Origin: Arenibacter antarcticus
Lineage (GTDB): Bacteria > Bacteroidota > Bacteroidia > Flavobacteriales > Flavobacteriaceae
DNA: 64,000 nt
Assembly: GCF_041320605.1 (NCBI RefSeq)
Contig: NZ_CP166679.1
Coordinates: 3,334,001 to 3,398,000 of the forward strand
Direction: 5' to 3'
Of this stretch, positions 1 to 64,000 are shown piece by piece (position 1 is the first letter of the stretch; every line of letters begins with the position of its first letter). Position numbers and translations under genes: made by a program. The notes under the pieces are model-generated. The model was not told the DNA's origin. It saw only the letters and a list, made by a program, of their open reading frames with translations, and searched no databases.

Positions 1-90
1 TTTGCCTTGCCATAGTTCGGTATTGGGATCTTCTTTATTGGCAGCGTCAAACCGCTCAATTGCATTTTCAAATTTATTTTCTACTGCCAT
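1..90 (-). CDS. DUF4202 family protein, N-terminal fragment
   Basis: Only the first 30 codons are inside the window; the gene runs off the left edge. The ATG is read from the complement of positions 88-90. The peptide begins MAVENKFENAIERFDAAN and continues with KEDPNTELWQG. A short helix followed by the DAAN-x-EDPN pattern is what I remember from the start of DUF4202 proteins, a family of unknown function found in Bacteroidota and Proteobacteria. The length and catalytic features cannot be judged. It lies on the same strand as dinB but 320 bp away, so co-transcription is uncertain. Confidence 0.6.
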   Translation of the reverse strand, partial: MAVENKFENAIERFDAANKEDPNTELWQGK

Positions 91-409
91 ATTTTAGGTT
101 TTACCCAAAGTTATTCAGAAATAGGAATAAAACCAATGGATCAATGTAACAATGTGAAAATATACAGATGGGTTAATGAAGTAATGTGATAATTTGAAAA
201 CGTACCGGAAATAGGATAATCCTTAAAGGAGGAGCTTTTGTTTTTTCTTTGTAGCGTATTTCAAGGTGAAAAAGCGCATTTCAATACTCATATCTCAATT
301 CTATTCACCCATGTGATGGAGTTATCCAGTTATGCTGTTATCCAGTTAAAAAGTTAAAAAAGCTAAGAAGAGACGTACTTATATCTCAATACTCACATCT
401 CAATACTAT
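91..409. repeat. Intergenic region with degenerate short repeats
   Basis: No gene is visible here. Positions 133-200 hold a low-complexity A/T-rich stretch built from variants of an AATGTGA(T/A)AATTTGAAA-like unit. A similar stretch recurs at 25906-25959. Positions 281-309 and 386-414 are a direct repeat about 105 bp apart, matching at 25 of 29 positions (TCAATACTCAyATCTCAA core). The second copy also contains a tandem ATCTCAATACT. Such degenerate intergenic repeats are common in flavobacterial genomes, and their function is unknown. Confidence 0.5.
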
Positions 410-1624
410 TTACTGCTTCCTATGTGCCAATACCACAGGGGGCTGCCCATTAAAGGGGTTTTGCATTCTACCTATGGTCTTGGCGCCCAATCCGGATGCC
501 CTTATAACACTTTTATCCCCAAAACGTTCCCTTATTTTATCTAAAGCGGCATATAGATTTAGTGCTTCTTCGGTATCTTCAAATAGGTTGATCTGATAAT
601 TCCCATGTACTAAGTGACTGAAACGGATACCGATTAAACGGACCAATAGCCTTTTATTGTAGAGCGTATTGAACAGACCTAGAATCTGGGGGATCAGAAT
701 ATGGTCTGCACTGGTATATGGAATTTTTAATTGCTTGGAATAGGTGTTAAAATCCGAGTAACGGATCTTTACAGAAATACAGGCGGTCAGTTTTTCCCCT
801 CTCCGGAGTTGATAGGCCAGGTTTTCCGTCATGGCAATAAGAATGCCACGGAGTTTTATCACATCTATGGTGTCTTTGTCAAAGGTACGTTCGGTAGAAA
901 TAGATTTCCGTTCCGAATAAGGAATTACAGGGGTATTGTCCATCCCGTTTGCGCGTTTCCATATTAGTCCGCCGTTGGCTCCCAATACCCGTTGCATCAC
1001 ATCCATAGGCATCTCTTGGATGGTCTTTATTTGGCGCAGTCCCAAATTGCGGAGTGTTTGGTAGGTCTTGTCACCTACCATGGGTATTTTCCGTATAGAC
1101 AAGGGCGCTAAAAACGGTTTTTCATCCCCATAATCTATTTTTAATTGATTGTTGGGTTTGGCTTCACCGGTTGCTATTTTTGATACCACTTTGTTTACGG
1201 ATAATCCAAAGGAAATAGGAAGCCCTGTTTCTTTGATGATCTTATGGCGGAGTTCCGAAGAGTATTGGTAGGCACCAAAAAAACGATCCATTCCCGTAAG
1301 GTCGGCATAAAATTCATCGATACTGGATTTTTCGAACAAGGGTACCTGTTCCTTGATGATATCGGTTACAATATCCGATTGCTTGCTGTAGTTTCCTGCG
1401 TTTCCTTTTATGATTACCGCTTCTGGACAAAGTTCCTTGGCCATTTTCATGGGCATTCCGGAATGCACCCCAAAGCCTCGGGTCTCGTAACTACAAGCAG
1501 CTACAACACCTCTATCACTGGTGCCTCCAACCAATATAGGCCTATTGTTAAGCCTACTGTCCTGAAGTCGCTCTACGGATACATAAAAAGTATCCAAATC
1601 TAAATGGAGTATTGTTTTGTTCAT
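410..1624 (-). CDS. dinB: DNA polymerase IV (Y-family translesion polymerase)
   Basis: Error-prone DNA polymerase that copies past damaged bases. I start it at the ATG at 1624, which gives 404 aa; 21 further upstream codons are open but do not look like this family. With this start the metal-binding acidic residues fall at D9/D11 in the HLDLDTFYVSVE motif and at D103-E104 in SIDEFYADL. That matches the family numbering of D103/E104. F13 is the expected steric-gate aromatic. The palm and fingers are followed by a helix-hairpin-helix thumb (IPMVGDKTYQTLRNLG) and a little-finger domain. The protein ends in a short basic tail. It stands alone on the minus strand. No SOS box was identified. Confidence 0.93.
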   Translation of the reverse strand: MNKTILHLDLDTFYVSVERLQDSRLNNRPILVGGTSDRGVVAACSYETRGFGVHSGMPMKMAKELCPEAVIIKGNAGNYSKQSDIVTDIIKEQVPLFEKSSIDEFYADLTGMDRFFGAYQYSSELRHKIIKETGLPISFGLSVNKVVSKIATGEAKPNNQLKIDYGDEKPFLAPLSIRKIPMVGDKTYQTLRNLGLRQIKTIQEMPMDVMQRVLGANGGLIWKRANGMDNTPVIPYSERKSISTERTFDKDTIDVIKLRGILIAMTENLAYQLRRGEKLTACISVKIRYSDFNTYSKQLKIPYTSADHILIPQILGLFNTLYNKRLLVRLIGIRFSHLVHGNYQINLFEDTEEALNLYAALDKIRERFGDKSVIRASGLGAKTIGRMQNPFNGQPPVVLAHRKQ

Positions 1625-1829
1625 AGCATTCCAAAAAAGGTATGCTAAATTATGGAATATTTCCAATATTATGGAATTAATCCACACCGCATTTTGAAAT
1701 AGACTTTATTTAGGGTAATTGTAATTTTTTTTATGTGAAGAAAAGTGTGACCAATTTATGAGGGCATCAAAAAAGAAATTGTTTCTTGTAAGGATTATTG
1801 AAAGAATTAATAAATGGCACTATCTTTTT

Positions 1830-1973
1830 TTAAAAGAAGTATAACAAGAGCGATAAGAACGCCATGAAAAAACAGAATAACACTAAAGTCAAGAAAAACT
1901 TAAGTGTTATGGTGCCTTTTATTTCCTTTCCTTTTCCCGAAAATAATTCCTTTAAATACCGGATGCCTTTCAT
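1830..1973 (-). CDS. Possible small single-pass membrane protein (47 aa)
   Basis: An ATG at 1973 opens 47 codons ending in TAA at 1830-1832. The N-terminal third is basic (MKGIRYLKELFSGKGKEIKG). It is followed by one hydrophobic stretch of about 25 residues rich in Phe and Leu that runs to the C-terminus. The positive-inside N-terminus plus one helix is the shape of a small inner-membrane protein. I do not recognise a family. It sits in an otherwise empty 870-bp gap between dinB and tesB. A chance ORF in AT-rich DNA remains possible. Confidence 0.35.
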   Translation of the reverse strand: MKGIRYLKELFSGKGKEIKGTITLKFFLTLVLFCFFMAFLSLLLYFF

Positions 1974-2491
1974 AAATTAAATTTAAAAATTATTCGATGT
2001 CAATGCCTCGAGGTTTTATTTTCTTAATCGAACGCAAATCCGGTACTGATCCTAGAATTAAAAGTGTAAAGAACTATGGCGGTGATGTTTAGACTAAACC
2101 AACAGAACGCTTTCAAATAACTCCTGACCACGATATTCCCAGCTATTTAAACCCCTCAGAATAGATTTCTTTACTGATTAATTTGTCATCAACTTTATGA
2201 GATATCACTTTATTACAAATCACGGTTAAACATGGTCCACACAAAAATTAAGTTGATGAAAAGGAGAAAAAAGGGTTAAAGGGTGAGCGGTATTATGGCA
2301 GGTGGAAGGAAGTGTAATTTTCCTGTAATAGGCCACAAACGGACTATATGGAGGGTCAAGCTAAAAATGCAATCCCAGATTACTTATATAGGATGGCCAT
2401 AGTACTTCTTTGAATAAACATTTTTTTTTCAAGGTGGAATCTGGGTAGGGCTCGTAGTCCTTTACAAATCGTTGAACGACAGGTGTTTAGT
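1974..2491. other. Intergenic region without recognisable content
   Basis: About 520 bp between the small ORF and the 3' end of tesB. I see no open frame of convincing length or codon use, no RNA gene and no strong hairpin. The stretch near 2425 has a run of T residues but no stable stem before it. Confidence 0.4.
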
Positions 2492-3352
2492 TCACTTCAT
2501 TTTTCGCATCAAACCTTCTTGGGCTACCGAGGCAATTAGTGTTCCCTGTCGGTTGAAAATACTTCCCCTAGAAAAACCTCTGGCATTGGAGGCACTTGGA
2601 CTATCCATAGTATATAAAAGCCAGTCGGCAATATTAAAATCGCGATGAAACCAAATGGCATGGTCAATACTTGCATAAAATGTTTTATCCGCTCTCAGCT
2701 GTTCCCTGTGGGGAAGGGAGGCGGTAGTAAGGATATTGTAATCGGACATATAGGCCAACAACTGATGTTGTAACGGCAAGCTGGCCGTTATTGGTGTTGC
2801 GGAACGCATCCACATATGGTTAAAAGGCGGCCCATTTTTTGTAAGTAGGGCGCTAAGCCGTTCCACTGGTTTAAAATCGAATATTTTGGGGTGTGTAAGT
2901 TGGATAAATTTATAGGTATAGGGGTCTATTTGCTCCATCTCCTCTAGCTGATCCAAACTGTTCAATAGTTTTTTAGGGGTTATTACATTAGGTATGGAAA
3001 TCTGGTGATCTACTCCCTCTTCCTTTACTTGAAAGGAAGCGGCCATATTAAAAATAGCCTTACCATTTTGTTTGGCCACTACTCGTCTTGTTGCAAAACT
3101 ACCTCCGTCCCTAATATTTTCCACTTCGTAGGTTATGGGAATACTAAGGTCTCCCCCTAAAATAAAATAAGCGTGCATGGAATGGGCAATCTTATTGTCT
3201 GGTACCGTTTGATAGGCCGCATGCAGGGATTGTGCCAACACTTGTCCTCCAAATACCCTGCCCCATGGAGCCTGATAATTCTGTCCGATAAAAGTAGTAT
3301 CGCCTATACGTTCTAAGCTAAGTAATTCTATTAAGTCTTCTATACTGTTCAT
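2492..3352 (-). CDS. tesB: Acyl-CoA thioesterase II (TesB family)
   Basis: Hydrolyses medium- and long-chain acyl-CoA to free acid and CoA in the cytoplasm. The 286 aa length is typical of the double hot-dog TesB family. The N-terminal FIGQNYQAPWGRVFGGQVLAQ segment and the C-terminal ASVAQEGLMR segment are the family signatures; the Gln of the latter is part of the known Asp/Thr/Gln catalytic network. It is the last gene of a minus-strand series, 41 bp after the carboxyltransferase gene. That spacing suggests co-transcription and a shared role in short- or branched-chain acyl-CoA metabolism. Confidence 0.92.
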   Translation of the reverse strand: MNSIEDLIELLSLERIGDTTFIGQNYQAPWGRVFGGQVLAQSLHAAYQTVPDNKIAHSMHAYFILGGDLSIPITYEVENIRDGGSFATRRVVAKQNGKAIFNMAASFQVKEEGVDHQISIPNVITPKKLLNSLDQLEEMEQIDPYTYKFIQLTHPKIFDFKPVERLSALLTKNGPPFNHMWMRSATPITASLPLQHQLLAYMSDYNILTTASLPHREQLRADKTFYASIDHAIWFHRDFNIADWLLYTMDSPSASNARGFSRGSIFNRQGTLIASVAQEGLMRKMK

Positions 3353-3393
3353 ATTTTGATAGCCAAGGCTTTTTTTATTTGGAAAATGTTCTT

Positions 3394-4935
3394 TTACAAA
3401 GGTATGTTTCCATGCTTCTTCTTGGGCAGATTAACTACCTTTTTTTCCAATATTGAAAACCCCTTAATTAATTTTCTACGGGTATCCTTGGGGAGGATAA
3501 CCTCATCTATAAATCCTCTTTCTGCTGCACTAAAGGGATTGGCAAACTTTTCTGCGTATTCTTGTTCCTTTTCCCTTAGTTTGCTTTCTGGGTCCTTGGC
3601 GTCCATGATCTCCTTTCTAAAGATGATTTCGCTTGCCCCTTTGGCGCCCATTACGGCAATTTCGGCAGTGGGCCAAGCGTAATTTAGGTCGGCCCCAATG
3701 TGTTTAGAGTTCATTACATCATAGGCCCCACCATAGGCTTTTCTGGTAATGACCGTAATTTTGGGGACAGTGGCCTCACTAAGGGCATACAGTAATTTGG
3801 CGCCATTAGTAATAATACCGTTCCATTCTTGATCCGTGCCGGGTAGAAATCCAGGAACATCTACCAATACTAATAAGGGAATATTAAAACAATCACAAAA
3901 GCGGGTAAATCTGGCAGCTTTTTTGGAGCTGTCCACGTCTAGCACCCCAGCTAAACTCATAGGCTGATTAGCAACTATCCCGATACTTTTGCCTGCCAAA
4001 CGGGCGAATCCTACCACAATATTTTCTGCATAAAGTTTATGTACCTCAAAGAAAGTGTCCGTATCTATTAATTCTTGGATGACATGTCGCATATCATAAG
4101 GCTGATTGGCGTTTTCAGGAATAATGGTTTCCAGATCCTCCCTGATTTCCGTTTGTAATGAATAGGGGAGCGAACTTGGTATATCTTCACAATTTTGGGG
4201 GAAATAACTGATTAATTGTTTTATCTGGGCTATACATTCCATGTCGTTCATAGCTGTAAAATGGGTGACTCCAGACTTGGTAGCGTGGGTGATGGCCCCG
4301 CCCAGCTCTTCGGAAGTTACCTCCTCATTGGTAACAGTCTTTACCACATTAGGGCCGGTAACAAACATATAACTGGTATTTTCTACCATTAGGGTAAAGT
4401 CAGTCATAGCAGGGGAGTACACTGCCCCTCCGGCACAGGGCCCCATAATGGCGGATATTTGGGGGATTACCCCAGATGCCATAACATTTCTATGAAAAAT
4501 ATCAGCGTAACCGCCCAAAGAGCGAACCCCCTCCTGTATTCTTGCGCCTCCACTATCGTTAAGTCCTATAATAGGAACACCAATTTTCATGGCCATATCC
4601 ATTATTTTACAAATTTTCTCGGCATTCGTTTCGGAAAGAGAACCTCCAAATACCGTAAAATCTTGAGCAAAAACACACACTTCCCGTCCGTGGATCGTTC
4701 CAAATCCAGTGACCACCCCATCACCATAAAAAATCTGTTTGTCCATTCCAAAATCCGTGGTCCTATGGGTAACCAAAGCGCCCATTTCTTCGAAGGAGCC
4801 CTCGTCTAATAAAAAATGAATTCGTTCACGGGCCGTTAATTTACCTTTGGCGTGTTGGGCATCCATCCGTTTTTTTCCGCCTCCCAATTTGGAAAGTGCA
4901 ATTTTTTCCGCCACTGTTTTTACTTTCTCCTTCAT
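3394..4935 (-). CDS. pccB: Acyl-CoA (propionyl-CoA type) carboxylase, carboxyltransferase beta subunit
   Basis: Transfers carboxyl from carboxybiotin to an acyl-CoA, most likely propionyl-CoA (or acetyl- or methylcrotonyl-CoA). The 513 aa length and two crotonase-like halves fit PccB. The first half has [12 protein letters not shown] and the oxyanion-forming GGARIQEGV and [12 protein letters not shown] segments. The second half has [13 protein letters not shown] and [19 protein letters not shown], which match the PccB/MmdA signature. It follows the biotin carboxylase gene by 152 bp, a gap that holds two hairpins. The preference for propionyl-CoA is inferred from family resemblance, since Bacteroidota carry several paralogues. 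Confidence 0.88.
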
Positions 4936-5011
4936 TAAATAATAGGCTTTATAATAATTATGGATCTTAATCTAAAAATTCTTAGACCCTTGGGTCGGGG
5001 TTTTCTATTCA

Positions 5012-5054
5012 CCTCTCCTTGGGAGAGGTCAGAACTGTCATTTTGGACAGTTCT
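5012..5054. repeat. Two tandem hairpins in an intergenic spacer
   Basis: Positions 5012-5018 and 5022-5028 pair perfectly (CCTCTCC/GGAGAGG, 3-nt loop). Positions 5031-5039 and 5046-5054 pair perfectly (AGAACTGTC/GACAGTTCT, 6-nt loop). They lie in the spacer between the biotin carboxylase and carboxyltransferase genes. They may be an interspersed palindromic repeat or an mRNA processing/stability element that sets subunit ratios. No strong T-tract follows directly on the transcribed (minus) strand. Confidence 0.6.
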
Positions 5055-5087
5055 GGGTGTGTAAAATAAAAAATTTTTATAAATTTT

Positions 5088-6566
5088 TTATTTATTAGTT
5101 CTTTTTAATGACCAGCTAGACTTTTCCCGATCGGGAATTTTTAGTTGTGCCTTGTGTTCCAAATAAAGTTTAAGTCCCACCAAAGCGGCAATTTTTCGCT
5201 CCTGCTCATATTGTACTTGCAAGGCTTCGGTAGTAAAATGTTTCTTTACAAAGTGGGTGTCAAAATTACCAGAGGTAAAGGCGGGGTGTTCAAAGACAAA
5301 TTTACCAAATGGCAGTGTTGTCTCCAGACCTGCTATCTTGTAGTTAGCTATAGCCTGAAGCATACGCTGTATGGCTTCTTGGCGATCTTTTCCATATGCA
5401 ATCAATTTGGACAGCATAGGGTCATAGTAAATTGGGATGGTCATGCCTTCCTCAAAACCATCGTCCAACCGTATTCCAGGACCATGGGGGCGTTGGTATG
5501 TTTCTAGTGTGCCAATACTGGGCAAAAAATCATTAAAGGGGTCTTCTGCATACACTCTTAGTTCAACTGCGTGTCCTTTGATGGATAGTTCCTCTTGGGA
5601 TAGTTCCAATACTTGGTTCCTTGCAATCTTGATCTGTTGTTCCACTAAATCTATCCCTGTAATCATCTCCGTGACAGGATGTTCTACTTGCAATCGGGTA
5701 TTCATTTCCAAAAAATAAAAATTATTGTCCGTATCCAGTAAAAACTCTACGGTTCCGGCACCAACATAATTACAAGCTTTGGCTACCATAATTGCTGCTT
5801 CACCCATTGCGGTTCTTATTTTTGGGGTAAGTACCGCAGATGGAGCTTCCTCAATTACCTTTTGATGTCTCCTTTGTACACTGCATTCTCGCTCAAATAA
5901 ATGTACTGTATTCCCGTGATTATCGGCCAATATCTGTATCTCTATATGCCTTGGGGAGTCAATGTATTTTTCCAGAAACACGGCCCCACTTCCAAAAGCG
6001 GCTATAGCCTCGCTGATTGCGCGATGCATTTGTTCCTCCAATTCATCGGCTTGTTGGACCACCCTCATTCCTTTACCGCCGCCTCCGGCCGCCGCCTTAA
6101 TTAGTATGGGATAACCAATTTGATTGGCAATGGTCTTGGCCAAGACTATATCGGTTATGGCTTTATCTATACCGGGCACCATGGGAATATTATAATCTTT
6201 TACCGTCTCCTTAGCAGCTAATTTATCGCCCATAACTCTTATCGCATGAGGTTTAGGACCTATAAAAGTAATCCCGTTTTCTGTCAAAAGTTGTGCAAAA
6301 ACGGCATTTTCACTTAAAAATCCGTATCCAGGATGTACTGCATCGGAATGGGTGTCTTGGACCGCCTTCAGGAGCTTCTCCATATTTAAATAGGACTCGG
6401 AGGAAGGGGAATTCCCAATATACACCGCTTCATCCGCAAACCGCACATGGGGGGACTCCCTGTCCGCATCCGAATATACCGCAACGGTCTTTATACCCAT
6501 TTTTTGGACAGTCCGCATTATTCTCAATGCAATTTCTCCTCTATTGGCTATCAGTATTTTTTTCAT
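5088..6566 (-). CDS. Biotin carboxylase subunit of acyl-CoA carboxylase
   Basis: ATP-dependent carboxylation of biotin on the carrier protein encoded just upstream. The N-terminal MKKILIANRGEIALRIMRT is the family start. The ATP-grasp glycine-rich loop KAAAGGGGKGMRVV lies near residue 165, and the active-site EMNTRLQVEHPVTEM near residue 290. At 492 aa it is a little longer than AccC (about 450) but much shorter than PccA fused to a carrier domain. The carrier is a separate gene 18 bp upstream, so this is a three-component enzyme. The C-terminal extension of about 35 residues is basic and has no recognised domain. Confidence 0.92.
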   Translation of the reverse strand: MKKILIANRGEIALRIMRTVQKMGIKTVAVYSDADRESPHVRFADEAVYIGNSPSSESYLNMEKLLKAVQDTHSDAVHPGYGFLSENAVFAQLLTENGITFIGPKPHAIRVMGDKLAAKETVKDYNIPMVPGIDKAITDIVLAKTIANQIGYPILIKAAAGGGGKGMRVVQQADELEEQMHRAISEAIAAFGSGAVFLEKYIDSPRHIEIQILADNHGNTVHLFERECSVQRRHQKVIEEAPSAVLTPKIRTAMGEAAIMVAKACNYVGAGTVEFLLDTDNNFYFLEMNTRLQVEHPVTEMITGIDLVEQQIKIARNQVLELSQEELSIKGHAVELRVYAEDPFNDFLPSIGTLETYQRPHGPGIRLDDGFEEGMTIPIYYDPMLSKLIAYGKDRQEAIQRMLQAIANYKIAGLETTLPFGKFVFEHPAFTSGNFDTHFVKKHFTTEALQVQYEQERKIAALVGLKLYLEHKAQLKIPDREKSSWSLKRTNK

Positions 6567-6584
6567 ATTCGTAGTGATCTAAGC

Positions 6585-7064
6585 TTATTCCATTTCTATT
6601 AAAATCTGACCCTTTACCACGGCATCGTCGATCTTCACCTCTATTCGTTTAATAACGCCCTGTCCGGGGGAAGTTATGATATTCTCCATTTTCATTGCTG
6701 ATAAAACCAGTAGGGGTGTGCCTTTAGAAACTTCTTGACCAACAGTGGCCATAATGTCTATTATAAGCCCTGGCATGGGTGCCTTTACTTTGTTTATTTG
6801 CTGTGATTTGGCTGCGAGCATTCCCAATTTATCTACCATTTGGTCGTACTGGTCCTGTAGCTTTAGGGGATAAGTATTACCATTTACCTCAACGGTGATC
6901 AGCTTGTTGGGAAAATCAGCTTGAATCACTTTAATATCATATGATTTTAAGTCGGACAAGGAATGATATTGTGAATCACCAATGGAAATAATATCCAATG
7001 CTTCCAAATCTTCTTGGTTGAATGTAAAACTATCTTCTTGGATACTTATGAGGTAATTGTTCAT
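6585..7064 (-). CDS. Biotin carboxyl carrier protein of acyl-CoA carboxylase
   Basis: Carries covalently bound biotin between the carboxylase and carboxyltransferase. Starting at the ATG at 7064 (MNNYLISIQE) gives 159 aa. The upstream open codons are not hydrophobic or family-like, so the longer start is rejected. The biotinyl domain occupies residues of about 92-159 with the acceptor Lys125 in SAMKMEN, and KAPMPGLI marks its first strand. The N-terminal 70 residues form the poorly conserved lead-in seen in Bacteroidota carrier subunits. It is the first gene of the carrier-carboxylase-carboxyltransferase-TesB run. Confidence 0.9.
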   Translation of the reverse strand: MNNYLISIQEDSFTFNQEDLEALDIISIGDSQYHSLSDLKSYDIKVIQADFPNKLITVEVNGNTYPLKLQDQYDQMVDKLGMLAAKSQQINKVKAPMPGLIIDIMATVGQEVSKGTPLLVLSAMKMENIITSPGQGVIKRIEVKIDDAVVKGQILIEME

Positions 7065-7293
7065 GTTATGTGGTTTTCTTCTGCTGCTTGGGACTAAGAT
7101 ATGTAAAAGATTTAAAAAACCTACGCAGCTATTTTGCAAGGTTAACTGCCTAATTTTAAAATTATATCGAGGTTCCATATGAAAAATGGGTGTACTATAT
7201 CTTGTTGTAAGCTAATCTATTAGTTAGTTTTTTGATATAGGAAAGGGGGCAGGGTCTTCTTGATAAAAGAAATAGGATGAAATTGTCCGAATT

Positions 7294-7307
7294 ATGATTT
7301 TTATCAT
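7294..7307 (+). promoter_or_regulatory. Crp/Fnr-type binding palindrome upstream of the nos cluster
   Basis: ATGAT-TTTT-ATCAT is a perfect 14-bp inverted repeat containing the TGA-N6-TCA core common to Crp/Fnr regulators (Fnr consensus TTGAT-N4-ATCAA). Its centre (7300.5) is 43.5 bp before the transcription start predicted from the TAATTTTG element at 7330-7337. That is close to the class II activator position. Which regulator binds is unknown; no Crp/Fnr gene lies in the window. Confidence 0.6.
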
Positions 7308-7329
7308 GTTATATTATTGTTATGCATCC

Positions 7330-7337
7330 TAATTTTG
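7330..7337 (+). promoter_or_regulatory. -7 promoter element of the nos cluster
   Basis: TAATTTTG matches the Bacteroidota -7 consensus TAnnTTTG exactly. No TTTG -33 element is seen at the normal spacing. This fits a promoter that depends on the activator site just upstream. The predicted start is near 7344, leaving a leader of about 108 nt before the cytochrome c gene. Confidence 0.55.
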
Positions 7338-7451
7338 TCCTAATAATAAGTTAAAACTCAACGGAGATGAATTAAAAGCCAAAAAAGTATTGATAAATCT
7401 AAGGATTACTAATAGAAAAAGATTGACCATAACTATTAAAACAGAAAACAG

Positions 7452-7955
7452 ATGAAAATAATTTTTAAGAGTGCTGCAATCCTTTTTTCAGCTTTGATCA
7501 TGAGCTGTGGGGGAAAGGAAGAAAAGAAAAAGGAGGGCTTTAGTGTTGATAGGGCTAAGACCAAAACTGAAAAGCCTGCTACTCCAGCGGCTTCTGAAGT
7601 GAAGGCATCCGAAACAGTTGATCTCACTAATAAGGGAATTGGTCCAATTACCTCAATTACTTTGGGTGCAGACATAGACCAGGACATGGCTAAAACAGGA
7701 AAAGAAGTATATGATCAAATGTGTTTGGCCTGTCATAGGGTAGGTAAGAAATTTATAGGCCCGGCCCCGGATGGTGTAATGGAAAGACGTACGCCGGAAT
7801 GGGTAATGAATATGATACTGAATCCTGAAGGGATGGTAAAAGAAGATCCTTTGGCGAAAGCGCTATTTATGGAGTTTAACGGATCTCCTATGGCCAATCA
7901 AGGACTTACAGAAGAACAGGCCAGGGCAGTCGTGGAATACTTTAGAACCTTATAA
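7452..7955 (+). CDS. Lipoprotein c-type cytochrome of the nos cluster
   Basis: Probable electron donor to NosZ. The 167-aa protein has a signal peptide with lipobox LIMSC (Cys19). A charged and Pro/Ala-rich linker follows to about residue 60, then one cytochrome c domain with the heme motif CLACH at 91-95. A Met in SPMANQGL is the likely distal axial ligand. One heme is expected in the periplasm, tethered by lipid. It is the first gene of the cluster, 16 bp before the fasciclin gene. Clade II nos clusters regularly encode c-type cytochromes, so the donor role is inferred from context. Confidence 0.88.
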   Translation: MKIIFKSAAILFSALIMSCGGKEEKKKEGFSVDRAKTKTEKPATPAASEVKASETVDLTNKGIGPITSITLGADIDQDMAKTGKEVYDQMCLACHRVGKKFIGPAPDGVMERRTPEWVMNMILNPEGMVKEDPLAKALFMEFNGSPMANQGLTEEQARAVVEYFRTL

Positions 7956-7971
7956 TATAAAACACCCTTAT

Positions 7972-8553
7972 ATGAAGCCAATCATTAACTTAAAATCATG
8001 TCTCGCATCATTTTTTATACTGGGTCTAGTATTCAGTTGTAAAAATGAGGGCAAAACCGCAACGACGGATACCTCCAATTCTACGGAAACTGGAATTAAT
8101 GCAAATCAGGGCCAGGCCTTCATAGAGGATGATGGTTCTACGCCTAATGTGCTAAATATTGCTATAGGCTCGCCAGATCATACCACTTTGGTAGCGGCCG
8201 TGCAGGCAGCAAGTTTGGAAAATGTGTTGGTAAATGCGGGACCTCTTATGGTTTTTGCGCCTACCAATGAGGCATTTGACGCCTTGCCCGAAGGTACAGT
8301 GGAAGATCTATTGAAACCGGAAAACAAGGAGGCCTTGGCTAATATTTTAAAGTTCCATGTAACCCCCGGCAATTACAGCAAGGATTTTATAAAGAAATTT
8401 AAAAAATTGGGACAGGCAAACAACCAGAGTGTTCCCGTTGAGGTAAAAGGGGAGGATGTCTATGTTGGCGGTGCAAAAATAATTGCCAGTATCCCTGGCG
8501 GCAATGGAATTGTACATGTGGTGGATAAGGTAATGTTGCCTCCTACAGAATAA
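7972..8553 (+). CDS. Fasciclin-domain lipoprotein
   Basis: A 193-aa secreted lipoprotein with lipobox VFSC (Cys23). A Ser/Thr-rich linker precedes a single fasciclin (FAS1) domain from about residue 55 to the end. The two conserved FAS1 boxes are visible: MVFAPTNEAFDALP near 87-100 and LKFHV near 124-128, with the terminal IVHVVDKVMLPP strand. FAS1 domains mediate adhesion or protein-protein contacts and have no known catalytic role in N2O reduction. Its place between the cytochrome and nosZ suggests an envelope scaffold or partner for NosZ, which is inference. Confidence 0.85.
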   Translation: MKPIINLKSCLASFFILGLVFSCKNEGKTATTDTSNSTETGINANQGQAFIEDDGSTPNVLNIAIGSPDHTTLVAAVQAASLENVLVNAGPLMVFAPTNEAFDALPEGTVEDLLKPENKEALANILKFHVTPGNYSKDFIKKFKKLGQANNQSVPVEVKGEDVYVGGAKIIASIPGGNGIVHVVDKVMLPPTE

Positions 8554-8587
8554 TACTAAATAAAGAATAAACAATTAAATAGTTGAA

Positions 8588-10549
8588 ATGAGAAAATATA
8601 AAAATTTGTTTTTAGGATTGCTGGGTGTTTTCGCGCTGATGACCAGCTGTAACAACCAAGGAAAATCCAGTTCCGGAGGAGCCTTGGGATCAAATGCCGC
8701 AGATCGGGTATACGTTGGTCCGGGAGAGTATGACGAGTTCTATGCCTTCTTTTCTGGAGGATATACTGGTAACCTTACCGTTTACGGATTGCCTTCTGGA
8801 AGGATGTTTAAGGAAATCCCTGTTTTTTCGCAGTTTCCCACAAATGGTTATGGCTATTCCGAAGAAACCAAACCCATGTTGAACACCTCTTTTGGATTTG
8901 TGCCTTGGGACGATTCCCATCACCCTGATATTTCCCAGACCAATGGGGAATTAGACGGGAGATGGATTTTCATCAATGGGAACAATACCCCAAGGATTGC
9001 TAGAATCGACCTTACAACTTTTGAGACTGCAGAAATTATTGAAGTGCCAAACAGTGCTGGGAACCACAGTTCTTCGTTTATTACAGAAAATACGGAATAT
9101 GTGGTAGCGGGTACAAGATTCGCCGTTCCTGTTCCACAGCGAGATATGCCTATAAAGGATTATAAAGGGAATTTTAAAGGTGCCTTGTCCTTTATTAGTG
9201 TAGCCCCTGAAACGGGTCGTATGGACATCAAATTTCAATTAATGATGCCTGGGTTCAATTATGACCTGTCGCATCCAGGAAGAGGGAAATCCCATGGTTG
9301 GTTTTTCTTCACTACCTATAACACCGAGGAGGCCAGTACCTTATTGGAAGTAAACGCTTCCCAAAACGATAAGGATTTTATCGCTGCCGTAAACTGGAAG
9401 AAAATAGAAGAATATGTAAACAATGGAGGGGGAACCATGATGCCCGCCGAGTATGCCCATAATGTTTATGACGATGATACTCATATGGCTACCTCCACAA
9501 TGAAGAAAGAGGTGCTGACTGTAGACCCTACCAAAGTTCCTGGAGCGGTTTATTTCTTGCCTACCCCAAAATCCCCACACGGTTGTGATGTTGATCCTTC
9601 AGGAGAGTATATTGTAGGTAACGGTAAATTATCTGCAGATTTAACAGTACACTCCTTTACCAAAATGTTGGCCGCCATTGAGAACGAAAAATTTGATGGA
9701 GAAGCTTATGGTATTCCCATTTTAAAGTTCGAGGATGTTCTTGCAGGAGTAGTTTCACAACCTGGACTTGGACCATTACATACAGAATTTGATGGAAAGG
9801 GCAATGCCTACACCACTTTCTTTATATCTTCTGAAGTGGTAAAATGGAAACTAGGGACTTGGGAAGTTTTGGATAGACAGCCTTCATATTACTCCGTAGG
9901 ACATGGAATGATTCCTGGAGGTAATTCCCAAAAACCATTTGGTAAATATTTTGTTTCAATGAATAAGATTACCAAGGATAGGTATCTACCAGTAGGTCCA
10001 GAAATGGAGCACTCCGCACAGTTATACGATATTTCAGGAGATAAAATGGAGTTGCTTTTGGACTTCCCAACGCATGGGGAACCACATTACGCAGCAGCTA
10101 TTCCTGCCGAGATCCTAATGCCAAAAGTTAAGAAGATCTTTAAATTATCGGAAAATAAACATCCCTATGCGGCCATAACTCCTAACGACACCAAACTGGT
10201 AAGGGACGGAAAAGTTGTGCATGTGTATATGTCTACTATTCGTAGCCACTTTACCCCGGATAATATAGAGGGTATTAAAGTAGGGGATAAGGTATATTTC
10301 CATGTGACCAATCAAGAACAAGATTTTGATGTACCTCACGGCTTTGCTATGATCGGTGCAACAAATGCGGAATTATTAATTGCTCCAGGCCAGACCAAAA
10401 CCCTATTATGGGAACCGAAAAAAGTAGGTGTCTGGCCATTCTATTGTACGGATTTCTGTTCTGCACTTCACCAAGAAATGCAGGGGTATGTTAGGGTTTC
10501 GCCAGCAAATTCCGATTTGGAACTAAGTTGGTCCCTAGGTGAAGATTGA
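8588..10549 (+). CDS. nosZ: Nitrous oxide reductase, clade II (Sec-type, lipoprotein)
   Basis: Reduces N2O to N2 outside the cytoplasmic membrane. The 653-aa protein starts with a Sec signal and lipobox LMTSC (Cys21). There is no twin-arginine motif, which marks the clade II (atypical) form. The beta-propeller supplies CuZ histidines in segments such as DDSHHPDISQTN, TPKSPHGCDVDPSG, GPLHTEFDGKG, VGHGMIPGG and HGEPHYAAAIPAE. The C-terminal cupredoxin holds the CuA motif CTDFCSALHQEM (Cys620, Cys624, His628, Met631). Clade II enzymes occur in many non-classical denitrifiers and N2O scavengers. A terminator-like hairpin follows at 10575-10610. Confidence 0.97.
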   Translation: MRKYKNLFLGLLGVFALMTSCNNQGKSSSGGALGSNAADRVYVGPGEYDEFYAFFSGGYTGNLTVYGLPSGRMFKEIPVFSQFPTNGYGYSEETKPMLNTSFGFVPWDDSHHPDISQTNGELDGRWIFINGNNTPRIARIDLTTFETAEIIEVPNSAGNHSSSFITENTEYVVAGTRFAVPVPQRDMPIKDYKGNFKGALSFISVAPETGRMDIKFQLMMPGFNYDLSHPGRGKSHGWFFFTTYNTEEASTLLEVNASQNDKDFIAAVNWKKIEEYVNNGGGTMMPAEYAHNVYDDDTHMATSTMKKEVLTVDPTKVPGAVYFLPTPKSPHGCDVDPSGEYIVGNGKLSADLTVHSFTKMLAAIENEKFDGEAYGIPILKFEDVLAGVVSQPGLGPLHTEFDGKGNAYTTFFISSEVVKWKLGTWEVLDRQPSYYSVGHGMIPGGNSQKPFGKYFVSMNKITKDRYLPVGPEMEHSAQLYDISGDKMELLLDFPTHGEPHYAAAIPAEILMPKVKKIFKLSENKHPYAAITPNDTKLVRDGKVVHVYMSTIRSHFTPDNIEGIKVGDKVYFHVTNQEQDFDVPHGFAMIGATNAELLIAPGQTKTLLWEPKKVGVWPFYCTDFCSALHQEMQGYVRVSPANSDLELSWSLGED

Positions 10550-10574
10550 TTTTACTTATTTTTAGTTTTTTAGG

Positions 10575-10610
10575 AAAGCGGGCGATGTTTAAGAACTGCC
10601 CGCTTTTTTA
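10575..10610 (+). terminator. Intrinsic terminator or attenuator after nosZ
   Basis: AAAGCGGGC at 10575-10583 pairs perfectly with GCCCGCTTT at 10598-10606, followed by a T-tract. The stem is 9 bp with a 14-nt loop. Because nosL-nosDFY continue on the same strand 70 bp later, it probably lowers rather than abolishes downstream expression, or the distal genes have their own promoter. Confidence 0.7.
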
Positions 10611-10678
10611 ACAAATAGCACTATGCAACATCCTACCAAAACACTTTTCAATTCGTAATTGTATTAACAAGAAAAGAC

Positions 10679-11323
10679 ATGAAAAAAGCAAGTATATTAA
10701 TGATTATTGGCTCACTGTTATTACTGGGACTCTTTGTTTTTCCATTATGGAATATTATGCTGGGGGCTCCGCAATATCCGGAACCGTTGGGAATGAATAT
10801 TCATATAGATGGAATTAGGGGGGTTGAGGAATTTGACATTCAAAATATAGATGGCTTAAATCACTATATTGGGATGAAAACCTTACCTAAAGCAGAAGAG
10901 ATGTGGGAATTTAGTGCTTTTCCATTGGTAATTGGAGGAATGGTGTTTCTTGGGGTATTGATAGGGCTTCTTGGATTTTTAAACAAGGTAACCTATAAAT
11001 GGTTTATTGGTTGGTTTGTGTTGATGTCCATTCTGGGACTTTTGGGGATGTACGATTTTAATGCTTGGATGACCGATTATGGTACCGATCTAAATCCCCG
11101 TGCCATTATGAAACTTACCCATCCAGATGGTACACCTATGACCTATAAACCGCCATTATTGGGAAATGCGAAAATCCTGAATTTTAATGTTATTTCAATA
11201 CCTGGTTTAGGAGGTTATCTTCTATTTTTAGGAATGCTGCTTACTGTTGTGGCTTCCTATTTAGGATGGAAAAGCAGTAAACCCAAATTAAACAGCGAAT
11301 CCAATGAAACGACAGCCACATAA
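10679..11323 (+). CDS. Polytopic membrane protein of the nos cluster (possible NosB)
   Basis: 214 aa with four hydrophobic helices: residues of about 5-26, 78-102, 106-125 and 178-200. A loop of about 50 residues after the first helix is predicted to face the periplasm. There is no catalytic motif. A transmembrane protein of unknown function called NosB is reported immediately downstream of nosZ in clade II clusters, and position and topology fit that assignment. I have not verified homology, so no symbol is given. It is followed by nosL 16 bp later. Confidence 0.7.
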   Translation: MKKASILMIIGSLLLLGLFVFPLWNIMLGAPQYPEPLGMNIHIDGIRGVEEFDIQNIDGLNHYIGMKTLPKAEEMWEFSAFPLVIGGMVFLGVLIGLLGFLNKVTYKWFIGWFVLMSILGLLGMYDFNAWMTDYGTDLNPRAIMKLTHPDGTPMTYKPPLLGNAKILNFNVISIPGLGGYLLFLGMLLTVVASYLGWKSSKPKLNSESNETTAT

Positions 11324-11339
11324 TTTTAAGATATATAGA

Positions 11340-11771
11340 ATGAAAAAGTATTTTATCCCTACTATTTTATTGTTAATACTGACTTCTTGTAGTATTAAAC
11401 CGCAACCTATAGATTACGGGTCGGATGCGTGCTACTATTGTAGCATGACTATTGTTGATAGGCAACACGCTGCCCAAATAGTGACCGAAAAGGGCAAAGC
11501 GTTTAAGTTTGATGCCACGGAATGTATGATGAACCATTTAAATGATATCAATAGTAACGAAATAGCCCTTTTCTTAGTAAATGACTATTCCAACCCGGGA
11601 GTATTGATAAATGCTACCAAGGCTTTTTATTTGATCAGTGAGGGAATACCAAGTCCCATGGGAGAATACTTAACGGCTTTCGGAGCAAAGGAAGGAGTAG
11701 AGGAAGCCATGTTGATCCATGAGGGAGATCAACTAAACTGGGAGCAGCTTAAATTGAGATTTGAGTATTAA
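11340..11771 (+). CDS. nosL: NosL copper-chaperone lipoprotein
   Basis: Copper-binding lipoprotein that delivers Cu(I) for assembly of the NosZ CuZ site. The ATG at 11340 gives 143 aa with signal and lipobox LTSC (Cys17). This start is preferred because it places the signal peptide at the N-terminus and leaves 16 bp after the previous gene. The conserved NosL motif is CYYCSM (Cys31, Cys34, Met36), followed by a downstream FDATECMMNHL segment. Family proteins are 150-200 aa, so this is a compact member. It acts with NosDFY encoded downstream. Confidence 0.9.
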   Translation: MKKYFIPTILLLILTSCSIKPQPIDYGSDACYYCSMTIVDRQHAAQIVTEKGKAFKFDATECMMNHLNDINSNEIALFLVNDYSNPGVLINATKAFYLISEGIPSPMGEYLTAFGAKEGVEEAMLIHEGDQLNWEQLKLRFEY

Positions 11772-11861
11772 GGAATATTTCATAAAAGTACTAGTCGACC
11801 ATAATTTGGTGCTCTGCCTGGTACGTACTATTTGTTGAACAAAATATTGAGAATTGAATAA

Positions 11862-11981
11862 ATGATGTACAACATAAATAAACAAATAAAAGATCAAAAA
11901 TACAAGCAATTGCAAGGGCAGAAAGCGATTATTCACCTGGTTTCTGTGGAAGAAAATTATAAATTCTTGAATGTTAGATAA
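11862..11981 (+). CDS. Small ORF (39 aa) translationally coupled to nosD
   Basis: An ATG at 11862 (with a second ATG directly after) opens 39 codons rich in Lys, Gln, Asn and Ile. It contains a central KQIKDQKYKQLQGQKA stretch and ends VEENYKFLNVR. Its TAA at 11979-11981 shares its last base with the nosD ATG (TAATG). That arrangement is typical of translational coupling and is hard to explain by chance alone. No signal peptide, membrane helix or known family is visible. It may be a leader peptide setting nosD translation, or a small protein in its own right. Confidence 0.45.
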   Translation: MMYNINKQIKDQKYKQLQGQKAIIHLVSVEENYKFLNVR

Positions 11982-13219
11982 TGGAGCGTAAACATGTTGT
12001 ATTGTATGTGATTTTGCTCTTGCTTGGAACTAAAATGTGGGCCTCTACTATTACGGTCTGCAAAACCTGTCCCATAAAGACCATTAAGGAGGGAATAGCC
12101 CGGGCGGCGGATTTTGACACTATTTTAATCAAAAAAGGAACGTATCATGAATTCAATATTCGGATTACCAAACCCTTGACCTTAATAGGGGAGGACTATC
12201 CTATTATTGATGGGCAGGAGCAAGGTGAGATTATTCAGATAGCAGCCAATAACGTTACAATTGAAGGGGTATTTATTAAAAATGTGGGCACAAGCTACAC
12301 TTCAGACTATGCAGCTATCCGCGTTATAAGAAGCGAAGATTTTCTGATACAGAATGTAAAATTGGAAAAGTTGTTTTTTGGCATCTATCTGGAAAAATCA
12401 AAAAATGGGAAGGTGCTTAACAATAAAATTGTCGGAGATGCGAAAGATGAATACAATTCAGGAAATGGCATTCAACTATGGCATTCGCAAAACATCATAG
12501 TAGCCAATAATTCTGTACAGCGGGTTAGAGATGGCATTTATTTGGAATTTTCGGACGATATACTAATCGAGAATAACTATAGCGCCAATAATCTGCGTTA
12601 CGGTTTACATTTTATGTTTTCCAATGATGATATCTACAAAGGGAATACTTTTGAGAATAATGGGGCAGGGGTAGCGGTGATGTTTTCCAAAAGAATAAAA
12701 ATGCTGGGGAATACCTTTAGAAAAAACTGGGGTACAGCTTCTTTTGGAATGTTATTAAAAGAGATCAACGATGCTGAAATTTATGGAAACACCTTTGAGG
12801 AGAATACTGTAGGGATTAGTATAGAGGGTTCTAACCGAATAGATTACAAAAACAACGATTTTATAAGAAACGGATGGGCCATAAAAGTGCGTGGTGCCTG
12901 TTATGCCAATACCATTACCAATAATAATTTTCTTTACAATTCATTTGATCTGGCCTACAACAGTAATTTGAATGATAATATTTTTGAAGGGAATTATTGG
13001 AGTAGTTATACTGGCTATGATCTAAATCGGGACGGTATAGGGGATGTGCCCTTCAGACCCGTAAAATTATTCTCATATATTGTAAATAGGACGCCAGAAA
13101 CTATTATTCTCTTGCGAAGTCTGTTTATGGATATAATAGATTTTTCAGAAAAAGTATCTCCGGTCTTTACTCCGGACAATTTAGTTGATGCAAAACCATT
13201 AATGAAAAAAAATAAATGA
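11981..13219 (+). CDS. nosD: NosD, periplasmic beta-helix copper-transfer protein
   Basis: Periplasmic partner of the NosFY ABC transporter, needed for maturation of the CuZ centre of NosZ. The 412-aa protein has a Sec signal (cleavage after MWAS, about residue 23). Parallel beta-helix (PbH1/CASH) repeats run from about residue 40 to 350, with many N-N-x-I/F ladder positions such as NKIVGD, NNSVQRVRDG and NTFEENTVGI. The C-terminal NYWSSYTGYDLNRDGIGDVPFRP segment is a strong NosD signature. It starts within the stop codon of the small ORF and overlaps nosF by 4 bp (ATGA). Confidence 0.94.
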   Translation: MERKHVVLYVILLLLGTKMWASTITVCKTCPIKTIKEGIARAADFDTILIKKGTYHEFNIRITKPLTLIGEDYPIIDGQEQGEIIQIAANNVTIEGVFIKNVGTSYTSDYAAIRVIRSEDFLIQNVKLEKLFFGIYLEKSKNGKVLNNKIVGDAKDEYNSGNGIQLWHSQNIIVANNSVQRVRDGIYLEFSDDILIENNYSANNLRYGLHFMFSNDDIYKGNTFENNGAGVAVMFSKRIKMLGNTFRKNWGTASFGMLLKEINDAEIYGNTFEENTVGISIEGSNRIDYKNNDFIRNGWAIKVRGACYANTITNNNFLYNSFDLAYNSNLNDNIFEGNYWSSYTGYDLNRDGIGDVPFRPVKLFSYIVNRTPETIILLRSLFMDIIDFSEKVSPVFTPDNLVDAKPLMKKNK

Positions 13220-13926
13220 TACAGGTAGAAAACCTACATAAAAAATTCGGAACAAATCCGGTACTGACCGGACTGGATCTTAACATCCATGGGGGCGATA
13301 TATTTGCTGTCCTAGGTCCCAATGGCTCTGGGAAAACAACCTTGATTAAAACTATACTGGGAATGGTAATTCCAGACAAGGGGACCATCTCCGTTATGGA
13401 TACTGCCATTAAAAATAAATGGAAATACCGACAGCAAATTAACTATTTGCCCCAGATTGCCAATTTTCCGGGTAACCTTAGAGTCAAGGAATTGATTGAA
13501 ATGATTAAGGATATACGGCAAATTCCCAGTGAGGAGGAAAAACTTATCACCCGATTTGGTTTGGAGCCTTTTTTGGACAAGAAACTGAGTAATCTGTCCG
13601 GGGGAACCAAACAAAAAGTAAATATTGTACTGACCTTTATGTTCGATTGTCCTCTAATTATATTGGATGAGCCTACTACCGGATTGGATCCAGTGGCACT
13701 GATCAGATTAAAAGAGTTGATATTTGAGGAAAAGGCCAAAGGAAAGACTTTTTTAATTACCTCCCATATTATGCAGTTTGTTGAGGAAGTAACCGATGAG
13801 GTGGTCTATCTTCTCGAGGGTAAAATATATTTTAAAGGTAGTATAAGTGCCCTGAAGACGAAAACGGGACAATCTAATTTTGAACATGCCATTGCGGCAA
13901 TATCTACACAGAACGATCATGATTAA
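13216..13926 (+). CDS. nosF: NosF, ABC transporter ATP-binding protein
   Basis: Cytoplasmic ATPase of the NosDFY complex. The 236-aa protein shows Walker A GPNGSGKTT (about residues 35-43), signature LSGGTKQKVN (about 127-136) and Walker B LIILDEPTTGLDPV (about 149-162). A switch histidine is in ITSHIM. It overlaps nosD by 4 bp at its start and nosY by 8 bp at its end, so the three proteins are made together. Length and motifs are canonical for NosF. Confidence 0.95.
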   Translation: MIQVENLHKKFGTNPVLTGLDLNIHGGDIFAVLGPNGSGKTTLIKTILGMVIPDKGTISVMDTAIKNKWKYRQQINYLPQIANFPGNLRVKELIEMIKDIRQIPSEEEKLITRFGLEPFLDKKLSNLSGGTKQKVNIVLTFMFDCPLIILDEPTTGLDPVALIRLKELIFEEKAKGKTFLITSHIMQFVEEVTDEVVYLLEGKIYFKGSISALKTKTGQSNFEHAIAAISTQNDHD

Positions 13927-14701
13927 AATATTAAAATATAGTTTTTACGATCTTATGCGCAGTCGCTGGAGCTACGTATATTTCTTGTTTTATCTGCTGT
14001 TGGGCTTTGTACTGTTGTTTTTAAACAGCGAGCTGTCTAAGGCTGTAATTACACTGATGAACGTCATTATTGTTTTGGTACCTTTAATCGGGACAATTTT
14101 TGGAGTGATGTACTATTATAACTCCAAGGAATTTACCGAACTACTATTGGCTCAACCCATAAAACGCTCCTCCATATTTTTCGGGCAATATCTAGGTGTT
14201 GCCGGTTCCCTTACCATGAGTTTGGTGTTGGGGCTTGGGATTCCCTTTGTTTTATACGGGTTATTTGAAAGTAATGCCATTTGGGATTTTTCATTATTGC
14301 TTATTACTGGGGCATTTTTAACAATGATATTTACGGCACTTGCTTTTAATATTGCTCTTTCCAATGAAAATAAAATTAAGGGATTTGGATATGCTGTATT
14401 GGTCTGGTTGTTTCTAGCAGTAATCTATGACGGTCTGTTTCTAATGTCTTTGATTATCTTTGAACAATACCCATTAGATAGCTTTTCTTTGATCGCTACT
14501 ATGTTCAATCCTATAGATCTTTCTAGGACCCTTATTCTATTAAAATTGGATATCTCGGCACTATTAGGGTATACAGGAGCAATATTTAAACAGTTTTTCG
14601 GAACTAATTTAGGTCTAATAATGTCTGTGGTTATGCTTGCGCTATGGACGATCATACCAGTTTGGCGATTGGGATATAAATCTAGGAGAAAGGATTTTTA
14701 A
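13919..14701 (+). CDS. nosY: NosY, ABC transporter permease
   Basis: Membrane permease of the NosDFY complex. The ATG at 13919 gives 260 aa and overlaps nosF by 8 bp; open codons further upstream lie deep in nosF and are rejected. Six hydrophobic helices are visible, for example VYFLFYLLLGFVLLFLN and VIIVLVPLIGTIFGVMYYYN. The YYNSKEFTELLLAQPIKRSSIF coupling segment is characteristic of NosY-type permeases. The predicted start and coupling to NosF support the assignment. It is followed 84 bp later by the oxidase-like membrane protein. Confidence 0.94.
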   Translation: MIKILKYSFYDLMRSRWSYVYFLFYLLLGFVLLFLNSELSKAVITLMNVIIVLVPLIGTIFGVMYYYNSKEFTELLLAQPIKRSSIFFGQYLGVAGSLTMSLVLGLGIPFVLYGLFESNAIWDFSLLLITGAFLTMIFTALAFNIALSNENKIKGFGYAVLVWLFLAVIYDGLFLMSLIIFEQYPLDSFSLIATMFNPIDLSRTLILLKLDISALLGYTGAIFKQFFGTNLGLIMSVVMLALWTIIPVWRLGYKSRRKDF

Positions 14702-14785
14702 GGTTATCTTCCCCGCTGGTATTAGTCGGGATTGCTTTAATATCTTTAAATTTAATGAGTACCTTAATCCCTTAGCCCCTAATTA

Positions 14786-16006
14786 TTGATTTCAATTAAA
14801 TCTCATATCAACGTATCCCTGGGCTATTTTTTAATGGCAGCCCTACTAGGTGTTCTCTTGCGGACCTTCGTGGTTTCTCCAATGCCGATACCGATCAATT
14901 ATCGATTTATAGTTCATACCCATTCACATATTGCCTTGTTAGGATGGGTATATATAGCACTTACAAGCCTGTTGTACCATCTGTTTTTAAGTAAACAGGG
15001 TTTACATAGGAAGTATGGTAGAATATTTTGGTTTACCCAACTCTGTTTGGTGGGGATGTTGTTATCTTTTCCATTCCAAGGTTACGCCCTATTTTCCATA
15101 GTTTTCTCCACTTTATTTTTAGTGGCATCCTATTGGTTTACCGGGTTTTTTATAAAAAATGTACCCAAACTGTTGAAGGGAACCAACGCCTACCGTTGCC
15201 TTAAAGTGGCTTTATGGTTTATGGTAGGTTCTAGCGTTGGACCATGGGCTATGGGTCCTATTATGACCCTTTTGGGACCAGAATCTATTTGGTATCGATT
15301 GGCGATATATTTTTACTTGCATTTTCAATATAACGGCTGGATGGTTTTTGCACTTATCGGCCTATTAATCTATTTCTTGGAACAACATCGAATCATGATG
15401 TCACCAATAACCTTTAAGGTATTTTTTTGGAGTTCGGGGGTTGGCATTATACTTAGTTCATTTCTCTCTGCCCTATGGACGGGACCAGGCCTTGCATTCT
15501 TTCTTTTGGGTGGAATGGGAGCTATCTTGCAGTTGGTTGGACTATTGATATTGATCAGGTTTTGTTATGTAAACCGCAGTTTGTTAAAATCCGAATTAAC
15601 TACACTTCAATATGGTGTTTTGGTAGTGGTAAGTGTACTTTTATTATCTAAAATGCTGTTACAATTGCTTAGTTCCTTGCCCTATTTCGCGAATTTGGCC
15701 GCTACTATTATGGATTTCACCATAGGTTATTTACATTGGACCTTTTTGGGAGTGATTAGTGTTGGGGTATTCTTTTTTTTAGAATATTATAAATTAATTA
15801 AACTCACTAAATTATCCAATCTTATGTACTTGTTGGGATTTGTGTTTACAGAAGTACTTATTTTTTACAAAGGAATGGCAGCTTGGCAAAGATGGCCATT
15901 GGTTGATGGATATTTAATGTATTTGGCTTATGGAAGCGTCTTAATTCCTATAGCCATTTTATTAATCCTGTGGAGGTCTAATACTAGGGTAAAGGGAATT
16001 GTGTAG
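14786..16006 (+). CDS. Degenerate heme-copper-oxidase-like polytopic membrane protein
   Basis: 406 aa with about eleven or twelve hydrophobic helices. The start is a TTG at 14786, because a stop codon lies at 14780-14782 and the next ATG (codon 17) is inside the first helix. The pattern recalls subunit I of C-type oxidases. FIVHTHSH (His44) fits the helix II low-spin heme ligand, YLHFQYNGW (His179) fits helix VI, and FTIGYLHWTFLG (His317) fits helix X. The adjacent high-spin heme ligand is Tyr315, not His, and the helix VII His-His pair is absent. It may bind heme b without an oxygen-reducing centre. An electron-transfer role for NosZ is inferred from position only. Confidence 0.7.
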   Translation: MISIKSHINVSLGYFLMAALLGVLLRTFVVSPMPIPINYRFIVHTHSHIALLGWVYIALTSLLYHLFLSKQGLHRKYGRIFWFTQLCLVGMLLSFPFQGYALFSIVFSTLFLVASYWFTGFFIKNVPKLLKGTNAYRCLKVALWFMVGSSVGPWAMGPIMTLLGPESIWYRLAIYFYLHFQYNGWMVFALIGLLIYFLEQHRIMMSPITFKVFFWSSGVGIILSSFLSALWTGPGLAFFLLGGMGAILQLVGLLILIRFCYVNRSLLKSELTTLQYGVLVVVSVLLLSKMLLQLLSSLPYFANLAATIMDFTIGYLHWTFLGVISVGVFFFLEYYKLIKLTKLSNLMYLLGFVFTEVLIFYKGMAAWQRWPLVDGYLMYLAYGSVLIPIAILLILWRSNTRVKGIV

Positions 16007-16069
16007 AAGCATCCCATCGTAAGATATTTTAATATATTGTATTGGATTTATACGGAGTTAGAGATGTTA

Positions 16070-16465
16070 TTACACCTTACTTCTGTGCTGAAATATATGT
16101 AAAAATAGCATGGTCGATATTTTCCGGGCCTTGTTTTTGGCTATCCATGCCACCTCACCTTCAAAAAGCTCATCAATAGTGGCAAACCATTCGTTTAACC
16201 AAAGTCCAAAATGTTCCTGTGTAATAGTATGGCCCATTTTGTCATCTACTTCTTGATGGGCCACAATTGGGTTGCCCATATATTTTCGTTGGAGCAGGAG
16301 GTGGCTCTCCCAAAAATCGGTCAACAATTCCAGATGACTATCCCAATCTGTTATAATGCCGTTGAAAATAGGTCCTAGGACTTCATGCTTCCTTATTTTG
16401 GCATAAAAACTCAACACTAGTAGGTTAACATCCTTTCTCTCTTTAATTTCGGATTTTGTCGTCAT
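16070..16465 (-). CDS. Group III truncated haemoglobin
   Basis: 131-aa globin of the short 2-over-2 type, group III. Recognisable features are the B-helix FYAKIRKHEVLGPIFN with Tyr at B10, the E-helix FWESHLLLQRKYMGNP, and a proximal His in the IVAHQEV/EHFGLWL region. The LNEWFATIDELFEGE segment is typical. Such globins bind O2 and NO and are associated with NO resistance or microaerobic growth. It is the last gene of the minus-strand NO block. A second paralogue lies at 20999-21388. A -7 element (TATCTTTG) precedes it at 16494-16501. Confidence 0.9.
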   Translation of the reverse strand: MTTKSEIKERKDVNLLVLSFYAKIRKHEVLGPIFNGIITDWDSHLELLTDFWESHLLLQRKYMGNPIVAHQEVDDKMGHTITQEHFGLWLNEWFATIDELFEGEVAWIAKNKARKISTMLFLHIFQHRSKV

Positions 16466-16493
16466 GTACTTAAATAATTAATATTTATCATTG

Positions 16494-16541
16494 CAAAGAT
16501 ACTGGGTAAAGGTGGGGTTATAAAATAGTAATGGCGATCAA
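16494..16541 (-). promoter_or_regulatory. Probable promoter and weak Crp/Fnr-like site of the globin gene
   Basis: On the minus strand TATCTTTG (16501-16494) matches TAnnTTTG exactly. Further upstream TTGATCGCCATTAC (16541-16528) resembles an Fnr box with two mismatches in the second half-site. It is centred about 47.5 bp before the predicted start, so it is slightly farther away and weaker than the two sites in front of the nos and copper operons. Confidence 0.35.
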
Positions 16542-16650
16542 ATCTATTATCTTTAAATGGCAATTTGGTAACTGCTGGAGCGTGAAAATTTTACCCGTCC
16601 GTTTGTCTGCCCTTATTTAACAGCCTAATAAGTAGAGCATGGTAGCATTA

Positions 16651-16974
16651 TTAATCGTATTGATTCTCGGAGACAATCTTAAAAACCACATTGTTTAATC
16701 GTGCGTTTAAAGGGATTTGGCATGCCAGACGGCTCTCCTTTGTCGCTCCATTAATCTTGGACAGCGTATGTCTTTCCTCATCCTCCATTTTTTCATTGAT
16801 TACCCCCTCCAAAATTTGGATATGACAGGTTCCGCACCATGCCCGCCCCTTACAATCGCCCCATTCCTCCAAATATTTATCAAATAGTAGTTCCATAAGA
16901 CTATGGTATTCGTGAGTTTTAAAATCTGCGGTACATTTGTCCCCAAATTCATCAAAATAGGTTAAGGTGTACAT
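16651..16974 (-). CDS. 2Fe-2S ferredoxin
   Basis: 107-aa plant/vertebrate-type [2Fe-2S] ferredoxin fold. The cluster motif is DCKGRAWCGTCHIQI, giving C-x5-C-x2-C, with the fourth Cys in SRLACQIPL about 30 residues later. There is no signal peptide, so it is a cytoplasmic electron carrier. It lies between the globin and a small membrane protein within the NO block. It could reduce the globin or repair proteins, an inference from neighbourhood. Confidence 0.88.
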   Translation of the reverse strand: MYTLTYFDEFGDKCTADFKTHEYHSLMELLFDKYLEEWGDCKGRAWCGTCHIQILEGVINEKMEDEERHTLSKINGATKESRLACQIPLNARLNNVVFKIVSENQYD

Positions 16975-17031
16975 ATAGGGATATAAAGTTGATTTGTTAG
17001 CATAGGTTTTTAAATGGACTATAAACAGGCT

Positions 17032-17325
17032 TTAAATGAGGTTTGCGGCAATGGTGATAACACTAAACACCACACTCATTATTAATAGGTTGAAAGTTAT
17101 TTTTGCCTTTAAATGTGCCAACACAGCTGCGTTATAGGCCATACATAGGATGGTGACCATCAAAACTAGGAAAAACCTTAATGCAATGGGCATTTCGTTT
17201 TTTAGAGCCAACATCACAGCAACAGAACCAATACAGCTTTGACCAATAATTGCTATGGTGGAATATCCTGTCTGTCCCTTTTTAAATTCCCTAAGTAATT
17301 CATTGTAAATTTTCATGAGATTCAT
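17032..17325 (-). CDS. Small membrane protein of unknown function
   Basis: 97 aa. An amphipathic N-terminus (MKIYNELLREFKKGQTGYST) precedes three hydrophobic helices: about residues 23-42, 46-68 and 75-97. A second ATG three codons in is an equally good start. I do not recognise a family. The neighbours are a ferredoxin (57 bp) and a hemerythrin gene (11 bp upstream), so it is probably co-expressed with NO-response functions. Confidence 0.65.
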   Translation of the reverse strand: MNLMKIYNELLREFKKGQTGYSTIAIIGQSCIGSVAVMLALKNEMPIALRFFLVLMVTILCMAYNAAVLAHLKAKITFNLLIMSVVFSVITIAANLI

Positions 17326-17336
17326 ATTTTAGTTTT

Positions 17337-17801
17337 CTATTCCCAAAACAAATCCTTGGTATTATCCACGAACTTGGTTTCGGGATGTAATTCTGATATG
17401 GTATTCATTTGTTCTTCCGTTGCAACTTTTTGAATTTCGTTAAAAAGGATCCTTTCCTCAAACCTAATATGGTTTTCTAGCTCTTCCTCTATTAGACTTA
17501 TAATTTTCTTAAGCTCTGTGGAAGTATTAAATAGTCGCTCTAACCTTCTGTGTTGTGCAATGGCCTTTTTCACCAACTCATGGTCATTGCCCAATATTGG
17601 AAAAATATATTTCTCTTCTACTTCAAAATGGGGCACCAAATGTGTGGCATAAAACCAGTCCATATAGGTTTTCATCCGTTCCATGGATATTCCTTTTGAA
17701 AAACCTGTCCGTATTTTCCACGATAACAATAATCCTTGGTGATGCTCCCTGCTTATAGGCTGCATTGCCTTGTGTCTTTTAATTGGTTTTTTTTGTTCCA
17801 T
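17337..17801 (-). CDS. Hemerythrin-domain protein
   Basis: 154-aa four-helix di-iron protein. Metal ligands can be read in REHHQGLLL (about residues 19-21), HLVPHFEVEEKYIFPIL (His and Glu), QHRRLERLF and NHIRFEERILFNEIQ. There is no N-terminal ScdA domain, unlike the RIC protein at 18605-19330. Such proteins bind O2 or NO, or sense redox state in the cytoplasm. It is separated by 11 bp from the small membrane protein that follows. Confidence 0.87.
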   Translation of the reverse strand: MEQKKPIKRHKAMQPISREHHQGLLLSWKIRTGFSKGISMERMKTYMDWFYATHLVPHFEVEEKYIFPILGNDHELVKKAIAQHRRLERLFNTSTELKKIISLIEEELENHIRFEERILFNEIQKVATEEQMNTISELHPETKFVDNTKDLFWE

Positions 17802-17878
17802 TTATGGTATCTTTTTATACTAGATCAACTTCCGTTTTTTATGCTCCACTATTTGGGCTTTCCAAAGTGGGGATTCCT

Positions 17879-18232
17879 TTAGTGGCATTCCTCTAAAACT
17901 TTCTGTAGTACTATTGCCTGATTATGCGTCGTATCCTTTGCACCATAAAGTAGGCTAAGGGTTTTCTCCTTTGCTTTTTCGCGAAGCTCTTTCAGTTCTT
18001 TCTCCTTTTCCTTCAATTCTATTCGGTATTTCTTCTCAAATTCTTCAAATTTCTCTGGATCGTGATCAAACCATTTTCTCAGTTTGTTGGAGGGTGCAAT
18101 ATCCTTTATCCAATCATCTAGCATGGCCCTTTCCTTGCTTATTCCCCTTGGCCAGATCCGATCAACCAAGATCCTATACCCATCGCTCTGCGCTGGGTCG
18201 TCATAGATTCGTTTTATCTGCGTTTTATTCAT
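17879..18232 (-). CDS. DUF488 family protein
   Basis: 117 aa with the DUF488 signatures RILVDRIWPRGISKE, WIKDIAPSNKLRKWFDHDP and LSLLYGAKDTTHNQA. The middle (residues of about 60-90) is a highly charged helix rich in Lys and Glu. The biochemical function of the family is unknown. It is often found near redox, globin and stress genes, which matches this neighbourhood. It is the first gene after a 372-bp gap in the minus-strand series. Confidence 0.87.
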   Translation of the reverse strand: MNKTQIKRIYDDPAQSDGYRILVDRIWPRGISKERAMLDDWIKDIAPSNKLRKWFDHDPEKFEEFEKKYRIELKEKEKELKELREKAKEKTLSLLYGAKDTTHNQAIVLQKVLEECH

Positions 18233-18604
18233 CTGAATCTGTTATTATTCCGAAGCTGTTTTTACTCACTAGTTGAGATTTGAATGCTCTAACGCTTGCC
18301 TACCCGTTCCGTTCAGGCGGGCGTCGAAGTGTTATCGAAAGTTTCTGTACGATGTCTAATTGTCTTGTATTGAGGTGTTTGACTATGAAAAATCATCTTC
18401 CGTTAGGGTGCATTTTAATTGGAAACCCGAATTATCCTTTGGCTATGTGGCCATCATTAGAAACCAATAGCGCAATCATAGGGAACATTTTGGCCTACTG
18501 TATGGGCACGGTCTTAAAACTTATTCGTGGAATACACTGTTTCTTAACCGCGCCATATAACAGTCAGATTACTATTACTTTATAGTTGTATATTAAGACT
18601 TAAT
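18233..18604. other. Intergenic region with a GC-rich repeat-like patch
   Basis: 372 bp between DUF488 and RIC. A plus-strand frame of about 100 codons is open (18280-18585), but its composition (many Cys, Leu and Asn, no domain) looks like chance. Positions 18295-18326 form an unusually GC-rich patch (CTTGCCTACCCG followed by CAGGCGGGC). It resembles short imperfect palindromic repeats dispersed in flavobacterial genomes. Confidence 0.45.
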
Positions 18605-19330
18605 TTAATCATTTAATTCCTTTTCTAGGGCCTCCGATTTTGGAAAAAGAATATTATTTTCCAAATGGATATGTCTGTGTAAATCCTCCTCGAACTCCTG
18701 AAGCAAAGAAAAAGTTACCCTATAGGTATTACATGCATCAGCCGGAGGGGTATAATTATCACTTAATTCGTCTATCAATCTAAAGCGATCTCCTTCGTTC
18801 TCGTGCTCTTGCATCATCATCTGAATTGGATTTTGAATGGTACCAAAATGAGGTTTCTCCAAGAGAGTCCCTGTTTGTTTGGCTTTTATCATTTTGCGAA
18901 CAGCCGGGAAGAGAATTAACTCTTCTTTTTTCATATGCATGGCCAATTCCCCAGCACATTTATTAAAATGTTGAGTTATTTCCAATAGCTCTGGGTGTCG
19001 TTCCCCATGAACTCGACATAGTTTGGCCAAGTATTGATTTAAAATCGGGATTTGTGCCTCAACATACCTATGGTGTGTTTTTTCTATATAATCGGCAAGC
19101 AGATCTAGGGGCCAAGTCTTAAAATCAATAGTATCATCGTTTTTTTGATCCTGTACCGATTCAATTTCCTTTAAAAGTAGGTTTGCATCTATTTTGTTTT
19201 TTTCGGCGACTTCTACAATGCTCCTATTTCCCTTACAGCAAAAATCTATTTTATGATTTTTAAAAACTTGTGCGGTACGATAATTTTCGGCTACAATTTC
19301 ACCAATGTTTTTCGTCATTAAATTTTCCAT
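18605..19330 (-). CDS. ric: Iron-sulfur cluster repair di-iron protein (RIC/ScdA/YtfE)
   Basis: Repairs Fe-S clusters damaged by NO or peroxide. The 241-aa protein has the ScdA N-terminal domain with the conserved FKNHKIDFCCKGNRS (Cys31-Cys32). A hemerythrin-like di-iron domain follows, with ligands in KTHHRYVEAQIP, HGERHPELL, HMKKEELILFP, MMQEHENEGDRF and HIHLENNILFPK. Length and domain order are canonical. RIC genes are hallmark members of NsrR/NorR-type NO regulons. This supports reading the whole minus-strand block as NO-responsive. A cupin gene ends 18 bp upstream. Confidence 0.94.
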   Translation of the reverse strand: MENLMTKNIGEIVAENYRTAQVFKNHKIDFCCKGNRSIVEVAEKNKIDANLLLKEIESVQDQKNDDTIDFKTWPLDLLADYIEKTHHRYVEAQIPILNQYLAKLCRVHGERHPELLEITQHFNKCAGELAMHMKKEELILFPAVRKMIKAKQTGTLLEKPHFGTIQNPIQMMMQEHENEGDRFRLIDELSDNYTPPADACNTYRVTFSLLQEFEEDLHRHIHLENNILFPKSEALEKELND

Positions 19331-19348
19331 ATTATTAATTATTAATTA

Positions 19349-19645
19349 TTAAATATTAAAATGTATAGTAGAATCTTTTGCCATTATGGCAACGGCCTTA
19401 AAATTTTCTAATATTTTAAGACTGTGTTCCATGTTTGCTGGAATCAATAAGGTGGATCCTTTTTCTAAAAAGTATTCCTTCCCTTCTGCATTGAGAAAAG
19501 CTTCCCCTTCCTGTACTACGATTACCGCCTCTTTAGTGCTGTGGTGTAGTGGCATTTCTGTACCAGCCAAAGCATTTATTTGTAATATTTTTAGAGAATC
19601 ACCTACTTCTAAATGTGTCAATTCAGGTCTATTTGATATTACCAT
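19349..19645 (-). CDS. Small cupin-domain protein
   Basis: 98-aa single cupin. The first motif GTEMPLHHSTKEAVIVVQEGEAFLN carries the His-His-Glu pattern. The second motif GSTLLIPANMEHSLKI carries a late His, giving a full metal-binding set. It overlaps the end of the tryptophan dioxygenase gene by 17 bp, so the two are translationally linked. Function is unknown; cupins of this size can be small-molecule binders, dioxygenases or sensors. Confidence 0.85.
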   Translation of the reverse strand: MVISNRPELTHLEVGDSLKILQINALAGTEMPLHHSTKEAVIVVQEGEAFLNAEGKEYFLEKGSTLLIPANMEHSLKILENFKAVAIMAKDSTIHFNI

Positions 19646-20561
19646 GATCTAAAATTTTATGGTTTGTTCCCCAGTGTTCAATTTCATCCTTGGACCACAA
19701 CGAAGGGAAAAATTTTCGTTGCTGATATTTTGGATGTAAATATTTCTTCCATTCGGATCCGCCCGTTGCTTCTTTGTTTTCACCCTTACTATTTAAATAA
19801 TGTTCAGCGGTGTTCAAATGAATCAACGGCCATTCTACATTATAAAGCTTGTCAAAGCTGCGGAGCTTATGCCTAAGGGCATCCGGTATATAGGGGAGTC
19901 GTTCTAACTTATCTTCCAAGGTATTGCCCAACAAGCCGTTGGCCGTAGCTATAAATTTCTTTAAGTATTTATCTTCGAACAACTGTAGTGTCAATGATTT
20001 TTTACCGGTTTTTGGGTTGGTACCCGCATCTTTCCAATAAATTTTATCAAAACACTCCCGCAAATCTGGGTTATTTGAAAGTTGATTTTTATAGTTATTG
20101 CTGATTAAATTCACCAAGGAGGTACAATGGAGTTCAATCATTCGAAATTGAGCACATTGAAAACCGCTTGCAGGCGTAAGGGTAGATCGGAAGGTGTTGT
20201 AATCATCATAATTCATCCCAGTCCTCATTATATCGAAAGAGCTGATCAACATGGAGGTATATTTTATTAGTCGCTCTAATTTCACCATCAAAAAATCAGT
20301 AGTAATCTCCTTTTCGGCCACAACCTGTTCTAGTTCATGGAGCATCATTTTTAAAAATAGCTCCGTGACTTGGTGGTACATGATAAAAATGGATTCGTCC
20401 TTGAAATTAGTCCTAGGCTTTTGGAGGGAAAGTAAGGTGTCTACCTCTATATAATCCCAATAAGTAATGGGTTTGGCATGTAAAAGCCCTTTTAAGTAGG
20501 TCTCAGGATTTTCTCCTAGCGCAACGTATTTTTCGGAAATTTTATCAATGGTATTGTCCAT
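19629..20561 (-). CDS. Tryptophan 2,3-dioxygenase family heme protein
   Basis: 310-aa member of the TDO family, which uses heme to open the indole ring of tryptophan to N-formylkynurenine. The distal-pocket segment ESIFIMYHQVTELFLKMMLHE matches the family's FI-x-x-HQ-x-x-EL motif. LIHLNTAEHYL followed by ATGGSEWKKYL and FFPSLW corresponds to the proximal-His and TGGS region. It lies in an NO-related operon between a membrane protein (3-bp gap) and a cupin (overlap), not beside kynurenine-pathway genes. That raises the possibility of a different substrate or an NO-related role. Confidence 0.85.
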   Translation of the reverse strand: MDNTIDKISEKYVALGENPETYLKGLLHAKPITYWDYIEVDTLLSLQKPRTNFKDESIFIMYHQVTELFLKMMLHELEQVVAEKEITTDFLMVKLERLIKYTSMLISSFDIMRTGMNYDDYNTFRSTLTPASGFQCAQFRMIELHCTSLVNLISNNYKNQLSNNPDLRECFDKIYWKDAGTNPKTGKKSLTLQLFEDKYLKKFIATANGLLGNTLEDKLERLPYIPDALRHKLRSFDKLYNVEWPLIHLNTAEHYLNSKGENKEATGGSEWKKYLHPKYQQRKFFPSLWSKDEIEHWGTNHKILDHGNIK

Positions 20562-20564
20562 GGT

Positions 20565-21002
20565 TTACTTTTTATGATAATTAAGTCCATATATAAAAAG
20601 GGCAGCGACTTTTACGACTTCCATTCCCACAAAATAAATGTGGGCGTGTGAGATTGGTACTATTTTATTTTCAATAACGGCATCGGCCCTTATGTCTAAA
20701 ATTGGCAATAGAACAAGGGTCTGGATTACTAAGATAGATATGGGAATAAGTAGGTATAGATTGCTCCATCTAATAATTTTTCCGGCTGTTCTATAAATTT
20801 GGATCATTATGATCAAAGCCAATGCCCATTCTACTTTATTTAATGCGTGAAATACCAATTTCCCTATTTTTAATCCCAAGGGCAGGGAGAGTTCGGCAAC
20901 TTGGAATTTTAGCCACGCCTCCATAAAGCTTATGGCCCCTACAAAACCTATCCATATAAAAACGGAGGCGGGTATTATGGGGTATTTTGTTGCTATTTTC
21001 AT
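20565..21002 (-). CDS. Four-helix membrane protein of unknown function
   Basis: 145 aa with four predicted helices: about residues 10-30, 48-70, 80-102 and 118-140. A histidine-containing SHAHIYFVGMEVVK opens the last helix. Two conserved-looking His (VFHAL and SHAH) could bind heme, but this is speculation. It overlaps the upstream globin gene by 4 bp and is followed 3 bp later by the tryptophan dioxygenase gene. That places it firmly inside the operon. Confidence 0.75.
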   Translation of the reverse strand: MKIATKYPIIPASVFIWIGFVGAISFMEAWLKFQVAELSLPLGLKIGKLVFHALNKVEWALALIIMIQIYRTAGKIIRWSNLYLLIPISILVIQTLVLLPILDIRADAVIENKIVPISHAHIYFVGMEVVKVAALFIYGLNYHKK

Positions 21003-21388
21003 ATCAGTGTCTTTCTGTTGTTGGTGTTGAAGGATTTAATTTTTAAATGGAACATTTCTGCCATTTTATTTGCCCTCCATTGGGCTTCCTCTGCCTTTTC
21101 TCCTTCAAAATTCTCGTTCAGGGTTTGATCGAATAAAAATACCCATCGCTCAAAATGATCCTTTTCAACGGCTAGGTTAACATGGGGCATAAATGGATTT
21201 CCGTAGTAGGAACTTGTACCCAGTAATACCGTACCCCAAAACGTGCACATTTTTTTTAAATGCCCTTCCCAATTATCTTTGATTACTTCGTTAAAAAGAG
21301 GTGCCAACATACTGTCTTTCCTTACTTTGTAATAAAAGGCATCTACCAAGAGTTGAATGTCACCTATATGTTGTATTGAATGTTTCAT
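20999..21388 (-). CDS. Group III truncated haemoglobin (second paralogue)
   Basis: 129-aa 2-over-2 globin, group III. The B-helix FYYKVRKDSMLAPLFNEVI, the E-helix FWGTVLLGTSSYYGNPFMPH and the proximal region HFERWVFLFDQTLNENFEGEKAE are clear. It shares the family with the protein at 16070-16465 but is quite different in sequence, so the two are not a recent duplication. Its ATG overlaps the stop of the preceding gene (TAATG) and its end overlaps the next gene by 4 bp. It is thus tightly coupled to the cbb3-like oxidase module. Confidence 0.9.
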   Translation of the reverse strand: MKHSIQHIGDIQLLVDAFYYKVRKDSMLAPLFNEVIKDNWEGHLKKMCTFWGTVLLGTSSYYGNPFMPHVNLAVEKDHFERWVFLFDQTLNENFEGEKAEEAQWRANKMAEMFHLKIKSFNTNNRKTLI

Positions 21389-21810
21389 TAGAAAAACGAC
21401 TTATATAGTTCTGGGTTCCAGTACATAATTATATAGAACATGGCAAAGCCTACGAATGATATAATCAGGGCCCACACCCAAGCTGGGATGGCTTTTGGGG
21501 TCTCAGATCCCCGTATTACGAACGAATCCTTGGTTTCACTCCCATAGGCGTTAATGGTAATTGGAATTTGGGTGTCCACTACCTCATTATTTTTAAGTCC
21601 CACCACAGAAATAGAGGGACCGTTGCGGACTTCAAACGGAATGGTCCTAATTCCTTCCACATTATTGGATGACCTTGCTACAATCTTTAGAATATGTTTG
21701 CCATCGGGTATCTTGGTCGTGTCCAACACAAACTTTACCGGTGGCGCAAACTCTGCAAAAGGTTGCTGCTCCTCATCTAGATATACCTTTATAATTCTAT
21801 TGTCCTCCAT
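21388..21810 (-). CDS. Membrane-anchored protein with an Ig-like domain, oxidase module
   Basis: Starting at the ATG at 21810 gives 140 aa and a short (14-bp) overlap with the previous gene; a start nine codons earlier is open but less likely. Residues of about 10-100 look like one beta-sandwich (DTTKIPDGKHILKIVARSS, then IPFEVRNGP). This resembles FlgD/Ig-like folds. One helix near the C-terminus (VWALIISFVGFAMFYIIMYW) anchors the protein. No family is recognised. It may be an accessory subunit, analogous in position to CcoH/FixH, but I see no homology to them. Confidence 0.7.
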   Translation of the reverse strand: MEDNRIIKVYLDEEQQPFAEFAPPVKFVLDTTKIPDGKHILKIVARSSNNVEGIRTIPFEVRNGPSISVVGLKNNEVVDTQIPITINAYGSETKDSFVIRGSETPKAIPAWVWALIISFVGFAMFYIIMYWNPELYKSFF

Positions 21811-22081
21811 CTGCTTTAAAATTTTTGTCCCAAACAATATTCTTGATATGGTCTGGACCGTTCTCTTTGGGCCGTACTAGAAATTTTATACTGAAGAACA
21901 AGGTTATAGCAACCAATATAAGGGCAGACCATGTTATGATATAATCTACGTAGCCAGTTGGTCCTCGGCCATGTGTAATGTCTTCCAAGCCTTTTGGCTG
22001 ATTCTCTTTACAGAGGTCACAGGCCATCATCATTGGTTGGTAGGCGAAGAACAGTAGCAATATGATTAAATACTTTTTCAT
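21797..22081 (-). CDS. Small membrane protein with an exported CxxC motif
   Basis: 94 aa from the ATG at 22081, chosen because it overlaps the previous stop as ATGA; an ATG three codons earlier is also open. An N-terminal signal-like helix ends in MMMAC and is followed by DLCKENQP, giving C-x2-C at the exit of the membrane. A second helix (YIITWSALILVAITLFFSIKF) follows a short loop. The CxxC could bind copper or heme or be redox-active. Assembly of the neighbouring oxidase is a reasonable guess. Confidence 0.7.
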   Translation of the reverse strand: MKKYLIILLLFFAYQPMMMACDLCKENQPKGLEDITHGRGPTGYVDYIITWSALILVAITLFFSIKFLVRPKENGPDHIKNIVWDKNFKADGGQ

Positions 22082-22314
22082 TTTCTCCAATAATCGTTTG
22101 CTGCGGCAATCGTTTGGAACTCCAAGGCGATTATCTGTGCCGAGGCTATTAACTGCTGGGTGTCGGTCGCATAGTCCGAACGTAGCTTTTTCCGCGTTTC
22201 TGGGTCGGTTTGGATCTCGGCAATGGATTTTCTTGCCAAGGTAATTGCCAATTGCCTGCCCTGAAAAGGGGTTTCTGTAATTAAACTGGTTAAATAGTTC
22301 TCCATTCCTTCCAT
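22078..22314 (-). CDS. Small helical protein of unknown function, oxidase module
   Basis: 78 aa with no signal or membrane helix. It looks entirely helical, with alternating charged and hydrophobic residues (LAITLARKSIAEIQTDPETRKKLRSD) and an Ala/Ile-rich second half. I do not recognise it. It sits 35 bp after the cytochrome c subunit gene and overlaps the next gene by 4 bp. Co-translation with the membrane proteins suggests a cytoplasmic assembly or regulatory role. Confidence 0.7.
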   Translation of the reverse strand: MEGMENYLTSLITETPFQGRQLAITLARKSIAEIQTDPETRKKLRSDYATDTQQLIASAQIIALEFQTIAAANDYWRK

Positions 22315-22349
22315 TTTAAATTATTTTATTTTTTATCTATTCTTATCGG

Positions 22350-23363
22350 TTATTGGTTGGCCTGATTTTCAATAAAAGCCCTAAATTTTTTTACATCCTC
22401 TTCCTTTACCTCTGATGCACTATTGCCCCAACTACTGCGTTCGTGGTTTGCAATAGCCGCTATTTCGGCATCGGAAAGTTGATCAGAGAAGGGTTGCATA
22501 GAGGCGTATTCGCTTCGGGCATCGTAGCCTTGTAAGATGATCCTGATCATCAGTTCAGGGTCATCGTCGTTTACGATCGGACTTCCCGCCAAAGGTGGAA
22601 ATGCTCCTGAAACCCCTTTTCCATTATCTTGATGGCATACAGCACAAGTCTGTTTGTATAGTTGTGCCCCGTTTAGGGCAGCGCTTTCTTGTTCACCCCG
22701 CATTTCTCCGGTCTGTATCTGCTTTAATGCAGGAATAAATTCCTCGACCTGTCCGTCTGGGAGCTTTACTTGCTTTAAGGATTGTAGGTAGGCTACCAGT
22801 TGTAGTGCTTCCTCCTTGGCTATGACCGTAGTTCCCGATGGAGGGGCAAATGCTTCAGGAAGGTTGACCACCACGTCCTTCTGTTTTACCGAACCGCTGT
22901 CTATCATTTGAAATAACCAAGGGTAGGAGGGCATTACAGACTCGCCCACCACGCTACGAGGATTAAACAAGTGGAGCAAATGCCAATCCTTACTGGATTG
23001 TCTTCGACCTATATCGGTAAGGTCAGGGCCCGTTCGTTCACTTCCCAAAAGGGAAGGCGATTGTCGCCATATATCCATGCGTTCCTTACTGTAATAATAG
23101 TCGGATGGAATAGAAGGGCGATCCCCCCATGTTTTATCCATCTCTATATTACGGACCTGTTGGGTATGGCAAGCCACACAACCTTCGCTGATATAGACGT
23201 GTAGGCCTTGTCTTTCACTGTTGGTCATGTTAGACTGGCCAGGTAAGGGCTCTACATCCTGCATCTGGTAGGCGGGAAATACCGCAATTAGAAAACTCAA
23301 GGATACAAAGCCAATAAGGGCAGCAAGGACAAGTATTTTATGGTTCTTATGAAAGTCGAACAT
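22350..23363 (-). CDS. Dihaem cytochrome c subunit (CcoO-like domain plus cytochrome c domain)
   Basis: 337 aa with one N-terminal membrane anchor (residues 9-30). A CcoO/FixO-like domain follows: heme motif CVACH at 62-66, with the family pattern SERTGPDLTDIGR, HLLHLFNPRSVV and SVMPSYPWL, Met144 being the likely axial ligand. A second cytochrome c domain (CAVCH at 240-244) follows from about residue 230. Two hemes are expected. Canonical cbb3 oxidases have separate CcoO and CcoP, so this looks like a compact electron-entry subunit. It lies 11 bp downstream of the catalytic subunit gene. Confidence 0.88.
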   Translation of the reverse strand: MFDFHKNHKILVLAALIGFVSLSFLIAVFPAYQMQDVEPLPGQSNMTNSERQGLHVYISEGCVACHTQQVRNIEMDKTWGDRPSIPSDYYYSKERMDIWRQSPSLLGSERTGPDLTDIGRRQSSKDWHLLHLFNPRSVVGESVMPSYPWLFQMIDSGSVKQKDVVVNLPEAFAPPSGTTVIAKEEALQLVAYLQSLKQVKLPDGQVEEFIPALKQIQTGEMRGEQESAALNGAQLYKQTCAVCHQDNGKGVSGAFPPLAGSPIVNDDDPELMIRIILQGYDARSEYASMQPFSDQLSDAEIAAIANHERSSWGNSASEVKEEDVKKFRAFIENQANQ

Positions 23364-23374
23364 TTCGTTTTATT

Positions 23375-25183
23375 TTAATTGTTCACGCGTTCCAGTAATG
23401 GAGCGTCCAATGTTTTTACTAATTTTTTATTATTTACCATATAATAAAAGTTATATGCAAAAACCAGATGTGAGACAAACATTAACGAGCCACCTATGGC
23501 ACGCCATACCCAATACGGTTTCATTAAGATTACAGACTCTAAAAAAGGATTTCCATCGATCCAGCTAAGTCCTTTCAGCGTACCACCGGCCATTAGTGAC
23601 ATCATATAAGCGAAGAGACCTATGAACGCCATCCAAAAATGGGCACCCACAAAAATTTGTGGTGGTTCCTTACCCGTTAATTTTGGCAGAATAGTATATA
23701 TGCAGGCCCAAAGAATAAATGTTATGATCCCGTACATGGTCATATGGGAGTGAGCTACGTTAAAATCGGTAAAATGCCATACATAATTGGTAAATCTGAA
23801 GGCTTGTAAGCTACCTTGTGTTGAGCCTACAAAGTAAAATATGACACCTACCAAAAAGAATGGTAGGACATAACTTTTAGAAATATGGTTCCAGCTCCCC
23901 TTCATGGTCATAAGGAAATTGGTAGTACCGGCAACTACCGGAATAAACATGCCCGCACTAAATACTATGGCGGTGGTCTGTAGCCACCAGGGTAGGGGAC
24001 TGAACACAAAATGATGGGTTCCTATCATAGTATAGAACAACATTTGTGTCCAAAAGGCCAACACCCCCAAGGAATAGGAGTAAATGGGTTTGTTAAGTGA
24101 AGAGGGAAGATAATAATATATCAATCCCAAGGTAAATGTCATAAACCACATGCCTACTCCCTGATGCATATAATAACCCTGTATTATGGTCTCACCCAGC
24201 CCGTCTTGAAAATAGGGCAAATACCCAATGATGGCCAATACAGTTGTCCAGATAAGTGCAGCCAGTATATACCAGTTGGACACGTAGATATCCTTTATTT
24301 TTCGGTTGGCAACAGTTTTGTAGAAATTCCAAAAGGTAATCACGAGGGCGATTGCGAAAAGTAGCATGACAGGCCATATATACTCCCGATATTCCCCACC
24401 TCCATTGTTGATGCCGGCCATTAATGAAAGAGTACCCAAAAGGAGGGTTAGGTTGATCAGTATCCATGAATACCAAGCACTTTTATAACTATGTATGGCG
24501 GTATTTGAAGTACGGGCTATCACAAAATAACCCAGACCAATCATAGATAAGGAGGCCCATCCCCAAAAAACGGCATTCGTATGTACTGGTCGGAGACGAC
24601 CAAAAGAAAGCCAGGATTGGCTGTCCATTTCTGGCCATATGAATTTCATACCTACATACTGCCCTACAAGTGTTCCAAAAACCAACCAGAAAACAGCGGC
24701 ACCCAAGTAATAAATTACAATTTTTTTAAGTGGTTCCGGGGTGTCTATACTGAGGGGAGTATTTTTTTTCTCATCAAACATGGGGTTTTCGGGCTCATGT
24801 GTTACCTTATTGACGAGACCTTTACGATCTATTACCTGTTGGTCGCTTCCCAATTCCTTTCCGGATAACTTATAAGTGAGGGCTTTCTTTCGCCGCTCTA
24901 AAATTAGGTCTATTTCATTCTCGTCCATACCTATCAATTCTTCGGAGAATGCCAAATCTTTCTTATGTAATTGCTTTCTTTTAAAAGAATCTATATAAGA
25001 ATTGAGTTTGGCCATTAGTATAATGACAGCGACAATGAGAACAATAAAGAGCAACACGAAAGTTCCTATTATTCCAGGGCTGCTTATCCAATTATCCGTG
25101 TTTATAGTGCTACTATTTTGTGGAAATAATAGCAGTGGTAAAAACAGAAGGAGTGGTATTATGGTAGTTGTTTTGCTATTCAT
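23375..25183 (-). CDS. cbb3-like (C-type) heme-copper oxidase catalytic subunit
   Basis: 602 aa. A hydrophobic N-terminus and an extra helix (about 36-58) precede a charged linker of about 90 residues, then the 12-helix core from about residue 150. Ligands are all present: His201 and His480 (low-spin heme b), His478 (high-spin heme), and His340, His390, His391 (CuB). Tyr384 lies six residues before the His pair and 44 after His340, as does the cross-linked Tyr of Pseudomonas CcoN. The Glu that hydrogen-bonds the proximal His in CcoN (22 residues before it) is Gln456. It is either an O2 reductase or an NO reductase; context favours NO-related work. Confidence 0.85.
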   Translation of the reverse strand: MNSKTTTIIPLLLFLPLLLFPQNSSTINTDNWISSPGIIGTFVLLFIVLIVAVIILMAKLNSYIDSFKRKQLHKKDLAFSEELIGMDENEIDLILERRKKALTYKLSGKELGSDQQVIDRKGLVNKVTHEPENPMFDEKKNTPLSIDTPEPLKKIVIYYLGAAVFWLVFGTLVGQYVGMKFIWPEMDSQSWLSFGRLRPVHTNAVFWGWASLSMIGLGYFVIARTSNTAIHSYKSAWYSWILINLTLLLGTLSLMAGINNGGGEYREYIWPVMLLFAIALVITFWNFYKTVANRKIKDIYVSNWYILAALIWTTVLAIIGYLPYFQDGLGETIIQGYYMHQGVGMWFMTFTLGLIYYYLPSSLNKPIYSYSLGVLAFWTQMLFYTMIGTHHFVFSPLPWWLQTTAIVFSAGMFIPVVAGTTNFLMTMKGSWNHISKSYVLPFFLVGVIFYFVGSTQGSLQAFRFTNYVWHFTDFNVAHSHMTMYGIITFILWACIYTILPKLTGKEPPQIFVGAHFWMAFIGLFAYMMSLMAGGTLKGLSWIDGNPFLESVILMKPYWVWRAIGGSLMFVSHLVFAYNFYYMVNNKKLVKTLDAPLLERVNN

Positions 25184-25262
25184 ATTGAGATATTAATACC
25201 TTTTTATCTTTTATCTAATTTATAAAATGTAATCTGATTTAAAGTACTATTTAAAAATTAAT

Positions 25263-25697
25263 TTACCGTTTTAAATGGGTCAACCCAATATCCAATCCAG
25301 TGGCTAATTCGTACATGGTGGTATTTTGAAGCATATGCGTAAGGTTTTCTCGTACCACCACAAATTTATGGTGTACCGGACATGGCTTTCGAGAATCACA
25401 CTGTTTTAAACCCAATCCGCATCCATGAAAAATACTGTCCCCATCTATGGCATTTACGATATCGTACAAATTTATGGTATCCATCTTGGTTCGTTCCATC
25501 TGAAATCCTCCCGTGGGACCCTTATGGGAATCTACCAAACCGTTTTTGGCAAGGGACTGTAGTATCTTCGCCGTAAAAGCTTCGGGGGAATCTATTTCCT
25601 TTGCAATTTCTTTTAGACTAACACGATTGTTGTGCAAGGACCTTACTGCAATAAATATTGTTGCTTTTATTCCGTATTCACAAGCTTTGGAAAACAT
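25263..25697 (-). CDS. Rrf2 family regulator, NsrR/IscR-like
   Basis: 144-aa winged-helix regulator. Residues 1-80 form the Rrf2 DNA-binding domain (ACEYGIKATIFIA, then SLKEIAKEIDSPEAFTAKILQSL, wing GPTGGFQ). Cys93, Cys100 and Cys106 in HGCGLGLKQCDSRKPC give the three-cysteine pattern of Fe-S-binding Rrf2 proteins such as NsrR and IscR. NsrR senses NO through its cluster. This gene heads the cbb3-like/globin/RIC block with 79 bp before the oxidase gene. It probably represses its own operon and releases it on NO exposure. I do not give the symbol because IscR-type sensors share these features. Confidence 0.87.
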   Translation of the reverse strand: MFSKACEYGIKATIFIAVRSLHNNRVSLKEIAKEIDSPEAFTAKILQSLAKNGLVDSHKGPTGGFQMERTKMDTINLYDIVNAIDGDSIFHGCGLGLKQCDSRKPCPVHHKFVVVRENLTHMLQNTTMYELATGLDIGLTHLKR

Positions 25698-25704
25698 AGT
25701 CTAT

Positions 25705-25753
25705 CTTATATTAATTTAGTACAAATATAAGTCAAATTCTTATTTCGGACAAA
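25705..25753 (-). promoter_or_regulatory. Promoter and operator-like palindrome of the Rrf2 gene
   Basis: On the minus strand TTTG (25753-25750), 20 nt, then TATATTTG (25729-25722) forms a good Bacteroidota promoter with a predicted start near 25715. A perfect 8-bp inverted repeat, CTTATATT at 25705-25712 and AATATAAG at 25724-25731 (11-bp spacer), overlaps the -7 element and start point. Such placement suits a repressor site, plausibly autoregulation by the Rrf2 protein. Confidence 0.55.
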
Positions 25754-26244
25754 TTTATCCTAAATAATTGATTTCACCTAATTTTTTGTTATTTAAAGAA
25801 TTCAGGGGCAGTAAATTACTGCTCTCTATATAGGTGGCATCCATTTTTCCCTTAAAGAACTTCTAGGGGGTAAATATAAAAATCAAAAACGAAATCACCG
25901 CTATATTAATGTAATGTTACCATGTGTTCATGTGAAAATGGGTCCATGTGTCTATTGGTTATGTTCAGTTAAGTGTGACATTGTTATTCATTGTGAAGTG
26001 CCAATTACCGATCTATTGCTACCTTTTCTATTTTTCTTTCTATGCATATTTCCAATTTAACGTATCCCTCTAATCACAGGTTCCCAAACGACTGTGGCTT
26101 CTGTTTCTTTGGTCTTTCGTAATTTAAATAGTTACCTATATGCAATTTTTTTAGATCCTTCCCAAGACCAAAACGGGCGAACCTGAATGCTAAAGTAGCA
26201 ATGGGGTTTTATGAAAATTTTGAATAAAATTTAGAGGCAATAAC
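25754..26244. other. Divergent intergenic region between the NO block and the copper operon
   Basis: About 490 bp without a gene. Position 25808-25822 is a perfect 15-bp palindrome (GCAGTAA-A-TTACTGC). Positions 25906-25959 contain a degenerate CATGTG/AATGTGAAAAT repeat stretch like that at 133-200. No RNA gene or credible frame was seen. Confidence 0.5.
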
Positions 26245-26256
26245 TGACGATTGTCA
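26245..26256 (+). promoter_or_regulatory. Crp/Fnr-type binding palindrome upstream of the copper operon
   Basis: TGAC-GATT-GTCA is a perfect 12-bp inverted repeat with the TGA-N6-TCA core. Its centre (26250.5) lies 44.5 bp before the start predicted from TACCTTTG at 26281-26288. That is almost the same geometry as at the nos promoter (43.5 bp). This suggests that the same Crp/Fnr-family activator controls both operons. Confidence 0.55.
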
Positions 26257-26280
26257 TTTTATAGTATTTTTTTAATGCAC

Positions 26281-26288
26281 TACCTTTG
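26281..26288 (+). promoter_or_regulatory. -7 promoter element of the copper operon
   Basis: TACCTTTG fits TAnnTTTG exactly. The predicted start is near 26295, giving a leader of about 57 nt to the ATG at 26352. No good -33 TTTG is present, consistent with activator dependence. Confidence 0.5.
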
Positions 26289-26351
26289 AGCTATATTCAT
26301 TGAACGTAAACCTTGGATTTAAAAAGGGATCCTAATTGTAAAACTAAATTA

Positions 26352-26726
26352 ATGAAACAAATAGTCTTGTTTGTTGCGATTATCATGCTTATCAAGCCAT
26401 TTTGGCCGTTGGCAGAATACGCGGTAAATTACGATTACATTGTGGAGAATTTATGTAAAAACAGAGATACCCCATCTTTAAATTGTAACGGTCAATGTTA
26501 TTTGGCAAAACAGTTGGCCAAAGAGTCGGACAACGGTAAAGAAAATCCTTTTGAGGGCAAACGCTCCCAAACAGAAATACAGTTTTTGGCTTCAATTGAT
26601 CCAGTTTCAGTTAGGGCAGATGTGGCATTCGGCATCATTTCGGTGCAAAATAACTTTAAGGGAGGTCAGGCTATGATTTCCAGATTATTTACTTCAGATA
26701 TCGCACAGCCACCAGAGCTGGGATAA
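26352..26726 (+). CDS. Small exported Cys-containing protein upstream of the copper receptor
   Basis: 124 aa from the ATG at 26352; a TTG 13 codons earlier is open but would put charged residues before the signal. Residues 1-20 form a hydrophobic signal or anchor (MKQIVLFVAIIMLIKPFWPL). Three cysteines lie at 35, 45 and 49 in ENLCKNRDT and LNCNGQCYLAKQL. The C-terminal half is polar. I do not know the family. The Cys cluster and its position directly upstream of the TonB receptor suggest a periplasmic metal-handling accessory protein, which is inference. Confidence 0.7.
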   Translation: MKQIVLFVAIIMLIKPFWPLAEYAVNYDYIVENLCKNRDTPSLNCNGQCYLAKQLAKESDNGKENPFEGKRSQTEIQFLASIDPVSVRADVAFGIISVQNNFKGGQAMISRLFTSDIAQPPELG

Positions 26727-26812
26727 TTCAATTATCGCCTTGGTCTGTTTTGGTAGTTATCCAAATGTCGACCAAGTTTTCAGAATAAATTGTCTTATCT
26801 AAAAAAAGTCAC

Positions 26813-28876
26813 ATGACAAGCATTAATTATACCCATAAAGTATGCGAAATACATATGGTATGGTCCAAACCTATTTTACATTGGGCGTCCCTGTTGTTGT
26901 TATTATTATTCATAACGAATAGTAATGCACAGGAACTAGTACTGACCCAAGATTCCATTATTACAATCAATTTGGATGAAGTAATCCTGATTTCCACCAG
27001 GAATTCACTGAATTATCACCGTCAGCCCAAACCACTCTCCAGCTTGGATGAATTTTTGGAATCCTCCAAAAAAGTTGATATGGTAAAGCGGGGGGCATAT
27101 GCTTGGGAACCTACATTGAACAATATGTTCTCTGAAAGGCTTTCGGTAACCATAGATGGGATGAAAATCTTTGGTGCCTGTACGGATAAGATGGATCCCA
27201 TAACTTCCTATGTGGAGGTTTCCAATTTAGCAAAGGCCCATGTAACCTCAGGGCAACAGGGAGCCAAACATGGTACTACCATTGGTGGAGCCATAGACCT
27301 GGAATTGGAAAAAGGTAATTTTAAGGATACTGGACTGCAAGGAGGATTGGAAACTGGGTATGAAAGTAATAATGAAATGAATGTATGGGGCGCCAAACTG
27401 GATTACTCCGGATCCAACTTTTATATGGATACGAATCTGAGCTATAGGAAGGCAGGGAATTACTATGCCGGAGGGGATGAAGAGATTTCTTTTTCACAAT
27501 TCGAAAAATACAACCTTGCGGTAAATTCAGGCTATAAAGTGTCCCAAGGAAAATTGATTACCGCTAGTTTTATCTTTGATGAAGCTAGGGATGTAGGCTA
27601 TCCTGCGCTACCCATGGATGTATCCCTGGCCCAAGGGATAATTACCTCTGTTGGTTTTGAACAGGATTCCCTGCTCCGTAAGTTTACTGACTGGAACTCC
27701 AAGTTGTATTTTAATACCATTACCCACATAATGGATGATACTAAACGGCCCAATGTGCCCATTCATATGGACATGCCGGGATGGAGTGATACCTATGGAT
27801 TTTTTACGGAAGCTCGCTTAGGACTTAAAAATCATCGATTATTTTTCAAATTGGATGGTTTTTATAATAGATCGTTGGCAGAAATGACCATGTATCCCAA
27901 TAATCCCAATGAGTTGCCCATGTTTATGCTTACCTGGCCCGACGTTCGTACTACCAACGGGGGAGTTTATTTTGAAGACGAACTTAGTATCAATGGTAGT
28001 ATCCTAAAAATCGCCACTAGAATGGCAGTGCAAAATCAGGAGGTAGCAGACGAGTTGGGATTGAACAGTTTAAGGATATTTTATCCGGAAATGGAAAAAT
28101 CCAAAACTCGTTTCCTTAAGAGTATCTCAGGACAATGGCATAAGATGTGGATGCCTTGGCATTTAAATGTAGGACTGTCCTATGGAGATAGGGCGCCTTC
28201 GGTCTCCGAAGCATTTGGATTTTACTTGTTCAACAGTTTTGATAACCACGACTATATTGGGGATCCAGAACTTATCAATGAAAAATCTATGGAAGCCAAT
28301 GCCAAAATTTCCTGGGAAAAATCAAACTTTAAGATCAGTGCCGAAGCAAATGTGTTTCACATTACAGACTATATCATAGGAGCAGTGGATCCTTCTCTTA
28401 GTGTTATGACTATTGGGGCAGAGGGTGTAAAGGTTTACAAGAATCTGGAATATGCCAATATGTACAACACCTCCTTGGATTTGGAATATGCACCGATACC
28501 ACAATTTAAATGGAACGGTTTAATTGCATACCATCGAGGGGTAGATCAAGACCGCGAAAACTTACCGTTTATAAGTCCATTCTCCTATCGTTCCAGTCTT
28601 AGCTATCACAAGGGCTCGATTTCCGGTTCTATTGGGATGTCTGGCGCTGGAAAACAAGTGAACTATAACCCCAACTTCGGGGAAGATCAAACCATGGCAT
28701 ATACTATTTTCTCCTTATCCTTAGGGAAGACCTTTATTTTTAATAACGATTTAATGTACACAAAAGTAGGCGTGGAGAATATTCTGGATAAACGGTATTC
28801 TACCTATTCCGATTGGAAAAATATCCCCCGGATGGGGCGGAATTTTTTCGTAACAATTTCATATGCAATAAATTAA
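26813..28876 (+). CDS. TonB-dependent outer-membrane receptor, OprC/NosA-like (copper)
   Basis: 687 aa. The signal peptide is best read from the second ATG (26855, MVWSKPILHW), with cleavage near SNAQ; the first ATG is also possible. The plug contains GACTDKMDPITSYVEV and GTTIGGAIDLELEKG. A 22-strand barrel follows, ending in an aromatic C-terminus. Cys123-x3-Met127 recalls the CxxxM half of the copper site reported for Pseudomonas OprC (NosA). A His/Met cluster (IHMDM, 317-321) could supply the second half. NosA is needed for copper supply to N2O reductase in Pseudomonas. The neighbouring nos cluster makes copper the likely substrate. Confidence 0.82.
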   Translation: MTSINYTHKVCEIHMVWSKPILHWASLLLLLLFITNSNAQELVLTQDSIITINLDEVILISTRNSLNYHRQPKPLSSLDEFLESSKKVDMVKRGAYAWEPTLNNMFSERLSVTIDGMKIFGACTDKMDPITSYVEVSNLAKAHVTSGQQGAKHGTTIGGAIDLELEKGNFKDTGLQGGLETGYESNNEMNVWGAKLDYSGSNFYMDTNLSYRKAGNYYAGGDEEISFSQFEKYNLAVNSGYKVSQGKLITASFIFDEARDVGYPALPMDVSLAQGIITSVGFEQDSLLRKFTDWNSKLYFNTITHIMDDTKRPNVPIHMDMPGWSDTYGFFTEARLGLKNHRLFFKLDGFYNRSLAEMTMYPNNPNELPMFMLTWPDVRTTNGGVYFEDELSINGSILKIATRMAVQNQEVADELGLNSLRIFYPEMEKSKTRFLKSISGQWHKMWMPWHLNVGLSYGDRAPSVSEAFGFYLFNSFDNHDYIGDPELINEKSMEANAKISWEKSNFKISAEANVFHITDYIIGAVDPSLSVMTIGAEGVKVYKNLEYANMYNTSLDLEYAPIPQFKWNGLIAYHRGVDQDRENLPFISPFSYRSSLSYHKGSISGSIGMSGAGKQVNYNPNFGEDQTMAYTIFSLSLGKTFIFNNDLMYTKVGVENILDKRYSTYSDWKNIPRMGRNFFVTISYAIN

Positions 28877-28904
28877 TAAAACATAAACTTTAAAACAATA
28901 AGAA

Positions 28905-29762
28905 ATGAAAAACATAAAATTTATCCTGATTTTTTTGGTGCTAACTGTCGGTCTTACCGCTTGTACTTCTGACAATGTTGATCCAATTTTGGAAATTGAT
29001 CCTATGACGGAATTTAATTTACTCAGTAAAATGGAGGGTAACGGGCATAGCATAGAGCTGTATTCGGTTAACAAATATTTTGAAACAGGATATAATGAGA
29101 TATTTATCCGTATTAAGGATGTGACCAGTGGGGAATATTTTTCCAATCCAGTAATTTCATGGGAGCCTATGATGCATATGATACATAAAGCGCATTCCTG
29201 TCCGAAATCGGATCTGACCGTTATCACTGAAAATAATACCATTTCCAAAGGATATCTGGTATTTCAAATGCCCGGAAATTCGGATGAATTTTGGGACATT
29301 ACCTTTGCCTATAAGATTGAAGGGCAAGAATTTATAACGACTAAAGCTATTGATGTTAAGGCCCCTCTGAATGAAAAACAAAGGGTTGCCACCTTTGTGG
29401 GAAGTGATGAAACTAAATATATCTTAGCTATGGTGTCTCCCAAGACTCCAGAAGTTGCGGTAAACGATATTGAGGCCGTATTATTTGAGATGAAAAACAT
29501 GATGAGTTTCTCGCCAGTAGAAGGTTATAAGGTAGTTTTAGATCCTCGGATGCCGGGAATGGGGAACCATAGTTCGCCAAACAATAAAGACCTTATTTAT
29601 AATACAGCCACCAAGAGCTATAACGGAAGGTTATCATTGACCATGACAGGGTATTGGAGAATTAATATGACCCTTTTTAATACTGATGATGAGTTGTTAA
29701 AAGGAGAGGTGGTTACCGAGGAACAAGAAGCGAGCAGCTTGTACTTTGAATTGGAGTTTTAA
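28905..29762 (+). CDS. Met/His-rich lipoprotein, probable copper-related (YtkA-like)
   Basis: 285 aa with a lipobox at LTAC (Cys20). Two beta-sandwich-like repeats are suggested. The first carries WEPMMHMIHKAHSC and the second DPRMPGMGNHSSPN. Both fit the MPxM/His patterns of YtkA/FixH-type domains. The Met and His density suits Cu(I) binding at the cell surface or in the periplasm. It follows the OprC-like receptor by 28 bp and ends the operon with a strong terminator. The copper role is inferred from composition and position. Confidence 0.72.
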   Translation: MKNIKFILIFLVLTVGLTACTSDNVDPILEIDPMTEFNLLSKMEGNGHSIELYSVNKYFETGYNEIFIRIKDVTSGEYFSNPVISWEPMMHMIHKAHSCPKSDLTVITENNTISKGYLVFQMPGNSDEFWDITFAYKIEGQEFITTKAIDVKAPLNEKQRVATFVGSDETKYILAMVSPKTPEVAVNDIEAVLFEMKNMMSFSPVEGYKVVLDPRMPGMGNHSSPNNKDLIYNTATKSYNGRLSLTMTGYWRINMTLFNTDDELLKGEVVTEEQEASSLYFELEF

Positions 29763-29802
29763 TGGTATGGATTAGTGAAGCTAATCCGATTTGTTTAAAG
29801 AA

Positions 29803-29836
29803 AAAGAGGCTGTCTTATGGGACAGCCTCTTTTTTA
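29803..29836. terminator. Bidirectional intrinsic terminator
   Basis: A perfect 12-bp stem AAAGAGGCTGTC (29803-29814) and GACAGCCTCTTT (29821-29832) with a 6-nt loop is flanked by T-runs on both strands. It lies between the convergent lipoprotein gene and nagB and should stop transcription from both sides. Confidence 0.88.
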
Positions 29837-29861
29837 TATCAAAAACTATAAATAGGATTGT

Positions 29862-31790
29862 TTAAAATTCATATCGCACAAATGCCTCCATGGCAGCATA
29901 ATGCGCTAATCCTAATTCATCGTACTTCATAGCAGTTTCTCTGTTTCTGTCCTCGGCACGTTGCCAGAATTCTCTGGAATCCGACCCTTGGAATACCACG
30001 CCATCCTTTTGGGATTGGTGTTTGAAAATTCCATATCGCTTCGCCAAAACCTGACTTGGACTCATGGGAACGGCCATTTCAATATCCTCTATTTCCCACT
30101 CTTGCCATGCTCCCCTGTACAACCATACCCAACAGTCGTCCATATAGGGTTCAGATTTTAATCGCTTTAAAGATTCAAAGATAATATCCAAACAGACCTT
30201 GTGGGTTCCGTGTGGATCGGCTAAATCACCTGCTGCATAGATTTGATGAGGTTTAATCTCTTTGATCAGATCCATAGTTATTTTAATATCTTCTTCTCCC
30301 CATGGATTTTTTTCTATGGTTCCAGTTTCGTAAAACGGAAGATTGTTAAAGTGGATCTGCTCATCGGTAAGACCAACATAATAACTAGTAGCCTTGGCTT
30401 CACTTCTTCGGATCATTCCTTTAATGTTCCTCACCTCAGGAATATCGATCTCGCTGGTCTTTTTGTTTTTTATAAACTTGTTCGCTTTTTTATAGATATC
30501 GAGGGACTTCTCATTGTCCAACCCAAAAGAACGGTTATAATCTACCACAAAATTAGAGAATCTTAAGGCCTCATCATCCGCTACGGCGATATTTCCGGAG
30601 GTTTGATATGCTACATGCACCTCATGCCCCTGGTTTTGAAGTCTCATAAAGGTCCCTCCCATACTAATGATATCATCATCGGGGTGTGGACTAAATATAA
30701 GTACTCGCTTTTTGGCAGGATTGGCACGCTCTGGCCTATTGCTATCATCTGCATTGGGCTTACCACCTGGCCAACCAGTAATAGTGTGTTGCAACTTATT
30801 AAATATACGAATATTGATATCATATGCGTCTCCTACCTCTGTCAATAGGTCGCTCATACCATTTTCAATATAATCTGCCTCAGTTAACATGAGTACTGGT
30901 TTTTCCAGTTTAGAGGCCAGACCAACTACTGCTTTCTTGATCAATTGGGCATCCCAACTCACTTTCTCAACCGCCCATGGTGCATTTACTCGTGTCAGTA
31001 AGGACGATGCGCCCTTATCCGTTACAAAGACAGCATTAGGGTGGTCCTGAAGATAAGATGCAGGTACCTGTTGGGTAATAGGTCCTTCCACCGCTTGATT
31101 GATGATGTTTGATTTTCCTTCACCCCAAGCGAATAAGATAACCTGTTTGGCTTCCATGATCTGTTTGATACCAATGGTGATCGCCGTTTTTGGAGTGCTG
31201 TACAAGCCCTGAAAATCTTTACTTGCCGCAACTCTAGTAATATGATCCAAAGTAACCAATCTGGTCTTGGAATTAGGTAGGGAACCGGATTCGTTAAACC
31301 CGATATGCCCATTGCCACCAATACCCAAAATCTGAAGGTCTATTCCTCCCAATGCATCTATCTTGGCCTCAAATTTCTTACAGTAATCGGCGATATCTTC
31401 TTTGGAAAGCATTCCGTCCGGAATATGGTAATTTTTTGGGTCGATGTCTATATGATTGAAAAGGAGCTCCTTCATAAAACGCACATAACTCTGTATGGCA
31501 TCCGGTTCCATCGGATAGTATTCGTCTAAGTTAAACGTAATTACATTTTTAAAACTTAGACCCTCTTCCCTATGCAAGCGAACCAGCTCTGCATATAATC
31601 TTTTCGGCGAAGAACCTGTAGCAAGTCCAAGCACACACATTTCTTTGGCATCCTGCTTCTTTCGAATCAAGGTGGCAATTTCTGCGGCCGCTGCCTTGGA
31701 AGCAACTTCGGAAGATTCAAAAATGACCGTATTTATTTTCTCAAACCGTTTTTCAAAACTGGTTGCCTTATCGATTTTACTCTTAATCAT
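29862..31790 (-). CDS. nagB: Glucosamine-6-phosphate deaminase fused to a PIG-L deacetylase-like domain
   Basis: 642 aa. Residues of about 20-290 form NagB, converting glucosamine-6-P to fructose-6-P and ammonia. Markers are GLATGSSPKRLY, TFNLDEYYPMEP and GIGGNGHIGFNESGS. A linker near 340-365 is followed by a PIG-L/LmbE-like domain with FSPHPDDDIISMGGTFMR and DLADPHGTHKVC, the metal-binding family motifs. The fusion is usual for Bacteroidota NagB and might combine deacetylation and deamination of amino sugars, though the second activity is unproven. The gene ends at a shared terminator. Confidence 0.92.
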   Translation of the reverse strand: MIKSKIDKATSFEKRFEKINTVIFESSEVASKAAAAEIATLIRKKQDAKEMCVLGLATGSSPKRLYAELVRLHREEGLSFKNVITFNLDEYYPMEPDAIQSYVRFMKELLFNHIDIDPKNYHIPDGMLSKEDIADYCKKFEAKIDALGGIDLQILGIGGNGHIGFNESGSLPNSKTRLVTLDHITRVAASKDFQGLYSTPKTAITIGIKQIMEAKQVILFAWGEGKSNIINQAVEGPITQQVPASYLQDHPNAVFVTDKGASSLLTRVNAPWAVEKVSWDAQLIKKAVVGLASKLEKPVLMLTEADYIENGMSDLLTEVGDAYDINIRIFNKLQHTITGWPGGKPNADDSNRPERANPAKKRVLIFSPHPDDDIISMGGTFMRLQNQGHEVHVAYQTSGNIAVADDEALRFSNFVVDYNRSFGLDNEKSLDIYKKANKFIKNKKTSEIDIPEVRNIKGMIRRSEAKATSYYVGLTDEQIHFNNLPFYETGTIEKNPWGEEDIKITMDLIKEIKPHQIYAAGDLADPHGTHKVCLDIIFESLKRLKSEPYMDDCWVWLYRGAWQEWEIEDIEMAVPMSPSQVLAKRYGIFKHQSQKDGVVFQGSDSREFWQRAEDRNRETAMKYDELGLAHYAAMEAFVRYEF

Positions 31791-32262
31791 TATAATGCTC
31801 GATTTATTTTGTTCATTATTGGTTTAATGTATAAAAGTACTGCAAACTATTGAAATGAATAAAAATTGTCGCCTGTTTTTGACCAAAACAAGGCAGAAAT
31901 CAGGATTTGATACTTTTTAGTTATAGATATAGCTTAAATTGCAATTTTTGTAATTAAAACATCTGTTATCATTTCCCTAAACTAACTTTGTGAAAGTCGA
32001 CTAAAACTGTATCTTGTAGCCCAGAAAGAGGCACCTATTGTTAGGTTAAAACAAAATTGGGGTATAAGTCAATCGTGTATTTTACGACGGATTAATTCCA
32101 AAAATAAAAACATCCCGAACGTGCGGGATGAGCTTATTTTTTATCGACGATATGCAGTAAAAGACGTATTGAATTATAGCATACTTTTGGCTTAATATAG
32201 CACTAGAAACACCAGTGTAAAAAAAACTTAAGATGCCTTTGTAATAATATTGCGATTTAATT
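31791..32262. other. Divergent intergenic region (nagB/uxuA) with a hairpin
   Basis: 472 bp. A TAACTTTG -7 element on the plus strand at 31983-31990 predicts a start near 31997, giving a long leader to uxuA at 32263. CATCCCG (32111-32117) and CGGGATG (32124-32130) form a 7-bp hairpin with T/A-rich runs on both sides. It could be an attenuator in the uxuA leader, or end a short RNA. No gene of convincing quality is present. Confidence 0.45.
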
Positions 32263-33456
32263 ATGAAATTAACCTTGGAAAAAACTTGGAGATGGTATGG
32301 GCCAAACGATCCCGTATCCCTATTGGATATTAAACAAGCAGGAGCTACTGGTGTAGTAAGTGCACTACACCATATCCCTAATGGGGCCGTTTGGCCAGCA
32401 GCGGAAATACAGGCTCGGAAAAAAATGATAGAGGCAGTTGGTCTAAGTTGGTCCGTGGTGGAAAGTGTTCCCATACACGAGGACATTAAGACGCAGCGGG
32501 GAGATTTCATGAAGTATGTAGAGAATTATAAGACTACCATCGTTAATTTGGCTGTTTCCGGGATAGATACAATCTGTTATAATTTTATGCCGGTTTTGGA
32601 TTGGACAAGGACCGACCTAGAGTATAAATTAAAGGACGGATCTACAGCATTGCGTTTTGAAAAAAATGCCTTTGCTGCTTTTGAACTGTTTTTGCTAAAA
32701 CGCGTTGGTGCCGATAGCGATTATTCTCAGATAGAACAGGATGCCGCTAAAGAGTATTATGAGGGCATATCCGAAAAGGACAAAAAGAAATTGATCCAAA
32801 ATATTATTGCAGGTCTCCCAGGTGCGGAAGAGGGGTATACCTTAAAAGAATTCAACGAAATCCTTGCTACCTACAATCAGATTGGCCCAAAGGAATTAAA
32901 GCAGCATCTTTTCTCATTTTTGAAACACATTATTCCCATTGCAGAGGCCAATGAAGTAAAAATGTGTATTCATCCAGACGATCCACCGTATCCTATTTTA
33001 GGATTGCCTAGAGTAGTAAGTACCGAACAGGATATTTTGGATCTCTACGAGGCCGTGGACAGTCCGAGTAATGGACTCACCTTTTGTACGGGTTCTTTTG
33101 GGGTAAGGAAGGACAATGATCTAGTAGGTATGGTAAAACGGTTGGGGCATCGGATACATTTTATGCATTTAAGGAGTACGGAACGCGATGAAAATGGGAA
33201 TTTTCACGAGGCAGATCATTTGCTCGGAGATGTGGATATGTTTGGCGTGATGAAGGCATTGGTAGAAGAGCAGCAAAAGCGAAATAGCTTAGGAAGGAAG
33301 GATTTAAGAATGCCTTTTCGCCCAGATCACGGTCATAAGATGCTAGACGACCTAAATAAAAAAACCAACCCCGGATACTCGGCCATTGGTCGGTTAAGAG
33401 GGTTGGCAGAACTGCGTGGCTTGGAACTAGGGATAAGGAAGTCGCTCCCCTCCTAA
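32263..33456 (+). CDS. uxuA: Mannonate dehydratase
   Basis: Dehydrates D-mannonate to 2-keto-3-deoxygluconate in hexuronate breakdown. The 397-aa length and sequence are canonical: [13 protein letters not shown] at the N-terminus, [46 protein letters not shown], and [14 protein letters not shown] with its metal-ligand region. Its product is the substrate of the KDG kinase encoded at 34193-35215. With the KDPG aldolase it forms a uronate-to-pyruvate route. It is a single plus-strand gene, 48 bp from the convergent aldolase gene. Confidence 0.95.
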
Positions 33457-33504
33457 ATAGTAGGGGGCTCTTGGCGTGCTAAGATTAGTTATTTATAGAG
33501 CACG

Positions 33505-34176
33505 TTAAAAACCCCGTACTTTTTTTATAAGCGCCAAAGTTTTTCTTACTGTATCTTCCAAACCGCTATAATCTTTATTTTCCAAGACAGATTTACTAAT
33601 TAGATTGGAGCCCATGCCTACGCAGGTTGCCCCGGCACCAAACCATGCCTTTAGGTTGGATTCTTCCAGGGTAACCCCACCAGTGGGCATTACGCTGGTC
33701 CAAGGTTGAGGCCCTTTAATTGCCTTTATAAAATCGGGCCCAAAATTGGCTCCTGGGAACAATTTTATGATTTCGCAGCCCATTTCTTCTGCTTTATTGA
33801 TTTCCGTTACGGAACCACATCCGGGACTCCACAATACCTTTCTTCGGTTACAAACTATGGCAATATCCTCCCTTAAAGAAGGGGTTACAATAAAATTGGC
33901 TCCCATTTGCATGTAGAGCGAAGCGGCAGCGGCATCCGTTATAGAACCTACGCCCATCGCCATCCCTGGAAGTTCCTGAATGATATACTTATTGAGTTCG
34001 GAAAAAACTTCATGGGCAAAATCTCCACGTGCTGTAAATTCGATCAACCTTGCGCCGCCATCATAGCAGGCTTTTAATATGTTCTTCCCTAAGTTGGTGT
34101 CAGGATGATAAAACAAGGGAACAAGCCCTGTTTCTTTCATTAAGGAAGCAATTTCTATTCTGGAAAATTGTGACAT
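33505..34176 (-). CDS. eda: 2-keto-3-deoxy-6-phosphogluconate aldolase
   Basis: Cleaves KDPG to pyruvate and glyceraldehyde-3-P. The 223-aa (beta/alpha)8 protein has the Bacteroidota form of the family motifs: LIEFTARGDFAHEVF (catalytic Glu), MGVGSITD, IVTPSLRED, and the Schiff-base Lys in IKLFPGANFGPDF. MPTGGVT follows near the phosphate site. It is 17 bp after kdgK on the same strand, a typical pair. It also has possible 4-hydroxy-2-oxoglutarate aldolase activity, as in the family. Confidence 0.92.
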   Translation of the reverse strand: MSQFSRIEIASLMKETGLVPLFYHPDTNLGKNILKACYDGGARLIEFTARGDFAHEVFSELNKYIIQELPGMAMGVGSITDAAAASLYMQMGANFIVTPSLREDIAIVCNRRKVLWSPGCGSVTEINKAEEMGCEIIKLFPGANFGPDFIKAIKGPQPWTSVMPTGGVTLEESNLKAWFGAGATCVGMGSNLISKSVLENKDYSGLEDTVRKTLALIKKVRGF

Positions 34177-34192
34177 GTTAATGTTTTTTAAA

Positions 34193-35215
34193 TTATCTAC
34201 TTACTTTGCCGGAAGAATCGCCAGCGGCCAATTGTGATATTTCCTCTAGGGTTGCCAAATTAAAGTCGCCTGAAATGGTATGTTTTAGGCAACATGCGGC
34301 TGCGGCAAAATTAATTGCCTGTTGTTTGTCCTGTGAATCTTGCAACAAACTGTATATTAATCCACCCATAAACGCATCACCACTCCCAACACGATCCACT
34401 ACGGGTGTAACCTCCCTGATCTCTGCATTATAAATGGTTTTACCATCATATAGGATACCTCCAATTTTTTGATGAGAAGCATTTACGGAATATCGAAGGG
34501 TAGTGGCCACAAACTTTAAATCGGGGCAGCTATCGAAAAGGTCATCATATAACGTTGGTAATGAAGCCGTGTTTTGGTAGTCGGGCTCTTTTTTTTCTTT
34601 CCCAGTCATAAAAAATGCGGTATCCAGATCCCCGAGGATTACATGGCTATATTGTAATAGTTCTGGCATGACCTCTTTTGGTTCCTTCCCATATTTCCAT
34701 AGTTTGGAACGGTAATTTAAATCCGAGGAAATGGTAAGGCCCATTTTATGAGCCATTTTAACCGCCTCAAGACAAACGGCTGCGGCATTGCTGGATATCG
34801 CTGGAGTAACTCCACTCCAATGGAACCACTGCGCATCCCCAAAAACGGATTCCCAATCAATGGTGTCTATTTCTATATTGGCGATAGCGCTATTTTCCCT
34901 GTCATAAATTACTTTGCTACCACGCGTCCCAGCTCCAGTTTCCAAGAAATAAATTCCTAAACGGTCCCCCCCAAATTGAACATGATCTGCTGCTACCTTA
35001 TATTTAAGGATTTCCTTTAGAGCGCAATCACCAATATCATTCTTGGGCAGTCGGGTTACAAATTCAGCGTCGATCCCAAAATTAGCTAGGGAAACGGCTA
35101 CATTGAATTCACCTCCACCATAGGTAGCATTAAAATTGGTCGCTTGTGAAAATCGTAAATGTCTTTCCGTGGATAATCTTAGGAGTATTTCTCCAAAGGT
35201 GACTACTTTCTTCAT
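34193..35215 (-). CDS. kdgK: 2-keto-3-deoxygluconate kinase (PfkB family)
   Basis: Phosphorylates KDG to KDPG. The 340-aa ribokinase-fold protein has an N-terminal GEILLRLS, the substrate-binding ATYGGGEFNVAVSLA segment, and the C-terminal VDRVGSGDAFMGGLIYSLL with the catalytic Asp and anion hole. Ribokinase relatives have similar motifs. The substrate is assigned from the neighbours uxuA and eda. It is first in the kdgK-eda pair. Confidence 0.9.
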   Translation of the reverse strand: MKKVVTFGEILLRLSTERHLRFSQATNFNATYGGGEFNVAVSLANFGIDAEFVTRLPKNDIGDCALKEILKYKVAADHVQFGGDRLGIYFLETGAGTRGSKVIYDRENSAIANIEIDTIDWESVFGDAQWFHWSGVTPAISSNAAAVCLEAVKMAHKMGLTISSDLNYRSKLWKYGKEPKEVMPELLQYSHVILGDLDTAFFMTGKEKKEPDYQNTASLPTLYDDLFDSCPDLKFVATTLRYSVNASHQKIGGILYDGKTIYNAEIREVTPVVDRVGSGDAFMGGLIYSLLQDSQDKQQAINFAAAACCLKHTISGDFNLATLEEISQLAAGDSSGKVSR

Positions 35216-35456
35216 GGTTGGAATATAAGTGTAAAGGATAAAAATACTAAGGTAAATCCTAAAATTGAAAAATAGTTTGTTTTTCTTTTTTATAACGATG
35301 TATTCTAATTTTGTTTAAAGCAATTGCATAAATGTTAAATAGGTGATTAAAAAATAAATGTTCCATTTAAAATTCGTCAATTTATATTTTAAATGAAGCC
35401 ATTTCCCAAATGGTATGTTGTCTACGGTATAAGTTGATCATTAAACCAATGAATGT
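35216..35456. other. Divergent intergenic region (kdgK/esterase)
   Basis: 241 bp. A TAATTTTG element at 35306-35313 could be the -7 box of the esterase gene, but no -33 TTTG lies at normal spacing. CCATTT-CCC-AAATGG at 35399-35413 is a perfect 6-bp inverted repeat close to the start, possibly an operator. Confidence 0.4.
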
Positions 35457-36176
35457 ATGAAATTGAATATATTTATTTTCTTTAGCCTCTTTGTCTTAAC
35501 CGGTTGTGCCTCGCAATCCTCTCCGGAATTAACAAATTCGAAAATGGAGGTGACCACGACCGAAACTTTAAAATACTATCTTTATTATCCTGAAAATTAT
35601 AAGAGTAGTGGGGATGAAAAGTTCCCCCTTTTGCTTTTTTTGCACGGTGGGGGCGAATCTGGAGGAAGTTTGGATGCGGTAAAACGGAATGGTCCGCCAA
35701 AATTACTGACCGGAGGGAAAAAATTTCCCTTTTTAATTTTGGCACCCCAGAACCCGAACGAGAAGATGTGGTGGAATACGAGGGCAGTAAATCAGTTGTT
35801 AGAAACTGTTATTGCTGAGAACAAAGTAGATCCCAATAGAATATACCTTACCGGCTTAAGTAGGGGTGGAGGTGCCGCATGGGAAATGGCAGTACAGTAT
35901 CCCGATAAATTTGCTGCTCTTGCCGTAGTATGCGGGATGGCGCCATTACCTTATGCTTCTTGGATAAATAAAAAGTTGCCTATTTGGGTCTTTCATGGGG
36001 ATCAGGACAACTCAATCCCTATTTCGGAATCTGTAAACATGGTAGCCAAATTAAGGGAAATGGGGTACCGTGTACAGTTTACCATATATAAAGGGGTGGG
36101 ACACAATGCATGGGAAAAGGCCTATGAGAACGAAACTTTATACGATTGGTTTATGGAACAGGAAAAGTTAAATTGA
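35457..36176 (+). CDS. Alpha/beta-hydrolase lipoprotein (esterase)
   Basis: 239 aa with lipobox LTGC (Cys17). The fold is a compact alpha/beta hydrolase: LLLFLHGGGESGG near the oxyanion hole, nucleophile Ser in LTGLSRGGGAAW, acid in VFHGDQDNSIP, and His in YKGVGHNAWEKAY. It resembles Bacteroidota phospholipase/carboxylesterase or feruloyl-type esterases (PHB depolymerase-like). As an exported lipoprotein next to sugar catabolism genes it may remove ester groups from plant or algal glycans, an inference. Confidence 0.85.
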   Translation: MKLNIFIFFSLFVLTGCASQSSPELTNSKMEVTTTETLKYYLYYPENYKSSGDEKFPLLLFLHGGGESGGSLDAVKRNGPPKLLTGGKKFPFLILAPQNPNEKMWWNTRAVNQLLETVIAENKVDPNRIYLTGLSRGGGAAWEMAVQYPDKFAALAVVCGMAPLPYASWINKKLPIWVFHGDQDNSIPISESVNMVAKLREMGYRVQFTIYKGVGHNAWEKAYENETLYDWFMEQEKLN

Positions 36177-36292
36177 AAGAAATCAAATTGCCTTCCCCAC
36201 CAATAAGTTTATACAAAACCTTAGATGGTGTTGTCAAATATTGTATTTTTCGACATTCTACAACCTTATTTTAGATGATATTTAAGTAAAAC

Positions 36293-38386
36293 ATGAGATT
36301 TTCAACAAATAATTTAATTGTATTTATGGTTTTTATATTTTTTTCTTGCTCCGACACTAAGGGTCAGAAAAGCGACCATAAGTTCACTAATGACCTTATT
36401 CATGAAACTAGTCCCTATTTATTACAGCATGCCCACAATCCTGTAAATTGGAAACCCTGGAGTCCCGCTGCGCTTGAACAGGCCAAGAAGGAGAATAAAT
36501 TGGTATTGGTGAGTGTTGGTTATTCCTCATGCCATTGGTGCCATGTTATGGAGGAGGAAACTTTTGAAGACGAGGAAGTGGCCAGATTAATGAATGAGAA
36601 TTTTATAAATATAAAGGTAGATAGGGAAGAGAGGCCAGATGTAGATCATGTGTATATGACCGCTTTGCAGTTAATTAAAGGCAACGGAGGATGGCCTTTA
36701 AATGTAATTACACTTCCCAATGGCAAGCCAATTTATGGCGGAACCTACCATACTAAGGAGCAATGGGGTAAGGTGCTCACACAGGTCAGTAAGTTGTATA
36801 AAGATAACCCTGAAAAGGCGAACGAGTATGCTGATATGGTGGCCAAAGGGATACAGGAGGTAAACCTCATTTCACCTACCTCAGATCTAGGGGTGCTGAC
36901 CCAAGAAGTACTTAAAAAAAGTGTGGAGAATTGGAAGCCCAATTGGGACTTACACTGGGGCGGTAATAAGGGAGTTCAGAAATTTATGATTCCAGTGAAT
37001 CTTGATTTTCTACTGGACTATTCCTTTCTGACAGCCGATAGTAATGCCAAGGAATTTGTAGGCCTTACCATGAATAAAATTGCATTGGGCGGGGTTTATG
37101 ACCATATAGCTGGAGGTTTTTATAGGTATAGCACTGATTCTAAGTGGGAAATACCCCATTTCGAAAAAATGTTATACGATAATGCCCAATTGCTTAGTCT
37201 TTATTCCAAAGGATATAAAGTGTTCAAATCCCCCTTATTTAAAAATACCGTTAAGGAAACTATAGCCTTCTTAGATCGGGAAATGAAAAATCCCGAAGGT
37301 GGATATTATGCGGCCATTGATGCGGATAGTGAAGGGGAGGAAGGGAAATTCTATGTGTGGACAGAGGAGGAATTGAAATCCGTTTTAGGAGATGAATTCC
37401 CTTTGTTTTCGGAATATTTCGGAGTAAAACGTTCCAATATTTGGGAAAAGAATGCCTACGTACTTTCTCGGACCTTACACGATGGTGATTTTATTGAAAA
37501 AAATGATATCACCCAGAAAGAATTGGATAACCATAGGAAGGTTTGGAAAGAAAGGTTACTTAGAGCAAGAAGCCAAAGGGTACGGCCACATATAGACGAT
37601 AAAATTATAATTTCATGGAATGCCCTTTTGATCAATGGATTGGTAGATGCTTACCATGCTTTTGGGGAAGTTTCGTATTTAGAAAAAGCGGAAGAGGTGT
37701 TCAATTTTCTTCAACAAAATGGTCTAAAGGGCGATCACCTGGTTCATTCCTATAAAAAAGGAAGTAAGACAGACCATGGATTTTTGGAAGATTATGCGTT
37801 TTTGGCTAATGCGTCATTAAAGCTTTACAGCGCCACAATGTCTGACAAGTATCTGGATTTCGCCAAAAAACTGACTCAAATTGCTCAGACAAAATTTAAT
37901 GATGAGGCTTCCGGAATGTACAGTTATAATGCTGACGAGGAACTTATTTCGAAAATAATTAAGACCGATGATGGGGTGTTGCCTTCCCCTAATTCCGTAA
38001 TGGCAGAAAACTTATTGATTTTAGGGCATATAGATTACGATAAAAAGGCCACTAACCAGGCCAAATCAATGTTGTCTTCTATGGTTCCTGTAATTGAGGA
38101 AAACGCCTATAATTATGCCAAATGGAATTCGATACTGCTGAAATCGGTTTATCCCTTTTATGAGATTGCCGTGGTGGGAGATCAGGCAAATGCGATAATG
38201 GTCGAAATGCACAGGGAATACCTCCCCAATACACTGATCATTGGTAGTGTAAAGGACAGTGAGCAACCATTGTTTAAAGGGCGCTATGATAATGAGGGCA
38301 CTTATATCTATGTGTGTCAAGACCATACGTGCAAACTGCCAGTAACTTCGGTTCAGTTGGCTTTGGAACAGTTGAATAATTTTTGA
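36293..38386 (+). CDS. DUF255 (thioredoxin-fold, YyaL/SSP411-like) protein
   Basis: 697 aa. The N-terminus carries a lipobox-like FFSC (Cys19). Residues of about 35-200 are the DUF255 thioredoxin-like domain with [30 protein letters not shown] (the CxxC-like centre CHWC) and [11 protein letters not shown]. The rest is an (alpha/alpha)6 barrel with [31 protein letters not shown] and [17 protein letters not shown]. Family proteins are about 680-750 aa. The function is uncertain, with proposals of redox or sugar-isomerase-like roles. The putative lipid anchor makes it an envelope protein here. Confidence 0.9.
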
Positions 38387-38448
38387 CACTATCTTGATCC
38401 AGCCTTTAAAACTTTTTGTTTTTTTTATGATTAAAAATTCCCTTTAAA

Positions 38449-38997
38449 TTGTCTAGTAAGGATCTATCTATAACCCCCAAGGAATTCAAACATTTATTTG
38501 ATACGCTATATTCTCCCTTGTGTTTATTTGCGCATAAGTATTTGGAAGATATTGATGATTCCAAGGATGTGGTACAGGATGTATTTCTTAAAATTTGGCA
38601 GAAAAAAATAATAATCAAGGACAAATCTGCAGCCAAATCATATTTGTACACTGCTGTTAGAAATAAATGCTTAGATTTTCTTAAGAGTAGCTACTCACAA
38701 AAAAAAGAACAGCGTATAGGGTTGGATATTAAGCAGCTAGAAGGGGATGCTTTTTTTGCTAGGGAGGTTTTGCTAGTAGAAACAACTGAAATTATTGATA
38801 AAGCGCTAAACTCATTGCCAAAAAAACATAAAAGGATAATTAGATTAGGTATGGACGGATTGTCCAACGAACAAATTGCAGAGCATCTCCAAGTCTCTGT
38901 AAATACCATTAAATCTCAAAAAAAACTAGCCTATAGTAAGTTGCGTTTGTTGCTGAAAAACGATGTATTTCGGATTGTAATGCTATTGATTTTGTGA
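38449..38997 (+). CDS. RNA polymerase sigma-70 factor, ECF type (FecI-like)
   Basis: 182-aa ECF sigma factor. Region 2 includes LCLFAHKYLEDIDDSKDVVQDVFLKIWQ and region 4 includes LPKKHKRIIRLGMDGLSNEQIAEHL with VNTIKSQKKLAYSKLR. The only start that keeps the N-terminus is a TTG at 38449, since a stop codon lies at 38428-38430 and no ATG precedes region 2. It pairs with the FecR anti-sigma gene 107 bp downstream and the STN-containing SusC, forming a classical transmembrane signalling chain for polysaccharide-type uptake loci. Confidence 0.92.
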   Translation: MSSKDLSITPKEFKHLFDTLYSPLCLFAHKYLEDIDDSKDVVQDVFLKIWQKKIIIKDKSAAKSYLYTAVRNKCLDFLKSSYSQKKEQRIGLDIKQLEGDAFFAREVLLVETTEIIDKALNSLPKKHKRIIRLGMDGLSNEQIAEHLQVSVNTIKSQKKLAYSKLRLLLKNDVFRIVMLLIL

Positions 38998-39104
38998 AAT
39001 AGTTGTTTTTTTTTACAATTTTTTTACAATTTCTTCACCCACTTTCTTATTCTTCTCGTCTTAGGGAGAGAGGTTTAGTAATTCTCGTTTTATAAATTTT
39101 TTAG

Positions 39105-40262
39105 ATGGTAGGTTTGGAAAGGATTTTTAAGTTGTCAAAGAAGTTGGCTTTATCCATTATAAATGGCGATAAGGAGGCGTTGATGGATTTAAAATCCGAA
39201 CTCAACAAAAATGACCAAGATTATATAATTAAAAACCTTACGGATAAAAAAATAGGTGAAAGGCGTAGGGAGTTACGTAAGGAACTCGATAGGGCCAAGG
39301 CGTTACAGTATAGAAAAATGACTGGCACCCGTAGAAGAAGAATAAGATTTGGTGCTATTCAAAAAGTAGCAGCTGTTTTTATAGGGGTTTTAGGTCTTTC
39401 CTATTTTTTCTATGTGAAATCGGTAGCAATACCCAATGAAAAGGAGAGCTTAAAGAGCGATGTGATTTCCTTGCGGCTCGAGGACGGTAGCATTATGGAG
39501 ATAGACCCTGATGAAAGTACTGGTGTTATTGACCCTTATGGGAATATTATCGTAAAGCAAAGACCGGGAGCTCTAAAATATGATCAAAACAAGGATTTGA
39601 ATGAATTGTCCTACAATGAACTCTATGTTCCCTACGGAAAAAGATATTCTGTGATCCTTTCTGATGGGACGCTAGTAAACCTTAATTCTGGCAGCACCTT
39701 GAAATATCCTGTCAACTTTATCCAGGGTACTCCCCGTGAAGTGTTTTTAAAAGGAGAAGCCTTTTTTAGTGTGGCTAAAGATTCATTAAACCCCTTCTCT
39801 GTTTTTACTGGGGAGTTGGGAGTTAAGGTGTTGGGTACCAAGTTTAATATTTCTTCCTATCCTGAGGACCTAGATATTTCAACGGTATTAAGTGAAGGTT
39901 CGGTTCAGTTATACGAAGTAAAGGACCCTATGAAGGGATCTTTGTTAACGCCGGGTCATATGGCTTCTTGGAACCGTGAGGGTAAAAGTATCTCTATCTC
40001 TGAAGTAGATGTTAGTCTCTATACTGGATGGATAGAAGGGGAATTAGTATTTAAAAGTATGTCTTTTGAAAGAATTGTGGAAAAATTAGAAAGGAGTTAT
40101 AATGTGGAAATCATCAATAATGATGAGAAATTGAACAAGGAAATATTCACCGCGTCCTTTCATGTAGATCTAGAAAGTATAGAACAATTATTGGATTATA
40201 TCAAATTGGAGCGCCCGTTTACCTATACCATTAACAACAATAAAATAATTATCAACCCTTAA
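39105..40262 (+). CDS. FecR family anti-sigma factor
   Basis: 385 aa. The cytoplasmic N-terminal part (1-80) is charged and binds the sigma factor. One membrane helix follows (about 84-103). The periplasmic part holds the FecR domain (LYVPYGKRYSVILSDGTLVNLNSGSTLKYP, then VFLKGEAFFSVAKD, and GVKVLGTKFNISSYP). A C-terminal DUF4974/STN-like domain ends at INNNKIIINP. It transmits the state of the downstream SusC-like transporter to the ECF sigma factor encoded upstream. Length and architecture are typical for Bacteroidota. Confidence 0.93.
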   Translation: MVGLERIFKLSKKLALSIINGDKEALMDLKSELNKNDQDYIIKNLTDKKIGERRRELRKELDRAKALQYRKMTGTRRRRIRFGAIQKVAAVFIGVLGLSYFFYVKSVAIPNEKESLKSDVISLRLEDGSIMEIDPDESTGVIDPYGNIIVKQRPGALKYDQNKDLNELSYNELYVPYGKRYSVILSDGTLVNLNSGSTLKYPVNFIQGTPREVFLKGEAFFSVAKDSLNPFSVFTGELGVKVLGTKFNISSYPEDLDISTVLSEGSVQLYEVKDPMKGSLLTPGHMASWNREGKSISISEVDVSLYTGWIEGELVFKSMSFERIVEKLERSYNVEIINNDEKLNKEIFTASFHVDLESIEQLLDYIKLERPFTYTINNNKIIINP

Positions 40263-40395
40263 AAACCTTTATAAAATGACCCAAAAGTAAATGTTATGTA
40301 TCATTTAGCTTAAAAAATCGGGAGATATACGACCATTCCCGTGTTCAAAAAATCATCGAACATTAATTTTTAAACCTATATAATTAATCAACAAT

Positions 40396-43300
40396 ATGGA
40401 AAAAAATAATCCTAATTGGATAGTATTAACTTGTCCTTTTAAAATTAACTTAAGCATAAAACTTACGGTCTTATTACTGTTGGTTTCATTTTTAAAAGCT
40501 GAAGCAAAAAATTACGATTTAAATTCTTCGATTTCCTTGACCCTTGAAAACGTAAGCCTTAAGGAAGCTTTGGATAAAATTGAAGCGGATACCGAATTTA
40601 GGTTTTTATACCGCGACATAAATATAGAATTAGAAAGGAAGGTATCCATAAACGTATCCAAGAAAAGTATAGAACAGGTATTGAATGAACTATTCAAAAA
40701 TTCTAGGACCACCTATAATATTTACGACAATAGGCAGATTTTGTTAATGCCATTGTCAGAAAAGATACTAGAGAAGGCTGCTCCAGTAAATTCCAAACAA
40801 ATACAAGATAAAATTTCAGGAACCGTGGTCGATGCTGAGGGCACTCCTATACCTGGAGTTAGTGTTGTAATACAAGGTACAGTAAGGGGTGTTGCGACCG
40901 ATTTCGATGGATTGTTTACCATAGAGGCTAGTTCTAGTGACATTTTGGTGTTTTCTTCAATTGGATTTGCTACTTATGAAGTTGCGGTAGGGAACAAAAA
41001 GAATATTGATATTGTGATGCAGGCCGAGGCATCTTCACTGGAAGAGGTGGTCATAGTTGGGTATGGTACACAAAGGAAATCAGATTTAACGGGGGCTGTA
41101 GGGGTTCTGAGCAGTGAAGATCTTCTTAAGGCGCCAGTAAACAACTCACTTCAAGGGTTGCAAGGTAAGGTGGCCGGTGTAAATGTGTTCCTAAATTCGG
41201 GATCTCCATCCGGGGCACCTAAAATTGTTATCAGGGGAGTAGGAACTATTAATTCGTCCTCAAGTCCGCTATATGTGGTAGACGGGGTTGCCATGGATGA
41301 TATTCAATATTTAAACCCCAATGATATAGAGCGTATGGAGGTTTTGAAAGATGCCTCTTCAGCCTCTATTTACGGAGCCCGAGGAGCTAATGGAGTTGTT
41401 TTGATAACAACTAAAAGAGGTGCTAAGGGTGGTAAAATGATTGTTGGGTACGACGGTTTCCTAAGTGTTGGACAGATGCAGAATAAAATGGATCTTTTAA
41501 ACTCGGAGGAGTGGTTAGACGTAGTTAGGATTGGCATGGAAAACACACCTAAGTATAGACCTGGGGCTCCAGCTCCTACTTTCACAACCAACGATCCAAG
41601 GTTATTCGACTCCAGCGGAAAACCCTTGTACGATACCGACTGGCAAGATGAGGCTACAAGAACAGCTTATTCTAATAATCATCAGTTGAGCATTCAGAGT
41701 GGCAATGAGAATTCTTCAATAGGTGCCTTCTTGAATTACTCTCATATGGAAGGAATAATGTTAAACAATGATGTGGATAGGATTAGCGGTAAAATAGCCT
41801 ACGATGTTAGCCCTAAAGATTGGTTGTCCTTTGGCCTTAATCTTTTGGTAAACAATGTTAAGGAAAAGGAATTTGAAGAAGATGGTGGCGGTCAGGTGCC
41901 AAGACGTACCATGATAGAAATGCCATCAATATTCCCTGTAAAGTTTCCAGATGGTACTTATAGTAATAGTTTTGATATTGAAGACGCTTACAATATTGAG
42001 GCAATGGCTAACCCAGTACACGTTTTGGAAACTCAAGAGAGGCTGTGGGAACGCAATCAAATCTTTGGAAATGTATTTGCCAAATTTAATATCCTTCCAG
42101 GATTGGAATTTAGGACACAATTTGGTTTTGATAAGCGAATAAATGTTAAGCAGGAATACTCCCCTAGGGATTTAGTAAACATTTCTGCACCAAATGGTTT
42201 TGCTAGAATTTATAATTCTAAAAGCACCTATTGGCAACAAGAAAATTACCTAACCTATAAAAAGGAAGTGGACGATCATAGATTTAATGGAATGTTGGGA
42301 TTGAGCTGGCAGGAAAATACGTTTGAATCTTCAGATATTCAGGCGAGAGGGTTTAGCGATGATTTCTTTAAATACAACAATATTGGATCTGCGAATAACC
42401 CGAGCGCACCAGTATCCAATTATAATAAATGGGCATTGAATTCCTATTTCTTAAGGGCGGGATACACTCTTCAGGATAAGTATATGCTAACCCTTACCGG
42501 TAGGGTAGATGGTTCTTCTAGGTTTGGCGCCAACAATAAATACGGTTTTTTCCCTTCAGCAGGATTGGGGTGGATGCTATCTGAAGAGAGTTTTCTCGCA
42601 GACAGTGATAAAATTAATCGACTTAAGCTAAGGGCGAGTTACGGTATAACAGGAAACACTGAAATTCCAGCCTATAGTTCCTTGGCAACCGTTTCGTCTG
42701 GAACCATATTGTTAAATGGAACCAGGGTTGCTTCCAGCTCAGTAAACAGATTGTCCAACCCAGATCTGGAATGGGAAAAAACAAGTCAGTTTGATATAGG
42801 ATTGGATTTTGGAGCTTATAATAATAGAATTCGATTTGAGTTCGATTATTATTATAAAGAAACCACAGATCTTTTATTGGATAGGCCAGTACCATACGCC
42901 TCAGGATTTGTTTCTGTACGAGATAATATTGGAGCTGTTTCTAACGAAGGAATAGAAGCCATGTTGGTAACGCAGAATATAACTAGGCCAGATTTTAATT
43001 GGGAAACCTCATTCAATATCAATTTCAACAAAAATACCATTCAAAGTTTAGGAGAAAATGATGAGGATATCCTACCTGGTCCAAACTGGGTTTCGGGAAG
43101 TCAGACAATTTTAAGGGTCGGAAAATCCTTAAGTTCCTTTTGGGGATATGAGCGTTTAGGCACTTGGGGAACTGATGAGGTTGCTGAAGCTGCATTGGTA
43201 GGTGCTGTACCAGGTGAAGCCAAGCGTTCAGAAGATAAGAAGATATTGGGTAAGGGATTGCCAGATTTTACAGGTAGTTTTACCAATACCTTTAATTATA

Positions 43301-43773
43301 AGAATTTTGATTTTACTGCAGACATACAATTTGTAGGTGGTGTGGACATTATGCAGCAGTTTTACCATTCTACGGAGGACAGGTCCGGGATTGCTAACGG
43401 GCTTGCTTCAATATTGTATAAAGGTTGGACCGAACAAAACCAAAATACGATGGTTCAAGAGATAAGGAACCAGTCATATGCCGGACAAAATAGTCAAGTG
43501 GATAGTCACTGGGTTGTAAATGGTTCCTATATCAGAGGGAATCTATTTTCTCTGGGATATAGCTTTACCGAAACTATGTTGGACAAATTAGGGCTAAACA
43601 GATTAAGGGTGTATGCCAGTTTGGAGAACGCCTTTGTAATCCACTCGGATGACTTTCAAGGATACGATCCTGAAGCAACTTCATGGGGAGGGAACCAATG
43701 GGGTCAAAACATCTTTTTCTTCCAATACCCTAAACCAAGAACCTTTACCTTGGGATGTAGCCTTAAGTTTTAA
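40396..43773 (+). CDS. SusC/RagA family TonB-linked outer-membrane transporter
   Basis: 1125 aa. A signal peptide (about 1-38) is followed by a secretin/TonB N-terminal (STN) domain at about 45-120, which contacts FecR. Next come a carboxypeptidase-regulatory-like beta-sandwich (ISGTVVDAEGTPIPG), the TonB-box region (LEEVVIVGYGTQRKSDLTGAV), and a plug with the SusC signature (SSASIYGARGANGVVLITTKRG). A 22-strand barrel ends in LGCSLKF. It imports a glycan or similar ligand with the SusD lipoprotein encoded 15-25 bp downstream. The STN domain shows that it also acts in signalling with FecI/FecR. Confidence 0.95.
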   Translation: MEKNNPNWIVLTCPFKINLSIKLTVLLLLVSFLKAEAKNYDLNSSISLTLENVSLKEALDKIEADTEFRFLYRDINIELERKVSINVSKKSIEQVLNELFKNSRTTYNIYDNRQILLMPLSEKILEKAAPVNSKQIQDKISGTVVDAEGTPIPGVSVVIQGTVRGVATDFDGLFTIEASSSDILVFSSIGFATYEVAVGNKKNIDIVMQAEASSLEEVVIVGYGTQRKSDLTGAVGVLSSEDLLKAPVNNSLQGLQGKVAGVNVFLNSGSPSGAPKIVIRGVGTINSSSSPLYVVDGVAMDDIQYLNPNDIERMEVLKDASSASIYGARGANGVVLITTKRGAKGGKMIVGYDGFLSVGQMQNKMDLLNSEEWLDVVRIGMENTPKYRPGAPAPTFTTNDPRLFDSSGKPLYDTDWQDEATRTAYSNNHQLSIQSGNENSSIGAFLNYSHMEGIMLNNDVDRISGKIAYDVSPKDWLSFGLNLLVNNVKEKEFEEDGGGQVPRRTMIEMPSIFPVKFPDGTYSNSFDIEDAYNIEAMANPVHVLETQERLWERNQIFGNVFAKFNILPGLEFRTQFGFDKRINVKQEYSPRDLVNISAPNGFARIYNSKSTYWQQENYLTYKKEVDDHRFNGMLGLSWQENTFESSDIQARGFSDDFFKYNNIGSANNPSAPVSNYNKWALNSYFLRAGYTLQDKYMLTLTGRVDGSSRFGANNKYGFFPSAGLGWMLSEESFLADSDKINRLKLRASYGITGNTEIPAYSSLATVSSGTILLNGTRVASSSVNRLSNPDLEWEKTSQFDIGLDFGAYNNRIRFEFDYYYKETTDLLLDRPVPYASGFVSVRDNIGAVSNEGIEAMLVTQNITRPDFNWETSFNINFNKNTIQSLGENDEDILPGPNWVSGSQTILRVGKSLSSFWGYERLGTWGTDEVAEAALVGAVPGEAKRSEDKKILGKGLPDFTGSFTNTFNYKNFDFTADIQFVGGVDIMQQFYHSTEDRSGIANGLASILYKGWTEQNQNTMVQEIRNQSYAGQNSQVDSHWVVNGSYIRGNLFSLGYSFTETMLDKLGLNRLRVYASLENAFVIHSDDFQGYDPEATSWGGNQWGQNIFFFQYPKPRTFTLGCSLKF

Positions 43774-43797
43774 ATCTAATTATAAAGAGTGTATATC

Positions 43798-45375
43798 ATG
43801 AAAATTAAATATATTTTATTACTACTTGTAGTAGTTTGTTTTAGTGCTTGTTCCGATTTTTTGGAGGAGGAGCCGTTAAGCGAGTTAGCTTCTGATCAAT
43901 TTTTTAAAGAACCAGATCAGGCTTATAGTGCCGTTAATGCACTTTATAGAACCGGTGCGCCTAACATGACAGATGGAGGGGTCTATAGTGGAATGCCTTT
44001 AATGTTGGGGGCTTATATGTCCGGGTTTTTTTCTAACGAATATGCAGGGCAAGAATTACATGTTAGTAATGCCCAGCAATTGACGCTGAATGGAGATAAT
44101 ATAGGTGATTATCTACAGGGAAGATGGAGAGAGTTGTACCTTGGGATCTCTAGGGCCAATAATGCCATAAAATATATTCCTGAAACTCCAGGGCTTTCAG
44201 ATGAAGAGCGCAATCAGTTGACTGCAGAGGCTAAATTTTTTAGAGCCTATTCCTATTATTACTTAGTACGATTTTTTGGTCCGGTTCCCTTAACTACGGA
44301 GCCTTATGATTCCTTGGAGAACCTGTATTTAGAGCGAAGCTCAATAGCTGATGTTTATGTTTTAATCGAGGCAGATTTAAAGGATGCTCTTGATAAGGGT
44401 GGGTTATCCACTATGTCTATGGTGAACAACGGAAAACGAATCACGGCTGGAACAGTGGCAACATTGTTGTCCGAGGTATATCTGACTATGAGTGGAGCTC
44501 CACTAAATGCGGATCGTTATGGAGATGCAGCTAGCTTGGCCCAAGCTATAATCAACGGAGCCTATGGTTCGTACAGTTTGGTTCAGCATGATGAATTGAA
44601 CACTGGAGAATTGGATTTTGAGAATTCAGCCTATAATAAGATAAGAAAATCCGATGCATCTGCCGAGGAACATATTTATATTAAGGAGTTCGATGCGGCA
44701 ATTGCCACTTCTACTTTCCCTAGATACTCTTATCCTACAGGATTTTCCCAAGATGTATTATATGATATTGCCAACGGTGCGTATCAGCCATCGGGTAGTT
44801 TTTTGGATTTATATGATCCCATTAAGGATTTAAGAGCCCAAGAAAAGCAATACTTTCATACCACCTTGGAAGGAACGAATAAGACCTTTCCAACTTCACC
44901 ATATATGTGGCATGATGACGAGGCGATGTTCAATACCGCCCTTTCTGGAAAAGATCAGGCTATGATGAGTTATGCAGATGTCTTGTTAATTGCCGCAGAG
45001 GCCATAGCAAAGTCTTCAGGAGTAACATCGGATGCGGTGAATTATCTTGCTCAAGTTCGCGGGAGAGCCTACTGGGATACAGATATTGTGACTATAAATC
45101 AGACTTTGACCGGTTTAAGTGTTGATAGGTTTGTGGAAGAGGTATGGCTGGAGCGACACAAGGAATTGGTTTTTGAATTTCAAAACTGGTTCGATATTGT
45201 TCGTACTAGAAAATTCCCAGTGGCCAGTAGCCCAGGGGTGGTTAATTTTGTAAATGCCGTTGGGCACATTACGGATCAAGGGAAACAAATTGAGGAAAAG
45301 CATATGTTGTTACCGCTTCCAGAGCCAGAAATCCAACGAAACCCAAGTTTGGGAACTGAAAACAACGGGTATTAA
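43798..45375 (+). CDS. SusD/RagB family nutrient-binding lipoprotein
   Basis: 525 aa from the ATG at 43798, which begins the signal peptide; an in-frame GTG three codons earlier is unlikely. The lipobox is CFSAC. Tetratricopeptide-like helices (LTAEAKFFRAYSYYYLVRFFGPVPL) and the C-terminal family end (LWLERHKELVFEFQNWFDIVRT, LLPLPEPEIQRNPSL) are characteristic. It lies on the outer surface as the lid of the SusC channel. No sulfatase or glycoside hydrolase follows; the next genes encode a GMC dehydrogenase pair. The ligand is unknown. Confidence 0.94.
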   Translation: MKIKYILLLLVVVCFSACSDFLEEEPLSELASDQFFKEPDQAYSAVNALYRTGAPNMTDGGVYSGMPLMLGAYMSGFFSNEYAGQELHVSNAQQLTLNGDNIGDYLQGRWRELYLGISRANNAIKYIPETPGLSDEERNQLTAEAKFFRAYSYYYLVRFFGPVPLTTEPYDSLENLYLERSSIADVYVLIEADLKDALDKGGLSTMSMVNNGKRITAGTVATLLSEVYLTMSGAPLNADRYGDAASLAQAIINGAYGSYSLVQHDELNTGELDFENSAYNKIRKSDASAEEHIYIKEFDAAIATSTFPRYSYPTGFSQDVLYDIANGAYQPSGSFLDLYDPIKDLRAQEKQYFHTTLEGTNKTFPTSPYMWHDDEAMFNTALSGKDQAMMSYADVLLIAAEAIAKSSGVTSDAVNYLAQVRGRAYWDTDIVTINQTLTGLSVDRFVEEVWLERHKELVFEFQNWFDIVRTRKFPVASSPGVVNFVNAVGHITDQGKQIEEKHMLLPLPEPEIQRNPSLGTENNGY

Positions 45376-45743
45376 TATTTTTTAATGATTTCCTCTGTCT
45401 ATTCAGAATTGAGATCGAACTTTTAGGACAAGCTCCTTTTACCACTAAAAGGTATTGGGAGCTCTGTTTTTAATAAGTGAATTTTAATTATTAAATTATT
45501 GGTAAAATAACTAGGTTTAAGTTTTAAAGCACTCCCTAGTTCGCGACTAGTATAAAATCTAAATTTTGGGTAATGCCGTAAATAATAAGGTATAGCTACT
45601 ATTCCAATAAATTATTTGTGATTAAATTTTATCATTTATTGATAGTTTTGTGTCAATTATGGTGGGATCCGAGGTTATTCGTAGAAAAATATTAAATTTA
45701 ATATCATTTTAAACCTATATTGAACGAAAATTAAATTTTTATT
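45376..45743. other. Intergenic region with terminator and possible promoter for the GMC operon
   Basis: 368 bp. The left part holds the susD terminator listed separately. TAGTTTTG at 45643-45650 matches the -7 consensus and points at the GMC gene, with TTTG at 45615-45618. The spacing (24 nt) is longer than usual, so the promoter call is weak. No gene is visible. Confidence 0.45.
45431..45470 (+). terminator. Intrinsic terminator after susD
   Basis: AGCTCC (45431-45436) pairs with GGAGCT (45458-45463). Inside it CCTTTTA (45435-45441) can pair with TAAAAGG (45446-45452). A T-run follows. Alternative stems are possible, but the T-tract and position after susD support termination. Confidence 0.6.
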
Positions 45744-47465
45744 ATGCAAATCAAAGAATCCTCAGAAGTATATGACGTGATTATAGTCGGTTCAGGTGCT
45801 GGCGGTGGTATGGCTACAAAGCAGCTGGCAGATGCCGGACTTAATGTAGCCGTTGTAGAGGCCGGACCTTTTTTCGATCCCAAGAATCCGGAGCAAATGA
45901 CTCAGTTAAAATGGCCTTACGATTCGCCACGTAGAGGTGCCGGGTCTACCCGTGCCTTTGGAGAATTTGATATGGCCTATGGCGGATGGGAAATAGAAGG
46001 AGAACCCTATACGCGAGAACCAGGAACAAAATTCGATTGGTTTAGATCTCACATGCTTGGGGGGAGAACCAACCACTGGGGGCGTATTTCGCTTCGATTT
46101 GGACCTAAAGATTTTAAAGGAAAAACTAGGGATGGTCATGGTGAGGATTGGCCAATTGGTTATGATGATGTAAAACCCTATTATGATAAGGTTGATAAAC
46201 TTATTGGGGTTTTTGGAACCAACGAAGGCTTGGAAAATGATCCGGACGGATTTTTTCTTCCGCCTCCAAAACCTAGGCTCCATGAACTTTTTTATATTGA
46301 TGGAGCAAAAAAATCGGGCATCCCCGTTATTCCGGGAAGACTGTCCATGCTAACCAAAAAAATAAACAATGATAGGGGAGTCTGTTTTTATTGCGGACAA
46401 TGTTCCAGATCTTGTTCTGTATATGCGGATTTCTCCTCGGGAAGCTGTTTAATCTTTCCTGCTCAAAAGAGCGGGGGGAAAATTAGAATATATGTAAATT
46501 CGGTAGTGCGTGAAGTAACCACTAACGAAGAAGGAAAGGCTACAGGAGTATCCTACATTAGTAAGGACGACCGTAAAGAGTACAAATTAAAGGGTAAAAT
46601 TGTTATCATGGCTGCTTCTGCCTGTAGCTCTGCAAGGATTCTTCTCAACTCGAAGAGTAAACAACATCCCAACGGATTAGGTAACAGTAGTAATCTTATC
46701 GGGAAATACCTCCACGATTCAACGGGAGCCAGTAGAGCTGGATTTATCCCCGGACTTATGAACAGAAAAACTTCCTATAATGAAGATGGTGTAGGGGGAA
46801 TGCATGTATATTCACCATGGTGGGGAGATAATACTAAGCTCGATTTTCCCCGAGGATATCATATAGAAGTATGGGGCGGTATGGGAATGCCAAACTATGG
46901 TTTTGGATATAATCCAAATGAGTTTAATAAGTTTTTTGGATTAAAACAAGGTGGATATGGGGATGTCCTCAGGGACGATGTTAAGAAGTACTACGGATCC
47001 GTCATAGGTTTTGGAGGAAGAGGAGAAGGTATTGCTAGGAAGGATAATTACTGTGAAATTGACCCTACTACAGTGGATAAATATGGTATTCCAGTGCTGA
47101 AGTTTAATTATAAATGGTCCAATTTTGAAGTGAATCAGGCAAAACATATGCAGGATACCTTTGAGGAGCTGATCCATAATATGGGTGGTGAGCCGTTGGG
47201 TAATAAACCTGGGGCAGAAAATGATTACGGACTGGAAGCACCAGGGAGAATTATCCATGAAGTAGGAACTACAAGAATGGGGAACGATCCAAAGACCTCA
47301 GTGACCAACAAGTTTAACCAGTTACACGATGTAGACAATGTATTTATAGTGGATGCAGGACCTTTTGTATCTCAAGCAGATAAAAACTGTACTTGGACAA
47401 TCTTAGCGTTGTCATGGAGAGCATCGGATTATATTATCGAACAATTGAAACAGCAAAATATCTAG
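45744..47465 (+). CDS. GMC family FAD-dependent oxidoreductase
   Basis: 573 aa. The N-terminal dinucleotide motif is VYDVIIVGSGAGGGMATKQL. MLGGRTNHWGRISLR is the flavin-contact region. A cysteine-rich insert (CFYCGQCSRSC, near 215-225) and the C-terminal HEVGTTRMGND plus ADKNCTWTILALSWRASDYI follow. These match sugar/alcohol dehydrogenases of the gluconate/fructose/glucoside-3-dehydrogenase group. There is no signal peptide. The partner small subunit encoded 3 bp downstream has a Tat signal, so the folded pair is probably exported together. The substrate is unknown. Confidence 0.9.
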   Translation: MQIKESSEVYDVIIVGSGAGGGMATKQLADAGLNVAVVEAGPFFDPKNPEQMTQLKWPYDSPRRGAGSTRAFGEFDMAYGGWEIEGEPYTREPGTKFDWFRSHMLGGRTNHWGRISLRFGPKDFKGKTRDGHGEDWPIGYDDVKPYYDKVDKLIGVFGTNEGLENDPDGFFLPPPKPRLHELFYIDGAKKSGIPVIPGRLSMLTKKINNDRGVCFYCGQCSRSCSVYADFSSGSCLIFPAQKSGGKIRIYVNSVVREVTTNEEGKATGVSYISKDDRKEYKLKGKIVIMAASACSSARILLNSKSKQHPNGLGNSSNLIGKYLHDSTGASRAGFIPGLMNRKTSYNEDGVGGMHVYSPWWGDNTKLDFPRGYHIEVWGGMGMPNYGFGYNPNEFNKFFGLKQGGYGDVLRDDVKKYYGSVIGFGGRGEGIARKDNYCEIDPTTVDKYGIPVLKFNYKWSNFEVNQAKHMQDTFEELIHNMGGEPLGNKPGAENDYGLEAPGRIIHEVGTTRMGNDPKTSVTNKFNQLHDVDNVFIVDAGPFVSQADKNCTWTILALSWRASDYIIEQLKQQNI

Positions 47466-47468
47466 AAA

Positions 47469-48185
47469 ATGGATAGGAGAAAAAGTATACAGACAATGAT
47501 TTTGGGCGCCGGTGCTGCTGGTTTGGCATTGCACGGATGTACCCCAGAAACAAAGGCATCTTCTGAGGAAGAAATAATTAAGGGAGCGGAAAATTTCTAC
47601 GGAAGAACACCCGAAGAATTGGAACGTGATGCTGAATTATACGCCGAAGAGCTCTTTAATGAACACGAAATGGAGACCATTGCCGTACTAAGTACCGTAA
47701 TTCTACCTCCTAAAGAACCACATGGCGGTCCTATAGAAGCCGAAGTACCTCAATTTATTGAGTTTATAGGAAAGGATATGCCTAATATGCAAATGACATT
47801 GTTGGGTGGCTTAATGTGGCTGGACCATAAAAGTAATACCGAGTTTGGCGTTGAATTTAAGTCGGCCACACTAGAACAGCAAAAACAAATTTGTGATACT
47901 ATATGCTATCATGATCCAGAGGTTTCCTTAAAAAGACAACCCTTGGAGATTCAGTTTTTTCATATGTTCCGCGGACTTACCCTTACCGGATATTACACCT
48001 CTAAGGTAGGAATCGCCGATTTGGGATATAAGGGCAATATGCCCAATGTCTGGGACGGAGTTCCAGAGGATGTGCTGGCCCAGCACGGAGTGGCCTATGA
48101 TCCAGTATGGATTGCCAAATGTGTTGATCAAAGCAAGCGTGGCGTTATTGCCGAATGGGATGACAATGGGAATTTGTTGACCTAA
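47469..48185 (+). CDS. Gluconate 2-dehydrogenase subunit 3 family protein (Tat-exported)
   Basis: 238-aa small subunit of a flavoprotein dehydrogenase. The N-terminus MDRRKSIQTMILGAGAAGLALHGC (split by function: DRRKSIQ twin-arginine, then hydrophobic core, then LHGC) is a Tat lipoprotein signal. The body has ETIAVLSTVILPPKEPHGGP and FFHMFRGLTLTGYYTS typical of the family. It carries the GMC subunit across the membrane and supports its assembly. No cytochrome subunit gene follows; a terminator ends the unit, so the electron acceptor must be encoded elsewhere. Confidence 0.9.
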   Translation: MDRRKSIQTMILGAGAAGLALHGCTPETKASSEEEIIKGAENFYGRTPEELERDAELYAEELFNEHEMETIAVLSTVILPPKEPHGGPIEAEVPQFIEFIGKDMPNMQMTLLGGLMWLDHKSNTEFGVEFKSATLEQQKQICDTICYHDPEVSLKRQPLEIQFFHMFRGLTLTGYYTSKVGIADLGYKGNMPNVWDGVPEDVLAQHGVAYDPVWIAKCVDQSKRGVIAEWDDNGNLLT

Positions 48186-48207
48186 AGTTAATATTTCAAT
48201 ATATAGT

Positions 48208-48239
48208 AACCCCGACGGCTATGCCTCGGGGTTTTTGTT
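48208..48239 (+). terminator. Intrinsic terminator after the GMC operon
   Basis: AACCCCGA (48208-48215) pairs with TCGGGGTT (48226-48233), with an inner GGC/GCC extension across a single bulged base. A run of T follows. Confidence 0.85.
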
Positions 48240-48607
48240 TTTTTAATCATTAGTGAGATTTGTGTATGGAGAAAAACAATGCAGTAGCAATAGGCCTTTA
48301 AAACGGGTCATTTCTAACTCGGTTAGTTCCTGGAACTTCAAACTCTTTTCTGTTAACCATTAAGGAACCAATATCACCCGCAACATAATGAATTTACTTG
48401 CGCCATAATTTATCATAAGGATAGCCTAAAAACCTCAAGCTGACTTTCACCAAAATCTAGGAGCTTCCTCCTTATACACCGATAAAAGTTTTTGAATGTA
48501 CCGTTTTCTGCCGACCTTTGTAGGTTGGACCTGTTAACCCAACCACAATGTAAATTTTTAACTGGTTCCATGGCATTTGAGTAAATAAATCTTTTAAAAA
48601 TAACCGT
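48234..48607. other. Intergenic region without recognisable content
   Basis: About 370 bp between the terminator and the zinc-ribbon gene. No frame of useful length, RNA gene, strong hairpin or consensus promoter was recognised. Confidence 0.4.
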
Positions 48608-48919
48608 ATGGGGAAGGTAGCCTACAGAAAATGTTCTAATTGTGGTACTGTTAATTTAGATAGCGATTATTGTGAAAACTGCGGTGAGTTGATCAATATT
48701 AATCTTAAGCGAAAATTGGCTAGAGAAGCACTTGAAGTTAAAAAGCAAGAGGAAAAATCGGCCAAAAAACCAAATGCGGTTACCGTATTCTTTAAAAAGG
48801 CGTTAGAACATCCCAATCTATTGATAAAAATTCCCGCTAAAGTGTTTTATTCCATTTGGGTAGTGGTCATGTCGATTGGTGCTTTTATCGCTTTCCTGTT
48901 TAGCTATATAGCCGCATAA
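48608..48919 (+). CDS. Zinc-ribbon membrane protein
   Basis: 103 aa. The N-terminal zinc ribbon has CSNCGTVNLDSDYCENCGEL, giving two C-x2-C knuckles 13 residues apart. A highly basic Lys/Glu-rich middle (about 32-55) follows, and one C-terminal helix (FYSIWVVVMSIGAFIAFLFSYI). It is probably anchored in the inner membrane with the ribbon in the cytoplasm. Proteins with this design are common in Flavobacteriaceae and have no known function. A second membrane protein gene follows 13 bp later. Confidence 0.82.
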   Translation: MGKVAYRKCSNCGTVNLDSDYCENCGELININLKRKLAREALEVKKQEEKSAKKPNAVTVFFKKALEHPNLLIKIPAKVFYSIWVVVMSIGAFIAFLFSYIAA

Positions 48920-48932
48920 ATCCCGTATTGCT

Positions 48933-49355
48933 ATGAGATTTCAATTTAACAAGTTAGGTGAAGGATTGTTTTGGATTAAACGGATGTATTTTCCATTATT
49001 TAGTATTCTTGGAGTAGGTATATATACCATTCAAAGATGGGGGAGTGGCGGAATACTGCCATCTTGGGTGATTTATTATGTGAATGATTTTTTATGTATG
49101 CCTATTGTTTTATATATATGCCAGTTAGCTGTACGAAGGCTTAAATCTAATAAACGACTAAAGCTGACATTACGGCCAATTCTTTCATTGACCCTGTTTT
49201 ATTCTCTTTACTTTGAAGTTTATCTCCCTATGGTCAACGTTCGATATACGGCAGACCTAATGGATGTTGTCCTGTACTTTTTGGGCGCCGCATTTTTTTA
49301 TCTGGTGGAAAAAATGACTGTGGAGACAAAAGAATCCAAAGTAATTTATCGTTAA
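48933..49355 (+). CDS. Polytopic membrane protein of unknown function
   Basis: 140 aa with four hydrophobic segments: about residues 18-34, 44-66, 80-98 and 106-124. An amphipathic N-terminus (MRFQFNKLGEGLFWIKRMYF) precedes them. No motif is recognised. The 13-bp spacing from the zinc-ribbon gene suggests the two are co-expressed and may work together in the membrane. Confidence 0.75.
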   Translation: MRFQFNKLGEGLFWIKRMYFPLFSILGVGIYTIQRWGSGGILPSWVIYYVNDFLCMPIVLYICQLAVRRLKSNKRLKLTLRPILSLTLFYSLYFEVYLPMVNVRYTADLMDVVLYFLGAAFFYLVEKMTVETKESKVIYR

Positions 49356-49483
49356 CTGGGAAGGAAAAAGGAATTTAGTTTTGTTGAACTAAGCTTGCTT
49401 GATGAGCAATAGTCTATTAGGGTTGGTCTTGTTAGAAGATTCCCCTAATTTTAGCAGTTGAAGTGTAACATGAAACAATAGGG

Positions 49484-50236
49484 ATGAGTAGTGCTAGAAT
49501 TTTTTTAAAGTGTTTGGGAACCGTGATATTTTTAGTCATGATAGGTTGTGGGGAGCAGAGAAAAGCCGATGATATTAAAAAGGATGCCCCTCAAGTGATG
49601 GTGCCCCAGAATTCGATGACTATGCCAGACAAAACGTTGCCTGCCAAGGTAGAGAAAATCCTTCTAAAAACGTTGGAAGGTCTTTCGGACACTACCTTTA
49701 TTAGATTGGCCGACTATAGCGACGACTTTGTTTATGATATGAGGTATGCCACCGAAAATAATTTCTTAAAGGCCAAGGTATATGATTGTGCGGAGTGTTA
49801 CACTCGGGTTAAAACGGCAAAGGCACTGTTGAAAGCAAATAAGGAGTTTATTGAAAAGGGATATAAAATAAAATTCTTTGACTGCTACCGCCCCAATTCC
49901 GTACAGTATAAAATGTGGGCCATTGTACCCAATCCTCAATATGTTGCCAATCCTGTAAAAGGCTCCATTCACAATAAAGGCGGAGCAGTTGATATCACAT
50001 TGGTTACTTTAGCGGGTGAGGAATTGGATATGGGCACCGATTTCGATTTTTTTGGAAAGAGAGCCTATCATGATAACGTGGATTTACCTCAATTAATTTT
50101 GGAGAACCGACTGTTATTAAAAGAAACCATGGAAAAACACGGATTTTGGTCTATTAGGACGGAATGGTGGCACTATAACCTTTCAGCTGGTACCAATGAT
50201 AAGGTGGCCAATTTTAAGTGGGACTGTCCTTCGTAA
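49484..50236 (+). CDS. D-Ala-D-Ala dipeptidase (VanX/DdpX-type M15D peptidase), lipoprotein
   Basis: 250 aa with lipobox MIGC (Cys22). The M15D zinc-peptidase features are clear: FFDCYRPNSVQYKMW, the first zinc motif SIHNKGGAVDITL (S-x-H-x-x-G-x-A-x-D), and the second motif TEWWHYN (E-x-x-W-x-H). It hydrolyses D-Ala-D-Ala dipeptides, probably in periplasmic cell-wall turnover. In VanX the enzyme is cytoplasmic, so the lipoprotein signal indicates recycling rather than glycopeptide resistance. No van genes are nearby. Confidence 0.9.
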   Translation: MSSARIFLKCLGTVIFLVMIGCGEQRKADDIKKDAPQVMVPQNSMTMPDKTLPAKVEKILLKTLEGLSDTTFIRLADYSDDFVYDMRYATENNFLKAKVYDCAECYTRVKTAKALLKANKEFIEKGYKIKFFDCYRPNSVQYKMWAIVPNPQYVANPVKGSIHNKGGAVDITLVTLAGEELDMGTDFDFFGKRAYHDNVDLPQLILENRLLLKETMEKHGFWSIRTEWWHYNLSAGTNDKVANFKWDCPS

Positions 50237-50370
50237 ATTGTTTTCCCTATTACCGATATAGGAACCGGTAGAAGTAGGGGCGGTAAGCTATAAAATCAGT
50301 CTTATGGATAGCGCTAGCTTTACGGATATAATTCTTTCCTTTCATTAAAACCTAGCGCCGTAAATTTCCC

Positions 50371-51549
50371 TTATGCCTTGGAGCAACTTAAGATAATTTT
50401 ATTCCCTTCTTCATTGGTGGTGAAGAATAAATACAGATCTCCTCCATCCTTAATTTTGAATTTTTTTCGTATTTCGCTCACGGAGACGGGAAAGTTCCTA
50501 GTGGTGATATTAGCTTTGTTTATCCCCAAGGCTTGCACCGATTTTTTATTATAGGGAAGAATTCCTTCTATTTTAAAGCGTCTCCCCGGGAAATCCAGCA
50601 GTTGGTCGTGGGTATATAAATGGGAATGTTCATGTAATTTGTTTATGTCAAACCTTTCTGCCACTGTTTTAAATGCCCCTGATTTTAAAATAGCTGAATT
50701 TGGTTCATAAAGATAGTTAAGCGGCTTAGAGAAGGAGGGAGATGCTGTCTGTTCACTAGAAAAGGCAAAGTTGAATACTTCTCTGGTAGAACCGATGAGG
50801 TTGACAGTCTTGATTATTACCTCGCCATTATGTCCATTTTCTAAAATCCATAGCAATTCTTTGACTTCATTTTTAACGGCAATAATGTGAATTTCCTTTA
50901 CATAACGCAGTTCTTTTATACCGGCGGAAATATCCAAAAGGGGAGCGGTTTTGATCATGATATTTTGTGCACTTCCAAAAAGAATATCCAAATTTCCAGG
51001 AACATTGGGTAGGCAATCCGCTAGCAAAAATACTTTCCCTTTGGCGTCGTTTCGTCTAGAGGGATCCACATAGATCCAATCAAATTGGGAGTCCGATTTT
51101 TTCAAAAATTCCAAGCCATCAACAGCGAGAGTCTCAATGTTATTTCTGCCTAATATCTTAAAATTATAGGCTGCAATTTCGGCTACTTCTGGGGCTATTT
51201 CACAGTGTAGAATACGGCCTATTTCCTTGCTGAAATAATAGCTGTCCACCCCCAGTCCTCCAGTAAGGTCCAAGAGTGATTTACCAACGGCAATTTCCGA
51301 CTTGTATCTGGCTGTAATTTCAGAGGAAGTTTGTTCTATATTTAGTTTTCTAGGGTAGTAGATAAGTGGTGTTTCAAACCATGTTGGGAGCTTTTCCTTA
51401 CATTTATTCTTAGCTTCGATCTGTTGTGCAACCTCCTTGGAGCTTACCCCTATAAATCGATGCTCTTTAAGTAGTACTGACACGATGTCAGTTGTCAAAT
51501 TAGAATCTATAAAAGATTGTACACCAGTGTTTAGTATATTATTATTCAA
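50371..51549 (-). CDS. Class I SAM-dependent methyltransferase with THUMP-like domain
   Basis: 392 aa. A helical N-terminal region (1-75) precedes a Rossmann methyltransferase core. Motif I is LLDLTGGLGVDSYYFSK, the acidic residue is in LHCEIAPEVAEIA, and the catalytic-loop-like WIYVDPSRRNDAKGKV is related to N-methyltransferase DPPY loops. The C-terminal part carries a THUMP-like domain typical of this Bacteroidota family. RNA is a plausible substrate, not shown. It is followed (upstream in coordinate terms) by the transporter gene 7 bp away. Confidence 0.85.
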   Translation of the reverse strand: MNNNILNTGVQSFIDSNLTTDIVSVLLKEHRFIGVSSKEVAQQIEAKNKCKEKLPTWFETPLIYYPRKLNIEQTSSEITARYKSEIAVGKSLLDLTGGLGVDSYYFSKEIGRILHCEIAPEVAEIAAYNFKILGRNNIETLAVDGLEFLKKSDSQFDWIYVDPSRRNDAKGKVFLLADCLPNVPGNLDILFGSAQNIMIKTAPLLDISAGIKELRYVKEIHIIAVKNEVKELLWILENGHNGEVIIKTVNLIGSTREVFNFAFSSEQTASPSFSKPLNYLYEPNSAILKSGAFKTVAERFDINKLHEHSHLYTHDQLLDFPGRRFKIEGILPYNKKSVQALGINKANITTRNFPVSVSEIRKKFKIKDGGDLYLFFTTNEEGNKIILSCSKA

Positions 51550-51556
51550 AGTATAG

Positions 51557-52657
51557 CTATAAGTCTTCAGTGAGGTATTTTACAATTTTATTATCGGATA
51601 AAAACTCCTTTAAAATGACCTTTATAGCGGTGTATCCCGGTACAGCTATGATCATTCCCATCACTCCAAACAACAAGCCGGCAATAATGATTACCAAGAA
51701 AATTTCCAAGGGATGCGACTTCACGCTGTTGGAGAAAATTATCGGCTGTGAAATGAAGTTATCGACCAACTGACCTATTGCCAAACCTATTAAAACATAG
51801 CCGGTTTTAGGGAGTACTTCGTTGATGAAATCGGCATCCATATTGCTAGTCATCGTGAGGGCAATCATAAGTACTCCGCCTATGATCGGACCAACGTAAG
51901 GAATGATATTGAAAAGGGCACAAAAAAAGGCAATTACAATTGCATTTTCCAGTCCAACTAGTAAGAGTAGAATACTGTAAATTGAGAAGAGAATAAAGAT
52001 CTGAAGGAGTAGCCCGACGAAATATCGAGACAAAAGATTTTTAATTTTTTCCATGGAATTAATCACTTTTTCTTCTTTGGTTTTGGGGACCAATATCAGT
52101 AATCCGTTTTGCAAAAGATTACTGTCTTTTAGGAAAAAGAAGGATATAAATAATACCGAAAATATCCCTATTCCAATATCGCTTAAAAACGTCATTAAGG
52201 CATTTAGGAAATTTGGAATCAGACCCGTTGATAGTTCTTCTTGAATATTTTTTTCGATATCGGTTTTATTAATCATTTGTTGGGTTCCCCCGCTTTGGCC
52301 AACCAAGTAATTTATTATTTTGCTGTAAACGGAATTTAAACTCTCTAGTAGTTGGTCTAAATTCAACAAGGCTAGATTTTTGCCTTGTTCCGTGATCAGG
52401 GGTACAAAAAGTGCCACTACGGCTACAAATATCCCAATGATAAACAGCAAGGCGGCTATAACGGCCATGATGTTGGGGAACTTCAGTTTTCTTTTTAGGA
52501 AAAATACAATTGGCCTGCCTATTAAGGCTACTACAGCCGCAATAATGGTGTAGGCAATTACCGATTGTATTTGATATAGAAAATATGCTAAGAGGACTAT
52601 TCCTGTAATAACGCCAACTGCTCTGAGGATGCCATTGGCAATCGTCTTTGATTTCAT
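51557..52657 (-). CDS. AI-2E family transporter (UPF0118)
   Basis: 366-aa membrane protein with about eight helices. The family pattern includes an N-terminal helix pair, a soluble extracytoplasmic segment with ENIQEELSTGLIPNFLNAL, then LFNIIPYVGPIIGG and the C-terminal IIAGLLFGVMGMIIAVPGYTAIKVI. The family includes TqsA (autoinducer-2 exporter) and Na+/H+ antiporters, so the name does not fix the substrate. It starts 3 bp after the DUF4159 gene and precedes the methyltransferase gene by 7 bp, forming an operon. Confidence 0.9.
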   Translation of the reverse strand: MKSKTIANGILRAVGVITGIVLLAYFLYQIQSVIAYTIIAAVVALIGRPIVFFLKRKLKFPNIMAVIAALLFIIGIFVAVVALFVPLITEQGKNLALLNLDQLLESLNSVYSKIINYLVGQSGGTQQMINKTDIEKNIQEELSTGLIPNFLNALMTFLSDIGIGIFSVLFISFFFLKDSNLLQNGLLILVPKTKEEKVINSMEKIKNLLSRYFVGLLLQIFILFSIYSILLLLVGLENAIVIAFFCALFNIIPYVGPIIGGVLMIALTMTSNMDADFINEVLPKTGYVLIGLAIGQLVDNFISQPIIFSNSVKSHPLEIFLVIIIAGLLFGVMGMIIAVPGYTAIKVILKEFLSDNKIVKYLTEDL

Positions 52658-52660
52658 AGT

Positions 52661-53311
52661 TTAGTTTTTAAAAACGTAGGAGATTATGTTTGCCCCCATT
52701 TCAAGGGCTTTGGTCCTTATATCTAGTGGGTCGTTATGAACTTCTGAATCTTCCCAGCCATTCCCGAGATCACTTTCAAAAGTAAACAGGAGTACTAGCC
52801 TATTTTCATGGAAGATGCCAAAGGCTTGTGGTCGTTTCCCATCGTGTTCGTGTATTTTGGGCAGTCCTTTTGGAAAATGATACTGTTGTTTAAAAATTGG
52901 ATGATCTGCAGCTAATTCAATCAGTTCCTTGTCAGGGAATACTTTCGTGAGTTCTTTTTTTAGGTAGGGTTCCATACCGTAATTATCATCTATATGAAGA
53001 AATCCGCCTCCAAGAAGATAGGTGCTGAGATTTTCAGCATCCTCTTCTGAAAAGTAAACATTGCCATGCCCGGTCATATGTAAAAATGGATATTGGAAAA
53101 TATTTGAACTGCCAGTCTCTACGGTTGCTGGCTTGGGATTTATCTTGGTGTTTATGTTTTGGTTACAAAAACTGATCAAGTTGGGGAGTGAAGTAGGATT
53201 GGCATACCAATCGCCACCGCCACTGTATTTTAAAATGGCAATTTCTTGACCGAATACTAAGGGGCAAGTGAATACATAAATTAGAAATACAATTGCAATA
53301 CGTTGTTTCAT
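52661..53311 (-). CDS. DUF4159 domain protein, exported
   Basis: 216 aa with a Sec signal (1-21, cleavage near VFGQ). The DUF4159 pattern includes AILKYSGGGDWYANPTSL, FLHMTGHGNVYFSEEDAENL, GGFLHIDDNYG and LFTFESDLGNGWED. The fold resembles class I glutamine-amidotransferase-like proteins. Function is unknown. It is the first gene of a three-gene minus-strand operon with the transporter and methyltransferase. Confidence 0.88.
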   Translation of the reverse strand: MKQRIAIVFLIYVFTCPLVFGQEIAILKYSGGGDWYANPTSLPNLISFCNQNINTKINPKPATVETGSSNIFQYPFLHMTGHGNVYFSEEDAENLSTYLLGGGFLHIDDNYGMEPYLKKELTKVFPDKELIELAADHPIFKQQYHFPKGLPKIHEHDGKRPQAFGIFHENRLVLLFTFESDLGNGWEDSEVHNDPLDIRTKALEMGANIISYVFKN

Positions 53312-53481
53312 TAGGCCCTAGGATTTTATAATTTCAAATTTAATACTATTAATCCAAACTGCTTCCGAAGAGGGATAATGACTAAAATTGTTATTCGCTA
53401 GTAGGCTAATAAACCACCGGTTAAGCAAAAGATCCAAATTGCATTTGTTGACCTCTACAATTGTAAACCGGAGTTTGGCTG

Positions 53482-54192
53482 TTAGCGTATTAAGTTAACC
53501 ATGGCCACTGTGGTGCAGGCAACTACTGCGGCAGTTTCTGTCCGCAATCTGGTTTCTCCGAGTGCTATTGGGTTATAAGCATTAGCTAGTGCCAATTTTA
53601 TCTCTGCAGAGGAAAAGTCCCCCTCCGGACCAATTAAGATTGTAGTGTTTTTATGTGGTGTTAAACTATGGAATAATTCCTTTTTTATTTGGTCCTCACA
53701 GTGCGCAATAAACAGTTCGCCACTAGTAGGAGTTTTTAAAAACTCACTAAGCGATATGGCATCATTTAATTTGGGAAGGTAGGTTTGCAGGGATTGTTTC
53801 ATTGCTGCTTGTAGCACCTTTTCCATGCGTTCCTTTTTAATGATTTTGCGTTCCGAATGATCACATATGACCGGAGTAATCTCGTGGACACCTATTTCAG
53901 TGGCCTTTTCCAAAAACCACTCAAATCTATCGTTCAGTTTAGTTGGTGCCACTACCATATGCAATCTATAAGGCTTAGGGGGATTGGTAACTTTAGAAAT
54001 CACCTTTCCCTCGCATTTTTTAGGGTTAGGGTTGGTGATCTCAGCTTCGAATAAAATGCCGTTGCCATTGGTGATCCAAAGGATATCGCCCGTTTTTTTT
54101 CGCAATACTTTGGCAATGTGCTTGCTTTCATCGGTAGGAAATGAAAATTCATTGGTGGCATCATTTAAATCGGGATGGAAAAACAGCTGCAT
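53482..54192 (-). CDS. rsmE: 16S rRNA (uracil1498-N3)-methyltransferase
   Basis: 236-aa SPOUT-class enzyme that methylates U1498 in 16S rRNA. The N-terminal PUA-like part (FSFPTDESKHIAKVLRKKTGD) is followed by the trefoil-knot domain with KATEIGVHEITPVICDHSER, TILIGPEGDFSSAEI and ALGETRLRTETAAVVA, all RsmE signatures. It lies 70 bp from tsaD on the same strand. It is a housekeeping gene with canonical length. Confidence 0.95.
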   Translation of the reverse strand: MQLFFHPDLNDATNEFSFPTDESKHIAKVLRKKTGDILWITNGNGILFEAEITNPNPKKCEGKVISKVTNPPKPYRLHMVVAPTKLNDRFEWFLEKATEIGVHEITPVICDHSERKIIKKERMEKVLQAAMKQSLQTYLPKLNDAISLSEFLKTPTSGELFIAHCEDQIKKELFHSLTPHKNTTILIGPEGDFSSAEIKLALANAYNPIALGETRLRTETAAVVACTTVAMVNLIR

Positions 54193-54262
54193 ATAGGAAT
54201 ATGGGATTTTTAGTTGTTGTTGGCTTTAGTGATGTAGATTGTTGGTGTTTTCGTTTTAGTGT

Positions 54263-55285
54263 CTAAATAACATAGCGTGCCTTGGCCGTGATATGTTGAT
54301 CCGAAAAATCTTGTTCCTTGTATTTTAAATAACCTACAATTCCGATCATAGCGGCATTATCCGTGCAATATTCAAATTTCGGGATGTAGGTAGTCCACCC
54401 CCAGTTGCTTTCCGCTTCCGTTAATGCTAGTCTAATACCCGAATTTGCGGATACCCCTCCCCCAATTGCAATTTGCTTAATGCCAGTCTGTTTCACGGCT
54501 TTCTTTAATTTATCCATTAAAATATTGACGATGGTGTATTGGATGGAGGCGCAAATATCGTTTCGATTTTCTGTGATAAAATTGGGGTTCTTTTTAGTTT
54601 CCCGTTGAATAAAGTATAGAATACTGGTCTTTAATCCACTAAAACTAAAATTCAGCCCATCTACTTTAGGTTTTGGAAAAGGAAATGCCTTAGCATTGCC
54701 CAATTGCGCATATTGGTCCACCAAAGGACCACCTGGATAAGGAAGTCCCAATATTTTCGCACTTTTATCGTAAGCTTCGCCTACAGCATCATCTAGAGAT
54801 TCCCCTAAAACCTCCATGTCAAAATAATTTTTCACTAAAACAATTTGGGTATGCCCTCCGCTAATGGTCAATGCCAAAAAAGGAAAGGAAGGTGTTTTGT
54901 AATTATCCTCCTCTATAAAGTGCGATAAAATATGGGCTTGCATATGATTTACCTCAATTAAGGGGATGTTTAGTCCAAGGGCCAACGACTTGGCAAAGGA
55001 GGTGCCAACCAATAAAGATCCCATAAGTCCTGGTCCACGAGTAAAAGCTATGGCGGATAACTGTTTTTTATCGATATTTGCCTTGGCTAAGGCTTGGTGT
55101 ACCACGGGGACAATATTTTGCTGGTGCGCCCTTGAGGCAAGTTCCGGAACGACCCCGCCGTACTCCTCATGGATTTTTTGCGTGGCCACAATATTGCTTA
55201 AAGTTTTATTGTTGCACATCACAGCAGCTGAGGTGTCATCACAGGAAGATTCTATGGCAAGAATATAAATAGTTTTATTTTCCAC
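54263..55285 (-). CDS. tsaD: tRNA N6-adenosine threonylcarbamoyltransferase subunit TsaD
   Basis: Transfers threonylcarbamoyl to A37 of ANN-decoding tRNAs. A GTG at 55285 (VENKTIYILAIESSCDDTS) gives 340 aa, the usual length; 48 open codons further upstream would add an unrelated N-terminus. Motifs are ILAIESSCDDTSAAV, the metal site NHMQAHILSHF, ISGGHTQIVLV and the ATP-site IAIGGGVSANSG. The start is only 28 bp from the divergent tamB ATG, so the two promoters must overlap coding sequence. Confidence 0.94.
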   Translation of the reverse strand: MENKTIYILAIESSCDDTSAAVMCNNKTLSNIVATQKIHEEYGGVVPELASRAHQQNIVPVVHQALAKANIDKKQLSAIAFTRGPGLMGSLLVGTSFAKSLALGLNIPLIEVNHMQAHILSHFIEEDNYKTPSFPFLALTISGGHTQIVLVKNYFDMEVLGESLDDAVGEAYDKSAKILGLPYPGGPLVDQYAQLGNAKAFPFPKPKVDGLNFSFSGLKTSILYFIQRETKKNPNFITENRNDICASIQYTIVNILMDKLKKAVKQTGIKQIAIGGGVSANSGIRLALTEAESNWGWTTYIPKFEYCTDNAAMIGIVGYLKYKEQDFSDQHITAKARYVI

Positions 55286-55313
55286 TTGGTTTGGAGTTTG
55301 GAATAAAAATTGA

Positions 55314-58300
55314 ATGTACAAAGGTAAAACATTAAGCCCTATCAAAAAATTAAGAAAAATTCTGGTCAGAGTATTTTTGGTACTCCTTCTTATTTGCGTC
55401 TTGGGTAGTTTAATGCTCTCCTTGCCCATTGTTCAGACCGGTTTTGCCAGGTATGCTGCTGCGGCAATAAATAACCAGTTTGGGACCAATATTAGCATAA
55501 ATCGCTTACGAGTATCGCTAATTACGTGGAATACTTCCCTCAATGGGATCTATATAGAGGATTATAAAAAGGATACCTTGTTCTACGTAGATCATTTAAG
55601 AACCTCCATTCTAAACATGGGCAATCTGGTTAATGGAAAATTGGAGTTCGGGGATATTGATATGAGGGGGTTGAATTTTAAACTTAAAACATATAAGGGG
55701 GACAGCATCACCAATTTAGAAGTCTTTATTGATAAGTTGGATGATAAGAAACCTAGGGAACCGGGGTCTCCACCGTTCTTCCTTTCCTCCTCCGATGTGG
55801 AAATAACCGAAAGCCATTTTAAACTTATAGATGAGAATAGGGAGACTACCGAAATGTTGAATTTTAGGGGGCTGAATATTTCTGCTGCTAAATTTAACAT
55901 TATAGGCCCAGAAGTGGTTTCCAGTATCAATGCAATGTCCTTTAAAAGTGATAGGGGGATCATAGTAGAAAAATTAAATACCCAATTTAGATATACCAAA
56001 GAGCAAATGCGGTTTGATTCCCTTGGAATAAAAACCCCTCAATCCCAATTAATAGGGAATGTAGTGTTTAATTACCGCCGTGAAGATTTTGCCGATTTTA
56101 TCAACAAGGTGAATATAGAGGCCGAATTTGTGGAATCTACCGTTGCCTTAAATGAAATTAACCTCCTCTATGATCAATTTGGAAGTGATAAAACCGTGCT
56201 CTTTTCCACCAAGGCGAGCGGTGTTCTAAACGATTTAAATACCACGGATATGTTCCTCAATATGGAGGAAACCGGAATTCGGGGCGATTTTAATTTTAAA
56301 AATCTATTTAATCCAGACGGCAACTTCTCCCTTGCCGCGGATATGAAAAATGTCACCTCCAGTTATTACGAACTTAGGGCATTGTTGCCTAATATTCTAG
56401 GGGATGTGCTGCCTTCGTCTATAGAGAAACTGGGGCAGTTTACCATTCGTGGAGATGCAATTATCACTCAATCTTCTATAAAGACCAAGGCTAATATTAA
56501 CACCCTGATTGGAAGTAGCTACGTGGATCTAGAGTTGACAGATATTAACCGAATAGATAATGCGTCCTACAAAGGTTTTATTGCATTGATGGATTTTGAT
56601 CTTGGGAATTTAATTGAAAGTGATGAAGTAGGTGTGACCAATCTAGATTTTAATGTAGAGGGCAAGGGGTTTGTTCGAGAAAATTTGAATACCGAAGTGA
56701 TCGGAGAGGTATATTCCCTGTATTTTAATGGATACAATTATCAGAATTTAAAGGTATCGGGAATATTAAAGGAACAGCTTTTTGACGGTTTTCTGTTGAG
56801 TAACGATGAGAATGTTAAATTCACCTTTAAAGGATTGGCAGACTTTGCGGAAAACAGGAATAATTTCAACTTTATTGCCTCTGTAGATTATGCAGATCTT
56901 AAAAAACTGAATTTCATAAAAGATAGTGTCGCTATTTTTAAGGGGGATATTACAATGGATATTTCAGGTAACTCTTTGGATAATATTGTGGGGGACCTTA
57001 ATTTTAGTAAAACAAACTACCAAAATATAAATGACACCTATTATTTTGATGATTTTAAAATATCCTCAACTTTCGAAAATGACACCACTAGAATTATAGA
57101 TATAAATTCTCCCGATATTATTACTGGGTATCTCAAAGGGAATTTTAAAGTAAAGGAGTTGGGGCAGTTGGTTCAAAATTCTCTCGGGAGTATCTATACC
57201 AACTATAAGCCGCATAAAATATCCAAAAACCAACGACTGGCCTTTAACTTTAAAATATATAACAAAATAGTGGACGTGTTTTTTCCACAGGTAAAGTTTG
57301 ATCCAAACACCTTTATTAGGGGGAATATTGTTGCTGATGAAGGCGATTTTAAACTAAACTTTAAGTCTCCCAGTATAATGGCCTATGGCAATGAACTAGA
57401 TAGTATAGATGTTAAAATTGATAATAAAAACCCCTTGTTTAATACCTATATTTCCGTAGGGGATATGTCCACGGCCTATTATGATGTTAAAGATTTCAAT
57501 TTAATAAATACCACTCTAAAGGATACCTTATTCTTTAGAACCGAATTTAGGGGAGGCAGTAATTTTAACGACAGTTATAATTTAAACTTCTACCATACAT
57601 TTAATAAGGAGAAGAAATCTGTTATAGGACTTAAAACCTCTGATATTAATTTTAAGGGCAATAAATGGATATTAAACAAAGAAGGTAATAGTAAAAATAA
57701 AGTGATTCTCAATAACACATTGGATAGTATCGTCATTCAAGAGATAGTGATGAATCACAATGACAATGAACAGATAAGGCTTAGGGGGCAACTTGCAGAT
57801 TCTACTTTTAAAGACGTTGAGCTCCAGTTCAGTGCGGTATCCCTAGAAAAGATTACCCCAGAGATAGATAGTCTTAAATTAAAGGGAGTGGTCAATGGAA
57901 CTTTAAACCTCCTTCAAAAAGACAATATATATTTACCCTCCTCCAATTTAATGATATCTAAATTAGGAATTAATAATATTCCTTTAGGAAATCTAAGTAT
58001 TGGAATAGTCGGTAACAAGGACTTAACGAGCTTTGTGGTAAACTCTACTTTGATAGAAAATGGGAAAGAGAGGTTAAGTGTGGTGGGGAATATCATTGAT
58101 AAGGTAGATGAGGAGCCTCAAGCAAATCTAATAGTAGATTTTAACGACTTTAACCTGGAGCCTTTTAGTCCGCTGGGAGAAGGGGTTATTACAAACATCA
58201 GGGGGCTGATAAGGGGAAGCGCGCAATTAAAAGGTCCTTTGAGTAACCCTACCATGAGCGGTTTGTTGAGTTTGGATAAGGCGGGACTAGCAGTGCCGTA

Positions 58301-59708
58301 TTTAAACGTCGATTACAGTTTCGCACCCTATTCAAAAGTCATGTTGTCCGAGCATACCTTTAACTTTCAAAAGGTAAAATTAACAGATATCGCCATGAAG
58401 ACCAATGCCACCTTGGACGGTACTATTACCCATGATTTCTTTAGGGACTGGAGTCTGGACCTGAATGTAGATACGAACGATAACCGATTTTTAATATTGA
58501 ATACCCCGTTTAAGGAAGAAGTGCTCTATTATGGAACGGGTTATTTAAATGGGAAGGGGAGAATTTTTGGTCTAACCAATGCGCTGACCATTGAGGTAGA
58601 TGGGGAGACTGCAAGGGGTACCACCCTAAAAATCCCTATTAGCGATGTAGCCAGTGTGGGCGATTTTTCCTTTATTAATTTTGTAAGTAAAAAACAGGAA
58701 GGAGTAGATACTCCGCAACGTGTGCTAAAAGAAGTGGAGGGTCTAGAGTTGGCATTTAACTTGGATGTTACGCCCGATGCGGAGGTAGAGATAGTGTTAG
58801 ACACTAAGACCGGAAGCTCCCTAAAGGGTACTGGGGTTGGGATTTTGTTTATTGAAATTAACACCAACGGCAAGTTTAATATGTACGGGGATTTTGTGGT
58901 AGTAACAGGTGAATTCCATTATAAATTTGGGGGTATTATTGATAAATCTTTTAGGGTGAAACCTGGAGGAAATATTACTTGGGAAAGAGAGCCTCTAGCA
59001 GCGCAATTAAACATGGAGGCCATATACTCCCTAAATGCCAATCCCGCTCCCTTGTTAGACAACCCAGGCTACACCAGACGTATACCTACAGATGTTGTGG
59101 TTCATCTGACAGGGGAATTGGAAAGCCCCGTCGTAGATTGGAGAATAGACTTTCCTGGAACCAATTCCATAATAAAATCGGAATTGGAGTACAGATTGCA
59201 AGATCCCACCATAGCCGAACGAAACGCAATATTTTTATTGGCGCAAGGTTCGTTTGTAAATGAACAGACAGGAATTAATCAGCAAGCAGTGACCGGTAAC
59301 CTCTTGCAGTCGGCCTCGGGATTGTTGAATTCCGTTTTGGCGGGAGATAATGACAAACTAAACCTTGGGCTATCCTACGAACAGGGAATATTGGATAGAA
59401 GTACTGATATTCAGACCGAAAATAGGATTGGAGTAACCTTGTCGACTCAAATAAGCGATAGGATTTTGCTGAACGGTAGGGTAGGGGTTCCTGTAGGTGG
59501 AGTGTCCGAAACAGTGGTTGCTGGGGATGTTGAGGTGCAGATTCTTTTGAATGAGGAGGGGACTCTTAGTGCCAAAATATTCAATAGGGAAAATGAAATC
59601 CAACAATTTTTGGCGGATCGTCAGGGATATACTCAGGGAGTTGGGCTTTCCTATCAGGTAGATTTTGAAAGCTTTAAAGCCTTGTTGTTGAAGATTTTAG
59701 GGAAATAA
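55314..59708 (+). CDS. tamB: Translocation/assembly module TamB-like protein
   Basis: 1464 aa. One N-terminal signal-anchor helix (about residues 16-40) is followed by a very long beta-rich region typical of AsmA/TamB repeat proteins (repeated short strands such as GDFNFKNL and GNFKVKEL). The C-terminal TamB (DUF490) domain runs from about 1080 to the end, with GGNITWEREPLAAQLNMEAIYSL split by the strand pattern, then LNLGLSYEQG. TamB spans the periplasm and takes part in outer-membrane protein insertion or lipid transport. It is transcribed alone and divergent from tsaD. Confidence 0.9.
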   Translation: MYKGKTLSPIKKLRKILVRVFLVLLLICVLGSLMLSLPIVQTGFARYAAAAINNQFGTNISINRLRVSLITWNTSLNGIYIEDYKKDTLFYVDHLRTSILNMGNLVNGKLEFGDIDMRGLNFKLKTYKGDSITNLEVFIDKLDDKKPREPGSPPFFLSSSDVEITESHFKLIDENRETTEMLNFRGLNISAAKFNIIGPEVVSSINAMSFKSDRGIIVEKLNTQFRYTKEQMRFDSLGIKTPQSQLIGNVVFNYRREDFADFINKVNIEAEFVESTVALNEINLLYDQFGSDKTVLFSTKASGVLNDLNTTDMFLNMEETGIRGDFNFKNLFNPDGNFSLAADMKNVTSSYYELRALLPNILGDVLPSSIEKLGQFTIRGDAIITQSSIKTKANINTLIGSSYVDLELTDINRIDNASYKGFIALMDFDLGNLIESDEVGVTNLDFNVEGKGFVRENLNTEVIGEVYSLYFNGYNYQNLKVSGILKEQLFDGFLLSNDENVKFTFKGLADFAENRNNFNFIASVDYADLKKLNFIKDSVAIFKGDITMDISGNSLDNIVGDLNFSKTNYQNINDTYYFDDFKISSTFENDTTRIIDINSPDIITGYLKGNFKVKELGQLVQNSLGSIYTNYKPHKISKNQRLAFNFKIYNKIVDVFFPQVKFDPNTFIRGNIVADEGDFKLNFKSPSIMAYGNELDSIDVKIDNKNPLFNTYISVGDMSTAYYDVKDFNLINTTLKDTLFFRTEFRGGSNFNDSYNLNFYHTFNKEKKSVIGLKTSDINFKGNKWILNKEGNSKNKVILNNTLDSIVIQEIVMNHNDNEQIRLRGQLADSTFKDVELQFSAVSLEKITPEIDSLKLKGVVNGTLNLLQKDNIYLPSSNLMISKLGINNIPLGNLSIGIVGNKDLTSFVVNSTLIENGKERLSVVGNIIDKVDEEPQANLIVDFNDFNLEPFSPLGEGVITNIRGLIRGSAQLKGPLSNPTMSGLLSLDKAGLAVPYLNVDYSFAPYSKVMLSEHTFNFQKVKLTDIAMKTNATLDGTITHDFFRDWSLDLNVDTNDNRFLILNTPFKEEVLYYGTGYLNGKGRIFGLTNALTIEVDGETARGTTLKIPISDVASVGDFSFINFVSKKQEGVDTPQRVLKEVEGLELAFNLDVTPDAEVEIVLDTKTGSSLKGTGVGILFIEINTNGKFNMYGDFVVVTGEFHYKFGGIIDKSFRVKPGGNITWEREPLAAQLNMEAIYSLNANPAPLLDNPGYTRRIPTDVVVHLTGELESPVVDWRIDFPGTNSIIKSELEYRLQDPTIAERNAIFLLAQGSFVNEQTGINQQAVTGNLLQSASGLLNSVLAGDNDKLNLGLSYEQGILDRSTDIQTENRIGVTLSTQISDRILLNGRVGVPVGGVSETVVAGDVEVQILLNEEGTLSAKIFNRENEIQQFLADRQGYTQGVGLSYQVDFESFKALLLKILGK

Positions 59709-59883
59709 AAAATGCTTTTTCAACACATGAAAAGGAATTTCACATAAATTGTAAATAATCACTTTTTGTACAGTAATGATTATGAATTTAACAAATTGGA
59801 AGAAATTACTTAACGAAAACGTTTTAGTGCTACATTATTGTCAAATTAAAGCCAAAGTCGGGTAATTATTGGAATAAGTTTGC

Positions 59884-59891
59884 TAATTTTG
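59884..59891 (+). promoter_or_regulatory. -7 promoter element of the pfkA-gapA operon
   Basis: TAATTTTG matches the TAnnTTTG consensus. It lies 16 bp before the pfkA ATG, predicting a very short leader. No -33 TTTG is present at the usual distance, so the call rests on one element. Confidence 0.4.
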
Positions 59892-59907
59892 CTTTTTTAA
59901 AATTTTA

Positions 59908-60894
59908 ATGGGTTCAACAATAAAAAAAATAGGTGTTTTTACATCAGGAGGGGATTCCCCGGGGATGAACGCTGCTATAAGGGCAGTAGTTCGGACATGT
60001 GCGTATTTAAAGATAGAATGTGTTGGAATCTATAGAGGATTCGAAGGCATGATGGAAGGTGATTTTAAGGTCATGGATGCGCGTAGTGTAAATAATATAA
60101 TCAATAAAGGAGGGACTATACTTAAATCGGCTCGTTGCTTGCCATTTAGGACAAAAGAAGGACGTCAACTAGCCTATGATCAACTAACGGCAGCTGGGAT
60201 AGATGCTTTTGTGGTAATTGGTGGTGATGGTAGTTTTACAGGAGCCTTAACCTTTAATAAGGAATTTAACTTTCCTGTTATCGGTATACCAGGAACTATA
60301 GACAACGATATCTTTGGTACTACCTATACGTTGGGTTTTGACACTGCTTTAAATACGGCTGTGGAGTGTATAGATAAGATTAGGGATACCGCAAGTTCCC
60401 ATAACAGACTCTTTTTTGTAGAGGTTATGGGTAGGGACGTTGGTCATATCGCATTAAACGCTGGCGTTGGAGCCGGAGCCGAGGAAATTTTGATCCCAGA
60501 AGAGAATCTTGGATTAGAAAGGTTATTGGAATCGCTGAAACGCAGTAAACTATCTGGAAAATCGTCTAGCATCGTGGTGGTGGCCGAAGGGGATAAGACG
60601 GGGAAAAACGTATTTGAACTTAAAGAATACGTGGAAGAACATTTACCTATCTACGATGTGCGTGTATCGGTACTGGGACATATGCAACGCGGTGGGTCAC
60701 CATCCTGTTTCGACCGTGTTTTGGCAAGTAGAATGGGAGTAAAGGCAGTAGAAGCTTTATTGGAAGGAAAGACCAACCTTATGGTAGGTATTCAGGACAA
60801 TACAATTACCTTAACACCGATCAGTAAGGCAATTAAAGGACATACTAAGATTGATAAAGAGCTCTTAAGGGTTTCGGAAATCATGACAACATAA
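59908..60894 (+). CDS. pfkA: ATP-dependent 6-phosphofructokinase
   Basis: Phosphorylates fructose-6-P in glycolysis. The 328-aa length is canonical. Motifs are TSGGDSPGMNAAIRAVVR (ATP), VIGGDGSFTGA, PGTIDNDIFGTTYTLGFDTALNT with the catalytic Asp, VEVMGRDVGHIAL and LGHMQRGGSPSCFDRVLAS. Gly-Gly-Asp in VIGGDGS indicates ATP rather than pyrophosphate as donor. It is followed by gapA 22 bp later, a glycolytic pair conserved in Flavobacteriaceae. Confidence 0.96.
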   Translation: MGSTIKKIGVFTSGGDSPGMNAAIRAVVRTCAYLKIECVGIYRGFEGMMEGDFKVMDARSVNNIINKGGTILKSARCLPFRTKEGRQLAYDQLTAAGIDAFVVIGGDGSFTGALTFNKEFNFPVIGIPGTIDNDIFGTTYTLGFDTALNTAVECIDKIRDTASSHNRLFFVEVMGRDVGHIALNAGVGAGAEEILIPEENLGLERLLESLKRSKLSGKSSSIVVVAEGDKTGKNVFELKEYVEEHLPIYDVRVSVLGHMQRGGSPSCFDRVLASRMGVKAVEALLEGKTNLMVGIQDNTITLTPISKAIKGHTKIDKELLRVSEIMTT

Positions 60895-60898
60895 ATAA

Positions 60899-61918
<1,020 letters not shown>

Positions 61919-61941
61919 TCTAAGTGCATTACTAATTAATG

Positions 61942-61986
61942 AAATCCTGAAAGTGAACATATTTGTGTTTGTTTTCAGGATTTTTA
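61942..61986 (+). terminator. Intrinsic terminator after gapA
   Basis: AAATCCTGAAA (61942-61952) pairs perfectly with TTTCAGGATTT (61973-61983), followed by T residues. The loop is about 20 nt. Confidence 0.75.
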
Positions 61987-62003
61987 CTTAATAAAATTGT
62001 TTT

Positions 62004-62855
62004 ATGATATTGATAGTTGATAGTGGCGCTACAAAATCCGATTGGATTGCTTTGGATGAAAAAGGAGACCAGTTGTTCATGACACAAACCCTTGGACTTA
62101 GCCCAGAGGTATTGACAAGACCTGTTATTGAAGATCGTTTGGCCGATAATTTTGAACTTTCCAAGAATAGGGAAAGAGTTTCGCATTTGTATTTTTACGG
62201 TGCAGGCTGTGGTACCGATAGGATGAGAAATTTCTTGGGCGAAATCTTTAAAGAATTTTTTCCCAATGCGAAAGCGGAGGTTAAAGAAGATACTTATGCT
62301 GCTATTTATGCAACCACAAAAGTGGGGCATCACGGCATAGTATGTATTTTGGGTACAGGATCTAATTGTAGCTATTATGATGGTGAAATATTACATCAAA
62401 AAGTTGCTTCCTTAGGGTATATTCCGATGGATGATGGTAGTGGTAACTTTTTCGGTAGAAAATTGATCCGTGATTATTACTTTAATAAAATGCCAAAGGA
62501 TTTGGCTACCAAGTTTGAAAAGGAGTACAATCTTGATGCAGATGTTATTAAGGAAAACCTGTACAAACAGCCCAATCCAAATACCTATCTAGCTACCTTT
62601 GCAAGGTTTATTGTGGAAAATAAAAACCACCCCTACAGTAGAGGGGTGATCGATAAAGGCTTTCAGCAATTTGTAAACAATTACATCATGCAATTTGAAT
62701 TGGCCACCAAGGTTCCAGTTAGTTTTGTTGGCAGTATTGCGCATTATCTACGCGATGAGTTGACTGCGGTAATCGAAAGAAACGATCTGGTACTAGGGGT
62801 TATTAGACAAAGACCTATAGAAGGACTTGTTGAATTTCATAGGGCTGCTATTTAA
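62004..62855 (+). CDS. BadF/BadG/BcrA/BcrD-type ATPase, probable N-acetylglucosamine kinase
   Basis: 283 aa of the ASKHA kinase fold. The phosphate-1 motif is ILIVDSGATKSDWIALDEKG, the connecting motif GAGCGTDRMRNF, and phosphate-2 GIVCILGTGSNCSYYDG. GYIPMDDGSGNFFGRKLI is characteristic of N-acetylglucosamine kinase-like members. It probably phosphorylates an amino sugar in the cytoplasm, feeding a NagB route such as the one at 29862-31790. It converges with the RidA gene and overlaps it by 8 bp. Confidence 0.86.
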   Translation: MILIVDSGATKSDWIALDEKGDQLFMTQTLGLSPEVLTRPVIEDRLADNFELSKNRERVSHLYFYGAGCGTDRMRNFLGEIFKEFFPNAKAEVKEDTYAAIYATTKVGHHGIVCILGTGSNCSYYDGEILHQKVASLGYIPMDDGSGNFFGRKLIRDYYFNKMPKDLATKFEKEYNLDADVIKENLYKQPNPNTYLATFARFIVENKNHPYSRGVIDKGFQQFVNNYIMQFELATKVPVSFVGSIAHYLRDELTAVIERNDLVLGVIRQRPIEGLVEFHRAAI

Positions 62856-63228
62856 TAGCGATCATAGAAATTTCAACATTCACAAATTTAGGGAGGTTGG
62901 CTACTTCTACAGTTTCCCTAGCTGGGGCTGTTTCAGCATTAAAATAAGCTCCGTAAACCTCATTTATCAGTGAGAACTGATGCATGTCTTTTACGAATAT
63001 CGACGATTTAACAACATTTTCAAAAGTCATTCTTGCCTCGGTAAGAATGGCTTTTAAGTTTTCCATGGATTGTTGCGTTTCCTTTTTTATGTCGCCCGCA
63101 ACCAATTCCCCGGTCTTTGGGTCTAGGGGTATCTGTCCAGAAATGTACAAGGTGTTCCCTGTCAATACAGCCTGATTGTACGGGCCTATAGGCGCTGGAG
63201 CGTTTGTGGTGTTGATAATTGTTTTCAT
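62848..63228 (-). CDS. ridA: RidA family enamine/imine deaminase
   Basis: 126 aa. It removes reactive 2-aminoacrylate-type intermediates. Family motifs are TTNAPAPIGPYNQAVLTGNTLYISGQIPLDP and ENLKAILTEARMTFENVVKSSIFV, given here in parts of the first and central strands. The catalytic Arg lies in PARETVEVANLP. The length and sequence are those of the archetypal RidA group. It overlaps the end of the convergent kinase gene by 8 bp. Confidence 0.94.
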   Translation of the reverse strand: MKTIINTTNAPAPIGPYNQAVLTGNTLYISGQIPLDPKTGELVAGDIKKETQQSMENLKAILTEARMTFENVVKSSIFVKDMHQFSLINEVYGAYFNAETAPARETVEVANLPKFVNVEISMIAIK

Positions 63229-63347
63229 ATCCTCTGTTATTTATTATGTTATAGTGTTTCTGAGTGGATCTTTGTTATGCACAATAATCGTTCGGGAAAT
63301 TGGCCCAAACCACTTCTTTTTTTTTAATCAGTCTATTTAAGTTGGGG

Positions 63348-64000
63348 TTATCTTCTTCGGCTAGGCTGACTGCGATTTTCCCACTTAAGGTCTTGCAAGA
63401 TAGAACTCTTGATCCCGATAAAGAAATACCACCGCTTATAGGTTCCAAATGGGGTCCAGTTGAAATTCATTCTAAAACTCTTTAGATCTCTTTCAAATCT
63501 CAATTGGGTAAGGGTAAAGCCCTTGTTTTTAAAATCATATCCAGAGGATCCACCTACCTTCCACCTAGGAGACAATTGAATGTTTCCGGAAAACATTAAG
63601 GCGTGACTCCCAACGGCGTTTTGCCTATTGGAATTGGAGTAATTAACGGCGTAGGACATACGTAGGTCCCAAGGCAACTTTGTGCCGTAAAAGGGGTTCT
63701 CTACATCTTCGGAGCCCTTGTCTCCATCTTCCCCAGGCCTGTTTTGGTTAAAATCCTCTGCTTTTCCAAAAAGATCATCGTCCCTACCGCCACTAGAGGC
63801 AACATAATCATACTCGTCCTTACTGTCTTTCTTGTCATCAGTTTTCTTTCCAAAGGTTTCGCTGCTTATGGAATAACTTACGTTTCCCCTTGCTGAAGTA
63901 AGTCTAAAAAGACTTCCTCCATTGTCTATGTTAAAGGTGTTTATTCTGGTTCCATTATTGTCAATGGCATATGGGTCTAAACTGGCGCCAAAGTTAATAG
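63348..64000 (-). CDS. LptD-like outer-membrane protein, C-terminal part
   Basis: The gene enters from the right edge; 216 codons and the stop at 63348-63350 are inside. The visible part is beta-barrel-like, with alternating patterns such as LFRLTSARGNVSYSIS and SPRWKVGGSSGYDFK. A low-complexity acidic insert (KKTDDKKDSKDEYD) separates the strands. It ends MNFNWTPFGTYKRWYFFIGIKSSILQDLKW and a basic tail. This resembles the C-terminus of the putative LPS-assembly LptD proteins of Bacteroidota, which usually end in a W-x-P-F-G-x5-FFIG pattern. The N-terminal domain needed to confirm it is outside the window. Confidence 0.75.
   Translation of the reverse strand, partial: INFGASLDPYAIDNNGTRINTFNIDNGGSLFRLTSARGNVSYSISSETFGKKTDDKKDSKDEYDYVASSGGRDDDLFGKAEDFNQNRPGEDGDKGSEDVENPFYGTKLPWDLRMSYAVNYSNSNRQNAVGSHALMFSGNIQLSPRWKVGGSSGYDFKNKGFTLTQLRFERDLKSFRMNFNWTPFGTYKRWYFFIGIKSSILQDLKWENRSQPSRRR

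What the first reader, a model, noticed from the sequence alone, without database searches (positions are those of the whole stretch)
20565..25697. A cbb3-like heme-copper oxidase module inside an NO-response operon, possibly an undescribed NO reductase or NO-tolerant oxidase
Seen: an NsrR-like Rrf2 gene, a stand-alone C-type catalytic subunit, a dihaem CcoO-like cytochrome, three small proteins, a group III globin and a membrane protein lie in one tightly overlapping minus-strand series that continues into tryptophan dioxygenase, cupin and RIC. All six His ligands and the C-family tyrosine (Tyr384) are present, but the Glu 22 residues before the proximal His in CcoN is Gln456. There is no CcoP, CcoQ, CcoG or CcoS. 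The catalytic subunit has an extra helix and a charged linker of about 90 residues at the N-terminus. Known: cbb3 oxidases show some NO reductase activity, and several non-canonical NO reductases have been described within the heme-copper superfamily. Inferred: this enzyme reduces NO, filling the step before NosZ, since no norB is present in the window.
Basis: partly seen in the sequence, partly recalled or inferred. Interest (0 to 1): 0.8.

Follow-up and report, generated by a model that had tools for sequence, protein, structure and literature searches.

The report
Unrecognised nitric oxide reductase in marine Bacteroidota
A misfit relative of a low-oxygen respiratory oxidase sits in a gene cluster that looks controlled by nitric oxide in Bacteroidota, and in some of these bacteria it is the only candidate seen so far for the missing enzyme that turns nitric oxide into nitrous oxide.

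Summary
The genes are as described. The 602-aa protein belongs to a separate, well-supported clade of C-family haem-copper proteins in Bacteroidota. It scores 261 bits against the CcoN equivalog (cutoff 583); the same genome's ordinary CcoNO scores 662. His ligands and the C-family Tyr are kept, but the Trp one helical turn before the first CuB His, present in every CcoNO, cNOR, qNOR and aa3 row aligned here, is Gly in 91 of 91 members, and the residue before that His is Met. A palindrome, TTCGGAYAAATTTRTCCGAA, precedes the module's Rrf2 gene. It recurs upstream of nosZ, nirK and qNOR genes far above chance, and in this window before both the module and the nos operon. Of 45 carrier genomes, 37 have nosZ, 32 nirK, 16 norB. 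Sixteen have nirK and nosZ without norB; in 15 of these the only haem-copper proteins above cutoff are aa3, ordinary cbb3 and this one. Best reading: a C-family NO reductase of the denitrification/NO regulon; an NO-tolerant oxidase remains possible. Activity is untested.

The parts
25744..25763 (-). Operator palindrome upstream of the Rrf2 gene and module (consensus TTCGGAYAAATTTRTCCGAA)
   Evidence: PWM score 30.8, best in the window (this site is one of the 51 in the PWM); highest score in 300 shuffled windows 24.4
25263..25697 (-). Rrf2-family regulator, NsrR/IscR-like; Cys93, Cys100, Cys106 and His109 conserved
   Evidence: PF02082 6e-26; conserved at 95% or more in 66 sequences; directly upstream of the module in 49 of 80 loci
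23375..25183 (-). CcoN-like catalytic subunit, 602 aa; core about 150-590; N-terminal helix and charged linker in part of the clade only
   Evidence: COX1 6e-82; ccoN TIGR00780 261 bits, cutoff 583; separate clade; Gly336, Met339, Tyr384, Gln456
22350..23363 (-). Membrane-anchored dihaem cytochrome c, CcoO-like plus a C-terminal cytochrome c domain
   Evidence: FixO 4e-30, Cytochrom_C 2e-16; both CxxCH motifs conserved at 95% or more in 92 loci
22078..22314 (-). Hexameric tyrosine-coordinated haem protein (HTHP); accessory, in 30 of 81 loci
   Evidence: PF11534 5e-33
21797..22090 (-). Small membrane protein smB: CxxC (no His) after a signal-like segment, one TM-like stretch, HIK motif
   Evidence: 67 of 81 main and 10 of 11 distant loci; conservation
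21388..21837 (-). Small protein smC: beta-rich domain plus C-terminal helix (likely start ATG at 21810); probable subunit
   Evidence: Hits in 79 of 92 loci; AF2 mean pLDDT 74.4; no significant PDB fold match
20999..21388 (-). Truncated (bacterial-like) globin
   Evidence: PF01152 1.7e-7; globins in 48 of 81 loci
20565..21002 (-). Membrane protein of unknown family
   Evidence: No Pfam or NCBIfam hit; in 31 of 81 loci
19629..20561 (-). Divergent tryptophan-2,3-dioxygenase homologue; accessory, 14 of 81 loci
   Evidence: PF03301 2e-26; TIGR03036 102 of 391 bits
19349..19645 (-). Cupin-like protein (named by eye, not scanned)
   Evidence: ORF; relatives in 28 of 81 loci
18605..19330 (-). RIC/ScdA/YtfE-type di-iron protein
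   Evidence: TIGR03652 244 bits, cutoff 205; 41 of 81 loci
17337..17801 (-). Hemerythrin-domain protein
   Evidence: PF01814 2e-9; 33 of 81 loci
7272..7291 (+). Second operator copy, 160-180 bases before the first gene of the nos operon
   Evidence: PWM score 21.6, second best in the window; 6 scores of 21.5 or more in 300 shuffled windows; gene starts
7452..14701 (+). nos operon: cytochrome c, fasciclin, nosZ (8588-10549), nosL, nosD and two ABC-type genes (the last two named by eye)
   Evidence: nosZ TIGR04246 933 bits; ORFs

Best explanation
The module is a membrane-bound, cytochrome-c-fed NO reductase that arose within the C (cbb3) family of haem-copper enzymes, separately from cNOR and qNOR. 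Proposed working: an Fe-S Rrf2 repressor senses NO and leaves the operator before its own gene (inferred from its cysteines and the conserved palindrome). The dihaem CcoO-like subunit takes electrons from periplasmic cytochrome c and passes them to haem b and the haem b3-CuB site (from cbb3 homology). Two NO are reduced to N2O there (inferred). smB and smC are small subunits or assembly parts (inferred). Globin, RIC, HTHP and hemerythrin proteins mop up NO or repair damage (family knowledge). Shown here: a distinct clade; intact metal ligands; an altered CuB helix (Trp to Gly at -4, Gly to Met at -1); an operator shared with nosZ, nirK and qNOR genes; and carrier genomes in which no other haem-copper NO reductase is seen.
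For: (1) Operator within 5 mismatches in 51 of 91 module promoters, 0.7 expected (partly circular, since the motif was found in 80 of these regions). Other genes, PWM 14 or more: 16 of 36 nosZ, 9 of 14 qNOR and 12 of 30 nirK upstream regions (1.4, 0.4, 0.4 expected; one site between divergent nirK and nosZ in G476 counts in both). Controls: 1 of 16 aa3 and 0 of 14 CcoNO loci of carriers, 2 of 25 CcoNO loci. (2) Gene content of 45 carriers: nirK 32, nosZ 37, norB 16; 16 with nirK and nosZ but no norB; 15 of these hold only aa3, CcoNO and this clade above cutoff. (3) Phylum draw: 11 of 13 carriers have nosZ against 118 of 382 non-carriers, p=1.3e-4. (4) 70 of 81 loci hold at least one of Rrf2, globin, RIC, HHE, HTHP; no such match in 11 loci of other stand-alone C-family proteins. 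(5) Trp at -4 lost in 91 of 91 members, kept in all compared CcoNO, cNOR, qNOR and aa3 rows. By recall this is Trp272 of Paracoccus aa3, proposed as an electron donor in O-O cleavage, which NO reduction does not need.
Against: The cross-linking Tyr is kept (91 of 91); the cNOR and qNOR rows here lack it, eNOR has Gln, and by recall so do the other known NORs lack it. It is a mark of O2 reductases. No Glu at the cNOR/qNOR position (Gly344). Several K-path-like residues are kept. Haem-copper oxidases tested so far reduce NO far more slowly than true NORs (PMC8780969 passages). This genome has its own qNOR; its qNOR and nirK lack the operator, as do two cNOR loci. In the phylum draw 33 of 60 nirK genomes without the module also lack a norB detectable by my query, so module and norB do not simply replace each other, and nirK is not enriched among its 13 carriers (4 of 13, p=0.24). 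13 of 45 named or own carriers have no nirK. No activity or expression data exist here.
Confidence: 0.6

Rival explanations
1. NO-tolerant O2 reductase: a cbb3-like oxidase induced by NO so that respiration continues while NO blocks the ordinary oxidases; NO is the signal and inhibitor, not the substrate.
For: All six His ligands and the C-family Tyr are invariant; CcoO-like electron entry; several K-path-like residues kept; [quoted passage not shown]
Against: The -4 Trp kept in the aligned aa3, CcoNO, cNOR and qNOR rows is lost. The operator is shared with nosZ, nirK and qNOR genes, and nearly absent from aa3/CcoNO loci. It would leave 15 nirK+ nosZ+ carriers without any haem-copper NO reductase.
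Confidence: 0.25
2. Protective NO or nitrite scavenger: the complex works with globin, RIC and HTHP to remove NO (or to reduce nitrite straight to N2O) as detoxification rather than respiration, so carriage does not depend on denitrification.
For: Stress genes in the neighbourhood; 13 of 45 carriers have no nirK; cbb3 of P. stutzeri reduces nitrite to N2O (PMC8780969 passages).
Against: 37 of 45 carriers have nosZ and the operator is shared with nosZ and nirK. It overlaps with the main reading: the difference is energy gain, not chemistry.
Confidence: 0.12
3. Ordinary cbb3 oxidase paralogue that happens to lie near NO genes.
For: C-family fold and ligands; best PDB match is cbb3.
Against: Less than half the ccoN equivalog cutoff; separate 100/100 clade, p-AU 0.034 against grouping with CcoNO (the group was not named before the tree was seen); invariant active-site differences; NO setting conserved in 70 of 81 loci; no CcoP among the neighbours scanned.
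Confidence: 0.03

Closest known systems
cbb3-type cytochrome c oxidase (C-family; CcoN/CcoO)
   Same: Fold, six His ligands, C-family Tyr, glutamates E264/E267, CcoO-like membrane cytochrome; best PDB hit 3mk7
   Different: 261 of 583 bits for ccoN; Trp to Gly at -4, Gly to Met at -1, Glu323 to Gln; S240 and H243 equivalents changed; no CcoP/S/G among the neighbours scanned; dihaem CcoO; two new small proteins; NO-type setting
cNOR / qNOR (NorB)
   Same: Predicted reaction; shares the operator with many qNOR genes
   Different: Separate branch in the tree; keeps the Tyr; lacks the HLWVE glutamate; 42 bits to NorB 4xyd against 226 to CcoN
eNOR, sNOR, gNOR, nNOR, bNOR
   Same: Precedent for NO reductases beyond cNOR/qNOR among haem-copper enzymes (PMC8756737 and PMC12569097 passages)
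   Different: By recall these lie outside the C family and lack the Tyr (eNOR has Gln there); none was placed in my tree apart from one B-like Tyr-less protein of unproven kind (L250)
C-family 'unknown group' (Muntyan et al. 2015, seen only as cited in passages of PMC5492636)
   Same: Named beside the authentic cbb3 clade, which is marked by a mandatory active-site Glu; may include the proteins L079-L089 and possibly this clade
   Different: That paper was not held, so membership, operon and function could not be compared

Membership tests
cbb3 oxidase (authentic CcoN) | NCBIfam ccoN equivalog score above cutoff | tested here: not met
   261 vs 583 bits; own CcoNO 662
cbb3 oxidase (authentic CcoN) | Six His ligands and C-family Tyr | tested here: met
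cbb3 oxidase (authentic CcoN) | Active-site Glu (E323 of 3mk7) | tested here: not met
   Gln456 invariant in 15 and 46 sequences; aligned
cbb3 oxidase (authentic CcoN) | CcoP and FixS/FixG partners in the operon | tested here: not met
   None among ten proteins scanned here; present at the other locus
cbb3 oxidase (authentic CcoN) | Groups with CcoN in a tree | tested here: not met
   Separate clade 100/100; grouping with CcoNO p-AU 0.034; only Bacteroidota CcoNO were used
cNOR/qNOR | Groups with NorB in a tree | tested here: not met
cNOR/qNOR | Glu four residues after the metal-B His (HLWVE) | tested here: not met
   Gly344
NO reductase (by function) | Reduces NO to N2O | not testable with these tools
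   Needs an assay
NO reductase (by function) | Loss of the cross-linking Tyr, as in known NORs | tested here: not met
   Tyr384 kept in 91 of 91
NO/denitrification regulon | Operator shared with nos, nir and nor genes | tested here: met
   with shuffles; control loci; not every such gene has it
NsrR | NCBIfam NsrR equivalog cutoff | tested here: not met
   27 vs 182 bits
NsrR | Three cysteines in the C-terminal part of an Rrf2 protein | tested here: met
   C93, C100, C106; Fe-S binding itself not testable here

The most novel reading that the evidence does not exclude
A new family of NO reductase that evolved inside the cbb3 (C) family of Bacteroidota. It keeps the His-Tyr active site but lacks the Trp on the CuB helix, is fed by a dihaem cytochrome and is controlled by an Rrf2 NO sensor, and it closes part of the 'nir and nosZ but no nor' gap seen in Flavobacteriales; by keeping several residues of the cbb3 proton path it may even conserve energy from NO.
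Probability: 0.5. Interest if true: 0.87.

Novelty: new variant of a known kind. Interest (0 to 1): 0.76.

Why it matters
Surveys report Bacteroidota with nir and nosZ but no recognised nor. A third of the nirK+nosZ Bacteroidetes in one survey lacked norB, attributed to Flavobacteriales (Graf 2014, PMC4250227 passages). A 2025 survey that used cNOR, qNOR, bNOR, eNOR, gNOR, sNOR and nNOR references still finds genomes with nir and nosZ but no nor, including 9% of Bacteroidota in its set, and leaves their route open (PMC12569097 passages). If this module reduces NO, some of these organisms are complete denitrifiers, N2O budgets inferred from genomes change, and a haem-copper enzyme that keeps the His-Tyr site yet reduces NO would help show which residues separate O2 from NO chemistry.

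Tried and rejected
Own-genome gap argument: rejected, because a qNOR is present. Gln456 as diagnostic: rejected, shared with other stand-alone C-family proteins. Simple replacement of norB: only weak support. Among nirK+ genomes, 18 of 32 carriers lack norB against 5 of 19 non-carriers of the same class, p=0.047; in the whole draw 33 of 60 non-carriers lack it too. The two sets differ in make-up (the carriers are a search product, the non-carriers a draw), so p-values comparing them are only indicative.

NirS in the 13 nirK-less carriers: none found, but the control genomes were silent too, so nothing can be said. Genome-wide operator counts: 144 matches with up to 3 mismatches against 75 for the reversed pattern over 45 genomes (sums of the table); about half are therefore chance and only position makes them informative. 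In my first control I had counted L012, a module locus, among ordinary CcoNO loci (3 of 26); without it the count is 2 of 25. Structure: AF2 mean pLDDT 67.7, weak around the active site, used only for the fold. smC: no significant fold match. The regex for Gln456 matched the wrong place and is not used. The joining of this clade with seven of nine compared stand-alone C-family proteins is strong in the quick tree (99) but weak in the careful one (81/48); the other two (L087, L088) fall elsewhere.

Rows dropped: L074 from the catalytic alignment (stop in the reference); L105, L150 and L160 from the fold alignment, which then held 45 of 80 named loci plus the window. 11 of 13 members of the 34-37% group were fetched and 9 used in the tree. 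46 of 80 named loci were sent for genome searches and 44 were held. 36 of 37 nosZ regions (the window's own apart), 30 of 32 nirK regions and 14 qNOR regions were scanned; one of the 14 is only 201 bases. Counting also the own qNOR and two cNOR loci, 9 of 17 norB places have the operator.

Papers: Murali et al. 2024 and Muntyan et al. 2015 are not held; what I say of the first is recalled or comes from PMC12569097. Searches for an earlier description: no papers; listings. Of the papers listed I read passages of PMC8780969, PMC8756737, PMC12569097, PMC8079940 and PMC5492636, and besides of PMC4250227; none of these passages describes the module, and the other listed papers were not opened. (HTHP) is a listing only. 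Searches found nothing on the Trp.


Full report
WHAT IS THERE. The minus-strand series of the finding is real. From the promoter down: Rrf2 regulator, 602-aa CcoN-like protein, 337-aa dihaem CcoO-like protein, a 78-aa hexameric tyrosine-coordinated haem protein, two small membrane proteins (smB, smC), a globin, a membrane protein, a divergent tryptophan-dioxygenase homologue, a cupin-like protein and RIC. About 10 kb away on the plus strand lies a nos operon with clade II nosZ at 8588-10549. The window lies in a 4.69-Mb, one-contig genome. The genome has four COX1-family proteins: aa3, ordinary cbb3 (with ccoS-NO-P-G-H), this protein and a qNOR.

A SEPARATE FAMILY. Protein searches show a gap. 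In the 60 close genomes (own included) five carry a copy at 77-100% identity, four of them among the 18 of the same genus; all other matches at E 1e-20 or better are at 29-33%. In a draw of 395 genomes of the phylum 13 carry a copy at 51% or more (own included), and 13 more reach E 1e-70 at 34-37%. A scan of named genomes gave 444 relatives, of which the best 80 were kept; all 80 are Bacteroidota by record title. The 14 clade members used are one branch with full support, apart from CcoNO, cNOR and qNOR. Forcing it together with CcoNO gives p-AU 0.034. It fails the ccoN equivalog (261 of 583 bits), which the genome's own CcoNO passes (662).

ACTIVE SITE. All His ligands, the C-family Tyr and the pair of glutamates E264/E267 are kept. 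The helix that carries the first CuB His reads QGYYMHQGVG instead of QWWYGHNAV. The Trp four residues before the His is Gly and the residue just before it is Met in 91 of 91 members (the window, 79 loci from a scan seeded partly on this very stretch, and 11 from a plain protein search). Every compared CcoNO, stand-alone C-family, cNOR, qNOR and aa3 row has Trp there; the Tyr-less B-like enzyme of Gelidibacter japonicus has Tyr. By recall, this Trp is Trp272 of Paracoccus aa3, discussed as a radical donor in O-O bond cleavage; my two paper searches found nothing on it, and a review read in passages says the donor residue is still debated (PMC8780969). The Glu-to-Gln change at 456 is real but also present in other stand-alone C-family proteins. 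Of residues that by recall line the cbb3 proton path, Tyr356, Tyr384, Asn422 and Tyr450 are kept, and the Ser240 and His243 equivalents are changed.

REGULON. Searching the promoters for palindromes gave TTCGGAYAAATTTRTCCGAA, mostly about 60 bases before the Rrf2 start. 51 of 91 promoter regions hold it within 5 mismatches, with 0.7 expected (partly circular). The independent test used other genes in the same genomes. Scores of 14 or more occur upstream of 16 of 36 nosZ, 9 of 14 qNOR and 12 of 30 nirK genes (expected 1.4, 0.4 and 0.4). One site, between divergent nirK and nosZ in G476, counts in both. Controls: 1 of 16 aa3 and 0 of 14 CcoNO loci of carriers, and 2 of 25 CcoNO loci of the genomes. 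qNOR/NorB loci of the phylum draw also show it, 8 of 19 besides the own one. In this window the two best sites are before the module (30.8) and before the nos operon (21.6); 6 sites of 21.5 or more turned up in 300 shuffled windows. Against: the own qNOR and nirK lack it, and so do two cNOR loci; counted genome-wide with up to 3 mismatches, the pattern is only about twice as frequent as its reversed control (144 to 75). The regulator's three cysteines are conserved, and a homologue sits in a NorB-NirK cluster of Lunatibacter. Regulation by NO is inferred from these facts.

GENOME CONTENT. Of 45 carrier genomes, 32 have nirK, 37 nosZ and 16 norB (15 of 44 named plus the own one). Sixteen have nirK and nosZ but no norB. 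A search with the whole COX1 family shows that 15 of these 16 hold just three such proteins above the cutoff, which by score and length are aa3, CcoNO and this one; three of the 15 show an extra match below the cutoff. The sixteenth, Gelidibacter japonicus, has a fourth, Tyr-less B-like protein behind a COX2-like gene, with a strong operator match about 650 bases before the COX2-like gene (26.8). In five of the 16 the module lies 9-31 kb from nosZ. In the phylum draw 11 of 13 carriers have nosZ against 118 of 382 others (p=1.3e-4), while nirK (4 of 13, p=0.24) and norB (4 of 13, p=0.07) are not significantly enriched. Against a simple swap: 33 of 60 nirK genomes without the module also lack norB by my query; some may have other NOR types that I did not test.

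NEIGHBOURS. Of 81 loci (window plus 80), Rrf2 is present in 62, a globin in 48, RIC in 41, hemerythrin in 33, the unknown membrane protein in 31, HTHP in 30, and at least one of Rrf2/globin/RIC/HHE/HTHP in 70; for the 11 distant loci the last figure is 9. In 11 loci of the 34-37% group none of these queries matched. The conserved core is CcoN-like, CcoO-like, smB and smC.

JUDGEMENT. Membership in the NO/denitrification regulon is well supported (I put it near 0.9). Being an NO reductase is the best reading (0.6): it explains the shared operator, the carriers that have nirK and nosZ but no other haem-copper NOR, and the loss of a residue linked to O2 chemistry. The kept Tyr is the main argument for an oxidase. 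The finding bears on an open question in print: Bacteroidota with nir and nosZ but no nor (PMC4250227 and PMC12569097, passages). I found no paper describing this module within the searches, which cover open-licence papers only and of which most listed papers were not opened. A C-family 'unknown group' was named in 2015 (seen only as cited in PMC5492636), so the sequences may have been seen before without a function.

Noticed in passing
L250 (Gelidibacter japonicus genome, G464:C28), 2674-6080: COX2-like cupredoxin subunit, a Tyr-less B-like haem-copper protein (GHTIANE) and an SCO-like protein (by eye), with a strong operator match at 2674 (score 26.8): a candidate alternative NO reductase.
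   Followed up: partly
window 19629-20561: Divergent tryptophan-2,3-dioxygenase homologue (102 of 391 bits for TIGR03036) inside an NO operon, in 14 of 81 loci; possibly a haem protein with another role.
   Followed up: no
window 22078-22314: A hexameric tyrosine-coordinated haem protein travels with this module in 30 of 81 loci, which hints at a link of HTHP to NO or peroxide stress.
   Followed up: partly
L063 11124-11252 and L064 10857-10958: In two Arenibacter relatives a second, partial smB-like stretch lies before HTHP, as if smB had been duplicated.
   Followed up: no
L070, L071, L073-L077: In the distant branch a further stretch like the cytochrome c domain follows smC, separate or fused, so electron entry may differ between subclades.
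   Followed up: no
window 14834-16006: 390-aa membrane protein with a His-rich helix after the nos operon, without a Pfam hit; relatives in 11 of 81 loci.
   Followed up: no
L251 639-1073 (Lunatibacter): An Rrf2 homologue of the module's regulator sits in a NorB-NirK cluster (NorC/E/Q/D named by eye) that lacks a recognisable operator of this type.
   Followed up: partly
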